From positions 1 through 45,101 of the IMG/VR virus record IMGVR_UViG_3300018481_000012: 45,101 nt of DNA. One strand, 5' to 3'. This stretch comes from a virus. Below the pieces are notes generated by a model. The model was not told where the DNA came from and did no database searches. It saw nothing but the letters and a program-made list of their open reading frames with translations. The translations under genes and the position numbers were made by a program. This document shows positions 1 through 45,101 of this stretch, piece after piece. Position 1 is the first letter of the stretch; each line of letters begins with the position of its first letter.

Positions 1-123
1 AATTTATCTTTCTGCGCCTGGATTTCGGCAGGTTCCATCCCACCACTTATGTAGGCTGGCCCATATTCGGCGAGCGCTCGCATTAACAAATCTTTGGTGT
101 AGCGATGAACATACGGAACGACA
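1..123. repeat. Terminal overlap, left copy
   Basis: This segment is repeated base for base at 44979-45101. The helicase gene reads through it without interruption, so it marks closure of a circular or circularly permuted genome rather than an insertion or attachment site. Confidence 0.95.
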
Positions 124-1085
124 ACCTTTCCACTTACTTCCTCGATGATTTCTTTTACGAGGTTAAATCGGGGGTTCTCCTCAGCGGGTACCAACTCTTG
201 GATTGTCCCATCCTCTTTGATTATGAACCCGGATTGGATTTGAGCCAGCTTTATGTACTTCGTTATAAAGGCGTCGACCGCCACGTTTTCGTTCTCGTTG
301 AGCCATAAAACGAAATCATCTTCCATAGCCTTATATTGTTGGGCTAATTTCGGTGGCAGGATGTATTGCCGCGAAGTGTACATCTTGGGTGGCAAATCTG
401 TCCAGTCTTTCTTGGACGCCCGGAAGATGTACTTTTCAATCGTGGCGGCGAGCAATTCTTCGTTTTGGGTACCGACCACCTTCTTGCCCTTGAAACCACC
501 CATCCGACAGAACGTAGTCTTGAATGGGAAAAATCGACTGCTAACAGCACCTATTGCTCTCATTTGCGCCCAAAGATCATGCGGACCTTGGGTAACGGGC
601 TTGCCAGACAATATACGGGTATATTTCACCCATCCGGCCATCATAAGTGCCGCTTTGGTTTGCTGGCTGTTGTATGTCTTGATCTGAATGCTCTCATCGA
701 ATACCATCACACAATTTCGGTCAGTCACAAATTTGGCGATGTATTCTTGCGTGGCGTTCTTGCGGATCGCTTCGTAATTCACAATTAGAACTGGGGGTTG
801 CTTGTATAACTGATTCATAAATCTGGTGTTGTCGTAATCCGCCCCCGAATTATAAATGTGGGGGTGAACATTGATGCCGTGCTTTTGAATTTCGTCTACC
901 CAGCCCGCTTTGAACGAATTGGGACAGATAACCACCATCCGGGTAGCCATCTTATCTCGCACCATTTCGGTAAATTCGGTAAGTACCGTCAATGTTTTTC
1001 CCAGGCCCATTTCCATGTAGAAGGCATACCCCAGCTTTCCACACGACGCTTCGAGTGCCTTCTTTTGTACTTCTAGTAGTCCCAT
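1..1085 (-). CDS. SNF2-family (SF2) DNA helicase, N-terminal part; continues at 44978-44657
   Basis: The frame starts at ATG 1085, preceded by GAGGG, and runs off the window edge. Joined across the 123-base overlap to 44657-44978 it encodes about 468 aa. The N-terminus has a Q-like motif followed by Walker A GLGKT (about residues 27-31) and motif II as FDES near residue 130. The C-terminal part carries motif VI. This layout matches compact phage SNF2-type helicases, which probably translocate on DNA during replication or recombination. It is the last gene of a leftward operon that also has purZ and the polymerase, and its start overlaps the preceding 57-aa gene by 13 nt. The remodeller-like fold is clear; its specific role is inferred. 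Confidence 0.9.
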   Translation of the reverse strand, partial: MGLLEVQKKALEASCGKLGYAFYMEMGLGKTLTVLTEFTEMVRDKMATRMVVICPNSFKAGWVDEIQKHGINVHPHIYNSGADYDNTRFMNQLYKQPPVLIVNYEAIRKNATQEYIAKFVTDRNCVMVFDESIQIKTYNSQQTKAALMMAGWVKYTRILSGKPVTQGPHDLWAQMRAIGAVSSRFFPFKTTFCRMGGFKGKKVVGTQNEELLAATIEKYIFRASKKDWTDLPPKMYTSRQYILPPKLAQQYKAMEDDFVLWLNENENVAVDAFITKYIKLAQIQSGFIIKEDGTIQELVPAEENPRFNLVKEIIEEVSGKVVVPYVHRYTKDLLMRALAEYGPAYISGGMEPAEIQAQKDK

Positions 1086-1246
1086 TTTTCCCTCATTTTG
1101 AGCGGTGACTCGTTATACTCACGGCGAATGTATACCTCGTTGTGGATGTGTTGCTCCATTCGAGTCATCCAGGTGTCGCCATATACTTCTTCGAGCCACT
1201 TGCAGTCTTCTTCATCCAGATTTAGCGTTACTTTCCTGATCCCCAT
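1073..1246 (-). CDS. Small hypothetical protein, 57 aa
   Basis: ATG at 1246 and TAG at 1073 give 57 residues. It overlaps the upstream mazZ-like gene by 35 nt and the helicase start by 13 nt, as expected for translationally coupled phage genes. The N-terminus (MGIRKVTLNLDEED) looks like the beta strand of a ribbon-helix-helix protein followed by a helix, so a small DNA-binding protein is possible. No family was recognised with confidence. Confidence 0.6.
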   Translation of the reverse strand: MGIRKVTLNLDEEDCKWLEEVYGDTWMTRMEQHIHNEVYIRREYNESPLKMREKWDY

Positions 1247-1535
1247 GTTTCACACCCTCCAAGCGCAGCGCCACGTAAGCAAGAAATGCAAAGTTAGCTA
1301 TATCTGCTAATTCCATAAATGTATTTAAGTCCAATCTATCCTTATGTATTTGACTTTCGAACTCTACTACTTCGTCAACCAGTAAGTCCATAATTTCGTG
1401 AAGGTTAGCTTTGGTCGGCGTTTCCTTCCACGAATTTTTGTCCAATTTAATAATCATCTTTATAAAGAAGTCTTGGAGGAACGAATGGTACGATCGCAAC
1501 GAATCGGGGACTTGAACAATAATGTTAGTCGGCAT
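1212..1535 (-). CDS. mazZ: MazG-like nucleotide pyrophosphohydrolase (MazZ candidate)
   Basis: 107 aa from ATG 1535, with a strong GGAGGGG site upstream. The MazG-type metal motif is visible: DEVVEFE (residues 54-60) and, about 20 residues later, ELAD (75-78) followed by IANFAF. All-alpha NTP pyrophosphatases of this size hydrolyse NTPs to NMP plus pyrophosphate. In 2-aminoadenine phages MazZ converts dGTP to dGMP, the substrate of PurZ. The gene starts within the last 11 nt of purZ, so the two are probably coupled. The fold is well supported. The dGTP specificity is inferred from the neighbour and the known Z pathway; a general housekeeping MazG role cannot be excluded. Confidence 0.8.
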   Translation of the reverse strand: MPTNIIVQVPDSLRSYHSFLQDFFIKMIIKLDKNSWKETPTKANLHEIMDLLVDEVVEFESQIHKDRLDLNTFMELADIANFAFLAYVALRLEGVKHGDQESNAKSG

Positions 1536-2580
1536 CTGACCCCTCCAACATTCGTATATCTGTGATCTTCGACCCTTCTCCAATGATGATCGCGCAGCGT
1601 TTATCCATGTTGTCCATCGCATCTTGGATACCCTCTATTAGCCTCATTTTTTGGCTGTTCTTCTGGAGGTAGTCCAGATGACTAATAAACACAAAATCCG
1701 GGTCGTTGGCGTGGCAGGCATCGTAGAATTGATGCATTGAAAAGTTAGCCACTCGTCGGATTCGCTGCGTCACCGTGGTTAACTCGGGTTCTACCCTTAG
1801 TTCGCCCCAAGTCATTTCAGACTGATCAGAATACCAGTCCCCACTAGAATGACCGTCCACGTTGCCCACTCGAATAGGAAAAGTACGGATTGCCATATAG
1901 GTGCGCGCAAGATGACGCGGAGCAATTCGAGCATCAGCCAATCCCTGCATTACGGTACATTCGCGACTGGTGACTTTGGGGTAGAACTCGGAGTTGATCC
2001 CAAGACTGAACCCCTGCGACACTTCCATGAAATAAGAGTTGCGATCTGGCTTCAATCGATGATCTTGTACCACTACATTCTTCGCTATGCTCCCTAGCGA
2101 ATTGCGGGCGATCGCACTCGGTTCTCTCCGGATTTTCCGGACGAGCGCCTCTCCCGTTCCGCTCCGCGTCCCAGCAACTTCGGCGATCGGCCCTGTTTCT
2201 TCGAGCAGTTTATCTTCATCTGTAATGACCGCGGCATTGGGGTGTACGAATACCCGTAGTTCGGGGTATTTTTCGGCCTCCATTTTGAGAATTTCGCGGT
2301 CAATGATCGCCCCTGCGGATAAATAAACTGGGATGTGGTAATTTTTCAGCGAAAGGTACACGCTGAATGTGGGCAGCTGTTTGAGCACGTGCTTGTCGTC
2401 GCCGTTGTAGAAGGTGTGCCCGCTATTCGGTCCCCCGCTATAAATAGATCCGGAGAAGTAACCAGTCATCGCCGAATCGAGCGCCTGTTGAGCAAGCCAT
2501 GCCGAAAGTGCCCCCTTGCCGGTGGAGCCGAATTGACCGTCCACAACACAGTGGACTCCTTTATTTTTGAACAGGTCCAT
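1525..2580 (-). CDS. purZ: PurZ: phage adenylosuccinate synthetase homologue (2-aminoadenine synthesis)
   Basis: 351 aa, start ATG 2580 behind AGGAAACAG. It is a PurA-family enzyme. The N-terminal loop reads DGQFGSTGKG (residues 14-23), where PurA has GDEGKGK; the catalytic Asp of PurA is therefore replaced by Ser19. This substitution is reported for characterised PurZ enzymes, which ligate aspartate to dGMP rather than IMP. The NSGHT loop (catalytic His55) is kept, as are GTRSGTGEA and a SQGF...VTS segment equivalent to the PurA active-site region. The product would be N6-succino-2-amino-dAMP, which host PurB and kinases turn into dZTP. It lies between a DUF6378 gene and the mazZ-like gene in the replication operon. 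The family call is secure; activity on dGMP is inferred. Confidence 0.93.
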   Translation of the reverse strand: MDLFKNKGVHCVVDGQFGSTGKGALSAWLAQQALDSAMTGYFSGSIYSGGPNSGHTFYNGDDKHVLKQLPTFSVYLSLKNYHIPVYLSAGAIIDREILKMEAEKYPELRVFVHPNAAVITDEDKLLEETGPIAEVAGTRSGTGEALVRKIRREPSAIARNSLGSIAKNVVVQDHRLKPDRNSYFMEVSQGFSLGINSEFYPKVTSRECTVMQGLADARIAPRHLARTYMAIRTFPIRVGNVDGHSSGDWYSDQSEMTWGELRVEPELTTVTQRIRRVANFSMHQFYDACHANDPDFVFISHLDYLQKNSQKMRLIEGIQDAMDNMDKRCAIIIGEGSKITDIRMLEGSDAD

Positions 2581-2884
2581 TGCTCTGTTTCCTTTCGTCA
2601 TGAAGCATGGCAGCAAGTGCAGTGTAACCAGCAGCATCAACGAAATTATCTTCGGAGTATCCGTACACCGAACGAACCATTTTCGTCAGCGCCATCATTT
2701 GAGCCACGTCGAATGGGCGCAGCCTTAGATCGCCTTGGACGGTGAAGGAATGGTTGATATAAGAACTCCACAAGTCGGCAACCATTTGAAATGACCGTTC
2801 GGTATCGCCGTGGTCTTTCAGACGCTGGCGAATAGCATCGCCTGCGTCGAGCAGCACCTTCTCGGATTGACTTAGATCAGTCAT
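2561..2884 (-). CDS. DUF6378-like phage protein
   Basis: 107 aa from ATG 2884 (AAAGG upstream), overlapping the purZ start by 20 nt. The pattern DHGDTERSF...VADLW, then DVAQMMALTKMVR and VDAAGY matches the widespread phage family DUF6378, an all-helical family with MazG-like character. Function is not established. Its position directly before purZ makes a role in nucleotide pools possible, for example trimming of an unwanted purine triphosphate, but no catalytic proof is visible. Confidence 0.7.
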   Translation of the reverse strand: MTDLSQSEKVLLDAGDAIRQRLKDHGDTERSFQMVADLWSSYINHSFTVQGDLRLRPFDVAQMMALTKMVRSVYGYSEDNFVDAAGYTALAAMLHDERKQSNGPVQK

Positions 2885-2886
2885 GT

Positions 2887-3279
2887 TTAACCTTTCTGTG
2901 CGTAGTAGTATTTCACTAGTTGATCGTAGAATGGAACTTCCGTGGTAGTTACCGAGAAGCATTCCCGGTAATCTATTTTCTTAGCTGGTTTGTGGAAGTA
3001 ATAATTCCCCTCACGCCAACCAATCATGACAGGAATTACATGTTTATCGACAGCACCGACATTTTGAATGCGAATTAATTCGACGTACTGTCGCTCAGAA
3101 GGACCGAACTCAGTGGCCCTAATCATCTTCACTTCGGCCATAAACACTGGTAGATCGTAGGGAATGAGGATCACGTCGAATATCCCCACTCCGTATTGAT
3201 CCTCGATGCGGCGAGCATAGCCCCCGCCTTCCACCATGGATTTCACCATGGCGCGCTTAACGTCAGCCTCCGTTTTCAT
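2887..3279 (-). CDS. PD-(D/E)XK nuclease (VRR-NUC / resolvase-like)
   Basis: 130 aa from ATG 3279 with AGGA upstream, overlapping the preceding gene by 17 nt. The core nuclease pattern is visible: GIFDVILI with Asp35, then AEVK (Glu49-Val-Lys51), followed by a helix with Gln64 as in VRR-NUC domains. Such small stand-alone nucleases in phage replication operons often act on branched DNA or flaps. The exact substrate cannot be read from the sequence. Confidence 0.8.
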   Translation of the reverse strand: MKTEADVKRAMVKSMVEGGGYARRIEDQYGVGIFDVILIPYDLPVFMAEVKMIRATEFGPSERQYVELIRIQNVGAVDKHVIPVMIGWREGNYYFHKPAKKIDYRECFSVTTTEVPFYDQLVKYYYAQKG

Positions 3280-3487
3280 CTAGTCCTGCCTGATTGAACC
3301 ACCATTCTGTAACGGTGATCAGTTTGTTCTCCCCGGCACCTTGATCTTCGATGCTGACTGTCTGCGATTTGGGCAGCCAAACGTCACGTAGCTTTCCCAT
3401 CGTGGGGTGAATGAGGTAAGCTTTCGCAGTTGTAACTTCGATGGATGCTTCGATAAGCACGGTAGGGTCACCCTCACGATACGGCAT
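3263..3487 (-). CDS. Conserved small phage protein, 74 aa
   Basis: ATG 3487 is chosen because GGAG lies about 10 nt upstream; an in-frame TTG at 3514 is less likely. The central part has the pattern TTAKAYLIHP...DVWLPKSQTV and ends with VTEWWFNQAGL. This beta-rich arrangement recurs in many phage replication operons without an assigned function. It sits between the polymerase and nuclease genes. Confidence 0.7.
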   Translation of the reverse strand: MPYREGDPTVLIEASIEVTTAKAYLIHPTMGKLRDVWLPKSQTVSIEDQGAGENKLITVTEWWFNQAGLDENGG

Positions 3488-3548
3488 TTTAACACACTCC
3501 TGCTGTCCTGTCAAGTACCCCTATGGGCAAACGTTTATATTTCCTCGA

Positions 3549-5342
3549 CTATTCGTCGTAGCGGTCTAGCTTGTCACCGTAGGAAGCTCGTGCCCAATCC
3601 TTACCGGAACCTAGGCCAAACGGGATGGGTACGTTGAGTTCAAGTTTTTGAGCTACGGATTCGATGGCTTTGATAATTTCATTGGGTGGGTGCCCAGGAT
3701 TGCGCTGCCACAATAAGCTGTCGTGGATAGTAAGTAACATTTGAAAATCATTGGGGTAAGCGTCCTCGTACATGCAGGCTTCCAGGATGCATAACTTAAT
3801 GTGCTCTCCTCCCACGTTCTGGATAATTCGTGAAACAGCACGGTAGGAAAATCTTGGGTCATCCAAATACGCGCGTCGACCCAGTATAGTCTTGACATAT
3901 CCTCGCCTCCGAAATACATGGACGGCGGTGTCCTGGAATTCCTTGATTTTAGGGAAGGCGTCGGTTAGGAAGGCGGAGTGAGCGGCTCGCGCCTTTTCCA
4001 GTGGCCAACGCATGTGCCCCGCGAGGGTGGGAGGGGACATCATGGTTAACATCCCCATCGCCATTCGCTTAGCAGTTTCACGGTCTAGTCCCAAGACCTG
4101 GGAAGCTCGATCGTGAATGTCCATTGTCCCGCTTCGGTATCCATCGGTGAGAACAGGGTCGCCCGAATAGTGAGTGAAGAGTCGAGGTTCCTGTTGCTTT
4201 GCGTCTGCCTCTTCAATAACGAATCCTTCGTCTGGGACCACCAAACGTCTAACAACTCTTCCAACGTCGATGTTTCGTTTTGGGAACGCTTGGAGGTTTG
4301 GTTCGCTGCACGAGAATCTGACACCTGCGACTCCATAATCGTCCGATTTGGACTGGTTGAGGATGGGGTGAACCCGCCCATTAACATTGTGGGTGTCAAT
4401 AAGTGGGGTAATAAAGCTGTCGCGTGCCTTTTCAAGTCGTCTGACTGAAAGGATAGCCTGCCCGATGTCGTTAGTTTCCAGCCACTTTTCCGTGAACGAA
4501 AACGCGTTGTTATCCGTTCGCGCGAATTTTTCATCGGTGTAACCATTCATTCGGTAGAGTTGCTCGACTGCTTTGGGGGATCGCGCATTAAATCCGGGAA
4601 CAAAGACCTTACTAGACTCAGCAATTGCCCCGTTAACATCGCTGACAACTTTACCGGCGTATTCGGGATCGATTTTGAGACCCCGATTATGGATACGCGC
4701 GACATAGGGTATAAGGTTGCACTCCAATCTCCAGCTTCGTCGCAAGTCATCCGCATCCAAAATCCGCTGCTGTGCATGATATAACTCCAAAGTTGAAATG
4801 CCGTCGCCTGTGGCGTAATCGACGACTACGGGGTGGTCGCCTTCTAATCGCCAGAACTTACCCATCTGCTTTCGGTCTGGTAATCCGCCGAAACGCCTGG
4901 CCAACTCGGCGTAGACTTCAGCCCCTTTCTTGGGAGCGACACCGCGCCGAATGCAACATTCCTCTAGCCCATAACCCTGATTTATATCGCTGATGATCGC
5001 TTCATTGATCATCGTATCTTCTAGTGGGTGGCGAGGAACAATACCATGGCGATAGCAAATACGGAGATCAAAACCGATATTGTGCCCAACAGTACGTAAA
5101 TGAAGCCGTCCCCGGTCCGCAAATGCACGCGCGAGTTCTTGCTCAAAATCTTCCGCATTGGGTATGTTTCCTCCTGCTTCGTGGCGAACTGGGATGTAGA
5201 TCGAAAACTCACGATTGGTGATTACATAACCGCAAATTTTGTCCTTCACCGTCAGGCCGGTGGTTTCGGTATCGAATGCTATGGTATCGGGGTGGACACG
5301 AACAATGTCCAGCGCCAACTGTGGGTTAATGCACTGCTTCAC
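3549..5342 (-). CDS. PolA-family DNA polymerase with 3'-5' exonuclease (DpoZ candidate)
   Basis: 597 aa, GTG start at 5342 with GAGGAAG upstream and a GTGA overlap with the previous gene. The N-terminal proofreading domain has exo I FDTETTG (Asp24, Glu26), exo II NIGFD (88-92) and exo III YATGD (176-180). The polymerase domain has motif A with Asp380 (EADAKQQEPR), motif B starting RETAK (421-425) and motif C IHDS (His540-Asp541). No 5'-3' exonuclease domain is present. The O-helix reads RETAKRMAMGMLT, so the usual aromatic residues (Phe667 and Tyr671 in Taq numbering) are Met429 and Thr433. Together with purZ this suggests a polymerase of the DpoZ type adapted to 2-aminoadenine. Polymerase identity is certain; the DpoZ assignment is inferred. 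Confidence 0.92.
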   Translation of the reverse strand: MKQCINPQLALDIVRVHPDTIAFDTETTGLTVKDKICGYVITNREFSIYIPVRHEAGGNIPNAEDFEQELARAFADRGRLHLRTVGHNIGFDLRICYRHGIVPRHPLEDTMINEAIISDINQGYGLEECCIRRGVAPKKGAEVYAELARRFGGLPDRKQMGKFWRLEGDHPVVVDYATGDGISTLELYHAQQRILDADDLRRSWRLECNLIPYVARIHNRGLKIDPEYAGKVVSDVNGAIAESSKVFVPGFNARSPKAVEQLYRMNGYTDEKFARTDNNAFSFTEKWLETNDIGQAILSVRRLEKARDSFITPLIDTHNVNGRVHPILNQSKSDDYGVAGVRFSCSEPNLQAFPKRNIDVGRVVRRLVVPDEGFVIEEADAKQQEPRLFTHYSGDPVLTDGYRSGTMDIHDRASQVLGLDRETAKRMAMGMLTMMSPPTLAGHMRWPLEKARAAHSAFLTDAFPKIKEFQDTAVHVFRRRGYVKTILGRRAYLDDPRFSYRAVSRIIQNVGGEHIKLCILEACMYEDAYPNDFQMLLTIHDSLLWQRNPGHPPNEIIKAIESVAQKLELNVPIPFGLGSGKDWARASYGDKLDRYDE

Positions 5343-5572
5343 TTTACTTCCTCAAATAGCCCCTGGAACTCGTCGTCGGTAAACCAGCAAGGATCGCCGT
5401 CTAAGTTACGAACTATCCATTCGCCATATTCAATCGATTGCTTGCCTGAACTACGCTTAAGGAGCATTATGCCGTTTGTAAATTCGGTATAACGCATCAC
5501 CCAAGGGGGCCGTTTATGACCAGCTTGATACTGCCAAGCCTCATGAACAGCACCCCTTAGGCGAACGCGCAT
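5339..5572 (-). CDS. Hypothetical protein, 77 aa
   Basis: ATG 5572 overlaps the stop of the upstream gene (TGATG), and its own stop overlaps the polymerase start (GTGA). The sequence is rich in Trp and charged residues (EYGEWIV, DDEFQGLFEEVK). No family was recognised. Tight coupling to the polymerase suggests a replication-related role. Confidence 0.75.
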   Translation of the reverse strand: MRVRLRGAVHEAWQYQAGHKRPPWVMRYTEFTNGIMLLKRSSGKQSIEYGEWIVRNLDGDPCWFTDDEFQGLFEEVK

Positions 5573-6405
5573 CAGAACTTACCGGCTGTCTCTTCGTTGA
5601 TCGTCTTGCCGGTGCTACTCTTGTCAAAGACGGGTTCATCCTCCGTCTCGTCGTTTGCTATCCAGCCACCCTGTCCAAATCGGTTGTACAATTCGGCGCA
5701 CATGTCAGCTTGCTCTTTGTCGGCGAATCCCAACCCCGTGTAGGCGAAATTGAAGTAGGGACCCTCAGCGCCCTTTTGCTGAACCGAGCCGATTGAGTAC
5801 ACCTGAACATAGTGGGGCACCGGCTTGGAATCAATCCGCGACAGCAACTGCTGCATCGGCTTGACGCTGGAGCGGGTATTGATAATCAGCGAGGGGCTGA
5901 GTTCCGGGAAGTCCACCAAGAACCACATCATATTGTAGGTGAGACTTGCCGCTGGGGGCGAATTGTTATCCCCCGGAATTGAAGTGCCGAACTGGTCCAG
6001 TCTGGATTCGGCTACCGTATCCTTCGTGAGGTAGACTACCTCCTTGGGCGACCCTTTGGGCTTCACTCGGAACTCCGCATTCGGCGGGTCCCAGTGGATT
6101 CCGTCCATCGCGCGGGCCAAGATACCCCGATCGTCATTTCGCGGTGCCCAGAGCACGTAGGACTTGCGAATTAGGAGCGGGATGGCCTTGAGCGCTGGCC
6201 CAAGGTTTTGTTGCGCGACGGTGTGCCAGAACTGTCCCGCTTTGGCTTCCGGGAAGTCCTGTAGCTCCGGCGAAATGGCCTGGATCAGTTTGATCCGGGG
6301 TATGATTCGGTCGGAGGAATCGACGTTGCCGATGCTGGCCTTCTGGAAGTGTCGCAGGTGATCAGGAACCTGGGAGTTGGTGTTTGCTACGTCAGTGCTA
6401 CTCAT
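5572..6405 (-). CDS. Conserved phage protein of the replication operon, 277 aa
   Basis: ATG 6405 with AAAGGA upstream. The central part has IIPRIKLIQAISPE, then a Gly-Gln-Phe-Trp segment and SYVLWAPR; the C-terminus is acidic and Gly-rich (about residues 240-277). The layout, a beta-rich core plus an acidic disordered tail, resembles single-stranded DNA-binding proteins of phages, and no other SSB is visible in the genome. This is only a structural analogy and the family could not be named. Confidence 0.65.
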   Translation of the reverse strand: MSSTDVANTNSQVPDHLRHFQKASIGNVDSSDRIIPRIKLIQAISPELQDFPEAKAGQFWHTVAQQNLGPALKAIPLLIRKSYVLWAPRNDDRGILARAMDGIHWDPPNAEFRVKPKGSPKEVVYLTKDTVAESRLDQFGTSIPGDNNSPPAASLTYNMMWFLVDFPELSPSLIINTRSSVKPMQQLLSRIDSKPVPHYVQVYSIGSVQQKGAEGPYFNFAYTGLGFADKEQADMCAELYNRFGQGGWIANDETEDEPVFDKSSTGKTINEETAGKF

Positions 6406-6709
6406 GTTCGATAGTCCTTTGTGCGTTGAAGCCTGTTTGCTCGTTGTGGTGTCGTATTAAGTGACAGTTAGCGCAGAGCACGTCACACTTTTCAAGTTCT
6501 TTTTTCAAGCGGTTTATGCCATTGCGACAGTGCATGTTTATAACGTACTTTTCTTTACCGTCGCGGTGATGGAATTGCAACACAATCGGATTGGATATGC
6601 CGCAATCTACGCACTTACTGTTACGCCGCACAGTTTCTAGATATTTTCTAGCCTCTATGCGGCGATTGGTTCGCCACGCCTTGTTAGTTTCTGGTAGTCC
6701 CTTTGCCAT
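6398..6709 (-). CDS. HNH endonuclease
   Basis: 103 aa from ATG 6709, which overlaps the upstream stop (TGATG); a GTG at 6712 is the alternative. Zinc-binding pairs CVDC (33-36) and CANC (79-82) flank FHHRDG (His47-His48), and the C-terminal HLIRHH completes a zinc-ribbon HNH nuclease. The stretch is visibly more AT-rich than its neighbours and breaks the replication operon, as free-standing homing endonucleases often do. Confidence 0.85.
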   Translation of the reverse strand: MAKGLPETNKAWRTNRRIEARKYLETVRRNSKCVDCGISNPIVLQFHHRDGKEKYVINMHCRNGINRLKKELEKCDVLCANCHLIRHHNEQTGFNAQRTIEHE

Positions 6710-7200
6710 CACTTGGCTTTTGTGATCGAAGTGTAGGTCATTATATTGGTGGCAAAAGTTGGAGCGGGGAGTTCAGTCCCCTCGTTGTTTAGCTCCTTGG
6801 CGAGCGCCCCGAGAGTTTGGGCGTTCACAGTCTCTTGAATGACTCCTCCGTGACCATTCCCGCGCAGCCATTCGAACCCGGACTGCTTGTCGGGCATAGA
6901 AGCGGACCAGCGCGTCCCAAGGGATACCCTGCCGACTCCTTCGATGGTGATGGTTCTGATCCCCGCGTTCCGCATCGCATCGGGAACCAACTCGCGGGAC
7001 ATGCGCTCTTCGATCTGAGCGAGTGCCTCGCGGGATTCCTTGATGAGGCCAGTCACTTGGCGGAGTTTGTCGTAGTGTTTGATCACTTGGACGTGATCGT
7101 TGGTGGACACTACTTCGTTAGTCTCGTTCCTGATCTCTTCGGCGAGAACCGAGAGTCTTCCACACACAGCTGTTAGGTCGAACAGAGTCTTCATATGCAT
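6709..7200 (-). CDS. Hypothetical protein with N-terminal helical region, 163 aa
   Basis: First gene behind the promoter at 7244-7272. Start is ATG 7200 or ATG 7194. Residues 1-75 are helical and charged (two helices resembling a coiled coil). They are followed by a beta section (ITIEGVGRVSLG), a GFEWLRGNG turn, and a helix ending before NIMTYTSI. This pattern is common in phage replication modules, but no function is known. Confidence 0.7.
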   Translation of the reverse strand: MHMKTLFDLTAVCGRLSVLAEEIRNETNEVVSTNDHVQVIKHYDKLRQVTGLIKESREALAQIEERMSRELVPDAMRNAGIRTITIEGVGRVSLGTRWSASMPDKQSGFEWLRGNGHGGVIQETVNAQTLGALAKELNNEGTELPAPTFATNIMTYTSITKAK

Positions 7201-7243
7201 CGCTATCTCGCTTCACCGGCTGCTTGATCGCTGCCGTACAGAT

Positions 7244-7272
7244 AGTGTAGCACACCGCGCGGGTGCTGTCAA
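7244..7272 (-). promoter_or_regulatory. Sigma-70 promoter for the purZ/polymerase/helicase operon
   Basis: TTGACA (7272-7267), a 17-nt spacer and TACACT (7249-7244), read leftward. It faces the 163-aa gene and has no competing promoter or clear terminator downstream, so it probably drives everything from 7200 to the helicase end. Confidence 0.8.
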
Positions 7273-7290
7273 CCCCCTTTAAATATGGTG

Positions 7291-7318
7291 ATGGCCAACC
7301 GGTTGCCCGATTGGCCAT
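7291..7318 (-). other. Stem-loop downstream of 7347-7787
   Basis: An 8-bp perfect stem (ATGGCCAA / TTGGCCAT) with a 12-nt loop follows the stop codon of the 146-aa gene by about 30 nt on the minus strand. No long U-run follows, so it is a possible weak terminator or 3' end stabiliser. Confidence 0.5.
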
Positions 7319-7346
7319 CCCGCAACAGCTTTGGGACTGGGGAGCC

Positions 7347-7787
7347 TTAGGCTGCTGCGGTTTGGGGATTCTCCGCCGCCTTCTCTGCCGCCTTCGCCGC
7401 CGCCCCTGTGAGGGTGGGTTTCGGCAGATTGATCTCGACTTCGACTCCATCCAAACCAACGGCCTTGCCGTTCTTGCGAACGAACGTCGCCAGCATGTTT
7501 CGAAGCGTCATGCGAGCGCGGCCTTCGGCACCGTGCCGCTTCTCAGCGACCTGGCCCTTGTAGTGCTCCACCTTCTCCTGCGCAACGCCGTTCTTCTCGC
7601 ACAGTTCGAAGAATGCATCGAACGAGAAGTTGCCGTCCCGAACGCATTGCTCCTTGATGAACACCGCGAGAGGGTCGTCGCCGCCGTTCTTGTATCGACC
7701 GGCGTACTTCGACGGCACGATGGACTTGGTGGTCTTCGTTTCGACATTGCCCTGTAGGGCTTCCGTCATGTCAGCTGAGTCACTCAT
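7347..7787 (-). CDS. Paralogue A of the NGV/GRxRMTxR family, 146 aa
   Basis: ATG 7787 with AGAGGAG upstream, directly behind its own promoter. The core contains FFELCEKNGV and EGRARMTLRNML, matching NGVD...GRFRMTGR in three other proteins of this genome (10860-11432, 15957-16601, 18179-18631). It is the most divergent member, lacking the SRWTNR segment. The C-terminus is an Ala-rich helix (about residues 128-146). The conserved basic helix suggests nucleic-acid binding, but no family with known function was recognised. Confidence 0.8.
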   Translation of the reverse strand: MSDSADMTEALQGNVETKTTKSIVPSKYAGRYKNGGDDPLAVFIKEQCVRDGNFSFDAFFELCEKNGVAQEKVEHYKGQVAEKRHGAEGRARMTLRNMLATFVRKNGKAVGLDGVEVEINLPKPTLTGAAAKAAEKAAENPQTAAA

Positions 7788-7828
7788 TACGCTCTCCTCT
7801 GGTTATGTGGGTCCGCACCCATCGGGGC

Positions 7829-7857
7829 ATTAAAGCACACCGACCGCCGCCTGTCAA
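7829..7857 (-). promoter_or_regulatory. Promoter with 5'-terminal hairpin for paralogue A
   Basis: TTGACA (7857-7852), a 17-nt spacer and TTTAAT (7834-7829), leftward. The predicted start is near 7822. A perfect 5-bp hairpin, TGGGT-GCGG-ACCCA (7821-7808), begins at the first transcribed bases. Confidence 0.8.
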
Positions 7858-7871
7858 CCCCCTTTGAATAT

Positions 7872-10409
7872 CTATACGCGTAAACGGGATGATAAGCTAC
7901 CCTTCCACGGCGAGGCACCTATAAGTGGCGATTCGTTCTTACCGAAGTCATCTTCCACGAATACGAACCTGGGTTCCAGCGTGACGCCGATAGATAGCCC
8001 GAACATTTCGGCTGTGGTGCCTATCTTGTACTTAAATCGATAGAATTTATTGTTGCCCGATGTCCAAACCTCGATAAGCCCAGCCCCTGTAAATTCATCG
8101 AAGACGTGGCGCGGCTGAACAAAGCGAATACGCATAGACTCACAGGTATCGGCAACTCGCTTGTTAAATTCGTGCATAGTGAACGGTGCCGAAAGGTCTA
8201 GGTCTTCCCAGATGCGTCCTTCCTCAATGATATTCTTCGCCACGCGGCGAGCGTAGGACATATTGGACTCGACGATGTGGCTATCAGTTCCGCTGGATAG
8301 AGATATATTTTCGATGGCGTGGCGGCTAACTGGCATCGTATTAAATATGTGCATGAAGTGCTCTTTCACATCCATTCGGCGAATGAATACTAAGAACTCG
8401 TCAAAGAATGGCTTAAGAGTGACGGCCCAATTACGGAAGTCTACATCATTCATCCCCTTAAACTCTTTGTCATAAGTCTTGAGATAGAACAGCGCGCGGT
8501 CCTGCATGTTCTGCTGGCCGATGTTCATGTCGAATTTGTTGGACGCAAATATAACTCGAGCAAAAATTCGATAGGTGCGCGCCGACATAAACTTCTCCGC
8601 CCCGCCGAGGCGATCGGCTCGGATCAATTTCTTAATTTCGTCCGTGCTGCTCTCACTGTAGAATTTTGCTTCGTCAATGAATACGAACATCTTGTTGATA
8701 AATGGCTCCACAGAGAACGCACCTTCCAATATTTTGGGTGAGGCGGATCCCCATTGGTTTTGAAACAACTGCTCCAGGAATATATTCCCAAAGAATGACT
8801 TCCCGACTCCTTGCCCGCCAACAAAGACAGGAGCCACCTGCTGCTTCTGGCCAGGATTCTGTACAGTCCAAGCGATCCACTGTTTGAGCCATGCTATTTG
8901 CTCCTTATTATCCTGTGTAAGATAGGCGAATAACTGATCCATCATAGAAGTACACTTAGTGATCAACGTTTCGTCGATGTGTTGGGTTGGTAAAATGGGC
9001 CAGCCCCGCCACGTATTGAATATGGTCAAGGTACCGGATTCGCTATCTTGGTCGTCCGGGATAATTCCTCCCGATCTGGATAGTCTAAAAATCGCGCCTG
9101 GCTGGAAGTCCGGATATAAGTCTCGACCGCCAATACGCCGTCGCAATGGAGAAGATTCAAACATCTTAAACACCGGCCGCATCTTGCCAGCCACTTCCAT
9201 AAGGTCGTTGCGGTGGCGACGGTCGAGTGCGGCTCCATCGTGGACGAAGTTGGAAATACTATAGAACCGGTCACGGTCAATGTATAAGTCATCCGTTTCG
9301 TCGTAAATGTAACGATCCGCCATCCTAGTAAGGGGTGATACATCGACACCTGGCATAAAAACTGTCCGCAGAGCGAGCATGGATTCTGTACCAATCTCGG
9401 CTTCAAGCGCGGGCCATCCAGGTATCTTAGCATCGGGGTTATTCTCCAACTTCTTCAACGCATCGCGGAAAATACGCTTCCGCATCCATACTTCTTTATC
9501 GCCCATTTCGGCGCAGAGAAATTCCAGCATAGATTCGGCAGTTTCTGGCGTGCCGATTGGACAGAAGGTACCTTGCCCTATCCCCTCATTCTCGTTGATC
9601 CCTATACTTTCACGTACGAGGCGAGCGAGCCACCCCGCTACTTTGCCAGCGAATTGCTGCCGGGTTCCTTCAATCCAATGAGGTTGCATTATATAAAGAA
9701 ACGTGCCGAATGCGATACCAGTGATTAAATTGGAATAAGACGTTTTGCGCGGCGTAGTCGCTGCAATTTCGCCCACAAATGAAGCGGGGTTGCCCCCCTC
9801 GGCATACCATACACTAATGTCATAAGCACCCGATTTTTCTTTGTGGATGTATATCGACCCCGGCATGACGGTCTGTCGAGATTCTTTGACCGCATTGGGA
9901 CTTGTTTCTGGTATCGGTCCCATCGAACGCAGCTCGCTCTTAAACCGCTTCCCTTCGATCTTAAATTCATTGGGTTCGAACTCCTTTAACGTGTCGTAGT
10001 TGTTAAGATCCAATTCGTTCAGCTGCACCATTATGTGAGAAGGCACGCCCTTCGACATGCGCCCAAATGCGAACCGTGTGTCTATGCTGAGGAATTTGAA
10101 CGCCGATATAATGGCTCGGTTATAGCGCGGGTCTTCTGCGTCTATGTCTACGTCGAGCCAACCGAATTGCAGATTGAAGCCCAGATTGAGAACCCGCATG
10201 TCGGGATTATCAATCCATTCTTGAAGATTGGTATCTCTGAATTTTTTCTTGTGCCAGTCAGAAGTAAATGGATTTTTGCCGGACATCTGCAGGAAAACTG
10301 CGCCGACTTGGATAAAATTATTGTTTATTTGAGCGGTTATCGATCTCTGTTGGTTAATTGTCTTTTCGTCGACGTCATTTAATGCAAATCCGCCCTTGAT
10401 GGCTTCCAT
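7872..10409 (-). CDS. Primase-helicase: PrimPol domain plus SF3/D5-type ATPase
   Basis: 845 aa from ATG 10409, with a GGGGAGGGG tract upstream. The N-terminal half has archaeo-eukaryotic primase motifs: LDVDID (residues 85-90) as motif I and PSH (123-125) as motif II. The C-terminal half has Walker A GGQGVGKS (531-538), Walker B MFVFIDE (574-580) and sensor-like FASNKFD, as in D5/NrS-1-type helicases. It would prime and unwind DNA at the fork with the PolA-family polymerase. It has its own promoter and a long structured leader. PrimPol-type proteins are also known from the 2-aminoadenine cyanophage S-2L. Confidence 0.88.
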   Translation of the reverse strand: MEAIKGGFALNDVDEKTINQQRSITAQINNNFIQVGAVFLQMSGKNPFTSDWHKKKFRDTNLQEWIDNPDMRVLNLGFNLQFGWLDVDIDAEDPRYNRAIISAFKFLSIDTRFAFGRMSKGVPSHIMVQLNELDLNNYDTLKEFEPNEFKIEGKRFKSELRSMGPIPETSPNAVKESRQTVMPGSIYIHKEKSGAYDISVWYAEGGNPASFVGEIAATTPRKTSYSNLITGIAFGTFLYIMQPHWIEGTRQQFAGKVAGWLARLVRESIGINENEGIGQGTFCPIGTPETAESMLEFLCAEMGDKEVWMRKRIFRDALKKLENNPDAKIPGWPALEAEIGTESMLALRTVFMPGVDVSPLTRMADRYIYDETDDLYIDRDRFYSISNFVHDGAALDRRHRNDLMEVAGKMRPVFKMFESSPLRRRIGGRDLYPDFQPGAIFRLSRSGGIIPDDQDSESGTLTIFNTWRGWPILPTQHIDETLITKCTSMMDQLFAYLTQDNKEQIAWLKQWIAWTVQNPGQKQQVAPVFVGGQGVGKSFFGNIFLEQLFQNQWGSASPKILEGAFSVEPFINKMFVFIDEAKFYSESSTDEIKKLIRADRLGGAEKFMSARTYRIFARVIFASNKFDMNIGQQNMQDRALFYLKTYDKEFKGMNDVDFRNWAVTLKPFFDEFLVFIRRMDVKEHFMHIFNTMPVSRHAIENISLSSGTDSHIVESNMSYARRVAKNIIEEGRIWEDLDLSAPFTMHEFNKRVADTCESMRIRFVQPRHVFDEFTGAGLIEVWTSGNNKFYRFKYKIGTTAEMFGLSIGVTLEPRFVFVEDDFGKNESPLIGASPWKGSLSSRLRV

Positions 10410-10432
10410 TCGGAATTCCCCTCCCCGAACAA

Positions 10433-10472
10433 CTGCGGCGAGGAGGCTGGCCTGCCTTGTTCCTCGCCGCAG
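10433..10472 (-). other. GC-rich leader hairpin of the primase-helicase mRNA
   Basis: A perfect 12-bp stem (CTGCGGCGAGGA and its complement) closes a 16-nt loop between the promoter (10503-10531) and ATG 10409. It starts about 24 nt into the predicted transcript. No U-run follows, so a stabilising or protein-binding role is more likely than termination. Confidence 0.65.
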
Positions 10473-10502
10473 CTTAGATGCGCCGGGGATTGCGCAGTCT
10501 TG

Positions 10503-10531
10503 AGTATACCACGCCGGGGGCGGGCTGTCAA
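10503..10531 (-). promoter_or_regulatory. Sigma-70 promoter for the primase-helicase
   Basis: TTGACA (10531-10526), 17-nt GC-rich spacer and TATACT (10508-10503), leftward. This is among the best matches to consensus in the window. Confidence 0.85.
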
Positions 10532-10546
10532 GATATTAAGCAACGT

Positions 10547-10735
10547 TCAGGGTATTCTAATTCGTTTTTTCCCGCGGTCCTTTTTTCCGCACGATGCAGA
10601 ACAATAAACTTGGGTAGGATCACGTGTAATAAATTCTTTCCAACATTTTGGACATCTTATTTCACGAGGTTCCCATTTAGGTACTCTTTTTCCATTTGGG
10701 TCGGTTACCATCTTATAATAAGGCTGGTTAGGCAT
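10547..10735 (-). CDS. Small zinc-ribbon protein, 62 aa
   Basis: ATG 10735 is preceded by GAGGAGAGG. Two Cys pairs are visible, CPKC and YCSASC, forming a zinc ribbon, followed by a very basic tail (KKDRGKKRIRIP). It is probably nucleic-acid binding. It lies downstream of a structured intergenic region and upstream of the primase promoter. Confidence 0.75.
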   Translation of the reverse strand: MPNQPYYKMVTDPNGKRVPKWEPREIRCPKCWKEFITRDPTQVYCSASCGKKDRGKKRIRIP

Positions 10736-10778
10736 TTTCCTCTCCTCACTTAGTTGAGCCGCGCGGGCAGGTGCCGGT

Positions 10779-10859
10779 GCGGTCACTGACTGACCGCTAC
10801 ATGGGTACCTGACCCACACCGCACAGCGCACGGCGTACCGTACGCCGTGTCACGGCGTA
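10779..10859 (-). promoter_or_regulatory. Cluster of inverted repeats and half-sites between paralogue B and zinc-ribbon gene
   Basis: Three perfect inverted repeats follow each other: GCGGTCA-N5-TGACCGC (10779-10797), TGGGT-N5-ACCCA (10802-10816), and a 21-nt near-palindrome, CACGGCGTAC plus complement with one central base (10829-10849). The half-site CACGGCGTA recurs at 10851-10859, next to the stop codon. The region could be an operator cluster or a structured RNA. No U-run is present. Confidence 0.55.
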
Positions 10860-11432
10860 TCACTCGGTGGGCTGCCCAGCCCCGCGCGCAGGCGGCCACA
10901 GGGGCTTAGGTTTGTATTTGTTTACTGCCTCTTCGACCCACTCTGTGCTCAGCTGATAATGATCGGGCATGGTGCCCTTAGGCATCAAGATAACCCCATC
11001 TTGATCCCGCACCTTGCGCGCCAGCAAGTTTCGCCCCGTCATGCGAAGGCGTCCTTGCCACCCTTTATTGGTGCGGTTGTACTTGGTAAGATGGACTCCA
11101 TTCGCCGCGCAGATCGCCTCGAATAGCTCAATATTCGTACCCGCTTTATTGGAGCAGAGATTATTGAGCAATTCGGCTAATTCGTCACCGCAATGGGTGG
11201 GGTGCCCATATTCGGAGTACTTCGCGCGGTAACGGTTGGTTATAATAGAACCTGGGCCTTTCGGTCTCGCCACTTCTAGTTCGTGTTCATCGGCGGCAGC
11301 ATCCCATTCTGCATTCCACCGGTTGAAATCCAGGTCGTCTTCTTCCATGTAGGGGCATTCCCCCGCCATGTACCCTTCTTTATAAGCGATAGCTCCGTCA
11401 GTGGGAACTCCGTTTATGGATGTTTCTCTCAT
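10860..11432 (-). CDS. Paralogue B of the NGV/GRxRMTxR family, 190 aa
   Basis: ATG 11432, with GGAG 8 nt upstream. The C-terminal half has the family core: FEAICAANGVHLTKYNRTNK, then GWQGRLRMTGRNLLARKV, before a variable tail. The N-terminal 60 residues are acidic and unique to this member. The preceding block (NRYRAKYSEYG) corresponds to the KY-containing block of paralogues C and D. It has its own promoter. Function unknown; see the family finding. Confidence 0.8.
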   Translation of the reverse strand: MRETSINGVPTDGAIAYKEGYMAGECPYMEEDDLDFNRWNAEWDAAADEHELEVARPKGPGSIITNRYRAKYSEYGHPTHCGDELAELLNNLCSNKAGTNIELFEAICAANGVHLTKYNRTNKGWQGRLRMTGRNLLARKVRDQDGVILMPKGTMPDHYQLSTEWVEEAVNKYKPKPLWPPARGAGQPTE

Positions 11433-11452
11433 GTGCGTCTCCTATATGTTCA

Positions 11453-11481
11453 AGTATATCATACTGAGCGCACCGTGTCAA
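11453..11481 (-). promoter_or_regulatory. Sigma-70 promoter for paralogue B
   Basis: TTGACA (11481-11476), 17-nt spacer and TATACT (11458-11453), leftward. It sits in the 64-nt gap between the 238-aa gene and paralogue B. Confidence 0.8.
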
Positions 11482-11496
11482 TCCCCATTTCGTTAC

Positions 11497-12213
11497 CTAC
11501 ACCAGTTTATCAGTTATGTCGTTAAGCATGGCCAAATAGCAAGCCATACTAGTTTTAAGACTGTCAGGGCCTCCTGCCGTAAACCATCCATCGGGGAAAT
11601 CACTGTCCAAATCTTGATAATACCAGCCTGACTTCTCTACATTGTGGCTACCAGCTTCAATCCAGCTGATTCGAACACGATGAACGTAAGTACAATTCTT
11701 ACCCTGCACCATGCGAAGGCCAGCTTTTCCATTAGCGTATTTATTATTTTCGGAGTTATTCATATCTGCCGATCGAAATGACATAGCACGAAATATTAGG
11801 TCATCATTTAAATACTTGGCACGGAATTTTTCTTTCCCCAACATAGTTTCTTCTCGGCGAACATTCTTATAATGTGGCGAAGTAGCTGTATAAATGTGAG
11901 TAATAGTGCGGCGATCTACCTTATACATCTTAGCCAAAACTTCACACGTTATCCCCGCACGATATAGTGCTAGCGCTTCGCATCGCTCATAGAACAATAA
12001 TTTGGGTGCAAATTTACTTTTATCGCCCACACCCAAAAAATTCAAAAGTGCAATTCCTTCTTCTAGCGATTTTCGATTTTGATCTTTAAACTTATCAAAT
12101 ACTTCCTTTACTGAAGCATCCTCAGTCAAACCTTCGCGAATTAGCATTCTCCGGAGTACCTCACGGTACTCCGGGTCCATAAATTCTATAACTTCGCGTG
12201 CTGTTTCATTCAT
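11497..12213 (-). CDS. Hypothetical protein with helix-turn-helix-like segment, 238 aa
   Basis: ATG 12213 behind AGAGG, overlapping the upstream gene stop by 4 nt. Residues 82-110 (LYRAGITCEVLAKMYKVDRR) look like a resolvase-type helix-turn-helix. The C-terminal part is rich in Trp, Tyr and Asn and has no recognisable catalytic motif. Base composition is more AT-rich than the flanking DUF2786 gene, which hints at separate origin. A transcriptional regulator or DNA-binding protein is plausible. Confidence 0.65.
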   Translation of the reverse strand: MNETAREVIEFMDPEYREVLRRMLIREGLTEDASVKEVFDKFKDQNRKSLEEGIALLNFLGVGDKSKFAPKLLFYERCEALALYRAGITCEVLAKMYKVDRRTITHIYTATSPHYKNVRREETMLGKEKFRAKYLNDDLIFRAMSFRSADMNNSENNKYANGKAGLRMVQGKNCTYVHRVRISWIEAGSHNVEKSGWYYQDLDSDFPDGWFTAGGPDSLKTSMACYLAMLNDITDKLV

Positions 12214-13202
12214 GATAGCCTCTTGGTTGGGTTGTGATCCACTTGCTTGTCAAGGGAGATTTCATCCCCCTTGTTGTACCCGGTGCGGTAAGAACCCATT
12301 TGGCGGCGTTCCTCCTCAGCGGTCATCTTGCGCGGGCGACGTTTGGATTCCTTATCCCAGTATTCGTCGCTCCGACGCTTGCGCTCCGCATCCTCCTTCT
12401 TGCGGCGAGCTTTGGCCTCTTCTGGGTGAGCGGCATCCCATTCGGCTTGACGTCGCATTTCCTCAGCGGCTGCCTTTTCCGCTGCCGCTTGTCGTGCCTC
12501 ACGCTCCTTGCGACGCCGCGCCGAAGTACCAGGAGGGTCACCGTAAAGGTGATCGTTGTTCAGGTCCTCTTCGGTGTTGATCACGTCACTTAGGACCAGC
12601 GCGTTCTCGGTGAATATCCCAGCGGACGCATTCGCCTCGCGTTCCTTCTTGATACGGGCCTCTTCTTCCCGCAGACGGTCGATTCGGATAGTGTAGAGGC
12701 GAGTAATTAGCCGATTCGCCACCCCCTCCCGAAATGCGATAGCCTCCTTGATGAAGATCGACCGACCGGGGCGATTTTCGTGCACCCAACGCCGCGCGAG
12801 GCGCTCCGTTGCCTCCTGCAGGTAATTCGCCATGACTTGCGTGGCGATTACGTTAGCCTTGGAACCGAGCACTTCGTGCTGGTATTGCTGCCCAGCCTTT
12901 GTGCCCTTGTAGTACCAATACTTGCAGAAGTTGAGTTGCGCGACTTGGTACCACAATTCACGCTGCCACGTGTAAAGCCCGCCTCGCAGGATTTGTTTGT
13001 CGCGCGGGGCGAACGTGTTGTGAGCCTTGTTGACGATTGCCATGTCGAGGTTGTAAGCCTCGAGCAGTTCGCGCGCTTTGTTGGCAGCTGCTTCCGCCTG
13101 GTGCTCGTTGTCGTTGTTATTCGCCAACGCAAGGAGCTTGCGCACCTTGTCGATCACCGCCTCGGTCTTGGCGTCGAATTGGATGTCGGTGTGAATGTTC
13201 AT
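12210..13202 (-). CDS. DUF2786-domain protein, 330 aa
   Basis: ATG 13202 is preceded by AGGAGG; an upstream in-frame start is less likely. The N-terminal residues 10-55 (KVRKLLALANN...EAAANKARELLEAYNLD) match DUF2786, a helical domain found in phage and plasmid proteins. The C-terminal third (about 205-320) is a long, highly charged Arg/Glu/Ala helix, probably coiled coil. Function unknown. Confidence 0.8.
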   Translation of the reverse strand: MNIHTDIQFDAKTEAVIDKVRKLLALANNNDNEHQAEAAANKARELLEAYNLDMAIVNKAHNTFAPRDKQILRGGLYTWQRELWYQVAQLNFCKYWYYKGTKAGQQYQHEVLGSKANVIATQVMANYLQEATERLARRWVHENRPGRSIFIKEAIAFREGVANRLITRLYTIRIDRLREEEARIKKEREANASAGIFTENALVLSDVINTEEDLNNDHLYGDPPGTSARRRKEREARQAAAEKAAAEEMRRQAEWDAAHPEEAKARRKKEDAERKRRSDEYWDKESKRRPRKMTAEEERRQMGSYRTGYNKGDEISLDKQVDHNPTKRLS

Positions 13203-13480
13203 TCCACGTCCTCCTTGGGGAACATCGCAGCCCAAGCGGACGGTGTAATACCAGACAGGAGGAACTCGCGATCCTCGTCGCTCAGCAGCGGGAACTCATT
13301 TTGCACGATGTCCACCTTTCCGTAGAACTTGCGGTGGAGATAGCTCGCGATTTGCATCGCGGTGTATTCGGACTTGATGATGTGGCTCGCCAACTTACCA
13401 AACATTGTGGGGCGAGTTACGATGCACGAGCCATCTTCTAGCTCATTCACCGTGATGTCCTTGTCGATGATGATTATCAT
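13199..13480 (-). CDS. Hypothetical protein, 93 aa
   Basis: ATG 13480 follows the recurrent leader GAACGGAGCA. The stop overlaps the DUF2786 start. The protein opens with a beta strand (MIIIIDKDITV) and has helices such as HIIKSEYTAMQIASYL; no family recognised. It is the first gene behind the promoter at 13516-13544. Confidence 0.75.
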   Translation of the reverse strand: MIIIIDKDITVNELEDGSCIVTRPTMFGKLASHIIKSEYTAMQIASYLHRKFYGKVDIVQNEFPLLSDEDREFLLSGITPSAWAAMFPKEDVE

Positions 13481-13515
13481 TGCTCCGTTCTCCCATGGGA
13501 CCATCCCACGCGGAT

Positions 13516-13544
13516 ATTAAAACACACGGCGCGTATTGGGTCAA
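13516..13544 (-). promoter_or_regulatory. Promoter with 5'-terminal hairpin for the 13480 gene
   Basis: TTGACC (13544-13539), 17-nt spacer and TTTAAT (13521-13516), leftward. The -35 box overlaps the stop of the 13541-13780 gene. A 5-bp hairpin (TGGGA-TGG-TCCCA, 13508-13496) begins next to the predicted start at about 13509. Confidence 0.75.
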
Positions 13545-13780
13545 TCCATCTTCCTAGGAACGATCATGATGTCTACCTTCGTCCCCGGCTCTAGGTTAGT
13601 TGGCCGTTCGTTTCCAACGCAAAGCGATTCGTAGCTGCCAGCGAAATGGACATACCAACCAATAGGCACCACTTCGGTAATTATACTATCCGAATGGGGG
13701 TCCTTCCTAGTATGGGCAATTTTTGTTTTGTGCTCTAGTCGAACCACCGTGGTGGGGATACGGTAAATGACGTTGGACAT
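13541..13780 (-). CDS. Hypothetical protein, 79 aa
   Basis: ATG 13780 overlaps the upstream stop (TTGATG context). The sequence is beta-rich (VIYRIPTTVVRLEH, IGWYVHFAGSYESL, GTKVDIMIVPRK), suggesting a small barrel. No family recognised. Confidence 0.7.
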   Translation of the reverse strand: MSNVIYRIPTTVVRLEHKTKIAHTRKDPHSDSIITEVVPIGWYVHFAGSYESLCVGNERPTNLEPGTKVDIMIVPRKMD

Positions 13781-13998
13781 CAATTCTTCTTTCTATTTCG
13801 CTCATCTGTTACAACGGTGTCGGGACCTATAAATTGGTCTATTTGTTTTGTGATGGTGTCAACATCCTTACCAATAAACACCACCACATCTACATCGTCG
13901 AAATTTCGGTGAAAAGGAAGCCCCTTTTGCATTCGTTTAACATTTTCTTCTTCTAACCCGATAACAATTAGCCTACCGGCTCTCATTATAACAGCCAT
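13780..13998 (-). CDS. Hypothetical protein, 72 aa
   Basis: ATG 13998, preceded by AGGAGAAATAA. It has an alternating alpha/beta pattern (RLIVIGLEEENVKRMQKG, DVVVFIGKD), then a helix and a basic tail (DERNRKKN). The gene lies directly behind a two-hairpin leader. Function unknown. Confidence 0.7.
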   Translation of the reverse strand: MAVIMRAGRLIVIGLEEENVKRMQKGLPFHRNFDDVDVVVFIGKDVDTITKQIDQFIGPDTVVTDERNRKKN

Positions 13999-14017
13999 TT
14001 ATTTCTCCTAAAGGGGA

Positions 14018-14090
14018 CCCCGGCAGGCTAGAACTTGGAGGGTTCCTCCTGCCGGGGCGGCTGGGTCGAACGGAGCGGAACTACCCAGCC
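14018..14090 (-). other. Two consecutive GC-rich hairpins between genes
   Basis: A 10-bp perfect stem (CCCCGGCAGG and complement, 14018-14057) is followed on the plus coordinate by an 8-bp perfect stem (GGCTGGGT / ACCCAGCC, 14059-14090). The first loop contains a smaller GGAGG/CCTCC pairing. They occupy the gap between the 93-aa and 72-aa genes and have no U-run. An attenuator or RNA-processing element is possible. Confidence 0.6.
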
Positions 14091-14098
14091 AATCTAAA

Positions 14099-14380
14099 TT
14101 AAGAAGCAAGCTCCATTAGGTACTTGAACTGGTCGTTTCTAAGCAAGTCGCCGTGCGGCATTACCACCAGCGGCTTGAATCCATTCCATCCTGGACAGGA
14201 GCAGAACCAACCCTTGGCCAGTAACGTGTCATCGAATTCGTCTCGTTCCGCATCCGACATGATTTCGGCGACGGTCAGCGAAATGTCAACGAACAAGAAC
14301 GTGGCAATGGGCGTGTTGCCACGCATCTTTACCGTGTAGATGTCGAACCGCATGCCCATTGTGTCAGCCCATTGCGTCAT
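14099..14380 (-). CDS. Hypothetical protein, 93 aa
   Basis: ATG 14380 overlaps the upstream stop (ATGA). It has beta strands (FDIYTVKM, TPIATFLFVDISL), an acidic helix and a CSCPGW turn. No family recognised. Part of a tightly overlapped run of seven small genes from 15761 down to 14099. Confidence 0.7.
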   Translation of the reverse strand: MTQWADTMGMRFDIYTVKMRGNTPIATFLFVDISLTVAEIMSDAERDEFDDTLLAKGWFCSCPGWNGFKPLVVMPHGDLLRNDQFKYLMELAS

Positions 14381-14757
14381 GCATTCGGCTCTGACGCTAT
14401 TTGTTCGAGAACATCCGCGAGGTTAGTGTCCAGTTCCACTTCGTCCACGTAGTTCAATTCAGCGCAGTCGACGGATTCCCACTCGTCCTTCCAATCCTCG
14501 TAGTGGGAACCAGCCTCAGTTTCGCTCCACTCAGTGCCCTTCTCGCCTGTATACTCCTCCATCGCGTCGGTTATGTCTTGGGTAAATTCGTGTACTTTGG
14601 TCATCAGTTCGTTGTATTCGTTAACTTTCCTGTTCAGCTTGCCGCTGATCAGGTTGTTCACTTCGTCGCGCGCGTTGTTTAGTTCTGTTTCTGCCATCCG
14701 CACTTCGGCAGTCAGATTCGCCAATTGCTCGATCTGTTCGTTGCTTAGTTTCTTCAT
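14377..14757 (-). CDS. Acidic coiled-coil protein, 126 aa
   Basis: ATG 14757 with GAGGAAC upstream, overlapping the previous stop by 4 nt. Residues 1-75 form a heptad-like helix (IEQLANLTAEVRMAETEL). The C-terminal half is strongly acidic and Trp-containing. No catalytic motif is visible; a DNA-mimic or scaffold role is possible but unproven. Confidence 0.7.
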   Translation of the reverse strand: MKKLSNEQIEQLANLTAEVRMAETELNNARDEVNNLISGKLNRKVNEYNELMTKVHEFTQDITDAMEEYTGEKGTEWSETEAGSHYEDWKDEWESVDCAELNYVDEVELDTNLADVLEQIASEPNA

Positions 14758-14975
14758 AGTTCCTCCTCATTGATTGGTTCGTACGCACCCTCGGGGATAG
14801 TGAACTGGGGCAACCCAAGCTTTTTCTTTTCTTGGTTCGCCCATTCAACGCACGTCTTACAAATTGGTTGCTTCTCCGCATCGGGAGTGAGGCGAATGGA
14901 TGGAACCTTGTGCGGGTTGAATCCAAACACCGCTTCGCACCGAACGCACGATGCCATCATAAGTGCGTATCCCAT
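14754..14975 (-). CDS. Zinc-binding phage protein (two CxxC), 73 aa
   Basis: ATG 14975 is chosen for AGGAG upstream and the TGATG overlap with the next gene. CVRC near residue 10 and CKTC near residue 40 flank FGFNPHKVPSIRL, a combination frequent in small phage proteins of unknown function. The C-terminus is acidic. Confidence 0.75.
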   Translation of the reverse strand: MGYALMMASCVRCEAVFGFNPHKVPSIRLTPDAEKQPICKTCVEWANQEKKKLGLPQFTIPEGAYEPINEEEL

Positions 14976-15199
14976 CAGTCGTCTCCTAGCCAAATACCTA
15001 GCGCGGCGATTACCACCTGCGCTGCGATTACGCCGATCACCACGTTCATATGCGCAAGCGCCCACAGGCTTAGCAGGTAGAGGAGAATGGCCCCTATACC
15101 GAAACACATCACCCACGACACAACCGTTGCCATGAATTCAATTTCGCGCACCGATCGCATTACGAATTTGGCTAGGTGTTCGCCGCTATCTTCGCTCAT
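14975..15199 (-). CDS. Small membrane protein, two transmembrane helices, 74 aa
   Basis: ATG 15199 has GGAG 9 nt upstream and overlaps the previous stop (ATGA). After a short charged N-terminus there are two hydrophobic helices (about residues 22-45 and 48-70). It lies among early genes, far from the lysis cassette, so superinfection exclusion or host membrane takeover is more likely than lysis. That is an inference. Confidence 0.7.
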   Translation of the reverse strand: MSEDSGEHLAKFVMRSVREIEFMATVVSWVMCFGIGAILLYLLSLWALAHMNVVIGVIAAQVVIAALGIWLGDD

Positions 15200-15552
15200 C
15201 GCTTGCATCTCCATCTTCTGCCGTAATGAACCTTGCGCATGCCGTGTCGCTGGCAAAGGTCCAAATGTCGACGACGGACGCTTACAGTCGCCCTTACAGT
15301 TTTAAGCACGTTAGTTCGTGCTGTCGCCGGTTCTTGAATTGGTTGACCCACCACTTTCACCGGGATTTCGGTTATGTGTGGGAAGTGCCACCGCTCAGCG
15401 AATGGGTGCTGGGGTTCCATTGGAATCTGGCGTATCGTTTCGGTCTTCACCATCCTGGGTTTGATTTCCGGGGTTGGTGCGGTTGACACAGCCAAAAGGG
15501 AGGCGGCAAACGGTGCCGCCCCCAACGCGCCGAGGATGTAGCGAAGTGTCAC
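15196..15552 (-). CDS. Exported or membrane-anchored hypothetical protein, 118 aa
   Basis: GTG 15552 overlaps the upstream stop (GTGA). The N-terminus has a signal-like hydrophobic segment (YILGALGAAPFAASLLAV) ending before TAPTPE. The middle is Pro-rich, and the C-terminus has CQRHG...RWRCKR with two Cys and many basic residues. Function unknown. Confidence 0.6.
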   Translation of the reverse strand: MTLRYILGALGAAPFAASLLAVSTAPTPEIKPRMVKTETIRQIPMEPQHPFAERWHFPHITEIPVKVVGQPIQEPATARTNVLKTVRATVSVRRRHLDLCQRHGMRKVHYGRRWRCKR

Positions 15553-15761
15553 TTCTTGACCGAAATGAGATCAAGGCCGTAGCCGTTGTAAATCGGCTCA
15601 CCGATTACGAGGTAGTTTTTCGTCCCCGGTTCGGGATGGATAAGAGACTTGGGAGGCCCCCACTTCTTCTCCATCGCCCCTGCGCGCGCGAACATCTCCG
15701 TGCTCGCGTAGATTTCGCCTGATTCGGTGCCGTCAAGGTGCTTGAATACGTAAGTTGCCAT
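15549..15761 (-). CDS. Hypothetical protein, 70 aa
   Basis: ATG 15761, first gene behind the promoter at 15800-15828, with an ACGGAGCAACGAA leader. The protein is short and beta-rich (TYVFKHLDG, NYLVIGEPIYNGYG). No family recognised. Confidence 0.7.
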   Translation of the reverse strand: MATYVFKHLDGTESGEIYASTEMFARAGAMEKKWGPPKSLIHPEPGTKNYLVIGEPIYNGYGLDLISVKK

Positions 15762-15799
15762 TTCGTTGCTCCGTTTCGCCCGCCACCGGGCACGGGGGT

Positions 15800-15828
15800 A
15801 TTAAAGCACAGCGCCGCGTAGCTGTCAA
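15800..15828 (-). promoter_or_regulatory. Leftward promoter with 5'-terminal hairpin
   Basis: TTGACA (15828-15823), 17-nt spacer and TTTAAT (15805-15800). A GCCCG-GTGG-CGGGC hairpin (15791-15778) begins about 2 nt after the predicted start. It is back to back with the rightward promoter at 15877-15905. Confidence 0.8.
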
Positions 15829-15876
15829 TCCCCCCTCATACGAAGCTGATTACGTGGTCGGAATATCGAAGGGGGG

Positions 15877-15905
15877 TTGACGCCGCGACCACGGCGTGTT
15901 TTAAT
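15877..15905 (+). promoter_or_regulatory. Rightward promoter of the paralogue C cassette, with hairpin
   Basis: TTGACG (15877-15882), 17-nt spacer and TTTAAT (15900-15905). The leader hairpin at 15916-15929 has the same stem and loop (GCCCG-GTGG-CGGGC) as the opposing promoter. The upstream G-tract mirrors the C-tract of the leftward promoter. Confidence 0.8.
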
Positions 15906-15956
15906 ATGCGAGTTGGCCCGGTGGCGGGCGTAGCGAACAGCGAATAGGAGCATAAG

Positions 15957-16601
15957 ATGGCTAAGCGCAAGGCAAAGCAGAAGACGGCGGCAGAGATCGA
16001 GGCGATCGAAGCTGATCGGGTTGCGGCGCACGAACCGGTAGTTGGTCCGAACGTCCAAACCAGCGTGTTCCCTGACAAGGTGGCGCTCGAGGATGTGAGC
16101 GAAATGACAACCGAACAGGCGGAAGCTCACGCCCGCGTGGAAGAGACGTTCAGCCCCGCCAAGGCCGAGCTGCAGGAATTGGAGACGGCGGAGCGGGAAG
16201 AAGAGGCGGCGCTTGCCGAGGTAGAAGAGGAGGCCAAGCTTCCCAATTCGGTGGTGGCGGAGAAATTCAAGCTGAAGTACATCGAAAATGCAAAGGTGCT
16301 CGGGGTGGCGGGCAAGGCGGCCAAACGGTCGAACTGGGACTGGCTCGCCCAGGAAATCGCGGCAGAGTGCCTCAAGGAGAAGGAGAAGATCGACATCGCC
16401 GAATTCCAGGACCTGTTGGAACTGAACGGCGTGGACTATTCGCGCTGGACCAACCGAAATAAAGGGTGGGAAGGCAGGTTCAGAATGACTGGGCGGGTTG
16501 CGCTACAGAAGGTAGTGGCCAACAATCGGAGGTTGGTGAAGAAGATGAGCGAGAGCATTCCGCCCGAGGCGTGGGTGGAGCGGTTCAAGACGAAAGCCTA
16601 A
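15957..16601 (+). CDS. Paralogue C of the NGV/GRxRMTxR family, 214 aa
   Basis: ATG 15957 with AGGAG upstream. It is the only plus-strand gene inside the left arm and has its own promoter and intrinsic terminator. Residues 1-95 are a Lys/Ala/Glu-rich charged extension. The rest holds the full family core: RSNWDWLAQEIAAEC, then NGVDYSRWTNRNKGWEGR, FRMTGRVALQKVV and PPEAWVERF. It is closest to paralogue D (18179-18631). The basic conserved core suggests nucleic-acid binding; no function is known. Confidence 0.88.
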   Translation: MAKRKAKQKTAAEIEAIEADRVAAHEPVVGPNVQTSVFPDKVALEDVSEMTTEQAEAHARVEETFSPAKAELQELETAEREEEAALAEVEEEAKLPNSVVAEKFKLKYIENAKVLGVAGKAAKRSNWDWLAQEIAAECLKEKEKIDIAEFQDLLELNGVDYSRWTNRNKGWEGRFRMTGRVALQKVVANNRRLVKKMSESIPPEAWVERFKTKA

Positions 16602-16616
16602 GTCAAATACAGAGGA

Positions 16617-16648
16617 GCCGCCCCGGCGATGAACCGGGGCGGCTTTTT
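16617..16648 (+). terminator. Intrinsic terminator of the paralogue C cassette
   Basis: A 10-bp perfect GC-rich stem (GCCGCCCCGG and complement) with a 7-nt loop is followed by five T residues, 15 nt after the stop of 15957-16601. Confidence 0.92.
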
Positions 16649-16656
16649 CGTGCGTG

Positions 16657-16836
16657 CTATTTGTCCTCTATGACTTCGTATTCGCGCTCCAGAAGCTCAC
16701 GGACTTCTGCTGGGTCCTCGCCTTGGTTGATTAGTTCCTTGGCCCGCGCCATAAGGCGGGGGATTCGCCCCCAGCCCACGGACTTCCATACGACTTCGCC
16801 GTTATCAAATGAGATCAGAATGGCTGGTTTGCTCAT
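16657..16836 (-). CDS. Hypothetical protein, 59 aa
   Basis: ATG 16836 overlaps the upstream stop (TGATG). It begins with beta strands (PAILISFDNGEVVWKSV) and ends in an acidic helix (EVRELLEREYEVIEDK). The longer upstream in-frame extension lacks a ribosome-binding site. Function unknown. Confidence 0.7.
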   Translation of the reverse strand: MSKPAILISFDNGEVVWKSVGWGRIPRLMARAKELINQGEDPAEVRELLEREYEVIEDK

Positions 16837-17039
16837 CACTCTTCTTCCTCTACGAATGCTGGAATTATTGTCCAAAGGCCGCTATCGAAACGACCCGTCC
16901 GTTTGGTGCCCCAAAGAAGATTGGCCTCGGGGATTCCTGTTATTCTCGTTGCTTCTGCTGCATTTTCGCATCGGTAAACTGCAGCGAATTCGCCATATTC
17001 CGGGTCGTTGCCATGCCGAATGGCAAGATAAGTGGTCAC
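16836..17039 (-). CDS. Hypothetical protein, 67 aa
   Basis: GTG 17039 overlaps the TAG of the upstream gene (TAGTG) and has GGTGGAG upstream. Short alpha/beta protein (TYLAIRHGNDPEYGEFAAVY) with an acidic end. No family recognised. Confidence 0.7.
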   Translation of the reverse strand: MTTYLAIRHGNDPEYGEFAAVYRCENAAEATRITGIPEANLLWGTKRTGRFDSGLWTIIPAFVEEEE

Positions 17040-17473
17040 TACACTCCACCTTTCTGATTGAGATTACGCTTGTTGACTTCGTTCTCGATCACCGAAACGA
17101 TGCCCCATTCGTCATCTTCCTCGGCGATTCGCGTCGCCTCTTCCCAAGCGTATTTCAGATCCTCGTCGGTCATTCGCTTTGGGTCGTAGTGATAACACTG
17201 GAGTTCTTCGATCTCCTCGGGGTTCTCATGGCGAATGGCGGAGATTTGGAAGATCGGTTCGCCCGGCTTGTAATCACCGAATGAATCAAGGTGGTCGATG
17301 TTCTGGATTGTGTTGCCTTCTAGGCCGATTTGCGTGTCGCCCCAGTTCAGCAGCGAATGCTCAGGGGAACGGGATTCGCACCAGTCTTGTGCGTCCTCGA
17401 CGAATTCGAATGTGGCCTTTGCCACTTCGTCCCATTTGTGGTTGTATTCGTGTGCGACTACTCGTTTCGTCAT
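17039..17473 (-). CDS. Acidic hypothetical protein, 144 aa
   Basis: ATG 17473 follows the recurrent GAACGGAGC leader; upstream in-frame codons lie over the promoter hairpin and are unlikely. The sequence is rich in Glu, Asp and Trp (EFVEDAQDWCESRSPEH), with a helical acidic C-terminus. Strong negative charge could indicate DNA mimicry, but there is no family evidence. Confidence 0.72.
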   Translation of the reverse strand: MTKRVVAHEYNHKWDEVAKATFEFVEDAQDWCESRSPEHSLLNWGDTQIGLEGNTIQNIDHLDSFGDYKPGEPIFQISAIRHENPEEIEELQCYHYDPKRMTDEDLKYAWEEATRIAEEDDEWGIVSVIENEVNKRNLNQKGGV

Positions 17474-17525
17474 GTTCTGTGCTCCGTTCGTCAGCGAAAT
17501 CCGCCGGGGGGCGGCCCGCACGGAC

Positions 17526-17554
17526 AGTAAAGCACGGCGCGCGGCTTGTGTCAA
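17526..17554 (-). promoter_or_regulatory. Leftward promoter with leader hairpin for the 17473 gene
   Basis: TTGACA (17554-17549), 17-nt spacer with GCGCGC and TTTACT (17531-17526). A CCGCC/GGCGG hairpin (17514-17501) lies about 5 nt after the predicted start. Confidence 0.78.
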
Positions 17555-17876
17555 GTATGCTTACCATTCAAGGATTGTGGAAGCTGGAGTAGGGCCGTAG
17601 GTGCGTGTAACGGTACGCAAAGAATAGCGAATTGGGAGGTGGGAACACGACCTTACCTACGCTACTCCATGGCTACGGCCCTTTACTAACTCACCAGGTA
17701 GGAGGTTGTACGTGGGCGGTGAGGGGGGGGGGGCAATAACGCTATTGTAAACCATACCGGGGAGCGGGGGGGGACGTTTCGGGGCCTGGGCGAGTTCGTA
17801 AACGGCCGTATGTAGGGACTTGCGTATGCCTCCTCGCGCTTCGATCGCGTCGCTTCGGTCACTTCATTTTCGCTGC

Positions 17877-17943
17877 GCGCGTTGCGAAACGTTTACGAGT
17901 GGGCAGCCGCCCATCCTTTCGCTATGCGCGTTGCGAAACGTTT
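17877..17943. repeat. Two 18-bp direct repeats with AAACGTTT core
   Basis: GCGCGTTGCGAAACGTTT occurs at 17877-17894 and 17926-17943, 49 nt apart start to start, and both are preceded by TTTCGCT. A related perfect palindrome lies at 18120-18135. They could be iterons or operator half-sites. Confidence 0.75.
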
Positions 17944-17976
17944 CAATTGCCGTATGTTCACAGGCATAGTTCCACA

Positions 17977-18002
17977 CCCCGCGCAGCTTTCGCCGCGCGG
18001 GG
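17977..18002 (-). other. GC-rich hairpin after the 24-aa gene
   Basis: An 8-bp stem (CCCCGCGC / GCGCGGGG) with a 10-nt loop lies 30 nt beyond the stop of the 18032-18106 reading frame on the minus strand. There is no U-run; it may end or stabilise that transcript. Confidence 0.5.
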
Positions 18003-18031
18003 TTCGCTATTTTGCTATACCAAGCGCTTCG

Positions 18032-18106
18032 CTAGTTCGGGCTGACCCAGAACCAGAAGCACCACGCGGCACAAACAAACCAGAAGCCAATAGGAATCAT
18101 TTCCAT
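18032..18106 (-). CDS. Candidate 24-aa membrane microprotein
   Basis: ATG 18106 is preceded by a strong AAGGAG site 9 nt away, and the frame ends at TAG 18032. The product (MEMIPIGFWFVCAAWCFWFW then VSPN) is almost wholly hydrophobic, with four Trp and two Cys, as expected of a single membrane-spanning peptide. It is close to the length limit for calling genes by eye, so coding status is tentative. A perfect AAACGTTT palindrome lies just upstream of its ribosome-binding site. Confidence 0.45.
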   Translation of the reverse strand: MEMIPIGFWFVCAAWCFWFWVSPN

Positions 18107-18119
18107 TTCGTCTCTCCTT

Positions 18120-18135
18120 GTTGAAACGTTTCAAC
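18120..18135. promoter_or_regulatory. Perfect 16-bp palindrome, LacI/GalR-type operator-like
   Basis: GTTGAAACGTTTCAAC is fully symmetrical and resembles operators of LacI/GalR-family repressors. It overlaps the ribosome-binding region of the 24-aa frame and shares its GAAACGTTT core with the repeats at 17877-17943. Confidence 0.6.
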
Positions 18136-18150
18136 TTGCCGAAGAGAGCG

Positions 18151-18170
18151 AGCGGGGCTTGCGCCCCGCT
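18151..18170 (-). terminator. Possible terminator of paralogue D
   Basis: An 8-bp stem (AGCGGGGC / GCCCCGCT) with a 4-nt loop follows the stop codon at 18179 by 8 nt. The downstream minus strand is only moderately U-rich (CTCGCTCTCTTC), so termination may be partial. Confidence 0.5.
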
Positions 18171-18178
18171 CTGTCTCC

Positions 18179-18631
18179 TCAGTTCTGGAACTTCGCCACC
18201 CACTCGGCGGGTGCCATGAACTCGTCGCCATCCACGATCAGGAAGCCCTGGGCCGCCACGACCCGCTGGAGGGCGAGCCGCCCTGTCATCCGGAAGCGCC
18301 CTTCCCAGCCCTTGCTCCGGTTCGTCCAGCGGCTCCAGTCCACGCCGTTCGCCGTGAGGATCGCCTCGAACTTGGCGATGTCGATCTTCCCGTCCGGCCC
18401 GTTGCACTCGCCTGCGAGGCTCTTGGCCAGCCAGTCCCAAGTCGAGCGCTGCGCCACCTTGCTCGCGTGGCCGTTCTCTCTGGCGCGGTCCGCGTACTTC
18501 TGCTTGTAGGCGTTCTTCACCACGGACCGCTTCCGGTCCAAGTCCGCCGCGACGTCGGGATGGAGAGCCGGGCCATATTCGGCATCCATCGGATCCGCGT
18601 GCAGGGCCGGGCCATATTCGTCGTTCATCAT
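18179..18631 (-). CDS. Paralogue D of the NGV/GRxRMTxR family, 150 aa
   Basis: The start is placed at the ATG-ATG pair near 18631, behind GAACGGAGC; longer in-frame extension lacks a ribosome-binding site. The N-terminus repeats DEYGPALHAD and AEYGPALHPD in tandem. The core RSTWDWLAKSLAGEC, NGVDWSRWTNRSKGWEGR, FRMTGRLALQRVV is nearly identical to paralogue C. It is the first gene of the leftward arm, next to the divergent control region, so it is probably expressed very early and strongly. Confidence 0.88.
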   Translation of the reverse strand: MMNDEYGPALHADPMDAEYGPALHPDVAADLDRKRSVVKNAYKQKYADRARENGHASKVAQRSTWDWLAKSLAGECNGPDGKIDIAKFEAILTANGVDWSRWTNRSKGWEGRFRMTGRLALQRVVAAQGFLIVDGDEFMAPAEWVAKFQN

Positions 18632-18705
18632 CGTCGTGCTCCGTTCGCTCCGGCTGGGGCCGCCTCCCGCCTCGGGAGGCCGATCGCCGCCGCCATCGCT
18701 CGAGT

Positions 18706-18734
18706 ACAATACCACGCCGCGATTGCGCGGTCCA
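18706..18734 (-). promoter_or_regulatory. Leftward promoter for paralogue D (weaker match)
   Basis: TGGACC (18734-18729), 17-nt spacer and TATTGT (18711-18706). Both boxes match only four of six bases, but spacing and GC-rich spacer equal those of the other promoters. A strong GCCTCCCG/CGGGAGGC hairpin (18680-18662) lies in the leader. Confidence 0.55.
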
Positions 18735-18757
18735 TGTGGTGCGATGTCGCATGATCG

Positions 18758-18772
18758 GTCCTATCCTAGGAC
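18758..18772. promoter_or_regulatory. Inverted repeat in the divergent control region
   Basis: GTCCTA-TCC-TAGGAC forms a perfect 6-bp inverted repeat. Another GTCCTA follows at about 18777. It may be an operator upstream of the leftward promoter. Confidence 0.45.
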
Positions 18773-18828
18773 TTCTGTCCTACAACTATGTTTCCTATCT
18801 TACAACCGCGAGTTTCAAAGCTCCCCCA

Positions 18829-18858
18829 CCCTTCAACTCGACATGTCGAGTTGAAGGG
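18829..18858. promoter_or_regulatory. Perfect 30-nt palindrome between the divergent arms
   Basis: Fifteen bases (CCCTTCAACTCGACA) are followed directly by their exact reverse complement, with no loop. Centre lies between 18843 and 18844. It sits between the leftward and rightward promoters. A cruciform, a bidirectional operator or an origin element are all possible. Confidence 0.85.
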
Positions 18859-18918
18859 GGACCCGTTCTCGGCGTGCAACGATTGTAAATCTGCGTATGG
18901 GTGTACCTGGAAAAATAC

Positions 18919-18947
18919 TTGACGCGCGGCGCTCGATGTGCTATACT
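18919..18947 (+). promoter_or_regulatory. First rightward promoter (CTTGAC-N17-CTATAC)
   Basis: TTGACG (18919-18924), 17-nt spacer and TATACT (18942-18947), with C before each box as in the rhizobial consensus. The predicted +1 falls on the ATG at 18954. Confidence 0.85.
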
Positions 18948-18953
18948 CCTACC

Positions 18954-19256
18954 ATGGGATGTGAAGTGTGCAATTTTGTAGGAAATGTATTTAAGGATCA
19001 TTGTCACGTGTCATATAAATTTCGCGGAATGTTATGTAATAGATGTAATGTAACATTAAGTAATTACAATGATGACCCAACTATGCTTAGGGCTAAAGCG
19101 GACAGTTTAAGGAAAGAAGCAGATATTTTAATTTCCCAGATCACAGATTCTACTCTCCATTTTCGATTACAAAAAACTATTGCAGATCAAAAATTAATCC
19201 GTGCAGAAATTATAGATGGGTTGGCAAAATATATGGAATGTAATATCCCCACTTGA
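18954..19256 (+). CDS. Recombination endonuclease VII-like (HNH) nuclease
   Basis: 100 aa from ATG 18954. The endonuclease VII layout is clear: Cys3 and Cys6, then KDHCH (14-18), FRGMLCNRCN (23-32) with Cys28 and Cys31, and a helical C-terminus. Such enzymes cut Holliday junctions and branched DNA before packaging. The gene is much more AT-rich than its surroundings. The predicted transcript begins at the start codon itself, so the mRNA may be leaderless. Confidence 0.88.
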   Translation: MGCEVCNFVGNVFKDHCHVSYKFRGMLCNRCNVTLSNYNDDPTMLRAKADSLRKEADILISQITDSTLHFRLQKTIADQKLIRAEIIDGLAKYMECNIPT

Positions 19257-19281
19257 CACTACCCGCGCGCCGTGCTATAAT
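19253..19281 (+). promoter_or_regulatory. Consensus sigma-70 promoter for the Ig-like protein gene
   Basis: TTGACA (19253-19258), 17-nt spacer and TATAAT (19276-19281), both perfect, and part of CTTGAC-N17-CTATAA. It overlaps the endonuclease VII stop codon. Confidence 0.92.
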
Positions 19282-19308
19282 ATCCTCCCATCATTTCGGA
19301 GGATAAAA

Positions 19309-19890
19309 ATGGCTGGCCCATTCGATGACCTGATTGGTGAACTACAACCCGGACAGAAGGGTTGGCTCCCGCTAGATAGTTCCGGTTCCCCCACCGGACC
19401 TGCTACTATTTCGCCTCCTCCGGGTCCGGATGCGAAAGCATGTAGCGTCATGGCGGTTATCCCGTCGGACCCAGTTGACCCAGAAGAGCATTTGTTGGTT
19501 TCTTCGTCCGGCGCTCCTTTAGATCCTCCTCTCAATTCGAATATAGATAGAAGAGTCGGAGGTGTAGATACTCCCGAACCTCCCCCTCCCATTTCGCTGA
19601 CGGCGCTCCTCCCGAACACAGCAGAATGTCACTCCGCTGACTTTGAGCTTTCGGTGAAGGGTAATAACTTTACAAACCAGTCGGTGATCGTGTTCAACGG
19701 CTACGAAGAACCGACCGATTTCATTGATGCGCAAACAATCGGAACAGGGGTGAAGCCGTCACTTTTTGTGGTGCCAGCGTCGGTGCCATGCTTCGTGCGC
19801 GATGGGGAGCAAGAGACAGACCCCATCAACTTCGAATTTACAGCCCCGGCAAGACGAAGCAGAGAAGAAGATACACGCCGAAGGCGCTAA
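19309..19890 (+). CDS. Ig-like (IPT/TIG-type) virion protein candidate, 193 aa
   Basis: ATG 19309 has GGAGG 7 nt upstream. Residues 1-85 contain the motif PGQKGWLPLDSSGSPTGPA and a SGAPLDPPLN segment, both echoed in the next gene. Residues 100-185 (ISLTALLPNTAECHSADFEL, then VKGNNFTNQSVIVFNG) match Ig-like TIG domains common in capsid or tail decorations. The C-terminus is very basic (ARRSREEDTRRRR). A structural role is inferred. A perfect consensus promoter suggests high expression. Confidence 0.72.
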   Translation: MAGPFDDLIGELQPGQKGWLPLDSSGSPTGPATISPPPGPDAKACSVMAVIPSDPVDPEEHLLVSSSGAPLDPPLNSNIDRRVGGVDTPEPPPPISLTALLPNTAECHSADFELSVKGNNFTNQSVIVFNGYEEPTDFIDAQTIGTGVKPSLFVVPASVPCFVRDGEQETDPINFEFTAPARRSREEDTRRRR

Positions 19891-19917
19891 CGAATACTAT
19901 ACTATTCGCTGCATAAC

Positions 19918-19946
19918 TTGACGCGTAGCCGCGCGCGTGCTATGCT
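19918..19946 (+). promoter_or_regulatory. Rightward promoter before the 185-aa gene
   Basis: TTGACG (19918-19923), 17-nt spacer rich in GCGCG and TATGCT (19941-19946). Confidence 0.8.
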
Positions 19947-19988
19947 GCCGAAGTGCGCACCCATACCCAACAGGAGATATAATTCGCC

Positions 19989-20546
19989 ATGGCAACCTCC
20001 CCGCAGACCCCAGAGCAGCAGAAGGCCCAGGAGCAGAAGCAGAAGGCCGAGCAGGAGCGCAAAGAGCGCGAACAGCGAGCAGGATCGCGGCCCGCTGGTT
20101 CTGTCGTTTCGGCTGGTGCGGCTTCCACCTACAATATGGCGGGTGGGGCTTCTTCCGACCAGATCCCGCTCACCGATCCCAGAGGCGACAGATTCTTGAC
20201 CCGCGACGAAATCAAAGAACTCGCCGGAGACACCCTTCCTGGGGAAGTCGGCTGGCTGAAGCTGGATGAGAACGGCACGCCGGTAGAACCGGTGACCAAA
20301 GACAACCCGTTCCAAGTTGCCGAGGAACCCGAGAAATTCGCTCGCGTCATCGGAGCGCCGCAGCACCAATACGACGAAATCGTGACACCCTCCGGAGCGC
20401 CGGTCACGAAGTTTATGAACCCCGATCCGGCTCTCTGGGACGAAGGAATGCTCGCGCGCAACCCGATCCCGGAAGAGACGGAACAACAGAAAAAGTTCAA
20501 AGCGCCGCTCGGCGCGCCGGTTGTAAACCAACCGGTAACTGTCTAA
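19989..20546 (+). CDS. Hypothetical protein with charged N-terminal helix, 185 aa
   Basis: ATG 19989 behind CAGGAGATATAA. Residues 1-32 are a Gln/Lys/Glu-rich helix. The middle has PGEVGWLKLDENGTPVEPVT and PSGAPVTKFMNPDP, the same two-part motif as in the preceding protein, so the two probably share an ancestral module. No enzyme motif is visible. Likely an abundant accessory or virion protein. Confidence 0.7.
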   Translation: MATSPQTPEQQKAQEQKQKAEQERKEREQRAGSRPAGSVVSAGAASTYNMAGGASSDQIPLTDPRGDRFLTRDEIKELAGDTLPGEVGWLKLDENGTPVEPVTKDNPFQVAEEPEKFARVIGAPQHQYDEIVTPSGAPVTKFMNPDPALWDEGMLARNPIPEETEQQKKFKAPLGAPVVNQPVTV

Positions 20547-20555
20547 ATTTCGCTG

Positions 20556-21053
20556 ATGTCAGATGATGACTCCATTCCGAGCGACTTGGTGGCACTTCCC
20601 ACCATGCCGTATTCGGAAAGGCCGTCCGACCTACCGCTCGACCCGGAAGAGTGTCGGACGGCTTTATGGATGTCATCCGGGAATGTAACAGAAGCGGCGA
20701 AGCTACTCAAATGTACTTCTATTCGGCTACGTTCGTTTGTTAAAAAGTCGGCATACCTTACTGCGGAAATGCAGGAAGCAGCCGACAGAATGGTGGACAT
20801 AGCCGAATCGAATGTACTCGATGCTTTAACGGACGAGCAGGACCCTTCTAGACGCGACACCATGTCGCGGTTCGTTCTGACCAACATCGGGAAGTCGAAG
20901 GGATGGGGCCAGACTACTGCCGCTGGTATTTCGGTTAAGAACAGCGCGGGCGGAACTATCGTCGTGCAATGGGCAACAGGTGAGACTTTTGGACATCCCT
21001 CAGAAGAACGGTCCGAAATGATTGATGTAACTCCGGAGGATAAAGTAGCGTGA
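20556..21053 (+). CDS. terS: Terminase small subunit
   Basis: 165 aa from ATG 20556. Residues 33-66 (EECRTALWMSSGNVTEAAKL, then LKCTSIRLRSFVKKS) form the DNA-binding helix-turn-helix typical of small terminases. A long helix follows (EMQEAADRMVDIAESNVLDA) for oligomerisation. The C-terminus is beta-like and acidic. The large subunit follows 1.8 kb downstream after an inserted lysis and defence cassette. Confidence 0.82.
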   Translation: MSDDDSIPSDLVALPTMPYSERPSDLPLDPEECRTALWMSSGNVTEAAKLLKCTSIRLRSFVKKSAYLTAEMQEAADRMVDIAESNVLDALTDEQDPSRRDTMSRFVLTNIGKSKGWGQTTAAGISVKNSAGGTIVVQWATGETFGHPSEERSEMIDVTPEDKVA

Positions 21054-21433
21054 GTTACACTTTAAAAAGACATAACGATAAATGGACCCCCGAACCTAAC
21101 ACAGGGTGTTATATTTGGACGGGGTATACAACTGGAACGCGCGGAGCGCGGCCAAATGTTCGCGTGGGTGGAAGAGGTGGCAAGAATAAATATGTGGCAC
21201 GCCTTGTATGCGAAGAAACTTATGGACCACCATTCGATGGTGCTGAAGCGGCGCACAAAGGTGTATGTGTTGGAAATTTGTGTGTGAATCCCGATCATAT
21301 GTATTGGGCGACACGCAGTCAAAACGAAATGGACAAATCACCAGAAATGCGGAAACGTATTTCGTTGATGGGAGTCACAGCTACCAACAAAGTATTGGGG
21401 ATAAAATATGAGTCAAAATCAGACGCGGCCTGA
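21050..21433 (+). CDS. HNH endonuclease
   Basis: 127 aa, GTG 21050 in a GTGA overlap with terS and GGAGG upstream. The homing-type HNH_3 layout is visible: GCYIWTG (19-25), ARLVCEETYGPP, then AAHKGVC and CVNPDH (78-83). It is more AT-rich than its neighbours. HNH nucleases next to terminase genes are often packaging factors, but the homing-type layout favours a mobile nuclease. Confidence 0.87.
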   Translation: MSYTLKRHNDKWTPEPNTGCYIWTGYTTGTRGARPNVRVGGRGGKNKYVARLVCEETYGPPFDGAEAAHKGVCVGNLCVNPDHMYWATRSQNEMDKSPEMRKRISLMGVTATNKVLGIKYESKSDAA

Positions 21434-21656
21434 AATGGTCGATTCCCATTCGGATAGGCGCACCGACAACAATTCACTTCGCCACCAGTATCGTATTCTG
21501 GACGAGCAGGAAAAGGCGGACATGGTGGAAATCAAGGACGCCGGACTGGCATTCTTGAAAATGCTCGATCGGTTCGACGAGTCCCGCGAAATGAGCCTCG
21601 CGCGCACCAAACTGGAAGAGGCAGTCATGTGGGCGGTGAAGAGCATCACAAGATGA
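21408..21656 (+). CDS. Acb2/Tad1-like hairpin protein, candidate anti-CBASS/anti-Thoeris
   Basis: 82 aa from ATG 21408, overlapping the HNH gene by 26 nt. After a polar N-terminus, a two-helix hairpin reads HQYRILDEQEKADMVEIKDA and ESREMSLARTKLEEAVMWAV, then IKSITR-like basic end. This pattern (YR.L...E...M..IK.., then SRE.SLA.TKLEEAVMWA) is that of the Acb2/Tad1 hairpin family, whose characterised members sequester cyclic nucleotide or gcADPR signals of bacterial immunity. Activity here is inferred from family alone. Confidence 0.7.
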   Translation: MSQNQTRPEMVDSHSDRRTDNNSLRHQYRILDEQEKADMVEIKDAGLAFLKMLDRFDESREMSLARTKLEEAVMWAVKSITR

Positions 21657-21973
21657 GCTTACCACTGTTTGTGGCTATCATTTCGGCGGTGGCAGTTGTC
21701 ATCACCTTAATGTTGACACAAGCAGCGACACAATCCCCCATTCTTTGTATGAGTTCCGAGACGCGCGAAAAATCACGTGAACTCATGTTTGCGGGTATTG
21801 ATAGAGCGTTGGAGTCCCACACAATTCACATGTTCGACGGGTGGATGAAAGATCCTTCCACGCAGCCCAAGCGCGCCAATACGGGAATGCACAACGCAGT
21901 TAGTGCGTATATTGGGATACGATCAAACATCTCTAAATGGAATCCGCCGCTGTGTCATGGAGAGAATCCATGA
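21653..21973 (+). CDS. Membrane-anchored conserved phage protein of the lysis cassette, 106 aa
   Basis: ATG 21653 overlaps the previous stop (ATGA). One N-terminal hydrophobic helix (LFVAIISAVAVVITLML) is followed by ETREKSRELMFAGIDRAL and a conserved MFDGWMKDP...QPKRA...WNPPLC end. Similar proteins are common in podovirus genomes without assigned function. Position directly before the endolysin makes a holin or spanin role possible. Confidence 0.65.
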   Translation: MSLPLFVAIISAVAVVITLMLTQAATQSPILCMSSETREKSRELMFAGIDRALESHTIHMFDGWMKDPSTQPKRANTGMHNAVSAYIGIRSNISKWNPPLCHGENP

Positions 21974-22662
21974 CATATTATTTCGACCGTCAAACATACT
22001 TCGATACAGTCCGTCCAATGTTCGGGGAACTTTCCCAAGAACAGATAAACGGTCAGAATTACCTCCTAAATTTTTTCGAAAAACAGCCCCAAACTATCCT
22101 GGATTTGAGATACCCCGCCTACGAATTAGCAACCACGAAGCACGAGACTGCTTCTACTATGTTGCCAATCGAAGAATACGGAAAGGGTGAAGGGCAGCCT
22201 TACGGCGAGCCACATCCCGAGACGGGACAAACTTACTACGGTCGCGGCGATGTGCAGCTTACTTGGTATGAGAACTACCTTTACGCGGATCAGATGCTAG
22301 GATTTGAAAGCGAGGATTCGCTGGTCTGGTTCCCGGATAACGCGCTCAAGCCTAACGTAGCGGCAAGAATAATGGATCGCGGCATGCGCGAAGGGTGGTT
22401 CCGCAACGGGCACGATCTGTACAGATACTTTAACGAAGAAATTGACGATCCGTTCAACGCGCGAGAAATTATTAATGGGGACAAAGATATTTACCCGGAA
22501 TGGGCGGGTGGGGATAATATTGGAACAATTATAGCTAAATATCACGAGACTTTTCGGAAGGCCCTTACCGTTTCGCTAGTGCAATCCCCAGTTAAGCCAT
22601 TTATAGTGCGCGTCATTGTTCCCAAGGGAGTTCAAGTAGTCATCGAAGAAGGAATCGGGTAA
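21970..22662 (+). CDS. Endolysin, GH19/lysozyme-like glycoside hydrolase
   Basis: 230 aa from ATG 21970 (GGAGAG upstream, ATGA overlap). The glycosidase core is visible: ELATTKHETAST with catalytic candidate Glu59, PIEEYGKG, then YYGRGDVQLTWYENY (89-103). The C-terminal 50 residues are beta-rich and may bind the wall. It would degrade host peptidoglycan at lysis. No signal peptide is evident, so it needs a holin. Confidence 0.88.
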   Translation: MTYYFDRQTYFDTVRPMFGELSQEQINGQNYLLNFFEKQPQTILDLRYPAYELATTKHETASTMLPIEEYGKGEGQPYGEPHPETGQTYYGRGDVQLTWYENYLYADQMLGFESEDSLVWFPDNALKPNVAARIMDRGMREGWFRNGHDLYRYFNEEIDDPFNAREIINGDKDIYPEWAGGDNIGTIIAKYHETFRKALTVSLVQSPVKPFIVRVIVPKGVQVVIEEGIG

Positions 22663-22838
22663 TGGGCGCAAACATATGGTTCTGGCTGATCTACGTTCTG
22701 GTCGGCGTCTTCGGCGTCTTCGGAATGAACCCGTGGAGGCCAGCCCCCTATAACTGGGCACCATTCGGTTCGTGGATCGTTCTGTTCATTCTGGTGGGCA
22801 TTCTTGGGCTACAAGTCTTCGGGAGTCCAATTCGCTAA
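22662..22838 (+). CDS. Small two-helix membrane protein, holin candidate, 58 aa
   Basis: ATG 22662 overlaps the endolysin stop (TAATG), and its stop overlaps the terL start. Two hydrophobic helices (IWFWLIYVLVGVFGVFG and SWIVLFILVGILGLQVF) are separated by a short Pro-rich turn. Size, topology and position next to the endolysin fit a class II-like holin. No family was named. Confidence 0.72.
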   Translation: MGANIWFWLIYVLVGVFGVFGMNPWRPAPYNWAPFGSWIVLFILVGILGLQVFGSPIR

Positions 22839-24163
22839 TGTTAGCAGCAGAAGTACAACAGGAACCTCCGCGGATAACGATTCCTTACGTGCCGCGCGAG
22901 CATTTTAAATCGTTGCACGCGAGTACAAAACGATGGATATTCTGTGTAGCCCACAGGCGTGCGGGAAAAACAGTCGCGCTGTGCAATCAGGTGATCCGAA
23001 AGGCTCTAGAGAACAAGAGGGTATTCCCACCGCCTCGATATGCTTATATTGGCCCTTCCTTCGCCCAAGCGAAAGATCTTGTGTGGGGGTACTACAAGCA
23101 CTATACAGAGCCATTGCCGAACCGAAAGGTAGTGGAAGGTGACCTCCAAATTGTACTATCCAATGGAGCGATGGTCAACCTTTACGGAGGAAGTGCCGCC
23201 TATGAGCGAATGCGTGGTCTCTACTTTGACGGAGTGGTTGCGGACGAATACCCGCTCCTCAATCCATCTATGCTTGGATCAGTCATCCGTCCTTGCTTGG
23301 CGGACTACCAAGGCTGGGCTGTTATATCTGGTACTTCGGCCGGAGACGACCACTTCCACGATCTTAAAAAGCGAGCCGAAAAAGAAATAGAATACTGGGA
23401 GATGTATTCCATCCCCGTGACGGAAACCGACGCGCTGCTTGAAGACGAAGTGCGCGAAATGCGCAAGGATATGACGGCGGACGAGTTCGCACGCGAAATG
23501 ATGTGCAGCTTCGATGCGCCGATAGAAGGGAGCTATTACGGGGAAGTTCTTAACGAAATTTCGCTGGCGGGGCAAGTCACCGGAGTTCCGTATGACCCCA
23601 ACGCACTTGTCTTTACCGCTTGGGACCTCGGAATCGACGACGAGACGGTCATTTGGTTTTTACAACGTTGCGGGCGCGAACTACACGTTATTGATTTCTT
23701 GCAGAACACGGGTAAGGGACTCGAGTTCTACGTGGCGCAAATCAAAAGCAAGCCTTACGCTTACGGGTGCCACGTTCTCCCGCACGACATCAAGGCGCGT
23801 GAGTTGGGGACAGGGGTATCGCGCAAGGAAGTTTTGGACGCGATGCTGCCAAACATATTCGTGTGCCCGAGCCATACGGTGGAAGACGGTATATCCGCCA
23901 CGCGCGCGAACCTCCGAATGATGTGGTTTGATAAGGTTCGCTGCGAAGCGGGATTGATGGCGCTGCGTAATTACCATAAGACAGCTGCTGGGAAACCACT
24001 CCATAACTGGGCTTCGCACCCCGCCGATGCTATGCGAATTGGCTGCGTGGCCATTAATATGATTTCACCAATGATCGGCGGCACCAACGTAATTGGAATT
24101 GGGTCTGGAGCGCTTAAGCGCAATCTCAAGCGCATGAACAATGCGCCTAGGAGTTATCGATGA
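22838..24163 (+). CDS. terL: Terminase large subunit
   Basis: 441 aa from ATG 22838, overlapping the previous stop. The ATPase has Walker A HRRAGKT (39-45) and Walker B VVADEY (133-138), with an ISGTSAG coupling motif. The nuclease has AWDLGIDDE (261-269, Asp263) and PHDIKARE, and ends with HPADAMR. It powers DNA packaging into the procapsid and cuts genome ends. Circular permutation of the assembly would fit headful packaging. Confidence 0.95.
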   Translation: MLAAEVQQEPPRITIPYVPREHFKSLHASTKRWIFCVAHRRAGKTVALCNQVIRKALENKRVFPPPRYAYIGPSFAQAKDLVWGYYKHYTEPLPNRKVVEGDLQIVLSNGAMVNLYGGSAAYERMRGLYFDGVVADEYPLLNPSMLGSVIRPCLADYQGWAVISGTSAGDDHFHDLKKRAEKEIEYWEMYSIPVTETDALLEDEVREMRKDMTADEFAREMMCSFDAPIEGSYYGEVLNEISLAGQVTGVPYDPNALVFTAWDLGIDDETVIWFLQRCGRELHVIDFLQNTGKGLEFYVAQIKSKPYAYGCHVLPHDIKARELGTGVSRKEVLDAMLPNIFVCPSHTVEDGISATRANLRMMWFDKVRCEAGLMALRNYHKTAAGKPLHNWASHPADAMRIGCVAINMISPMIGGTNVIGIGSGALKRNLKRMNNAPRSYR

Positions 24164-26370
24164 ATTATATGAGCCCTCGTCTGGACGCAGTGGAAGAGAT
24201 CCCAAATGAACGCCTATTTGATAATGGCGTTGTGGGTGGGCAGCTGGGTGTTCAGACCGATCCTGAGACGGAACCGGACGAGACGGTGTATGCCGCAACT
24301 GTTCGGGCGATGATCGATGATGCCAAAGCGTTTGAAGAGGATGTTCTTTCGCCTGACCGAGAGGATAATTTAAAATATTTCTACGGCGAGTGGCCCACTC
24401 CAGAAGGTGAGGGGAAGTCAGAGGCGGTATCCACTGATTTTCGGGATACTGTGATGGCCATTCTACCATCCTTGATGCGGATTTTTACTTCTACGGAGCA
24501 CGTATGTAATTGCTCGCCGAATTACGAGGGCCAGGAGGAAATGGCCAAGCAATGCACAGATTATCTTAATTATATTTTGTGGGAGGACAATCCCGGCTTC
24601 CTAATCCTCCATGATATCGTGAAGGACGCTTTGCGCTGCAAGACGGGCGTTGTGCGTTGGTGGACCGATAACGACGAGGAGGTAACCGAGCAGGAATACT
24701 ACAATATTACCCCCGAGCAGTTCCAATATGTTATTAGCGAGAATCCGACTGTTAAAGTGCTGAAACAAGACCCCGATCCACAAAATCCGGGCATTATTCA
24801 ATGTCTCCGAGTGCGTTTCGTTAAGTCGAAGCCACTTACACGCATTATGTCGGTACCTCTCGATGAGTTCCGAGTATCTCGAAAGGCGAAGGACGTTGAT
24901 AGTGCGCCTTTGATTGGTCACGATCAAATTGTTAACGTGTCCGAGTTGGTTGAACAGGGCTACACTCTGGCAGAATTGGCCGATCATATGGGGGCAACGT
25001 CAGATAATTACTCCACCGATCGTCTCTTCCGCAACCGGGGGCTGGATCAGGGGGATTTGACCGATGCCTGGGATGTTCGCTACGGTTGTTACTTCATCCG
25101 AATTGACAAAGATGGCGATGGAATCGCTGAACTCCGCGAAATACATACTATCGGCGATAATCATCATGTTTTGTACGATGAGGTTGTTCAGCACGCCAAT
25201 TTCGCTGTTTGGTGTCCTGATCCTGAACCTCATACTTTGGTTGGTGATACTCCAGCTGATCTTGTGAAGGACATCCAAGTAATTAAGACTAATATGCTTC
25301 GTGGTTCTTTGGATTCCCTCGCACAGTCGATCTGGCCCCGAACAGTTTTCAACCAGACCGTGACCAATACCGACGATGTTCTGAACGACGAAATCGGCGC
25401 TCCAATTCGCACCACCGCCGATCCGGCTTCTGCGGTAATGTCGATTACGCACCAATTCGTCGGCCAGCCTGTCTTCCAGATGTTTCAGATCATGGAGGGG
25501 CTGCGACAATCCCGTACGGGTATTTCGGATGCCTCTAAAGGTGTTGATCCTCGTGCTCTGCAGTCTACTAACGTTACTGGTATTGATGCGATCGTGCAGG
25601 GTGCACAAGAGCGTATCGAGTTGTGTGCCCGAATTCTCGCTGAAACCGGAATGAAGCAGATGTTTAAGGGGCTGCTTCGCGAGATTGTGAACAACCCCAA
25701 TCAGGAGCGAATGATCCAGCTTCGCGGTAAGTGGACGAACGTCAACCCGTCTACGTTTGATCCGACTATGCGCATTTCGGTTAACCCGACCCTCGGGAAG
25801 GGTTCCGACATGACTCGTCTCATGGTGTTACAAGACGTTAAAGCTACTCAAACCGCCGTTATGCAGCAATTCGGTGTCGAGAATCCGCTTTGCGGTGTCA
25901 TGGAGTTTCGGAATACTCTCACCGATATTCTCGCGATAGCGAATGTCAAAAATGTGGGACGGTACTACAAGGAGATCACGCCGGAAGTCATCCAGAAGAT
26001 CGCGTCAACCCCGAAAGAGCCGGACGCGGCAACTCTCCTCGCTAAGTCTGAAATGGAGAAAAACCGGGTTAAGATGGCGACTGAGATTTCTAAGTCTAAT
26101 TTTGCTGATCGTAAACTCCGGGTGGATGACGACTTCCGCCGGGACGAAATGGTCGTCAAAGGCCTCCTCGACGCGGCCAAAATCGAAGCGCAATTCGCGG
26201 CGGATGTTGATGAAGAAGGGTTCAAGGCAGAAAATACCCCTTCCTCCGCCATCAACCCCCCGCCTCCTCCATTGACCACACCTGATTTCGAACAAATGCT
26301 GGGACAAGCCAATGCTGGACCAACCGAACCCGTTTCCACCGAACAACCACCCCTCCCACCGACTCAGTGA
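24160..26370 (+). CDS. Portal protein (P22-like)
   Basis: 736 aa from ATG 24160, ATGA overlap with terL; length close to the P22 portal (725 aa). The N-terminal region (YFYGEWP, SDFRDTVMAILPSLMRIFTS-like TDFRDTVMAILPSLM) and central wing with WDVRYGCYFIRIDKDGDG match podoviral portals. The C-terminal 60 residues are helical and end in a Pro-rich tail. It forms the DNA channel at the capsid vertex. Confidence 0.92.
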   Translation: MNYMSPRLDAVEEIPNERLFDNGVVGGQLGVQTDPETEPDETVYAATVRAMIDDAKAFEEDVLSPDREDNLKYFYGEWPTPEGEGKSEAVSTDFRDTVMAILPSLMRIFTSTEHVCNCSPNYEGQEEMAKQCTDYLNYILWEDNPGFLILHDIVKDALRCKTGVVRWWTDNDEEVTEQEYYNITPEQFQYVISENPTVKVLKQDPDPQNPGIIQCLRVRFVKSKPLTRIMSVPLDEFRVSRKAKDVDSAPLIGHDQIVNVSELVEQGYTLAELADHMGATSDNYSTDRLFRNRGLDQGDLTDAWDVRYGCYFIRIDKDGDGIAELREIHTIGDNHHVLYDEVVQHANFAVWCPDPEPHTLVGDTPADLVKDIQVIKTNMLRGSLDSLAQSIWPRTVFNQTVTNTDDVLNDEIGAPIRTTADPASAVMSITHQFVGQPVFQMFQIMEGLRQSRTGISDASKGVDPRALQSTNVTGIDAIVQGAQERIELCARILAETGMKQMFKGLLREIVNNPNQERMIQLRGKWTNVNPSTFDPTMRISVNPTLGKGSDMTRLMVLQDVKATQTAVMQQFGVENPLCGVMEFRNTLTDILAIANVKNVGRYYKEITPEVIQKIASTPKEPDAATLLAKSEMEKNRVKMATEISKSNFADRKLRVDDDFRRDEMVVKGLLDAAKIEAQFAADVDEEGFKAENTPSSAINPPPPPLTTPDFEQMLGQANAGPTEPVSTEQPPLPPTQ

Positions 26371-26617
26371 TTACGAAGTAGACGAGAAGGCGTCAGAAGC
26401 TCAGTCTCTGTTGGATAGCCCAGTGTTTCGGGGTGCACTTAATGAAGTATATTCTAGGGCCGTTCAGACCCTGCTGAATGCCGATGTCGGTAGCTTGACA
26501 GCTAGCACGGCCCATGCTACTATGAAGTCTATTACCGACGTGCAGAAGCAACTAGAACAATACGTCGCGGACCGCAAAATGCGTCAGAAATTTAGTAAGG
26601 GTGAGAAGAATGGCTGA
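26312..26617 (+). CDS. Hypothetical small structural protein, 101 aa
   Basis: The frame starts at ATG 26312 inside the last 59 nt of the portal gene. It is helical (DEKASEAQSLLDSPVFRGAL, ADRKMRQKFSKGEKN end) and overlaps the scaffold start. Similar small helical proteins often sit between portal and scaffold genes. Function unknown. Confidence 0.75.
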   Translation: MLDQPNPFPPNNHPSHRLSDYEVDEKASEAQSLLDSPVFRGALNEVYSRAVQTLLNADVGSLTASTAHATMKSITDVQKQLEQYVADRKMRQKFSKGEKNG

Positions 26618-27740
26618 TACTCCTTTCGAGCAGGCTGCTCAGGCATTTGACGCTGTAATTAGCACGGACGTCGACAAGGCACCTGCGAAGAACGGGAAAG
26701 TTACCTCTACTGGCCCGCAGGATGAAATATTTCGAAATGTGGGGGAAGTAGAGGTCGACGATGAAAGCCCTGCGAAGGGCGGCGGCGATGACGATGACCC
26801 AGAGGAGGCACTTTATGGCAAAAAAGTTCAGGCCAAAGCCGATCCAAGGAATCCTCGCAAAGGAGAAGGGGAAGATAGCGACGGCGACGATGACGAATCA
26901 GATGGGGATAACGCCGACGTCGATGAAGATGATCCCGATGGAGGCGTCGACGCTGAAACGGAGGAAGAAGCCGCTCTTCTCGGGCGGAAGGTAGAAGTAA
27001 CCGTCGACGGGGAGCCAGAAGAAGTAACAATCAAAGAGGCTCTCGAAGGCTACGTTCGCACCAAGACATTCCATCAGCGGATGAATCAATTGGACGAGGC
27101 TAAAAAGATTGTTCGCCGCGCCGCCGCCGATGCTGTCCACAATTTCGAATACTCCCGGAACATCGCCAGTGAGATGGAAGCTCACATGGAAACGATGATA
27201 CCGAAGGAACCGAATTGGGACGAAGAATTCCAGAAAGATCCCGCGCGGGCGCGCGAACTACAACGTTATTATGAAAAGGCCAACACATTCCGCGCTGAGT
27301 TGCGCGGCAAGATGACCGAGACTATGCGGCAGCAGCAACAATTGAATCAGACTCAACTGGCTGCTTTCGCTGAAGAAGAGAGTCAGAAATTCGAACAGGA
27401 GAACCGAAAGAATTGGTCAGACCCAAAGAGGAAGGCTAAAGACTTGCATTCTATGCGCAAGACTGGTTTGTCCTCCGGGTTCACTGAGGAAGAGTTGTCG
27501 CAAGTTTACGACAGCAGGATGCTCAAAGTCCTTCTCAAAGCATCTAAGTATGACCGAATGATGGCTGCAAAGCCCAAGCCATTTGTTCGCGCGCAAGCGA
27601 AGCCGATACCTCCGGGAGCGGGAAGTGCTAAACAGCGCACGGCTCAAAGGGGAGATAGCTCGGCGATGAAGAGGCTCAACCGCACCGGCAGCCTTGAAGA
27701 TGCTGCTGAGGTGTTTACCCAAATCATCGCAAGAGGTTAA
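26610..27740 (+). CDS. Scaffolding protein
   Basis: 376 aa from ATG 26610. Residues 40-115 are extremely rich in Asp and Glu (EDSDGDDDESDGDNADVDED). The rest is a long helical region with Gln-rich segments (MRQQQQLNQTQLAAF) and a basic, Pro-containing C-terminus that would contact the coat. Position between portal and capsid fits an internal scaffold that leaves before DNA packaging. Confidence 0.85.
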   Translation: MADTPFEQAAQAFDAVISTDVDKAPAKNGKVTSTGPQDEIFRNVGEVEVDDESPAKGGGDDDDPEEALYGKKVQAKADPRNPRKGEGEDSDGDDDESDGDNADVDEDDPDGGVDAETEEEAALLGRKVEVTVDGEPEEVTIKEALEGYVRTKTFHQRMNQLDEAKKIVRRAAADAVHNFEYSRNIASEMEAHMETMIPKEPNWDEEFQKDPARARELQRYYEKANTFRAELRGKMTETMRQQQQLNQTQLAAFAEEESQKFEQENRKNWSDPKRKAKDLHSMRKTGLSSGFTEEELSQVYDSRMLKVLLKASKYDRMMAAKPKPFVRAQAKPIPPGAGSAKQRTAQRGDSSAMKRLNRTGSLEDAAEVFTQIIARG

Positions 27741-27743
27741 CCC

Positions 27744-28829
27744 ATGGCACAGATTGCTGGTGCTTATAGCACCTACGCTGCGAAAGGCAACCGCGAAGAC
27801 CTTTCGAACTCCATCTACAACATCGATCCGTTCGACACTCCGATCATGTCGATGTCTCGTCGCCGCAACGCAAAGAATCGGACTTTCGATTGGCAGACCG
27901 AGAATCTGCCCGCCGTTGATCCGAATAACGCCCAGATCGAAGGTTTCGAGCTGATTCGATCCACGGCAACTCCTACGGTTCGTTTGACGAACGTCGCGCA
28001 GATTTCGAAGCGCGATGCGACCGTCACCGGATCGCAGGAAGCCGCCGACTCAGCTGGTAAAGGGTCGGAAATGGGCCATCAGATGGCAATGTCTTCCAAG
28101 GTCCTTAAGTCGGACATGGAATCCATCATGTCGTCTCGGCAAGCTCGTGATGACGGTGCCGATCCGAATACCCCCCGCAAGACCGAAGCTATCGGACATT
28201 GGCTCGGCCGTGCGAAGGATAAACTCGGAGTCGCAGCCGGTGCCGTTATCGGCGTTACCGCTGGCCTTCCGGTTCTGGCTACCGACGCTTTCGCTGCCGT
28301 CGCTGGTGCTTCTCAGGTGGCTCTCACCGAACAGATGATCGGTGACGCGATGCAGAAGGCGTACACCAACGGTGCCAATCCGGACAATCTCATCGTTCCT
28401 CCAGGTATCAAGCGAACGATTAGCACCTTCGAAGGGCGCGGCATTTCACAGGTGCTCGTCGGCAAGACGGAAGTGGTGGCGACGGTCGACATCATTGCCA
28501 CCGATTTCGGTCGCGTCAAGGCCATGCCTTCTCGGTGGATGCCGCTGGACGTCGGCTACATTCTCGACGCAGACTTCCTCGCCACGGCTTTCTATCGGAA
28601 TTTCCGCAGCCACCAGATCGCCAAGATCGGCGATGCGGAGACGCGTATGATTCTGGCAGAGTGGGGCGTCGAGATGCGCAACCCGATTGCACATATCATG
28701 CTCAACGGCATCAAGCAGGGTGCAGTTATCACCACTTTGGTGAACCCGGCTGCTCTCGAAGCTTCTCGCACTCCGCATAGCCCAGACGTCACAACGTCTG
28801 ATGCGAAGCCGCATCCGCATCAGCGATAA
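27744..28829 (+). CDS. Major capsid protein (SU10/DUF5309-type)
   Basis: 361 aa from ATG 27744 with AGAGG upstream. The N-terminus (AYSTYAAKGNREDLSNSIYN and DPFDTPIMSMSRR) is the signature of the SU10-type HK97-fold coat family. The spine and axial regions follow (DIIATDFGRVKAMPSRWMP). An intrinsic terminator lies 20 nt downstream. Confidence 0.94.
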   Translation: MAQIAGAYSTYAAKGNREDLSNSIYNIDPFDTPIMSMSRRRNAKNRTFDWQTENLPAVDPNNAQIEGFELIRSTATPTVRLTNVAQISKRDATVTGSQEAADSAGKGSEMGHQMAMSSKVLKSDMESIMSSRQARDDGADPNTPRKTEAIGHWLGRAKDKLGVAAGAVIGVTAGLPVLATDAFAAVAGASQVALTEQMIGDAMQKAYTNGANPDNLIVPPGIKRTISTFEGRGISQVLVGKTEVVATVDIIATDFGRVKAMPSRWMPLDVGYILDADFLATAFYRNFRSHQIAKIGDAETRMILAEWGVEMRNPIAHIMLNGIKQGAVITTLVNPAALEASRTPHSPDVTTSDAKPHPHQR

Positions 28830-28848
28830 CTTCCACGACCCTTGACTT

Positions 28849-28876
28849 ACCGCGCTCCGAAAGGGGCGCGGTTTTT
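28849..28876 (+). terminator. Intrinsic terminator after the capsid gene
   Basis: A 10-bp stem (ACCGCGCTCC with one G-U pair to GGGGCGCGGT) and GAAA tetraloop are followed by a T-run at 28872-28876. Confidence 0.92.
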
Positions 28877-28889
28877 ATAGGAGAGTGTT

Positions 28890-29036
28890 ATGCCTTCTAA
28901 GACACAGAAGCAGGCGCGGACGATGGCTGCTGCGGCGCACAACCCGCAGTTCGCAAAGAAGGTTGGAATTCCGACCAAAGTGGCAAAAGAATTCAATCGG
29001 GCGGATCAGAAGCGCGGCAAGTTCAAAAAGAAATAA
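28890..29036 (+). CDS. Small basic protein, 48 aa
   Basis: ATG 28890 has AGGAGAG upstream; TAA at 29034. The sequence is basic and Ala-rich (KTQKQARTMAAAAHNPQFAK, then VGIPTKVAKEFNRADQKRGK). Similar small basic proteins occur in phage head modules. No function known. Confidence 0.75.
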   Translation: MPSKTQKQARTMAAAAHNPQFAKKVGIPTKVAKEFNRADQKRGKFKKK

Positions 29037-29054
29037 CGGAATGCCTGCCATAAC

Positions 29055-29083
29055 TTGACACGGAACTCAGGGTGTGCTACCAT
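29055..29083 (+). promoter_or_regulatory. Promoter-like element overlapping a start codon
   Basis: CTTGACA (29054-29060), 17-nt spacer, GTGCTACCAT. The -35 is perfect, but the -10 (TACCAT, 29078-29083) matches only four of six and contains the ATG at 29082. Confidence 0.45.
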
Positions 29084-29384
29084 GGCAGAACGTAAAGTGG
29101 TGTACCGAGACGATGGTGCTATAAAGCGCACGATGGTCTGGGAGGATGACCAACCTGAGACTATTCACGTCTATACGGAGCAGGACCTAACACAAGCTAT
29201 CGAAAATAATAAAATAATGGCAGAATTGCACCCTAAACAAAGCAACAATAAGTTAGTTGCTAGAGGGGTGCCCGTCCACGTATACGAAAAGTCCGTACTA
29301 GAAGATTGGGACGAGCAAGATTGGGCACGCTGGCTCAACGATCCTGATAATAGGGCATTTCGAGTGTGGCCGGGACGGGTGTAA
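29082..29384 (+). CDS. Conserved phage protein, 100 aa
   Basis: ATG 29082. The N-terminus (AERKVVYRDDGAIKRTMVWE) and C-terminus (WARWLNDPDNRAFRVWPGRV) follow a pattern seen in other phage structural modules. The gene has no visible ribosome-binding site and begins inside a promoter-like element. Its TAATG overlap with the adaptor gene supports translation. Function unknown. Confidence 0.75.
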   Translation: MAERKVVYRDDGAIKRTMVWEDDQPETIHVYTEQDLTQAIENNKIMAELHPKQSNNKLVARGVPVHVYEKSVLEDWDEQDWARWLNDPDNRAFRVWPGRV

Positions 29385-30019
29385 TGCCATTTCTTTCTGA
29401 TAAATGTGAAGAAATCCGGAATTGGCTCGCAATTGGGGACGATGTGTACCCCAATCCGGTTGTAACCGGCTGGATTCGTATGGCGGAAGAGTATTTATCC
29501 ACCGCTCTGCGCGTCAAGCATATGGTCCAAATCGACACCCAAAATGTAGCATTTGAACGGGTTCCTTTGCCACTAGACTGGCAGGAAATTCGGCTCGTTC
29601 GTGTGCTTCCTTCCGGCGGGGTTTATCGATATCAGACCCCGGATGCATTTTATAACCCAGAATTTGAAGAACCCCCCGCAGCGCCTTTCCCTGGTAGAAA
29701 GAAACGGTACACCATTTTGGGAAATTACCTCATTCTTGGCGAAATTGATGGCACGGTTGGTACTACCATCGAAATGACTTATTACCAAGACATTCCTCCG
29801 TTGACTGAGGAATTTAATAATTGGATTAATCATTATCACTCTACTGTCTACACCTTGAAGATCCTCCACATCGCCTCTTTGTACGCCATTGAAGATCAAA
29901 GGAGTGGCGTTTGGAATAACGAAGTGGGGCAGTTGATCATGGGGATGAATGCGCGACACCAAATTGACAAGGCTAGTGGTTCTACTCTGGCTGCAGTCAG
30001 GCGAAAGTCGTTCGGATGA
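29384..30019 (+). CDS. Head-to-tail adaptor protein
   Basis: 211 aa from ATG 29384 (TAATG). The helical N-terminus (CEEIRNWLAIGDDVYPNPVV) followed by a beta region (VPLPLDWQEIRLVRVL) and helical C-terminus (ILHIASLYAIEDQRSG) is the usual layout of podoviral adaptor proteins that dock below the portal. Confidence 0.8.
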   Translation: MPFLSDKCEEIRNWLAIGDDVYPNPVVTGWIRMAEEYLSTALRVKHMVQIDTQNVAFERVPLPLDWQEIRLVRVLPSGGVYRYQTPDAFYNPEFEEPPAAPFPGRKKRYTILGNYLILGEIDGTVGTTIEMTYYQDIPPLTEEFNNWINHYHSTVYTLKILHIASLYAIEDQRSGVWNNEVGQLIMGMNARHQIDKASGSTLAAVRRKSFG

Positions 30020-30195
30020 TATTCGGCGGCAGGCCGTACAGTCTACACAAGTATGGTCGTAATTCATACGATCATTGGAGTGTTATTGACCACTGGGCTC
30101 CTATTCTAATCGATCCGCCAATTGGTCCTTGGATCCCCGTTCCTCTTCCAGTTGACCCTTGGGTGCCGGTCGTAGAACCGCCAACGTGGAATTGA
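30016..30195 (+). CDS. Small Pro/Trp-rich protein, 59 aa
   Basis: ATG 30016 overlaps the adaptor stop (ATGA); TGA at 30193, one base before the fibre start. The C-terminal half repeats a Pro-Trp-Val/Ile pattern ([20 protein letters not shown]). It may be a virion linker; no family recognised. Confidence 0.75.
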
Positions 30196-30196
30196 A

Positions 30197-32473
30197 ATGG
30201 CAGACGGACTTACCCCTCATTTAGGATTGACGAAGCCAGACGTTGGCGGCTCGGACGATACTTGGGGCGAGAAGCTAAATTCTAATTTCGACATATTAGA
30301 CACTGTTATTGGTGAAGGAGGGGGAGGAACAGGCGGAACAGGTCCAGCGGGACCTGCGGGACCAGCGGGACCACAAGGACCGATGGGGCCAACAGGACCT
30401 GCAGGACCACAAGGATCTACGGGAGCACCGGGATCACCGGGAGCACCGGGAGCAACAGGACCAGCGGGACCAATAGGACCAACAGGGTCACCGGGATCAC
30501 CGGGGGCAACAGGACCACAAGGACCGCAGGGAACACCTGGGACAACAGGATTAACGGGAGAACAAGGACCGCCGGGATCACCGGGATCACCGGGATTGGA
30601 AGGACCAACAGGACCAGCGGGACCTCAGGGCGAACCAGGGGCAACAGGACCGGAAGGACCATCGGGACCGGAAGGATCAGAGGGGCCACAAGGGCCAGCG
30701 GGGGTAGCAGGACCAACAGGACCGGAAGGGCCAGAAGGACCGGAAGGGCCAGCGGGCGCGGATAGCGTTGTTCCGGGTCCAGCAGGACCCGCAGGACCAA
30801 CAGGACCGGCTGGTGCAGATAGCACAGTACCGGGTCCGACAGGGCCGGAAGGACCGGAAGGACCGGCGGGACCAACAGGACCGGCGGGACCGCAAGGCGA
30901 GCAGGGTATTCCTGGTCCTTCAGGTAGCGGTGCTGGCGATGTTACTGGTCCTGCGAGCGCTGTTGCGGATCGCATTGCAGTATACAGCGGAACTACCGGC
31001 AAGGTCATTAAGGATGGCGGCGCGCTTATAGCCGATCTTGCTACGGCGGCGTCCGTTTCCGGCAAGCAAAATTCCGACGCTACGTTGACCGCTCTTGCTG
31101 GGTTGGATGCCACGGCGGGATTGGTCGAACAGACGGGGGCCGACGCTTTCGCTAAACGCGCTTTGGGCGTTGGCGCGACAACATCTGTGCCAACACGCGC
31201 AGATGCCGACGCGCGTTATGCACCTATTTCCGTTACCGGCAACGTCGCAGGTCCGGCCAGCGCGGTAAATAATCGCATTGCCGTATTCAACGGAACGACT
31301 GGCAAGATAATTCAGGACGGCGGCAGCGCGATTGCCGATCTAGCAACCACGGCGTCTATTCCTCTACCCGCGACTGTTGCGCCTCTTATGGACGGCGTTG
31401 CGGCTGTTGGCACCACTACTAAGTACGCGCGGGAAGATCACAAGCATCCGAGCGATACCGCCAAACTCGACACGTCTCATGCGGGAACTGGCGGCACGGC
31501 TCACGCTAACGTAATTGCGGCGGGCGCTGCCGGTTTCATGACGGGCGCGGATAAGACGAAGCTCGATGGCATCGCGACAGGTGCCAATAATTACGTTCAT
31601 CCGACCGGCGACGGCAATTTGCATGTCCCGGCGAACAGCACCACGAATGCAAACGAATTTCTGAAGGCTGGCGGAACCGCTGGCGTCTACACTTGGGAGC
31701 TTGTAACCAAGACAGACGTTGGTTTGTCGAACGTCGATAATACCAGCGATGCGCTCAAGCCAATTTCGACGGCTACACAAACAGCGCTGAATGGCAAGGC
31801 TCCGACCGTTCATACTCATATTTGGACTGATATTACCGACAAGCCAACTACATTTACGCCTACCGCACATAATCATGTCGCATCGGATGTAAACAGCGGC
31901 ACCTTCGACATCGCGCGCATTCCGGTCGCGACCAGCGGTACTTCTAATACAACACAAGTAGTGCGCGCCGATGATAGTCGCCTGAGCGATGCCCGAACGC
32001 CGATAACGCATAATCATACTGTCGCACAAATTACTGACATTGCGTCGACCTATGCCCCTATTGTGCATTCGCACACGGCGGCGAATATAACTGACTTCCA
32101 GGAAGCGGTTGAGGACCGCATCGGATCTACTATTATTGCTGGCACCAACATCACGGTAAGCTATGATGATGGCACCGGCAAGGTGACGATCAACTCTACG
32201 GGAGGCGGCGGCGGAGCGTCAATCACGATCAGCGATACTCCTCCGGGGTCTCCGGTAGCAGGATCACTCTGGTGGGAAAGCGATAGCGGCGCGCTTTTTA
32301 TCTACTTCAACGATGGTACGTCATCGCAGTGGGTTAGCGCCGGGGTTACTGGACCCCAAGGTGCCGCCGGTCCGACTGATTGGAACTTGATCACCAACAA
32401 GCCAACTTGGACGACTTCAACCTTAGCCCCGTCCGGTGGTATTGATGGCGATGTTTGGTATCAGGTAGTGTAA
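30197..32473 (+). CDS. Collagen-like tail fibre
   Basis: 758 aa from ATG 30197. The N-terminal anchor [25 protein letters not shown] (11-35) recurs in a second fibre (34587-35768). Residues 45-243 are Gly-X-Y triplets, a collagen-like rod. Then come two copies of a repeat with RIAV[YF]-GTTGK and DGG-IADLAT (about 254-290 and 352-385), phage-fibre repeats such as [12 protein letters not shown], and a C-terminal collagen-like piece ([13 protein letters not shown]). It probably forms a trimeric fibre for host binding. Confidence 0.88.
30329..30925 (+). repeat. Collagen-like triplet repeat
   Basis: About 66 Gly-X-Y codon triplets, mainly GGA-CCA-GCG/ACA type, in one uninterrupted frame except for short inserts such as ADSVV and ADSTV. 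The DNA is purine-rich and highly repetitive, so recombination-driven length change is likely. Confidence 0.9.
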
Positions 32474-33144
32474 TGGCAACGACACTTTACATCCGCGACA
32501 CTGTTACTGCTCAAGCAGATAGCGGCACGGCTTACGAAGACATTCTCACGACGGCGGGGGCGTCGGCGACGACCAAGGACGCCAACACAACTGCGAGCGG
32601 CACCGAAATTGCACTGGGACAATGGATCACCGGACGTATTCCGGCTGGGGGTGTGGCGGCGCTTGGCACTATTACGCTCAACCTTTACGGCTTAGAAAGC
32701 AATACGGCGGCGAATGCTACTTTTGGCGTGCGGGCTTATCGGCGCACGGCGGCTGGAGTCGAGACAGAAATGATCTCGACCGGCAGGGTCAACGATAACG
32801 TCGAGTTGACCGCCTCCGTGACCCTAATGAACTGGGTTGCTACGCCGAATCAAAATAGAGCGTTTGCCGAGAACGACCGCATCGTTGTTAAGCTCTTTGC
32901 TTCTAACTTCGGCACGATGGGCAACGGACGTACTGTTACGCTCAACTATAACAACGGTACCGGCACTCCTGCGGGATCAAACATCGTTCTCGCCGACACT
33001 ATCGCCTTTAAAGCAGAGCCGACATACACCTGGGTAAAGCATGTCGGGGTGTGGAAGAAAACAACGGTTCATGCGAAGCACGTAGGAATATGGAAGCCAG
33101 CAACGTCGTTCGTTAAGAGCGGCGGAGTATGGAAACAAGCCTGA
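32473..33144 (+). CDS. Tail-associated beta protein with C-terminal KxxGVWK repeats
   Basis: 223 aa from ATG 32473 (TAATG). The body is a beta-sandwich-like domain (LYIRDTVTAQADSGTAYEDI). The last 40 residues contain three short repeats: VKHVGVWKKTT, AKHVGIWKPAT and VKSGGVWKQA. Such aromatic repeats are typical of carbohydrate- or partner-binding ends of tail proteins. Confidence 0.75.
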   Translation: MATTLYIRDTVTAQADSGTAYEDILTTAGASATTKDANTTASGTEIALGQWITGRIPAGGVAALGTITLNLYGLESNTAANATFGVRAYRRTAAGVETEMISTGRVNDNVELTASVTLMNWVATPNQNRAFAENDRIVVKLFASNFGTMGNGRTVTLNYNNGTGTPAGSNIVLADTIAFKAEPTYTWVKHVGVWKKTTVHAKHVGIWKPATSFVKSGGVWKQA

Positions 33145-33155
33145 AAGAAGCAACA

Positions 33156-34310
33156 ATGTACGATTTTCCGCTCAGTCCCGTGCTCGATCAGATTTCTAAC
33201 GGATACCGGTGGAATGGTTATGCATGGGTGCCGCCCGATACCAAGGTAGTTCGCTACGATGTGGCGCAGACCCTAACCGTTGCGGAGACGCAACAGGCTC
33301 GCACCAATATCTACGCCGCCCCGTTCGACGCGATGGCCTATAATAACATTCTAATAAATGGTGCGATGGAAATTAGTCAAGAGTTTGGGATTACCACAGT
33401 AAATGCTACAAATGGTGCAGATAAGCGTGTCATAGATAGATGGAGGGTATGGACGGATGGTGGACAGGTTTTGAACTTTGCGCAGCAGACTACAATTAAC
33501 CTTCCTAATGGATTTCCGGCTGCGTTGCAAATGACCGTCGCTACCGCGAATGCTTCGCCAACTGCTACTCATCATGCGAGTATTTACCAAGCCATCCAAG
33601 GGAATCGCATTGCTCACTTGGCGTGGGGAACAGTGAACGCACAACCAATTACTATTGGATTCTGGTTTTGGGCCTTTAGCGCTGGCACCTATTCTGGTGC
33701 AATAACTAACGCCGCTGGAACTCGTTGCTATCCGTATTCGTTCACGGCATCAGCATCCGTCTGGGAATACAAAACGATTACAATTCCTGGTGAAACCACT
33801 GGAACGTGGGCAAAAGATAATAGCATCGCAGCATACTTATATTTCAATTACATGTGTAGTACGACATATGGGGGTACGGCAGGAGCGTGGACCACTGCAA
33901 ATAAAATTGGAGTTTCAGGTCTTACAAACGGTGTCGTCAATACGTCACAGGCATTTCTGATTACTGGCGTTGTTATTATCCCAGGGATTCAGGCCCCTTC
34001 CGCTGCTCAATCAACGTTGATTGTTCGCCCGTATTATGAAGAGTTAATACTCTGCCAGGGAAGTTACCAAAAATATACAGAATGGATTCTCGGTGGGAAT
34101 ACCATAGGAGGGACTCCTATTTATGGGGATTTCGCCATTTTCCCCATGACAATAGCACCCGCGTTTTTCGTTAACACGTTCGTTTACAGCAATTGTAGTG
34201 GCCTTACTGCTAACGCAGCGTTTTCAAATCATGTTCGAGTTGCAATGCTTATCACTTCAACAGGATACGGGTATGCAACATTTAATGCAGCTGTAGATTT
34301 GGGGATATGA
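33156..34310 (+). CDS. Tail fibre / receptor-binding protein candidate, 384 aa
   Basis: Start at ATG 33156 (MYDFPLSP) is preferred because this opening, followed by NGYRWNGYAWVPPD, recurs in phage tail proteins; ATG 33129 is the alternative. The module ILINGAMEISQEFG with DRWRV and a long beta-rich C-terminus (PYYEELILCQGSYQKYTEWI) matches C-terminal receptor-binding domains of fibres. The gene is AT-richer than its neighbours, as expected of exchangeable host-range modules. Confidence 0.75.
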   Translation: MYDFPLSPVLDQISNGYRWNGYAWVPPDTKVVRYDVAQTLTVAETQQARTNIYAAPFDAMAYNNILINGAMEISQEFGITTVNATNGADKRVIDRWRVWTDGGQVLNFAQQTTINLPNGFPAALQMTVATANASPTATHHASIYQAIQGNRIAHLAWGTVNAQPITIGFWFWAFSAGTYSGAITNAAGTRCYPYSFTASASVWEYKTITIPGETTGTWAKDNSIAAYLYFNYMCSTTYGGTAGAWTTANKIGVSGLTNGVVNTSQAFLITGVVIIPGIQAPSAAQSTLIVRPYYEELILCQGSYQKYTEWILGGNTIGGTPIYGDFAIFPMTIAPAFFVNTFVYSNCSGLTANAAFSNHVRVAMLITSTGYGYATFNAAVDLGI

Positions 34311-34585
34311 TGGCAGAATATCAACTCACCGCTACCGATGCTGTGATCCGTACAGAGGATCAAGCATATATCCCGAACGACCCCGCAAATATGTATTGGG
34401 TTGAATACCAGGAATGGCTAGAAGAGGGCAACACACCCGATCCTTACGTCGAACCAGAGCCGGTGCCACCGACGCCCGCGCCTGAGACAACGGTACTCTA
34501 CGACCACGAGAACCGACTGCGCGCTATCGAAGGCGAGCCGCCGCTTAGTCTCGCGGATTTCGTTGATAAGATGAAGGGTAAGTAG
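34307..34585 (+). CDS. Hypothetical tail-module protein, 92 aa
   Basis: ATG 34307 or 34310; the former gives an ATGA overlap. The N-terminal half (YIPNDPANMYWVEYQEWLEE) is followed by a Pro-rich linker (VEPEPVPPTPAPE) and a helix. Similar short proteins follow fibre genes and may act as fibre chaperones. Function unproven. Confidence 0.75.
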   Translation: MMAEYQLTATDAVIRTEDQAYIPNDPANMYWVEYQEWLEEGNTPDPYVEPEPVPPTPAPETTVLYDHENRLRAIEGEPPLSLADFVDKMKGK

Positions 34586-34586
34586 G

Positions 34587-35768
34587 ATGGTTGATACGAT
34601 CACTGCTAATTTGGCGCTAATTAAGCCTGAAGTGGGCGCATCCGCCGATACTTGGGGCATCAAGCTCAATGGTAACTTCGACATCATAGATCAGAAAGTA
34701 GTCCGCAATACTATTCAGTGGACGGTAACTCCCGGCGATGATAACCCAGCGAGCGCGGCTGGCCACTTCTTGATTAAACGGTTTAACAACGCTGGCGTAG
34801 AATCTGGTACTCCCCTTTACATTGAGCGACAAACTGGCGACGTTGTACTTGAAAATAATTTGTGGTTGGGTAATGAAGCGTCCATGATTTCGTGTTATGC
34901 TATTGAGTGTACTACCATAAACACCTATGGTGAGGCTATTACATCCGGACATATCAATGCTACCGGGAATATCACAGCAACTGGAACCATTACTGCTAAT
35001 GGGAACATTAATTCTGCTACATCTGTTGTAGCGGCGAATGTACACTCTACCGGCAACGTTCATGCGGTTGGAACTCATACTGGAGCAGCGGTTTCAGTTA
35101 CTGGCCATATTGCAGGCAATACTCTTTCATCCAATGGTGCTACATTTAATGGTACTTCGACCTTCAATACGATGAGTGGTTCTTCAATGACCGCCACTAC
35201 TTATGGTGGCACTAATATGGGGCTTGGTGGCGCTTTTTCTAGTAATACTGTTGTAGCAAATAGTGTTCAATCTAATGGCAACGTTCATGCGGTTGGAACT
35301 CATACCGGAGGGGCAGTTTCAGTTTCTGGCGATATTTTAGGGGCTAATCTTCGAACAACAGGGGCTGCTTTCGTTCACGGCAGCGTTGTATATCTAGAAG
35401 CGACTAATACCCGTTACCTTCATTGGAACGGCAGCGCTTATCTTTTGCCGGGTGGTCACTTACACACTGCAGCCGGTCGCCTTTGGGGTGCCAGCGATTT
35501 CGGCGTACCAGACCCGGCTGGAACGGCAGCAAGTTATTATACTACCCTTAGGAATGAGATATTTGCCGGTTTTGTGCAGGACTTGCGCTGGATAGATGCC
35601 GGAACTATAACCGCAGTTGCCAATGCCGGTGAGACAGGTGTATCTGGAACAGCAGTAACCACTCTAAATGTGACATTGGTTGGACCCACCCCTGTTGTGT
35701 CGGCTAGAGTTAGACATATGCAAAGACTCGTGAATGGTGTTTGGTACACAGCGGGGTGGGCATCGTGA
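34587..35768 (+). CDS. Tail fibre/spike with beta-solenoid repeats
   Basis: 393 aa from ATG 34587. The N-terminal anchor LALIKPEVGASADTWGIKLN matches that of the collagen-like fibre. The central part repeats GN-I-ATGTITANG and a duplicated GNVHAVGTHTG block (copies near 35053 and 35277), consistent with a beta-helical shaft. The C-terminus ends with NGVWYTAGWAS. It probably competes or combines with the first fibre on the same tail position. Confidence 0.85.
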   Translation: MVDTITANLALIKPEVGASADTWGIKLNGNFDIIDQKVVRNTIQWTVTPGDDNPASAAGHFLIKRFNNAGVESGTPLYIERQTGDVVLENNLWLGNEASMISCYAIECTTINTYGEAITSGHINATGNITATGTITANGNINSATSVVAANVHSTGNVHAVGTHTGAAVSVTGHIAGNTLSSNGATFNGTSTFNTMSGSSMTATTYGGTNMGLGGAFSSNTVVANSVQSNGNVHAVGTHTGGAVSVSGDILGANLRTTGAAFVHGSVVYLEATNTRYLHWNGSAYLLPGGHLHTAAGRLWGASDFGVPDPAGTAASYYTTLRNEIFAGFVQDLRWIDAGTITAVANAGETGVSGTAVTTLNVTLVGPTPVVSARVRHMQRLVNGVWYTAGWAS

Positions 35769-36130
35769 AAATAATTGACCACGGCGAATGGAATACGTAT
35801 AATCCGACTAGAAAAATTATGGATGCCCCGCCTGGAAGTTTATTTATTAGACGTAAGAGTGACAAAAAGGATTGGTACGAATACGTAGCTTCCAATCCGT
35901 TCAAGGAGGATACCATTAAGATTAATTGTAGGCTCCAGGTAATGGGTGCTAAATTGGAGAAGGGGTGGGTTGCAGCTGCCTGTACTCGCGATGCAACTAT
36001 GCTATTTCCTATTCAATCCATAGTATTGGAATTGGAGGATGTCAATTCGAAAGACCCACAGAAGGATTTTCAAGGCAAAATTTACGACCCCGAAACTAAA
36101 ACATTCAGTGAAAAACGAGCGTTCGAATGA
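35765..36130 (+). CDS. Hypothetical tail-module protein, 121 aa
   Basis: GTG 35765 is chosen for the GTGA overlap with the fibre gene; the in-frame TTG upstream at 35741 is unlikely. Beta-rich with charged segments (FIRRKSDKKDWYEYVASNPF). Stop overlaps the next start (ATGA). No family recognised. Confidence 0.75.
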   Translation: MKIIDHGEWNTYNPTRKIMDAPPGSLFIRRKSDKKDWYEYVASNPFKEDTIKINCRLQVMGAKLEKGWVAAACTRDATMLFPIQSIVLELEDVNSKDPQKDFQGKIYDPETKTFSEKRAFE

Positions 36131-37632
36131 TACCTATCGAATTCCCAGCGGGAATTACTACTCTGCTGTCCAAGACGGCCAAGACGGCTAATTGGCATGA
36201 CGGCAGTCTTATGCGTTGGGATGATGGGGTTACTCTGCGCCCAGTGCTCGGCTGGGAGCAAATTCCTTATCCTACTCCTTTTGCTTCGCGAGTACGAGCT
36301 ATTCATCGCTGGACGGCCATGTCGGGTATATTGTACACCGCTTATCTGTGTGAGTCCCATTGCTACATAGATACGGGCGGTACCTTATTTGATGCAACGC
36401 CCGTCGATGGATTAACAGCATTAACTGGCACTTTGGGGGGTTACGGTGAACAAAACTACAGTGCAGAAAATTATGGGGATGCGCGGTCCGGTATATCTAC
36501 CCTCGTTAAATTTTCTCCCGCTTGGTCCATAAATAACTGGGGCGAAGATTTATTGTTTATGGTTAGTTACGATGGTAGATTGCTTAGATGGAAACCATCT
36601 GAACCAACTACCAAAGCATCGGTTGTTGCGGGCGCTCCAATTAATAATCGACAATTCGTGGTTACTCCGCAGCATCATTGTATACTATTCCAAATGGGTG
36701 GTAATCAGGCTGATTTGGGGTGGTGCAGCGAAGAAGATATTGAAGACTGGAACTTTTCCAGTCTGGTAAATACCGCCGGAATGTACACGGTTGATCCATT
36801 TGCCCCTATTGTAGCCGCACATTCGTCTTCAGTGGGTGTTTCTGTTCATTCTCCTGCGATGACACACTTCCTAGATTATATTGGCCTTCCGTACATATAT
36901 CGAATTAGGCCAATTGGTAAAATTCCGATCCCGATCAGCGCCGCCTCTATGTCTTCTATCCCGGAAGGTATAGTCTGGATTTCGGTTGAAGGATTTTGGA
37001 TGTATAATGGCTCCACGGCGGACACAATTACGTGTCCATTGTGGGATGTCATTGCGGCTAGAATGGACTTTGAGAGAACTGTCCGTGAATCCCATTCGGT
37101 GAACTTGCTCGCTAAGGGTGAAATATGGTGGTTCTGGGTAGATATAAACTATGGTTTGGAACCCACACGTTATGTCGCGCTAGATTATCGCGGCAAGATA
37201 TGGATGGGTGGGTATTTGACTCGCACTTGCGGTAACACGTATGCTAATGATAGATATCCTATTATGTCGGATGGAACAAAAGTATGGAAACATGAAACTG
37301 GATATGTGTATCCAGAAGTTATATGGCAACCATACTTGGAATCCCAAAACATCACCATAAACGGCGGAGAGAGTTTTAGCACAATTACCAAAATATTACC
37401 GGACATAGCGGGCGATAAAACTGCCTTAGCATTTGCGTTGGTGACGAGGAATGACCGCAGCGATTATTCGACCGAGACATACGGAACGTACAGAACTGTT
37501 AACAAACACGGGTGGGTTGATTTCAGAGAGACAGCGCGGGATTTTCGCCTTTACATCGAAATGACAAGAAGTGCAGAATGGAGTACAGTTGGTCCCATTA
37601 TATTCGATATTAAAGAGCGGGGCAAAAAATGA
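36127..37632 (+). CDS. Tail hub / DNA-stabilisation protein candidate (beta-propeller)
   Basis: 501 aa from ATG 36127. Repeated blade-like segments (HDGSLMRWDDGVTLRPVLGW, SYDGRLLRWKPSE, GEIWWFWVDINYG) suggest a beta-propeller, the fold of P22 gp10-type and T7 nozzle-type proteins. Position after the fibres and before the ejection proteins fits a tail hub or nozzle. The exact homologue was not identified. Confidence 0.72.
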   Translation: MIPIEFPAGITTLLSKTAKTANWHDGSLMRWDDGVTLRPVLGWEQIPYPTPFASRVRAIHRWTAMSGILYTAYLCESHCYIDTGGTLFDATPVDGLTALTGTLGGYGEQNYSAENYGDARSGISTLVKFSPAWSINNWGEDLLFMVSYDGRLLRWKPSEPTTKASVVAGAPINNRQFVVTPQHHCILFQMGGNQADLGWCSEEDIEDWNFSSLVNTAGMYTVDPFAPIVAAHSSSVGVSVHSPAMTHFLDYIGLPYIYRIRPIGKIPIPISAASMSSIPEGIVWISVEGFWMYNGSTADTITCPLWDVIAARMDFERTVRESHSVNLLAKGEIWWFWVDINYGLEPTRYVALDYRGKIWMGGYLTRTCGNTYANDRYPIMSDGTKVWKHETGYVYPEVIWQPYLESQNITINGGESFSTITKILPDIAGDKTALAFALVTRNDRSDYSTETYGTYRTVNKHGWVDFRETARDFRLYIEMTRSAEWSTVGPIIFDIKERGKK

Positions 37633-37829
37633 GAGTCCCCAATCTTAAAGATTTGGAGCTAACTAAATATCTCACCGAATGGGATAGAGAGATGGAGCGG
37701 ATACGGAGGGATTCTATTAGTGCTATCGGAGGCAACCGATCCCTTCTCTTATATTCGCCCAATAAGAGTGTGTTTGAAGTAACGGTGGCCGACGATGGGA
37801 CGTTGGTTATAACGAAAGTAGCTGGATGA
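37629..37829 (+). CDS. Hypothetical protein, 66 aa
   Basis: ATG 37629 overlaps the previous stop (ATGA) and its own stop overlaps the next start. Helical N-terminus (YLTEWDREMERIRRDSISAI) followed by a beta hairpin (VFEVTVADDGTLVITKVAG). No function known. Confidence 0.75.
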   Translation: MRVPNLKDLELTKYLTEWDREMERIRRDSISAIGGNRSLLLYSPNKSVFEVTVADDGTLVITKVAG

Positions 37830-38182
37830 ACATAACCGACCCCGTAATGGTTGACAAGATGCGCCGCGCGCTGAAGGTTGGCGGGGATTTATTCAGCTTG
37901 GATGACATCGAATCCGGATTGACGTCCGGGGATTTGCAAGGTCATGTGGAAGGCGATACGTGGGCTATCACACAAGTACATCAATGGCCGCGCAAGAAAG
38001 CGGTCAACGTGTTATTCGTGGTAGGGACACTTGAGAACTCGGTTAAGTTAGAAAATAAACTAGAAGCATGGGCCAAAGAACAAGGTGCTACTCTCCTTAC
38101 CGCCGTTGGACGCGGAGGATGGTGGTCGTTTAGAACTCCAGGGTGGAAAATAGTGGGCAACCTCTATTCCAAGGTGATATAA
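37826..38182 (+). CDS. GNAT-like internal virion protein candidate, 118 aa
   Basis: ATG 37826. The alpha/beta pattern with SLDDIESGLTSGD, a strand ending PRKKAVNVLFVVGTLEN and VGRGGWW resembles the small acetyltransferase-fold proteins that open the internal-protein module of T7-like phages. No acetyl-CoA loop is evident, so catalysis is doubtful. Confidence 0.6.
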   Translation: MNITDPVMVDKMRRALKVGGDLFSLDDIESGLTSGDLQGHVEGDTWAITQVHQWPRKKAVNVLFVVGTLENSVKLENKLEAWAKEQGATLLTAVGRGGWWSFRTPGWKIVGNLYSKVI

Positions 38183-39660
38183 TGAGTAGCGGCGGATCAA
38201 CACCAGCAGTAACCAATCAGATTAACAAGGTTGAGCTACCCGAATGGGTAAATCAAGCTTCGCAATCTAACTATCAGCTTGCTACGGATATTGCTAATCG
38301 GCCTTTGGAGCAATACAGCGGCCCGACAGTCGCTGGCCAAGACCCTATGACGTTGCAAGCAAATAAGCTGATTAGTAGCAACGTGGGTTCGCTGGATCCT
38401 TACTACAAACAAATAATGGACATGCTTGGGCTGTCCACAAACGCGATCAATACGGGGGCTAGTTACTCCTCTCGGGCGGCTGGCTTAAATACCGACGCCG
38501 CCGGAATTCAGCAGGGCGTTACTGGGCTGCTGGGTAAGGCTGAAGGGGCATTGGACCAGACTGGTGCGGGAATTGCCGACGCTAGCGCAGCATTCGGTAG
38601 GGCAGGCTCTACTTTCGATGACGCCAGCAACATTTTTAGGGGAACCACCGGCCCGTTGGATATTACCAGGTATCTTAATCCTTACACTGACGAAGTAGAA
38701 AGTAGAGCCATCGCCAATGCTAATACGGCGTTGGATCAGCGCCTGCTAAGCACTACCGACGCGGCTCGGAAGGCGGGCGCATTTGGTGGCTCTCGTCATG
38801 GCATCCAAAGTGGCGTTACGGCGGCTGAGGGTGTCCGGAGTATTGGCGACTTGTCTGCTTTGCTACGGAAGGCTGGCATTGATTTCGCTACCGACACCGC
38901 CATTAAAGACCGGGCGGGTATTCAAGCGGGCGCGTCCGGGATGTTGGGCGCGGGTTCTGGCCAAATTAATGTTGGCCAGGGTTATTTGGGGGGTGTTGGA
39001 GCGCTACAGAATACGGCAGCCGGATACGGAAATGTTGCTGGCAGGACGCTCGACCAAGCATCCGGAATTAATGCTTCCGCTGCTGGTCTAAACAACGCCG
39101 CTTCTGGAATGCTGAACGCTGCTACGGGTTATGGCAATGTCGCTACCGGAGTGGGCAACGCTGCTACCGGAGTTATGAACGCGCAGAATAGAGATATCGG
39201 TGCCCTAGCTTCTGCCGGAGCGGCTAATACAGCATCCGCGCAAGCTCAAATTGACGCTGCGATGAGGCAGTTTTACGAGAAACGAGACTACCCAATCGAA
39301 GGTCTCAATACTCGTCTGGCCGCATTGGGTATGTCGCCGTACGGCAAGACCGAAACCAGCAACAAGACCGCTACCTCTGAAGATAAAGGACCGGATTGGG
39401 CCTCCATCCTTCTCGGCGGCGCGAAGATCGGTTCCCAAATGTGGATGGCTTCGGATCGGGGGATGAAGACGGACATCGAGAGGATTTCGGATGGTCCGGT
39501 TCCGATGTACGCTTATCGGTACAAGAAAGACCCCAAGACCTACCCGAAGGTGGTCGGTCCAATGGCGCAGGATATCGAAAAATACCGACCGAAATCGGTT
39601 AAGAAGATTGGCAAGCGAAAGGTTATCGACATCAACAACTTGATGGAATCGTTGGCCTAA
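38182..39660 (+). CDS. Ejection-type protein with C-terminal S74-like chaperone domain
   Basis: 492 aa from ATG 38182 (TAATG). Residues 90-380 are Ala/Gly/Asn-rich helical repeats (NAATGYGNVATGVGNAATGV-like). The C-terminus (from about 422) is ASDRGMKTDIERISDG with the Ser-Asp pair and Lys of the peptidase S74 intramolecular chaperone, then YRYKKDPKTYPKVVGPMAQD. S74 domains usually end tail fibres and cleave themselves off after trimerisation. Here the domain is attached to what looks like an internal or ejection protein. Confidence 0.78.
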   Translation: MSSGGSTPAVTNQINKVELPEWVNQASQSNYQLATDIANRPLEQYSGPTVAGQDPMTLQANKLISSNVGSLDPYYKQIMDMLGLSTNAINTGASYSSRAAGLNTDAAGIQQGVTGLLGKAEGALDQTGAGIADASAAFGRAGSTFDDASNIFRGTTGPLDITRYLNPYTDEVESRAIANANTALDQRLLSTTDAARKAGAFGGSRHGIQSGVTAAEGVRSIGDLSALLRKAGIDFATDTAIKDRAGIQAGASGMLGAGSGQINVGQGYLGGVGALQNTAAGYGNVAGRTLDQASGINASAAGLNNAASGMLNAATGYGNVATGVGNAATGVMNAQNRDIGALASAGAANTASAQAQIDAAMRQFYEKRDYPIEGLNTRLAALGMSPYGKTETSNKTATSEDKGPDWASILLGGAKIGSQMWMASDRGMKTDIERISDGPVPMYAYRYKKDPKTYPKVVGPMAQDIEKYRPKSVKKIGKRKVIDINNLMESLA

Positions 39661-40532
39661 TGCCTACATATCAAGAACGCGTCAGACAGGCTATCGATAC
39701 CCACGTGCCTCCGCACTTGCGGGCGTACTTTTATCAGATGACGGCGAAGGAGTCCCCGACCGGGAAGGATTCGCCAACTGGTGCTCAAGGCCCGCTTCAG
39801 TTTACGCGCGGAACCGGTAAATCGTACGGATTGGTGGGTCCGCAAGGAGATGTTCGTCGAGACATCGACGCCAATATTAAAGCCGGAGTCCCGCTAACAT
39901 TAGACAATGCAGCAATTTTACGCAAACGTCTCGGGCGCGAGCCGACTTTTTCTGAGTTGGCTCTGGCGCATCAGCAGGGGGCTTCGACAGCGGGCAATAT
40001 GCTTACTGGCGCGGGCAACGCTCCGGCTAAGAATTTGGCTGTCAACAATATCAATCCGAATTTGCCTCCTCAAGCGGCGGCGGAGAAAATCATGAATTAC
40101 TATGGCTTCGACAAACGGCCGGGAATGACCCTTAATTCGGCTTCTCCTATGTTTGACCCAAATGCCCCTGGGGCATTCGCGCCGCCCGCACAAGGGGCTG
40201 TCCCATTCGCTGCGGGATTCCAGCCTCCGGGATTGTCGTTGGCTTCTAATCCCGCTGCGGCAGCTGCTCCGGCTAGTTTCGCTGAGCGAATGCTGAGTGG
40301 AGCTAACAACCCAAATAATAAGGGTACCCCGTTTGCCAATACCTTTGAGGGATTGGGCGATATTCAGAAGGGCATCAGTCCGAAAGCTCCGGCTGCCAAC
40401 GACATGAACACCATTGCGCCATCTTCGCTGGGCGCAAGCGTCGGACAGCAGCAAGCAGCGATGAGTCCGATAGCACAGAATATACTTACGCAGATGATCC
40501 AACAGATGCAACAAAGGCGTGGCGTCAGATGA
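39660..40532 (+). CDS. Virion-associated lytic transglycosylase-like protein
   Basis: 290 aa from ATG 39660 (TAATG). The catalytic region is visible: MTAKESPTG with candidate Glu31, then GAQGPLQFTRGTGKSYGL (41-58), as in SLT-type domains. Residues after 160 are Pro/Ala-rich and probably flexible. It would open peptidoglycan during DNA ejection. Confidence 0.82.
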   Translation: MPTYQERVRQAIDTHVPPHLRAYFYQMTAKESPTGKDSPTGAQGPLQFTRGTGKSYGLVGPQGDVRRDIDANIKAGVPLTLDNAAILRKRLGREPTFSELALAHQQGASTAGNMLTGAGNAPAKNLAVNNINPNLPPQAAAEKIMNYYGFDKRPGMTLNSASPMFDPNAPGAFAPPAQGAVPFAAGFQPPGLSLASNPAAAAAPASFAERMLSGANNPNNKGTPFANTFEGLGDIQKGISPKAPAANDMNTIAPSSLGASVGQQQAAMSPIAQNILTQMIQQMQQRRGVR

Positions 40533-42454
40533 ATATCGCCGATCTGATTCTTGCTCTTAAGCAGGGCGAGGACCCAAACGCGGCCATTTTGGCCTCGATA
40601 CAAGCGCCTGCTCCCGGTGGGGGCGCGTTTCCGGCTGTCCAACCTCCGGGTGATGATGTTGCTCCAATTCCAGCGGCTTCGGTGCCTCCGCCACCGGCTC
40701 CTGCCGCTGCTCCGCCAGCTACGGGCATCCCTCCTGCCCTAGCGGCGATGGCCGGTGTGGGTAGCCCCAAACCGCCTGCACCGGCTCCCGCCTCGACCGC
40801 GCCCCAAGGCGTAGCTACGCCGATCACGAATCCTGCTCCTGCGCAGGAAATGCCGCGCATTATGCAGTCGCCACCTGATCTGTCTAACATGTACATCGAA
40901 TTGATTAAAAATAATCAGAACGCGGCGGCGCTTGACTCCGGAATGAGCTTAATCGCGGCTGGCTTCTCTAAGTATCCTGAAATTCGGTCTGGTCTTATCG
41001 CCGCAGCTGGCAATCAGGCCGGTAAGCAGAATTTAACGTCTCAGGATATTGTAAACCTTCAGGGTTTGCGAATGAAGAATCAGGCTCTCCAAATTCGACA
41101 GGCAGCGAAAGCTGGCCTGATGAAACAGTACGGATTGAGCCGCGATACTGTGGATTATTTGGACACCAATGACAAACTTGACGAAGTAATCAAGCATCGC
41201 GAAACCGGTACTCTGCAAGTTGTAACCAATGGTGATACCGGCCAGGTTTCGTTGTGGAACAGCAACACTCACAGGAAAATCGCCGATGTTGGTGGGCCGA
41301 AGCCGGAGGAAGGCGAATACGTTGATACTCCGGAAGGTCGTCGCTTGATGAGCAAGCGGACCGGTCAGCCAATGGGCGAGGCTGTTGGCGCAAAGCCGGA
41401 GGAAGGTGAATACGTTGACACCCCGGAAGGTCGCCGCTTGATGAGCAAGCGGACCGGTCAGCCAATGGGCGAGGCTGTTGGTCGTCTTTCCACCGAGGAT
41501 GAGCGGACATTCGCTGATATCAATGCTGGTCGCAGAGCAGCTGGTAAACCCGAAGTTACGCGTGAAGAGTATATCACTACGATCAAGCGCGATCCGCGAG
41601 CAGCCGCAAACGAACAAGATGTGCTCAATTTGGCCGCGATCAATAAGGGTCGCGATCCAGATAAACAGATGACGATGGAACACTATCTTACGAAGGTAAA
41701 GTCGAGAGGTACAACCGTCAATGTTGGGCCACAAGGCCAGCAATTCCCGGCACCCGATGCGGGGCACGACTATAAGCGAAATGAAGATGGTACAGTATGG
41801 GTAAACCCGGATACCAAGCTGCCTGAACAAGTTCCAATTCCTGGAAGTATGGGAGGGGATAAAGCTACTTCGGCAGCAATGGGTGCCAAGAAGCTGACCC
41901 GCGAGGAGACCGAAGCTCAAGAAAAGAAGAATAAGGCGCGATGGAATCAAGTCAGAACTTCTAGCACCGTTATTGACGCTACAGATCGAGCGCTTGGACT
42001 GGTGGATAAGCCTGGAGCAACTGGTGTTCTTGCTCCAATGTCTAGAATGCTGGGATTTATCGGCGGTAAACCATCGGATGACTATGACTCTGCGGTTAGC
42101 ACTATCAAAGCAAATACAGCCTTTGCTGAGTTGCAACGATTACGCGATGCTTCTGTTGGTGGCGCGAGCGGACTTGGTAGCGTCACAGACTTCGAGCAAA
42201 AAATGTTGACAGATGCTATAACCGATCTTCGCTCCATGCAAAGTACTCCAAGCGCTGAAAAAGCTCTAATTCGAGTTAAGGCCATGTTCAAAACGTTGCT
42301 AGAACAACGATTTGAGGAAAAGCCTGGGGAAGACGCCAAATCCAAATTCGATGCTGCCCTTAAAAAGAATGAGGATGAACTAACTGTTGAACAGGCTAAT
42401 AAAACTAAGGCGGGTCCTCGCACCTTCAAGAATATTACGGTGAGGGAGAAATAG
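40529..42454 (+). CDS. Large ejection/internal virion protein, 641 aa
   Basis: ATG 40529 overlaps the previous stop (ATGA). Residues 25-105 are Pro/Ala-rich, then helical (LRMKNQALQIRQAAKAGLMK). A 31-residue block starting KPEEGEYVDTPEGRRL is duplicated in tandem at residues 258-318. The C-terminal third is helical and charged. Composition and place suggest an internal protein ejected with the DNA. Confidence 0.75.
   Translation: MNIADLILALKQGEDPNAAILASIQAPAPGGGAFPAVQPPGDDVAPIPAASVPPPPAPAAAPPATGIPPALAAMAGVGSPKPPAPAPASTAPQGVATPITNPAPAQEMPRIMQSPPDLSNMYIELIKNNQNAAALDSGMSLIAAGFSKYPEIRSGLIAAAGNQAGKQNLTSQDIVNLQGLRMKNQALQIRQAAKAGLMKQYGLSRDTVDYLDTNDKLDEVIKHRETGTLQVVTNGDTGQVSLWNSNTHRKIADVGGPKPEEGEYVDTPEGRRLMSKRTGQPMGEAVGAKPEEGEYVDTPEGRRLMSKRTGQPMGEAVGRLSTEDERTFADINAGRRAAGKPEVTREEYITTIKRDPRAAANEQDVLNLAAINKGRDPDKQMTMEHYLTKVKSRGTTVNVGPQGQQFPAPDAGHDYKRNEDGTVWVNPDTKLPEQVPIPGSMGGDKATSAAMGAKKLTREETEAQEKKNKARWNQVRTSSTVIDATDRALGLVDKPGATGVLAPMSRMLGFIGGKPSDDYDSAVSTIKANTAFAELQRLRDASVGGASGLGSVTDFEQKMLTDAITDLRSMQSTPSAEKALIRVKAMFKTLLEQRFEEKPGEDAKSKFDAALKKNEDELTVEQANKTKAGPRTFKNITVREK
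41300..41482 (+). repeat. Tandem 93-nt coding duplication
   Basis: Copies at 41300-41392 and 41393-41482 encode the same 30 residues. They differ only at synonymous third positions (GGC/GGT, GAT/GAC, ACT/ACC, CGT/CGC). Confidence 0.95.
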
Positions 42455-42455
42455 A

Positions 42456-43556
42456 ATGACTGATTTTGATTTTGATGTGGGGGACAAGGTTTATACAGTC
42501 AGGGATGTTCCCGATTTCGAAACGGCACAGAAGCAGTTTAATGCATATCGCCAGCAAGAAGTATCGGAAGCAGGAAGGAAGCAATTTGAAGAAGCCCCTT
42601 GGTGGGGTAAATTAGGAATGGCCGGTAGCGACATGCTACGTTCTGGCATTGATACTGTATCGCTTGGCGGCGCTGATGCGATGGCAGATTACATGGCCGG
42701 TAACAATGAACAACGAATGCTTACTAAAGCCGCAAAAGAACGGGCAGGGTGGGCTGGAACTGCTGGGGATGTTGTAGCTGCGACTGCTATGTTTCCCACC
42801 GCAGTTCCTAAAGTGGTAGGCATGGTAGGTGGCGGTCCCGGTGTCCGCGCGTTGACGGCAGGCGGGACAGCAGCGGCTGAGGGTGGTACTATGGGTGCTA
42901 TCAACGCTGCGACGCACGATCAGGACCCAATGGCCGGTGCTGGAATTGGTGGTATAACAGGCGTCCTAGGTCAAGCAGCTGGCGGGATTGTTAACAAAGG
43001 TAAGCGAGTTTGGGACGAACTCAATATCCCCGCAGTTGGGAAGGTTGGTAAGACATTCGAGGCCCCCACATACAATATTCTCAAATTGCCCAAGGGGGCG
43101 GATAAAATGACTAAGGTAAACGTTGCCGCTGCAAAGGCGGAACAGAGAGCTAAGAGTAATAAGGAAGACCCTCTTGCTCTACAAGACGCTTACGCCAGCC
43201 AGTTTTCTAAACTGCAAGCATCCCCAGGATTTAAAAAGGAATTCAACAAAGCCGAGAAGGAACAGATCGAAAAAATAATCAAGGGTGACTTCGGCACCAA
43301 TACGTCGCGGCAGCTTAGCAGCGTAGTTGGCAATCCATGGGTAGCAGCAAGTTCAGGTCCTATGGTTGGACTACCCCTACTTACCGCTGGTAGATCGCTG
43401 AAATCACTGTCCAGCGGCGGAACCGAAGAGGCCGTCCGAGACTTACGCCGCACGATGTACGGTGTTGATAAATTTAAGGGGCCGTTATCGCCGGAATGGA
43501 TTAAGCGGATGCGGCAGGGTTCGCGAGTATTGGGTCAAGAGTTATATAATGACTGA
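42456..43556 (+). CDS. Glycine-rich ejection protein, paralogue 1, 366 aa
   Basis: ATG 42456, one base after the previous stop. After a charged N-terminus comes APWWGKLGMAGSDMLRSGID, then long Gly/Ala-rich hydrophobic segments (residues 100-185) resembling glycine zippers, and a helical C-terminus. The block aligns with the next gene. Membrane insertion during DNA ejection is plausible. Confidence 0.72.
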   Translation: MTDFDFDVGDKVYTVRDVPDFETAQKQFNAYRQQEVSEAGRKQFEEAPWWGKLGMAGSDMLRSGIDTVSLGGADAMADYMAGNNEQRMLTKAAKERAGWAGTAGDVVAATAMFPTAVPKVVGMVGGGPGVRALTAGGTAAAEGGTMGAINAATHDQDPMAGAGIGGITGVLGQAAGGIVNKGKRVWDELNIPAVGKVGKTFEAPTYNILKLPKGADKMTKVNVAAAKAEQRAKSNKEDPLALQDAYASQFSKLQASPGFKKEFNKAEKEQIEKIIKGDFGTNTSRQLSSVVGNPWVAASSGPMVGLPLLTAGRSLKSLSSGGTEEAVRDLRRTMYGVDKFKGPLSPEWIKRMRQGSRVLGQELYND

Positions 43557-44691
43557 TGAAGAACTTAAAAAATTCTATCAGCAACATTTTGATAAACTTC
43601 CGTGGTACGGAAAGTTAGGAACTGCTGCCGCCGATGTTGCCCGAACTTTCACGGATGACCTTACATTTGGTTTAGCTGATCGCGGAATGAGTATGATGAC
43701 TGGTCGTAACGAACCAGCCATTACTAAAGCTATTCGCGCTAGAATGGGTCATGCTGATTTACCCGGAGCGTTCGGTGCAGGGATGCTCACACCTTCTGCT
43801 GTCCCCAGTATGGTTGGCCGCGTTGGTGGGGGTCCTGCTACCCGACACGCCGTCGGCCTGCTCGGCGGGGCCGGTGAGGGTGCGTTGCAAGGAGCGGCAT
43901 ATGCTGCTGGTCATGGCGAGGACATGAAACAGGGGGCTACAACTGGGGCTATTGCTGCGCCACTTGCACACGGCTTAACCGCTGGGTTGAACAAGGCTAC
44001 TAACACTATTTCAAATAAAATTAAGGGGGTTAGCGACAAACTTCCGCCTCCCCACATTGGAAATGTAAAGGGGTACGAAGCAGAATTTACTCCTCCCCCC
44101 GGATATACCGATGATTTCACAAAATCACGTGAAGGTCACATGACCTTCTCTAAGGATAAAAATGATTGGGTAAGCAGACCCGGAACCGAAAATTATCCCC
44201 GTTATTGGGAATACCCCGATACACACGAAATGACCCCTAAGGCGATGATAGAATCAGCAGCCCAAGCAGCGCATGGGGCTGGGGGTAAACCCCATCATTA
44301 TATGCTTGAATTTCAAAGTTTGAAAGATGACATAGACGCTAATGCTGTTAGAGATTTCTCCCCCGAAGAATATAAAGTCCTTGAGAAAGCATTAAGTCCT
44401 ACTCACGGCGACTTCTTACCCCATATGTTGGCCGATGCGGCAGAAAGACCGTTGGCTGGGATGAAACTTAGCGCTGGCATTCCACCAGAGATTCCAATGG
44501 CTACACCCATCATGAAAGCAGCAGATTGGGCAGTTGGTAAAAATATGATGGAACCAATAGAAGCTGCGCGACGTTACGCTATTGACTTACCAGAAATCCC
44601 TAGCGTTCTTTCGCCAATCCTGCAAGGTCGATTATCTAAGGGGATGCGACGTGGGATTATTTCGAGCATTGATAATGAAGAGAATTTTTAA
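43549..44691 (+). CDS. Glycine-rich ejection protein, paralogue 2, 380 aa
   Basis: ATG 43549 overlaps the previous gene by 8 nt. LPWYGKLGTAAADVARTF and SAVPSMVGRVGGGP match the preceding protein, followed by its own Gly/Ala-rich region. The C-terminal half is different (YPRYWEYPDTHEMTPKAMIE). It is the last gene of the rightward arm and overlaps the helicase end tail to tail by 35 nt. Confidence 0.72.
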   Translation: MTDEELKKFYQQHFDKLPWYGKLGTAAADVARTFTDDLTFGLADRGMSMMTGRNEPAITKAIRARMGHADLPGAFGAGMLTPSAVPSMVGRVGGGPATRHAVGLLGGAGEGALQGAAYAAGHGEDMKQGATTGAIAAPLAHGLTAGLNKATNTISNKIKGVSDKLPPPHIGNVKGYEAEFTPPPGYTDDFTKSREGHMTFSKDKNDWVSRPGTENYPRYWEYPDTHEMTPKAMIESAAQAAHGAGGKPHHYMLEFQSLKDDIDANAVRDFSPEEYKVLEKALSPTHGDFLPHMLADAAERPLAGMKLSAGIPPEIPMATPIMKAADWAVGKNMMEPIEAARRYAIDLPEIPSVLSPILQGRLSKGMRRGIISSIDNEENF

Positions 44692-45101
44692 AGTATGAAA
44701 ATACGGCCTGTGCTATGCTCTCTTTGGCCTGCAATGCTTGCGTTATGCGACGATCTAACGCTGTCCCCCAAACATCTACATACAGGCAACTTTCCGCTGT
44801 CTGCCCATGGCGGTGAATACGATCCTCGATCTGGCTTCTGTCGTCCAGAGAGTACGAATTTTCTGCGAATATCATTGTGCTGCACAGATCGTCCGACAGT
44901 GGACCGCCTAGAAGTGTGTGACCGTATTTGGCCGCGCGACTTTGCGCTAGAATCACCCGACACCCGCTGTATTTATTGAATTTATCTTTCTGCGCCTGGA
45001 TTTCGGCAGGTTCCATCCCACCACTTATGTAGGCTGGCCCATATTCGGCGAGCGCTCGCATTAACAAATCTTTGGTGTAGCGATGAACATACGGAACGAC
45101 A
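44657..45101 (-). CDS. SNF2-family DNA helicase, C-terminal part (gene continues at 1-1085)
   Basis: This is the C-terminal end of the helicase whose N-terminus lies at 1-1085; positions 44979-45101 repeat 1-123. It contains RecA-like domain 2 with YISGGMEPAE, a GGPLSDDLCS segment and motif VI SQIEDRIHRHGQ, whose arginines contact ATP. The stop is at 44657, 35 nt inside the convergent last gene of the rightward arm. Confidence 0.9.
   Translation of the reverse strand, partial: VVPYVHRYTKDLLMRALAEYGPAYISGGMEPAEIQAQKDKFNKYSGCRVILAQSRAAKYGHTLLGGPLSDDLCSTMIFAENSYSLDDRSQIEDRIHRHGQTAESCLYVDVWGTALDRRITQALQAKESIAQAVFSYFKNSLHYQCSK
44979..45101. repeat. Terminal overlap, right copy
   Basis: Exact copy of 1-123, marking closure of the genome at a unique length of 44,978 bp. 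Confidence 0.95.

What the first reader, a model, noticed from the sequence alone, without database searches (positions are those of the whole stretch)
1212..5342. Gene set predicting a 2-aminoadenine (Z) genome: PurZ, MazZ-like and PolA-family polymerase
The PurA homologue has Ser in place of the catalytic Asp of the GDEGKGK loop, the change reported for PurZ. A MazG-type enzyme starts within its last codons, and a proofreading PolA-type polymerase lies in the same operon. Known Z phages use PurZ with MazZ, and many add DpoZ. This would extend Z-DNA to a podovirus-like phage with an SU10-type capsid and P22-like portal.
Basis: partly seen in the sequence, partly recalled or inferred. Interest (0 to 1): 0.88.

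Follow-up and report, generated by a model that had tools for sequence, protein, structure and literature searches.

The report
Phage gene set for Z-DNA

Summary
Window 1525-2580(-) encodes a PurZ (GQFGSTGKG, Ser for the catalytic Asp); a tree places it inside PurZ, away from PurZ0 and PurA. A MazZ-2-type enzyme follows; a proofreading PolA precedes. A 123-bp terminal repeat shows the record is complete. The closest isolate, Ochrobactrum podophage vB_OspP_OH (PurZ 53%), was listed in 2021 as a Z-cluster phage, so Z genes in podophages are not new. About 60 IMG/VR loci share the operon. Departures from described Z phages: (1) DatZ, the dATPase of the known triad, is absent from this complete genome and several complete relatives. 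(2) The polymerase lacks two DpoZ insertions and has Thr/Ser where DpoZ has Phe (57/57 in the clade; 80/80 purZ-less viral PolAs have Tyr). (3) In the window's 35-member subclade the ATP-contacting PurZ residues (N-F-x-N/Q) are S/T-H-x-D, with the Asp of GTP-using PurA, suggesting reversion to a guanine-nucleotide donor. (4) DUF6378 occurs in all seven PurZ isolates tested without a DUF5664-DUF550 fusion and none of four with it: a candidate fourth Z-cluster gene. Z in the DNA is inferred, not shown.

The parts
1525..2580 (-). purZ, 351 aa: 2-amino-2'-deoxyadenylosuccinate synthetase lineage; Ser19 for the catalytic Asp; donor motif S300-H301-L302-D303
   Evidence: PHROG 1211 E=8e-53; PDB 6fm1 and 7odx; alignment A1; tree; donor motif
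1212..1535 (-). mazZ, 107 aa: MazG-like pyrophosphohydrolase of the MazZ-2 type (E55xxE58...E75xxD78, K-L-x-x-N-x-x-K)
   Evidence: A5 invariants; profile match to phiVC8/ZP6 MazZ-2 prob 96.9%, E=2e-10 against 9.5% for MazZ-1; AlphaFold model, best PDB matches 2p06 and MazG-related 2yxh, weak
3549..5342 (-). polA, 597 aa: family A polymerase with 3'-5' exonuclease; Thr at the phiVC8 F459 / E. coli Y766 position
   Evidence: PF00476 E=5e-41, PF01612 E=4e-8; alignment A4 with exo and pol catalytic residues invariant
2561..2884 (-). DUF6378 protein, 107 aa, overlaps the purZ start; candidate nucleotide-pool enzyme of the Z cluster
   Evidence: PF19905 E=7e-20; same family in phiVC8-like phages and S-2L; all-helical AlphaFold model pLDDT 88, no confident PDB match
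2887..3279 (-). 130 aa protein, homologue of OH p30 (annotated putative nuclease)
   Evidence: blastp to OH p30 32%; no Pfam match; operon-conserved
3263..3487 (-). small operon ORF, phrog_8389, unknown function
   Evidence: conserved position
1073..1246 (-). 57 aa ORF between mazZ and helicase; lies where relatives carry a small gene and datZ
   Evidence: read from the sequence; datZ present at this place in OH and absent here
1..1085 (-). N-terminal three quarters of the helicase gene (OH p36 homologue), runs across the join of the circular record
   Evidence: 49% identity to OH helicase; joined ORF
44657..45101 (-). C-terminal part of the same helicase gene, plus terminal repeat
   Evidence: 56% identity to OH helicase residues 347-479
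1..123 (.). direct terminal repeat, copy 1 (identical to 44979-45101): record complete, 44,978 bp circular or terminally redundant
44979..45101 (.). direct terminal repeat, copy 2
7872..10409 (-). primase-type protein (OH primase-polymerase homologue), second possible polymerase
   Evidence: 51% identity to OH p22; PF19263, PF05272

Best explanation
The phage makes 2-aminoadenine (Z) DNA. MazZ-2 cleaves dGTP to dGMP. PurZ joins dGMP and aspartate to N6-succino-2-amino-dAMP, which host adenylosuccinate lyase and kinases turn into dZTP. The PolA of the same operon copies the genome with dZTP in place of dATP. Shown here: the genes, their family placement, operon conservation, catalytic residues and purifying selection. 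Inferred: the chemistry in this phage and the presence of Z in virion DNA. This lineage departs from the described scheme. It has no DatZ, so exclusion of dATP must rest on the polymerase (Thr in place of the Tyr/Phe of the O helix) and possibly on the DUF6378 protein, for which the dATP/dGTP diphosphohydrolase DUF5664 is the suggested functional counterpart. In the 35-member subclade the donor site of PurZ has changed from the ATP type to one resembling GTP-using PurA, so PurZ probably uses a guanine nucleotide (GTP) as phosphate donor; that step is a prediction from three co-changed residues. The confidence given is for the core claim (a Z-DNA pathway); about 0.6 for the donor switch and 0.65 for a Z preference of PolA.
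For: PurZ family and Ser; tree placement inside PurZ; dGMP pocket residues G18, S19, N52, T138, Q189, V238, R275 and the T268-T271 loop kept, only Ala50 to Ser; MazZ-2 profile match; operon polA-x-nuclease-DUF6378-purZ-mazZ in about 60 loci; purifying selection; exonuclease and polymerase catalytic residues intact; Thr/Ser at the F459 position in 57/57 clade polymerases, Tyr in 80/80 viral PolAs from loci with no purZ within the 6 kb flanks held, Phe in 15 DpoZ-type references; DatZ absent by profile from the complete genome and from five other terminally repeated relatives, while found in OH and nine related records; S/T-H-x-D in exactly the 35 sequences of one clade with SH-aLRT 99, aligned to E. 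coli PurA T-K331-L-D333; DUF6378 in PurZ phages with separate MazZ and not in fusion-type or PurZ0 phages.
Against: No isolate of this subclade and no nucleoside analysis exist; the OH paper passages found describe no such test of its DNA. Without DatZ the A-to-Z replacement might be partial. MazZ fold matches are weak by E-value. DatZ is also missing in some relatives with the ATP-type motif and present in some with the S-H-x-D motif, so loss and motif are not tightly linked. The polymerase could derive from the DpoZ-2 lineage (AU p 0.19 and 0.69).
Confidence: 0.82

Rival explanations
1. The enzyme is a PurA-type adenylosuccinate synthetase (IMP to succino-AMP) that boosts ordinary adenine supply; the DNA is normal.
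For: Member of the PurA superfamily (PF00709); donor motif S-H-L-D resembles PurA.
Against: Ser at the catalytic Asp position as in all PurZ; nested deep in PurZ with SH-aLRT 99; dGMP pocket and the Val that blocks a 2'-OH kept; next to MazZ-2.
Confidence: 0.03
2. PurZ still uses ATP/dATP; S-H-x-D is a tolerated variation without a donor switch.
For: The protein is nested in ATP-type PurZ; His may replace the residue that stacks on the base; no structure with ligand.
Against: All three contact positions changed together and are fixed in 35 sequences; Asp would be badly placed for adenine, and in E. coli PurA D333N changes the donor from GTP to XTP (Kang 1994, title cited in PMC7952092).
Confidence: 0.3
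3. Because DatZ is missing, the phage DNA is a mixture of A and Z.
For: In S-2L DatZ gives an unselective PrimPol an indirect specificity (PMC8342488, PMC8065100); DatZ is absent here.
Against: This lineage has a PolA with an altered O helix, and DUF6378 may remove dATP.
Confidence: 0.25
4. PolA is an accessory repair enzyme without Z preference, and the primase-polymerase replicates the genome.
For: Lacks DpoZ insertions 2 and 3 and F459; a primase-polymerase homologue is present, and S-2L relies on PrimPol alone.
Against: polA is operon-linked to purZ in nearly every locus; in our sample the Thr/Ser change occurs only in loci of the purZ-bearing kind.
Confidence: 0.2

Closest known systems
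Ochrobactrum phage vB_OspP_OH (MT028492), Z-cluster phage listed by Czernecki et al. 2021
   Same: Same operon order and same virion type; PurZ 53%, PolA 60%, capsid 71% identical; MazZ-2 and DUF6378 present; Ser at the polymerase position
   Different: OH has DatZ (p35) and the ATP-type motif N-F-M-N in PurZ; the window lacks DatZ and has S-H-L-D
Vibrio phage phiVC8 Z system (PurZ, MazZ-2, DatZ, DpoZ)
   Same: PurZ (36%), MazZ-2, and a DUF6378 gene near the end of the cluster
   Different: phiVC8 has DatZ and a DpoZ with F459 and three insertions; window PolA has Thr and lacks insertions 2 and 3
Cyanophage S-2L datZ-mazZ-purZ triad
   Same: PurZ homologue with nearly the same dGMP pocket; a DUF6378 gene elsewhere in the genome
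   Different: S-2L uses MazZ-1 and PrimPol and has DatZ
PurZ0 of Gordonia and Arthrobacter phages; archaeal/bacterial PurA
   Same: Asp at the donor-base position
   Different: Phylogenetically the window is PurZ, not PurZ0 or PurA; no DutZ-type dUTPase in the window

Membership tests
PurZ | Ser in place of the catalytic Asp of the GDEGKGK loop | tested here: met
   S19, aligned with S-2L S23
PurZ | Groups with PurZ, apart from PurZ0 and PurA | tested here: met
   SH-aLRT 99 clade within PurZ
PurZ | dGMP base pocket and residue blocking a 2'-OH | tested here: met
   All but A50 (Ser here) kept, V238 kept
PurZ, ATP-using type | Donor motif N-F-x-N/Q (separates ATP-type PurZ from PurZ0; not part of what separates PurZ from PurA) | tested here: not met
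   S-H-L-D; hence filed as PurZ lineage with a variant donor site
PurZ | Makes dSMP from dGMP and aspartate | not testable with these tools
   needs an enzyme assay
MazZ-2 | Four conserved acidic residues E-x-x-E / E-x-x-D | tested here: met
   E55, E58, E75, D78 invariant in 35 sequences
MazZ-2 | Sequence kinship to phiVC8-type MazZ-2 rather than MazZ-1 | tested here: met
   96.9% against 9.5%
MazZ-2 | dGTP diphosphohydrolase activity | not testable with these tools
   needs an enzyme assay
DpoZ (phiVC8-like) | Phe at position 459, shared by both DpoZ clades | tested here: not met
   Thr
DpoZ (phiVC8-like) | Insertions 1-3 | tested here: not met
   Insertion 1 alignable, 2 absent (0 of 7 residues), 3 absent (3 of 19)
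DpoZ (phiVC8-like) | Same clade as DpoZ-2 | tested here: inconclusive
   Separate group, but AU p 0.19 and 0.69
Z-cluster (datZ-mazZ-purZ triad) | DatZ next to mazZ and purZ | tested here: not met
   No DatZ profile match in the complete record

The most novel reading that the evidence does not exclude
A widespread uncultured phage clade runs a Z genome by a different route: a PurZ that reverted from ATP to GTP as donor, a third kind of Z-preferring PolA built on Tyr-to-Thr in the O helix, no DatZ, and DUF6378 as a new dATP-removing enzyme.
Probability: 0.3. Interest if true: 0.8.

Novelty: new variant of a known kind. Interest (0 to 1): 0.62.

Why it matters
Z-DNA is a rare case of a genome-wide change of one Watson-Crick pair. 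How a polymerase tells Z from A is unsolved for DpoZ; a natural family in which the one residue shared by known DpoZ is Thr or Ser instead of Phe offers a direct test. Loss of DatZ asks whether dATP removal is dispensable. An apparent return of PurZ to a PurA-like donor site would run against a one-way path from GTP-using PurA/PurZ0 to ATP-using PurZ. DUF6378 gains a first functional setting.

Tried and rejected
PurA or PurZ0 assignment: rejected by tree and pocket residues. MazZ-1 assignment: rejected. DUF6378 as a MazG or DUF5664 relative: profile comparison gave nothing and the fold search no confident match, so only a functional analogy is proposed. A gene that replaces DatZ in DatZ-less genomes: family clustering over 18 genomes found no clear candidate. 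Coupling of DatZ loss with the Asp motif: only 3 independent pairs, no signal. Proof that the polymerase arose apart from DpoZ-2: not achieved. My first reading that all three DpoZ insertions are missing was corrected to two. phiJL001 polymerase: record not held.
Full report
Setting. The window is one IMG/VR virus record. Its first and last 123 bases are identical and a helicase gene reads through the join, so the genome is complete (44,978 bp). Early genes run leftward from about 18 kb, virion genes rightward; capsid and portal are SU10-type (PF17236, PF23899). Gene by gene it matches Ochrobactrum podophage vB_OspP_OH.

The observation. On the minus strand lie polA (3549-5342), a small ORF, a putative nuclease, a DUF6378 gene, purZ (1525-2580) and mazZ (1212-1535), tightly packed or overlapping. 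PurZ hits the PHROG PurZ family (E=8e-53) and, among solved structures, phiVC8 and S-2L PurZ first. The PurZ residues named as lining the dGMP base are kept apart from Ala50 to Ser (with residue roles from PMC8342488). In a tree with PurA, PurZ0 and 85 PurZ-type sequences the window falls in a well supported PurZ subgroup with OH. An IMG/VR scan found 410 PurZ-type stretches; the best 80 loci are 47-77% identical to the window, and nearly all that are long enough carry the same operon. The genes are under purifying selection.

MazZ. Pfam gives only a sub-threshold MazG-superfamily match, but a 35-member family profile matches phiVC8/ZP6 MazZ-2 (E=2e-10) and not MazZ-1; four acidic residues of the E-x-x-E / E-x-x-D type are invariant. 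The AlphaFold model (pLDDT 84) resembles MazG-related proteins weakly.

DatZ. The S-2L paper describes datZ, mazZ and purZ as co-conserved, and a 2026 study says PurZ phages mostly encode DatZ (PMC12884076). A DatZ profile finds it beside mazZ in OH and in nine of the 29 related IMG/VR records searched whole, but not in the window nor in relatives L025, L027, L030, L089 and L092, which also bear terminal repeats. Parsimony needs at least seven changes on the tree. No replacing gene was found. The window also lacks DUF5664 and dUTPase-type genes.

Polymerase. Catalytic residues of both domains are intact. In phiVC8 numbering (checked at R440, L455, F459, G548, S583) the window clade lacks insertions 2 and 3, and has Thr, in two members Ser, at 459. 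That site is Phe in the DpoZ-type references and Tyr in 80 of 80 viral PolAs taken from loci without purZ in the flanks held; one PurZ0 phage, Spocter, keeps Tyr. PMC8599892 names F459 as the mutation shared by both DpoZ clades. In E. coli Klenow Y766S opens the active site at the cost of fidelity (PMC3121766). So the clade has a different change at the same place. Its deep relation to DpoZ-2 is unresolved; I do not file it as DpoZ.

Donor site. In S-2L PurZ N305, F306 and Q308 (N297 in phiVC8) contact the adenine of (d)ATP. OH and basal relatives keep N-F-x-N. In exactly 35 sequences, the clade holding the window, these are S/T-H-x-D, aligned with T-K331-L-D333 of E. coli PurA, whose D333N changes GTP to XTP use (Kang 1994, title read). 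From my own knowledge PurZ0 uses GTP (Tong 2023, not held here). The simplest reading is a return to a guanine-nucleotide donor within ATP-type PurZ. It is a prediction.

DUF6378. A Pfam search over whole records finds it in OH, phiVC8, ZP6, K300, BUCT555, Bm1 and S-2L, not in SH-Ab 15497, PMBT28, K21lambda1 and Kokobel2, which have a DUF5664-DUF550-type fusion, nor in four PurZ0 phages (two of the seven score under the curated cut-off). DUF5664 cleaves dATP and dGTP (PMC12884076). The mutual exclusion suggests a comparable role. The family is not specific to Z phages: a protein search with the window sequence finds 267 phage records, most of them Mycobacterium phages. Sequence and fold comparison do not show common descent with DUF5664.

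Verdict. A real Z-genome gene set, from a known kind of phage, with departures that can be tested at the bench.

Noticed in passing
window 2561-2884: DUF6378 gene in the Z operon; the family also sits near the end of the Z cluster in phiVC8-like phages and occurs in S-2L, but is missing from phages with a DUF5664-DUF550 fusion and from four PurZ0 phages.
   Followed up: partly
L137 and L138 (contigs of bacterial MAGs): PurZ homologues with a PolA that also has Thr at the F459 position, in L137 in a different local context; possibly an independent change.
   Followed up: no
L091 and L127: PurZ with Asp at the donor position but otherwise N-F or T-F, outside the 35-member clade; separate partial changes of the donor motif.
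   Followed up: no
PMC12884076 (paper, results section): The text states that PurZ0 and PurZ prefer ATP and GTP 'respectively', against the paper's own introduction and the S-2L work (PurZ uses ATP); probably swapped words.
   Followed up: partly
window 7347-7787, 10860-11432, 15957-16601, 18182-18760: Several ORFs match the same family of OH proteins (p04, p15, p23): a repeated paralogous family of unknown function.
   Followed up: no
window 30197-32473 and 34587-35768: Two virion-region ORFs share their first 40 residues with OH baseplate protein p45; 33129-34310 and 34587-35768 fall in one family.
   Followed up: no
window 6398-6712: Small HNH endonuclease-like gene in the early operon (phrog_2255, E=9e-23).
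   Followed up: no
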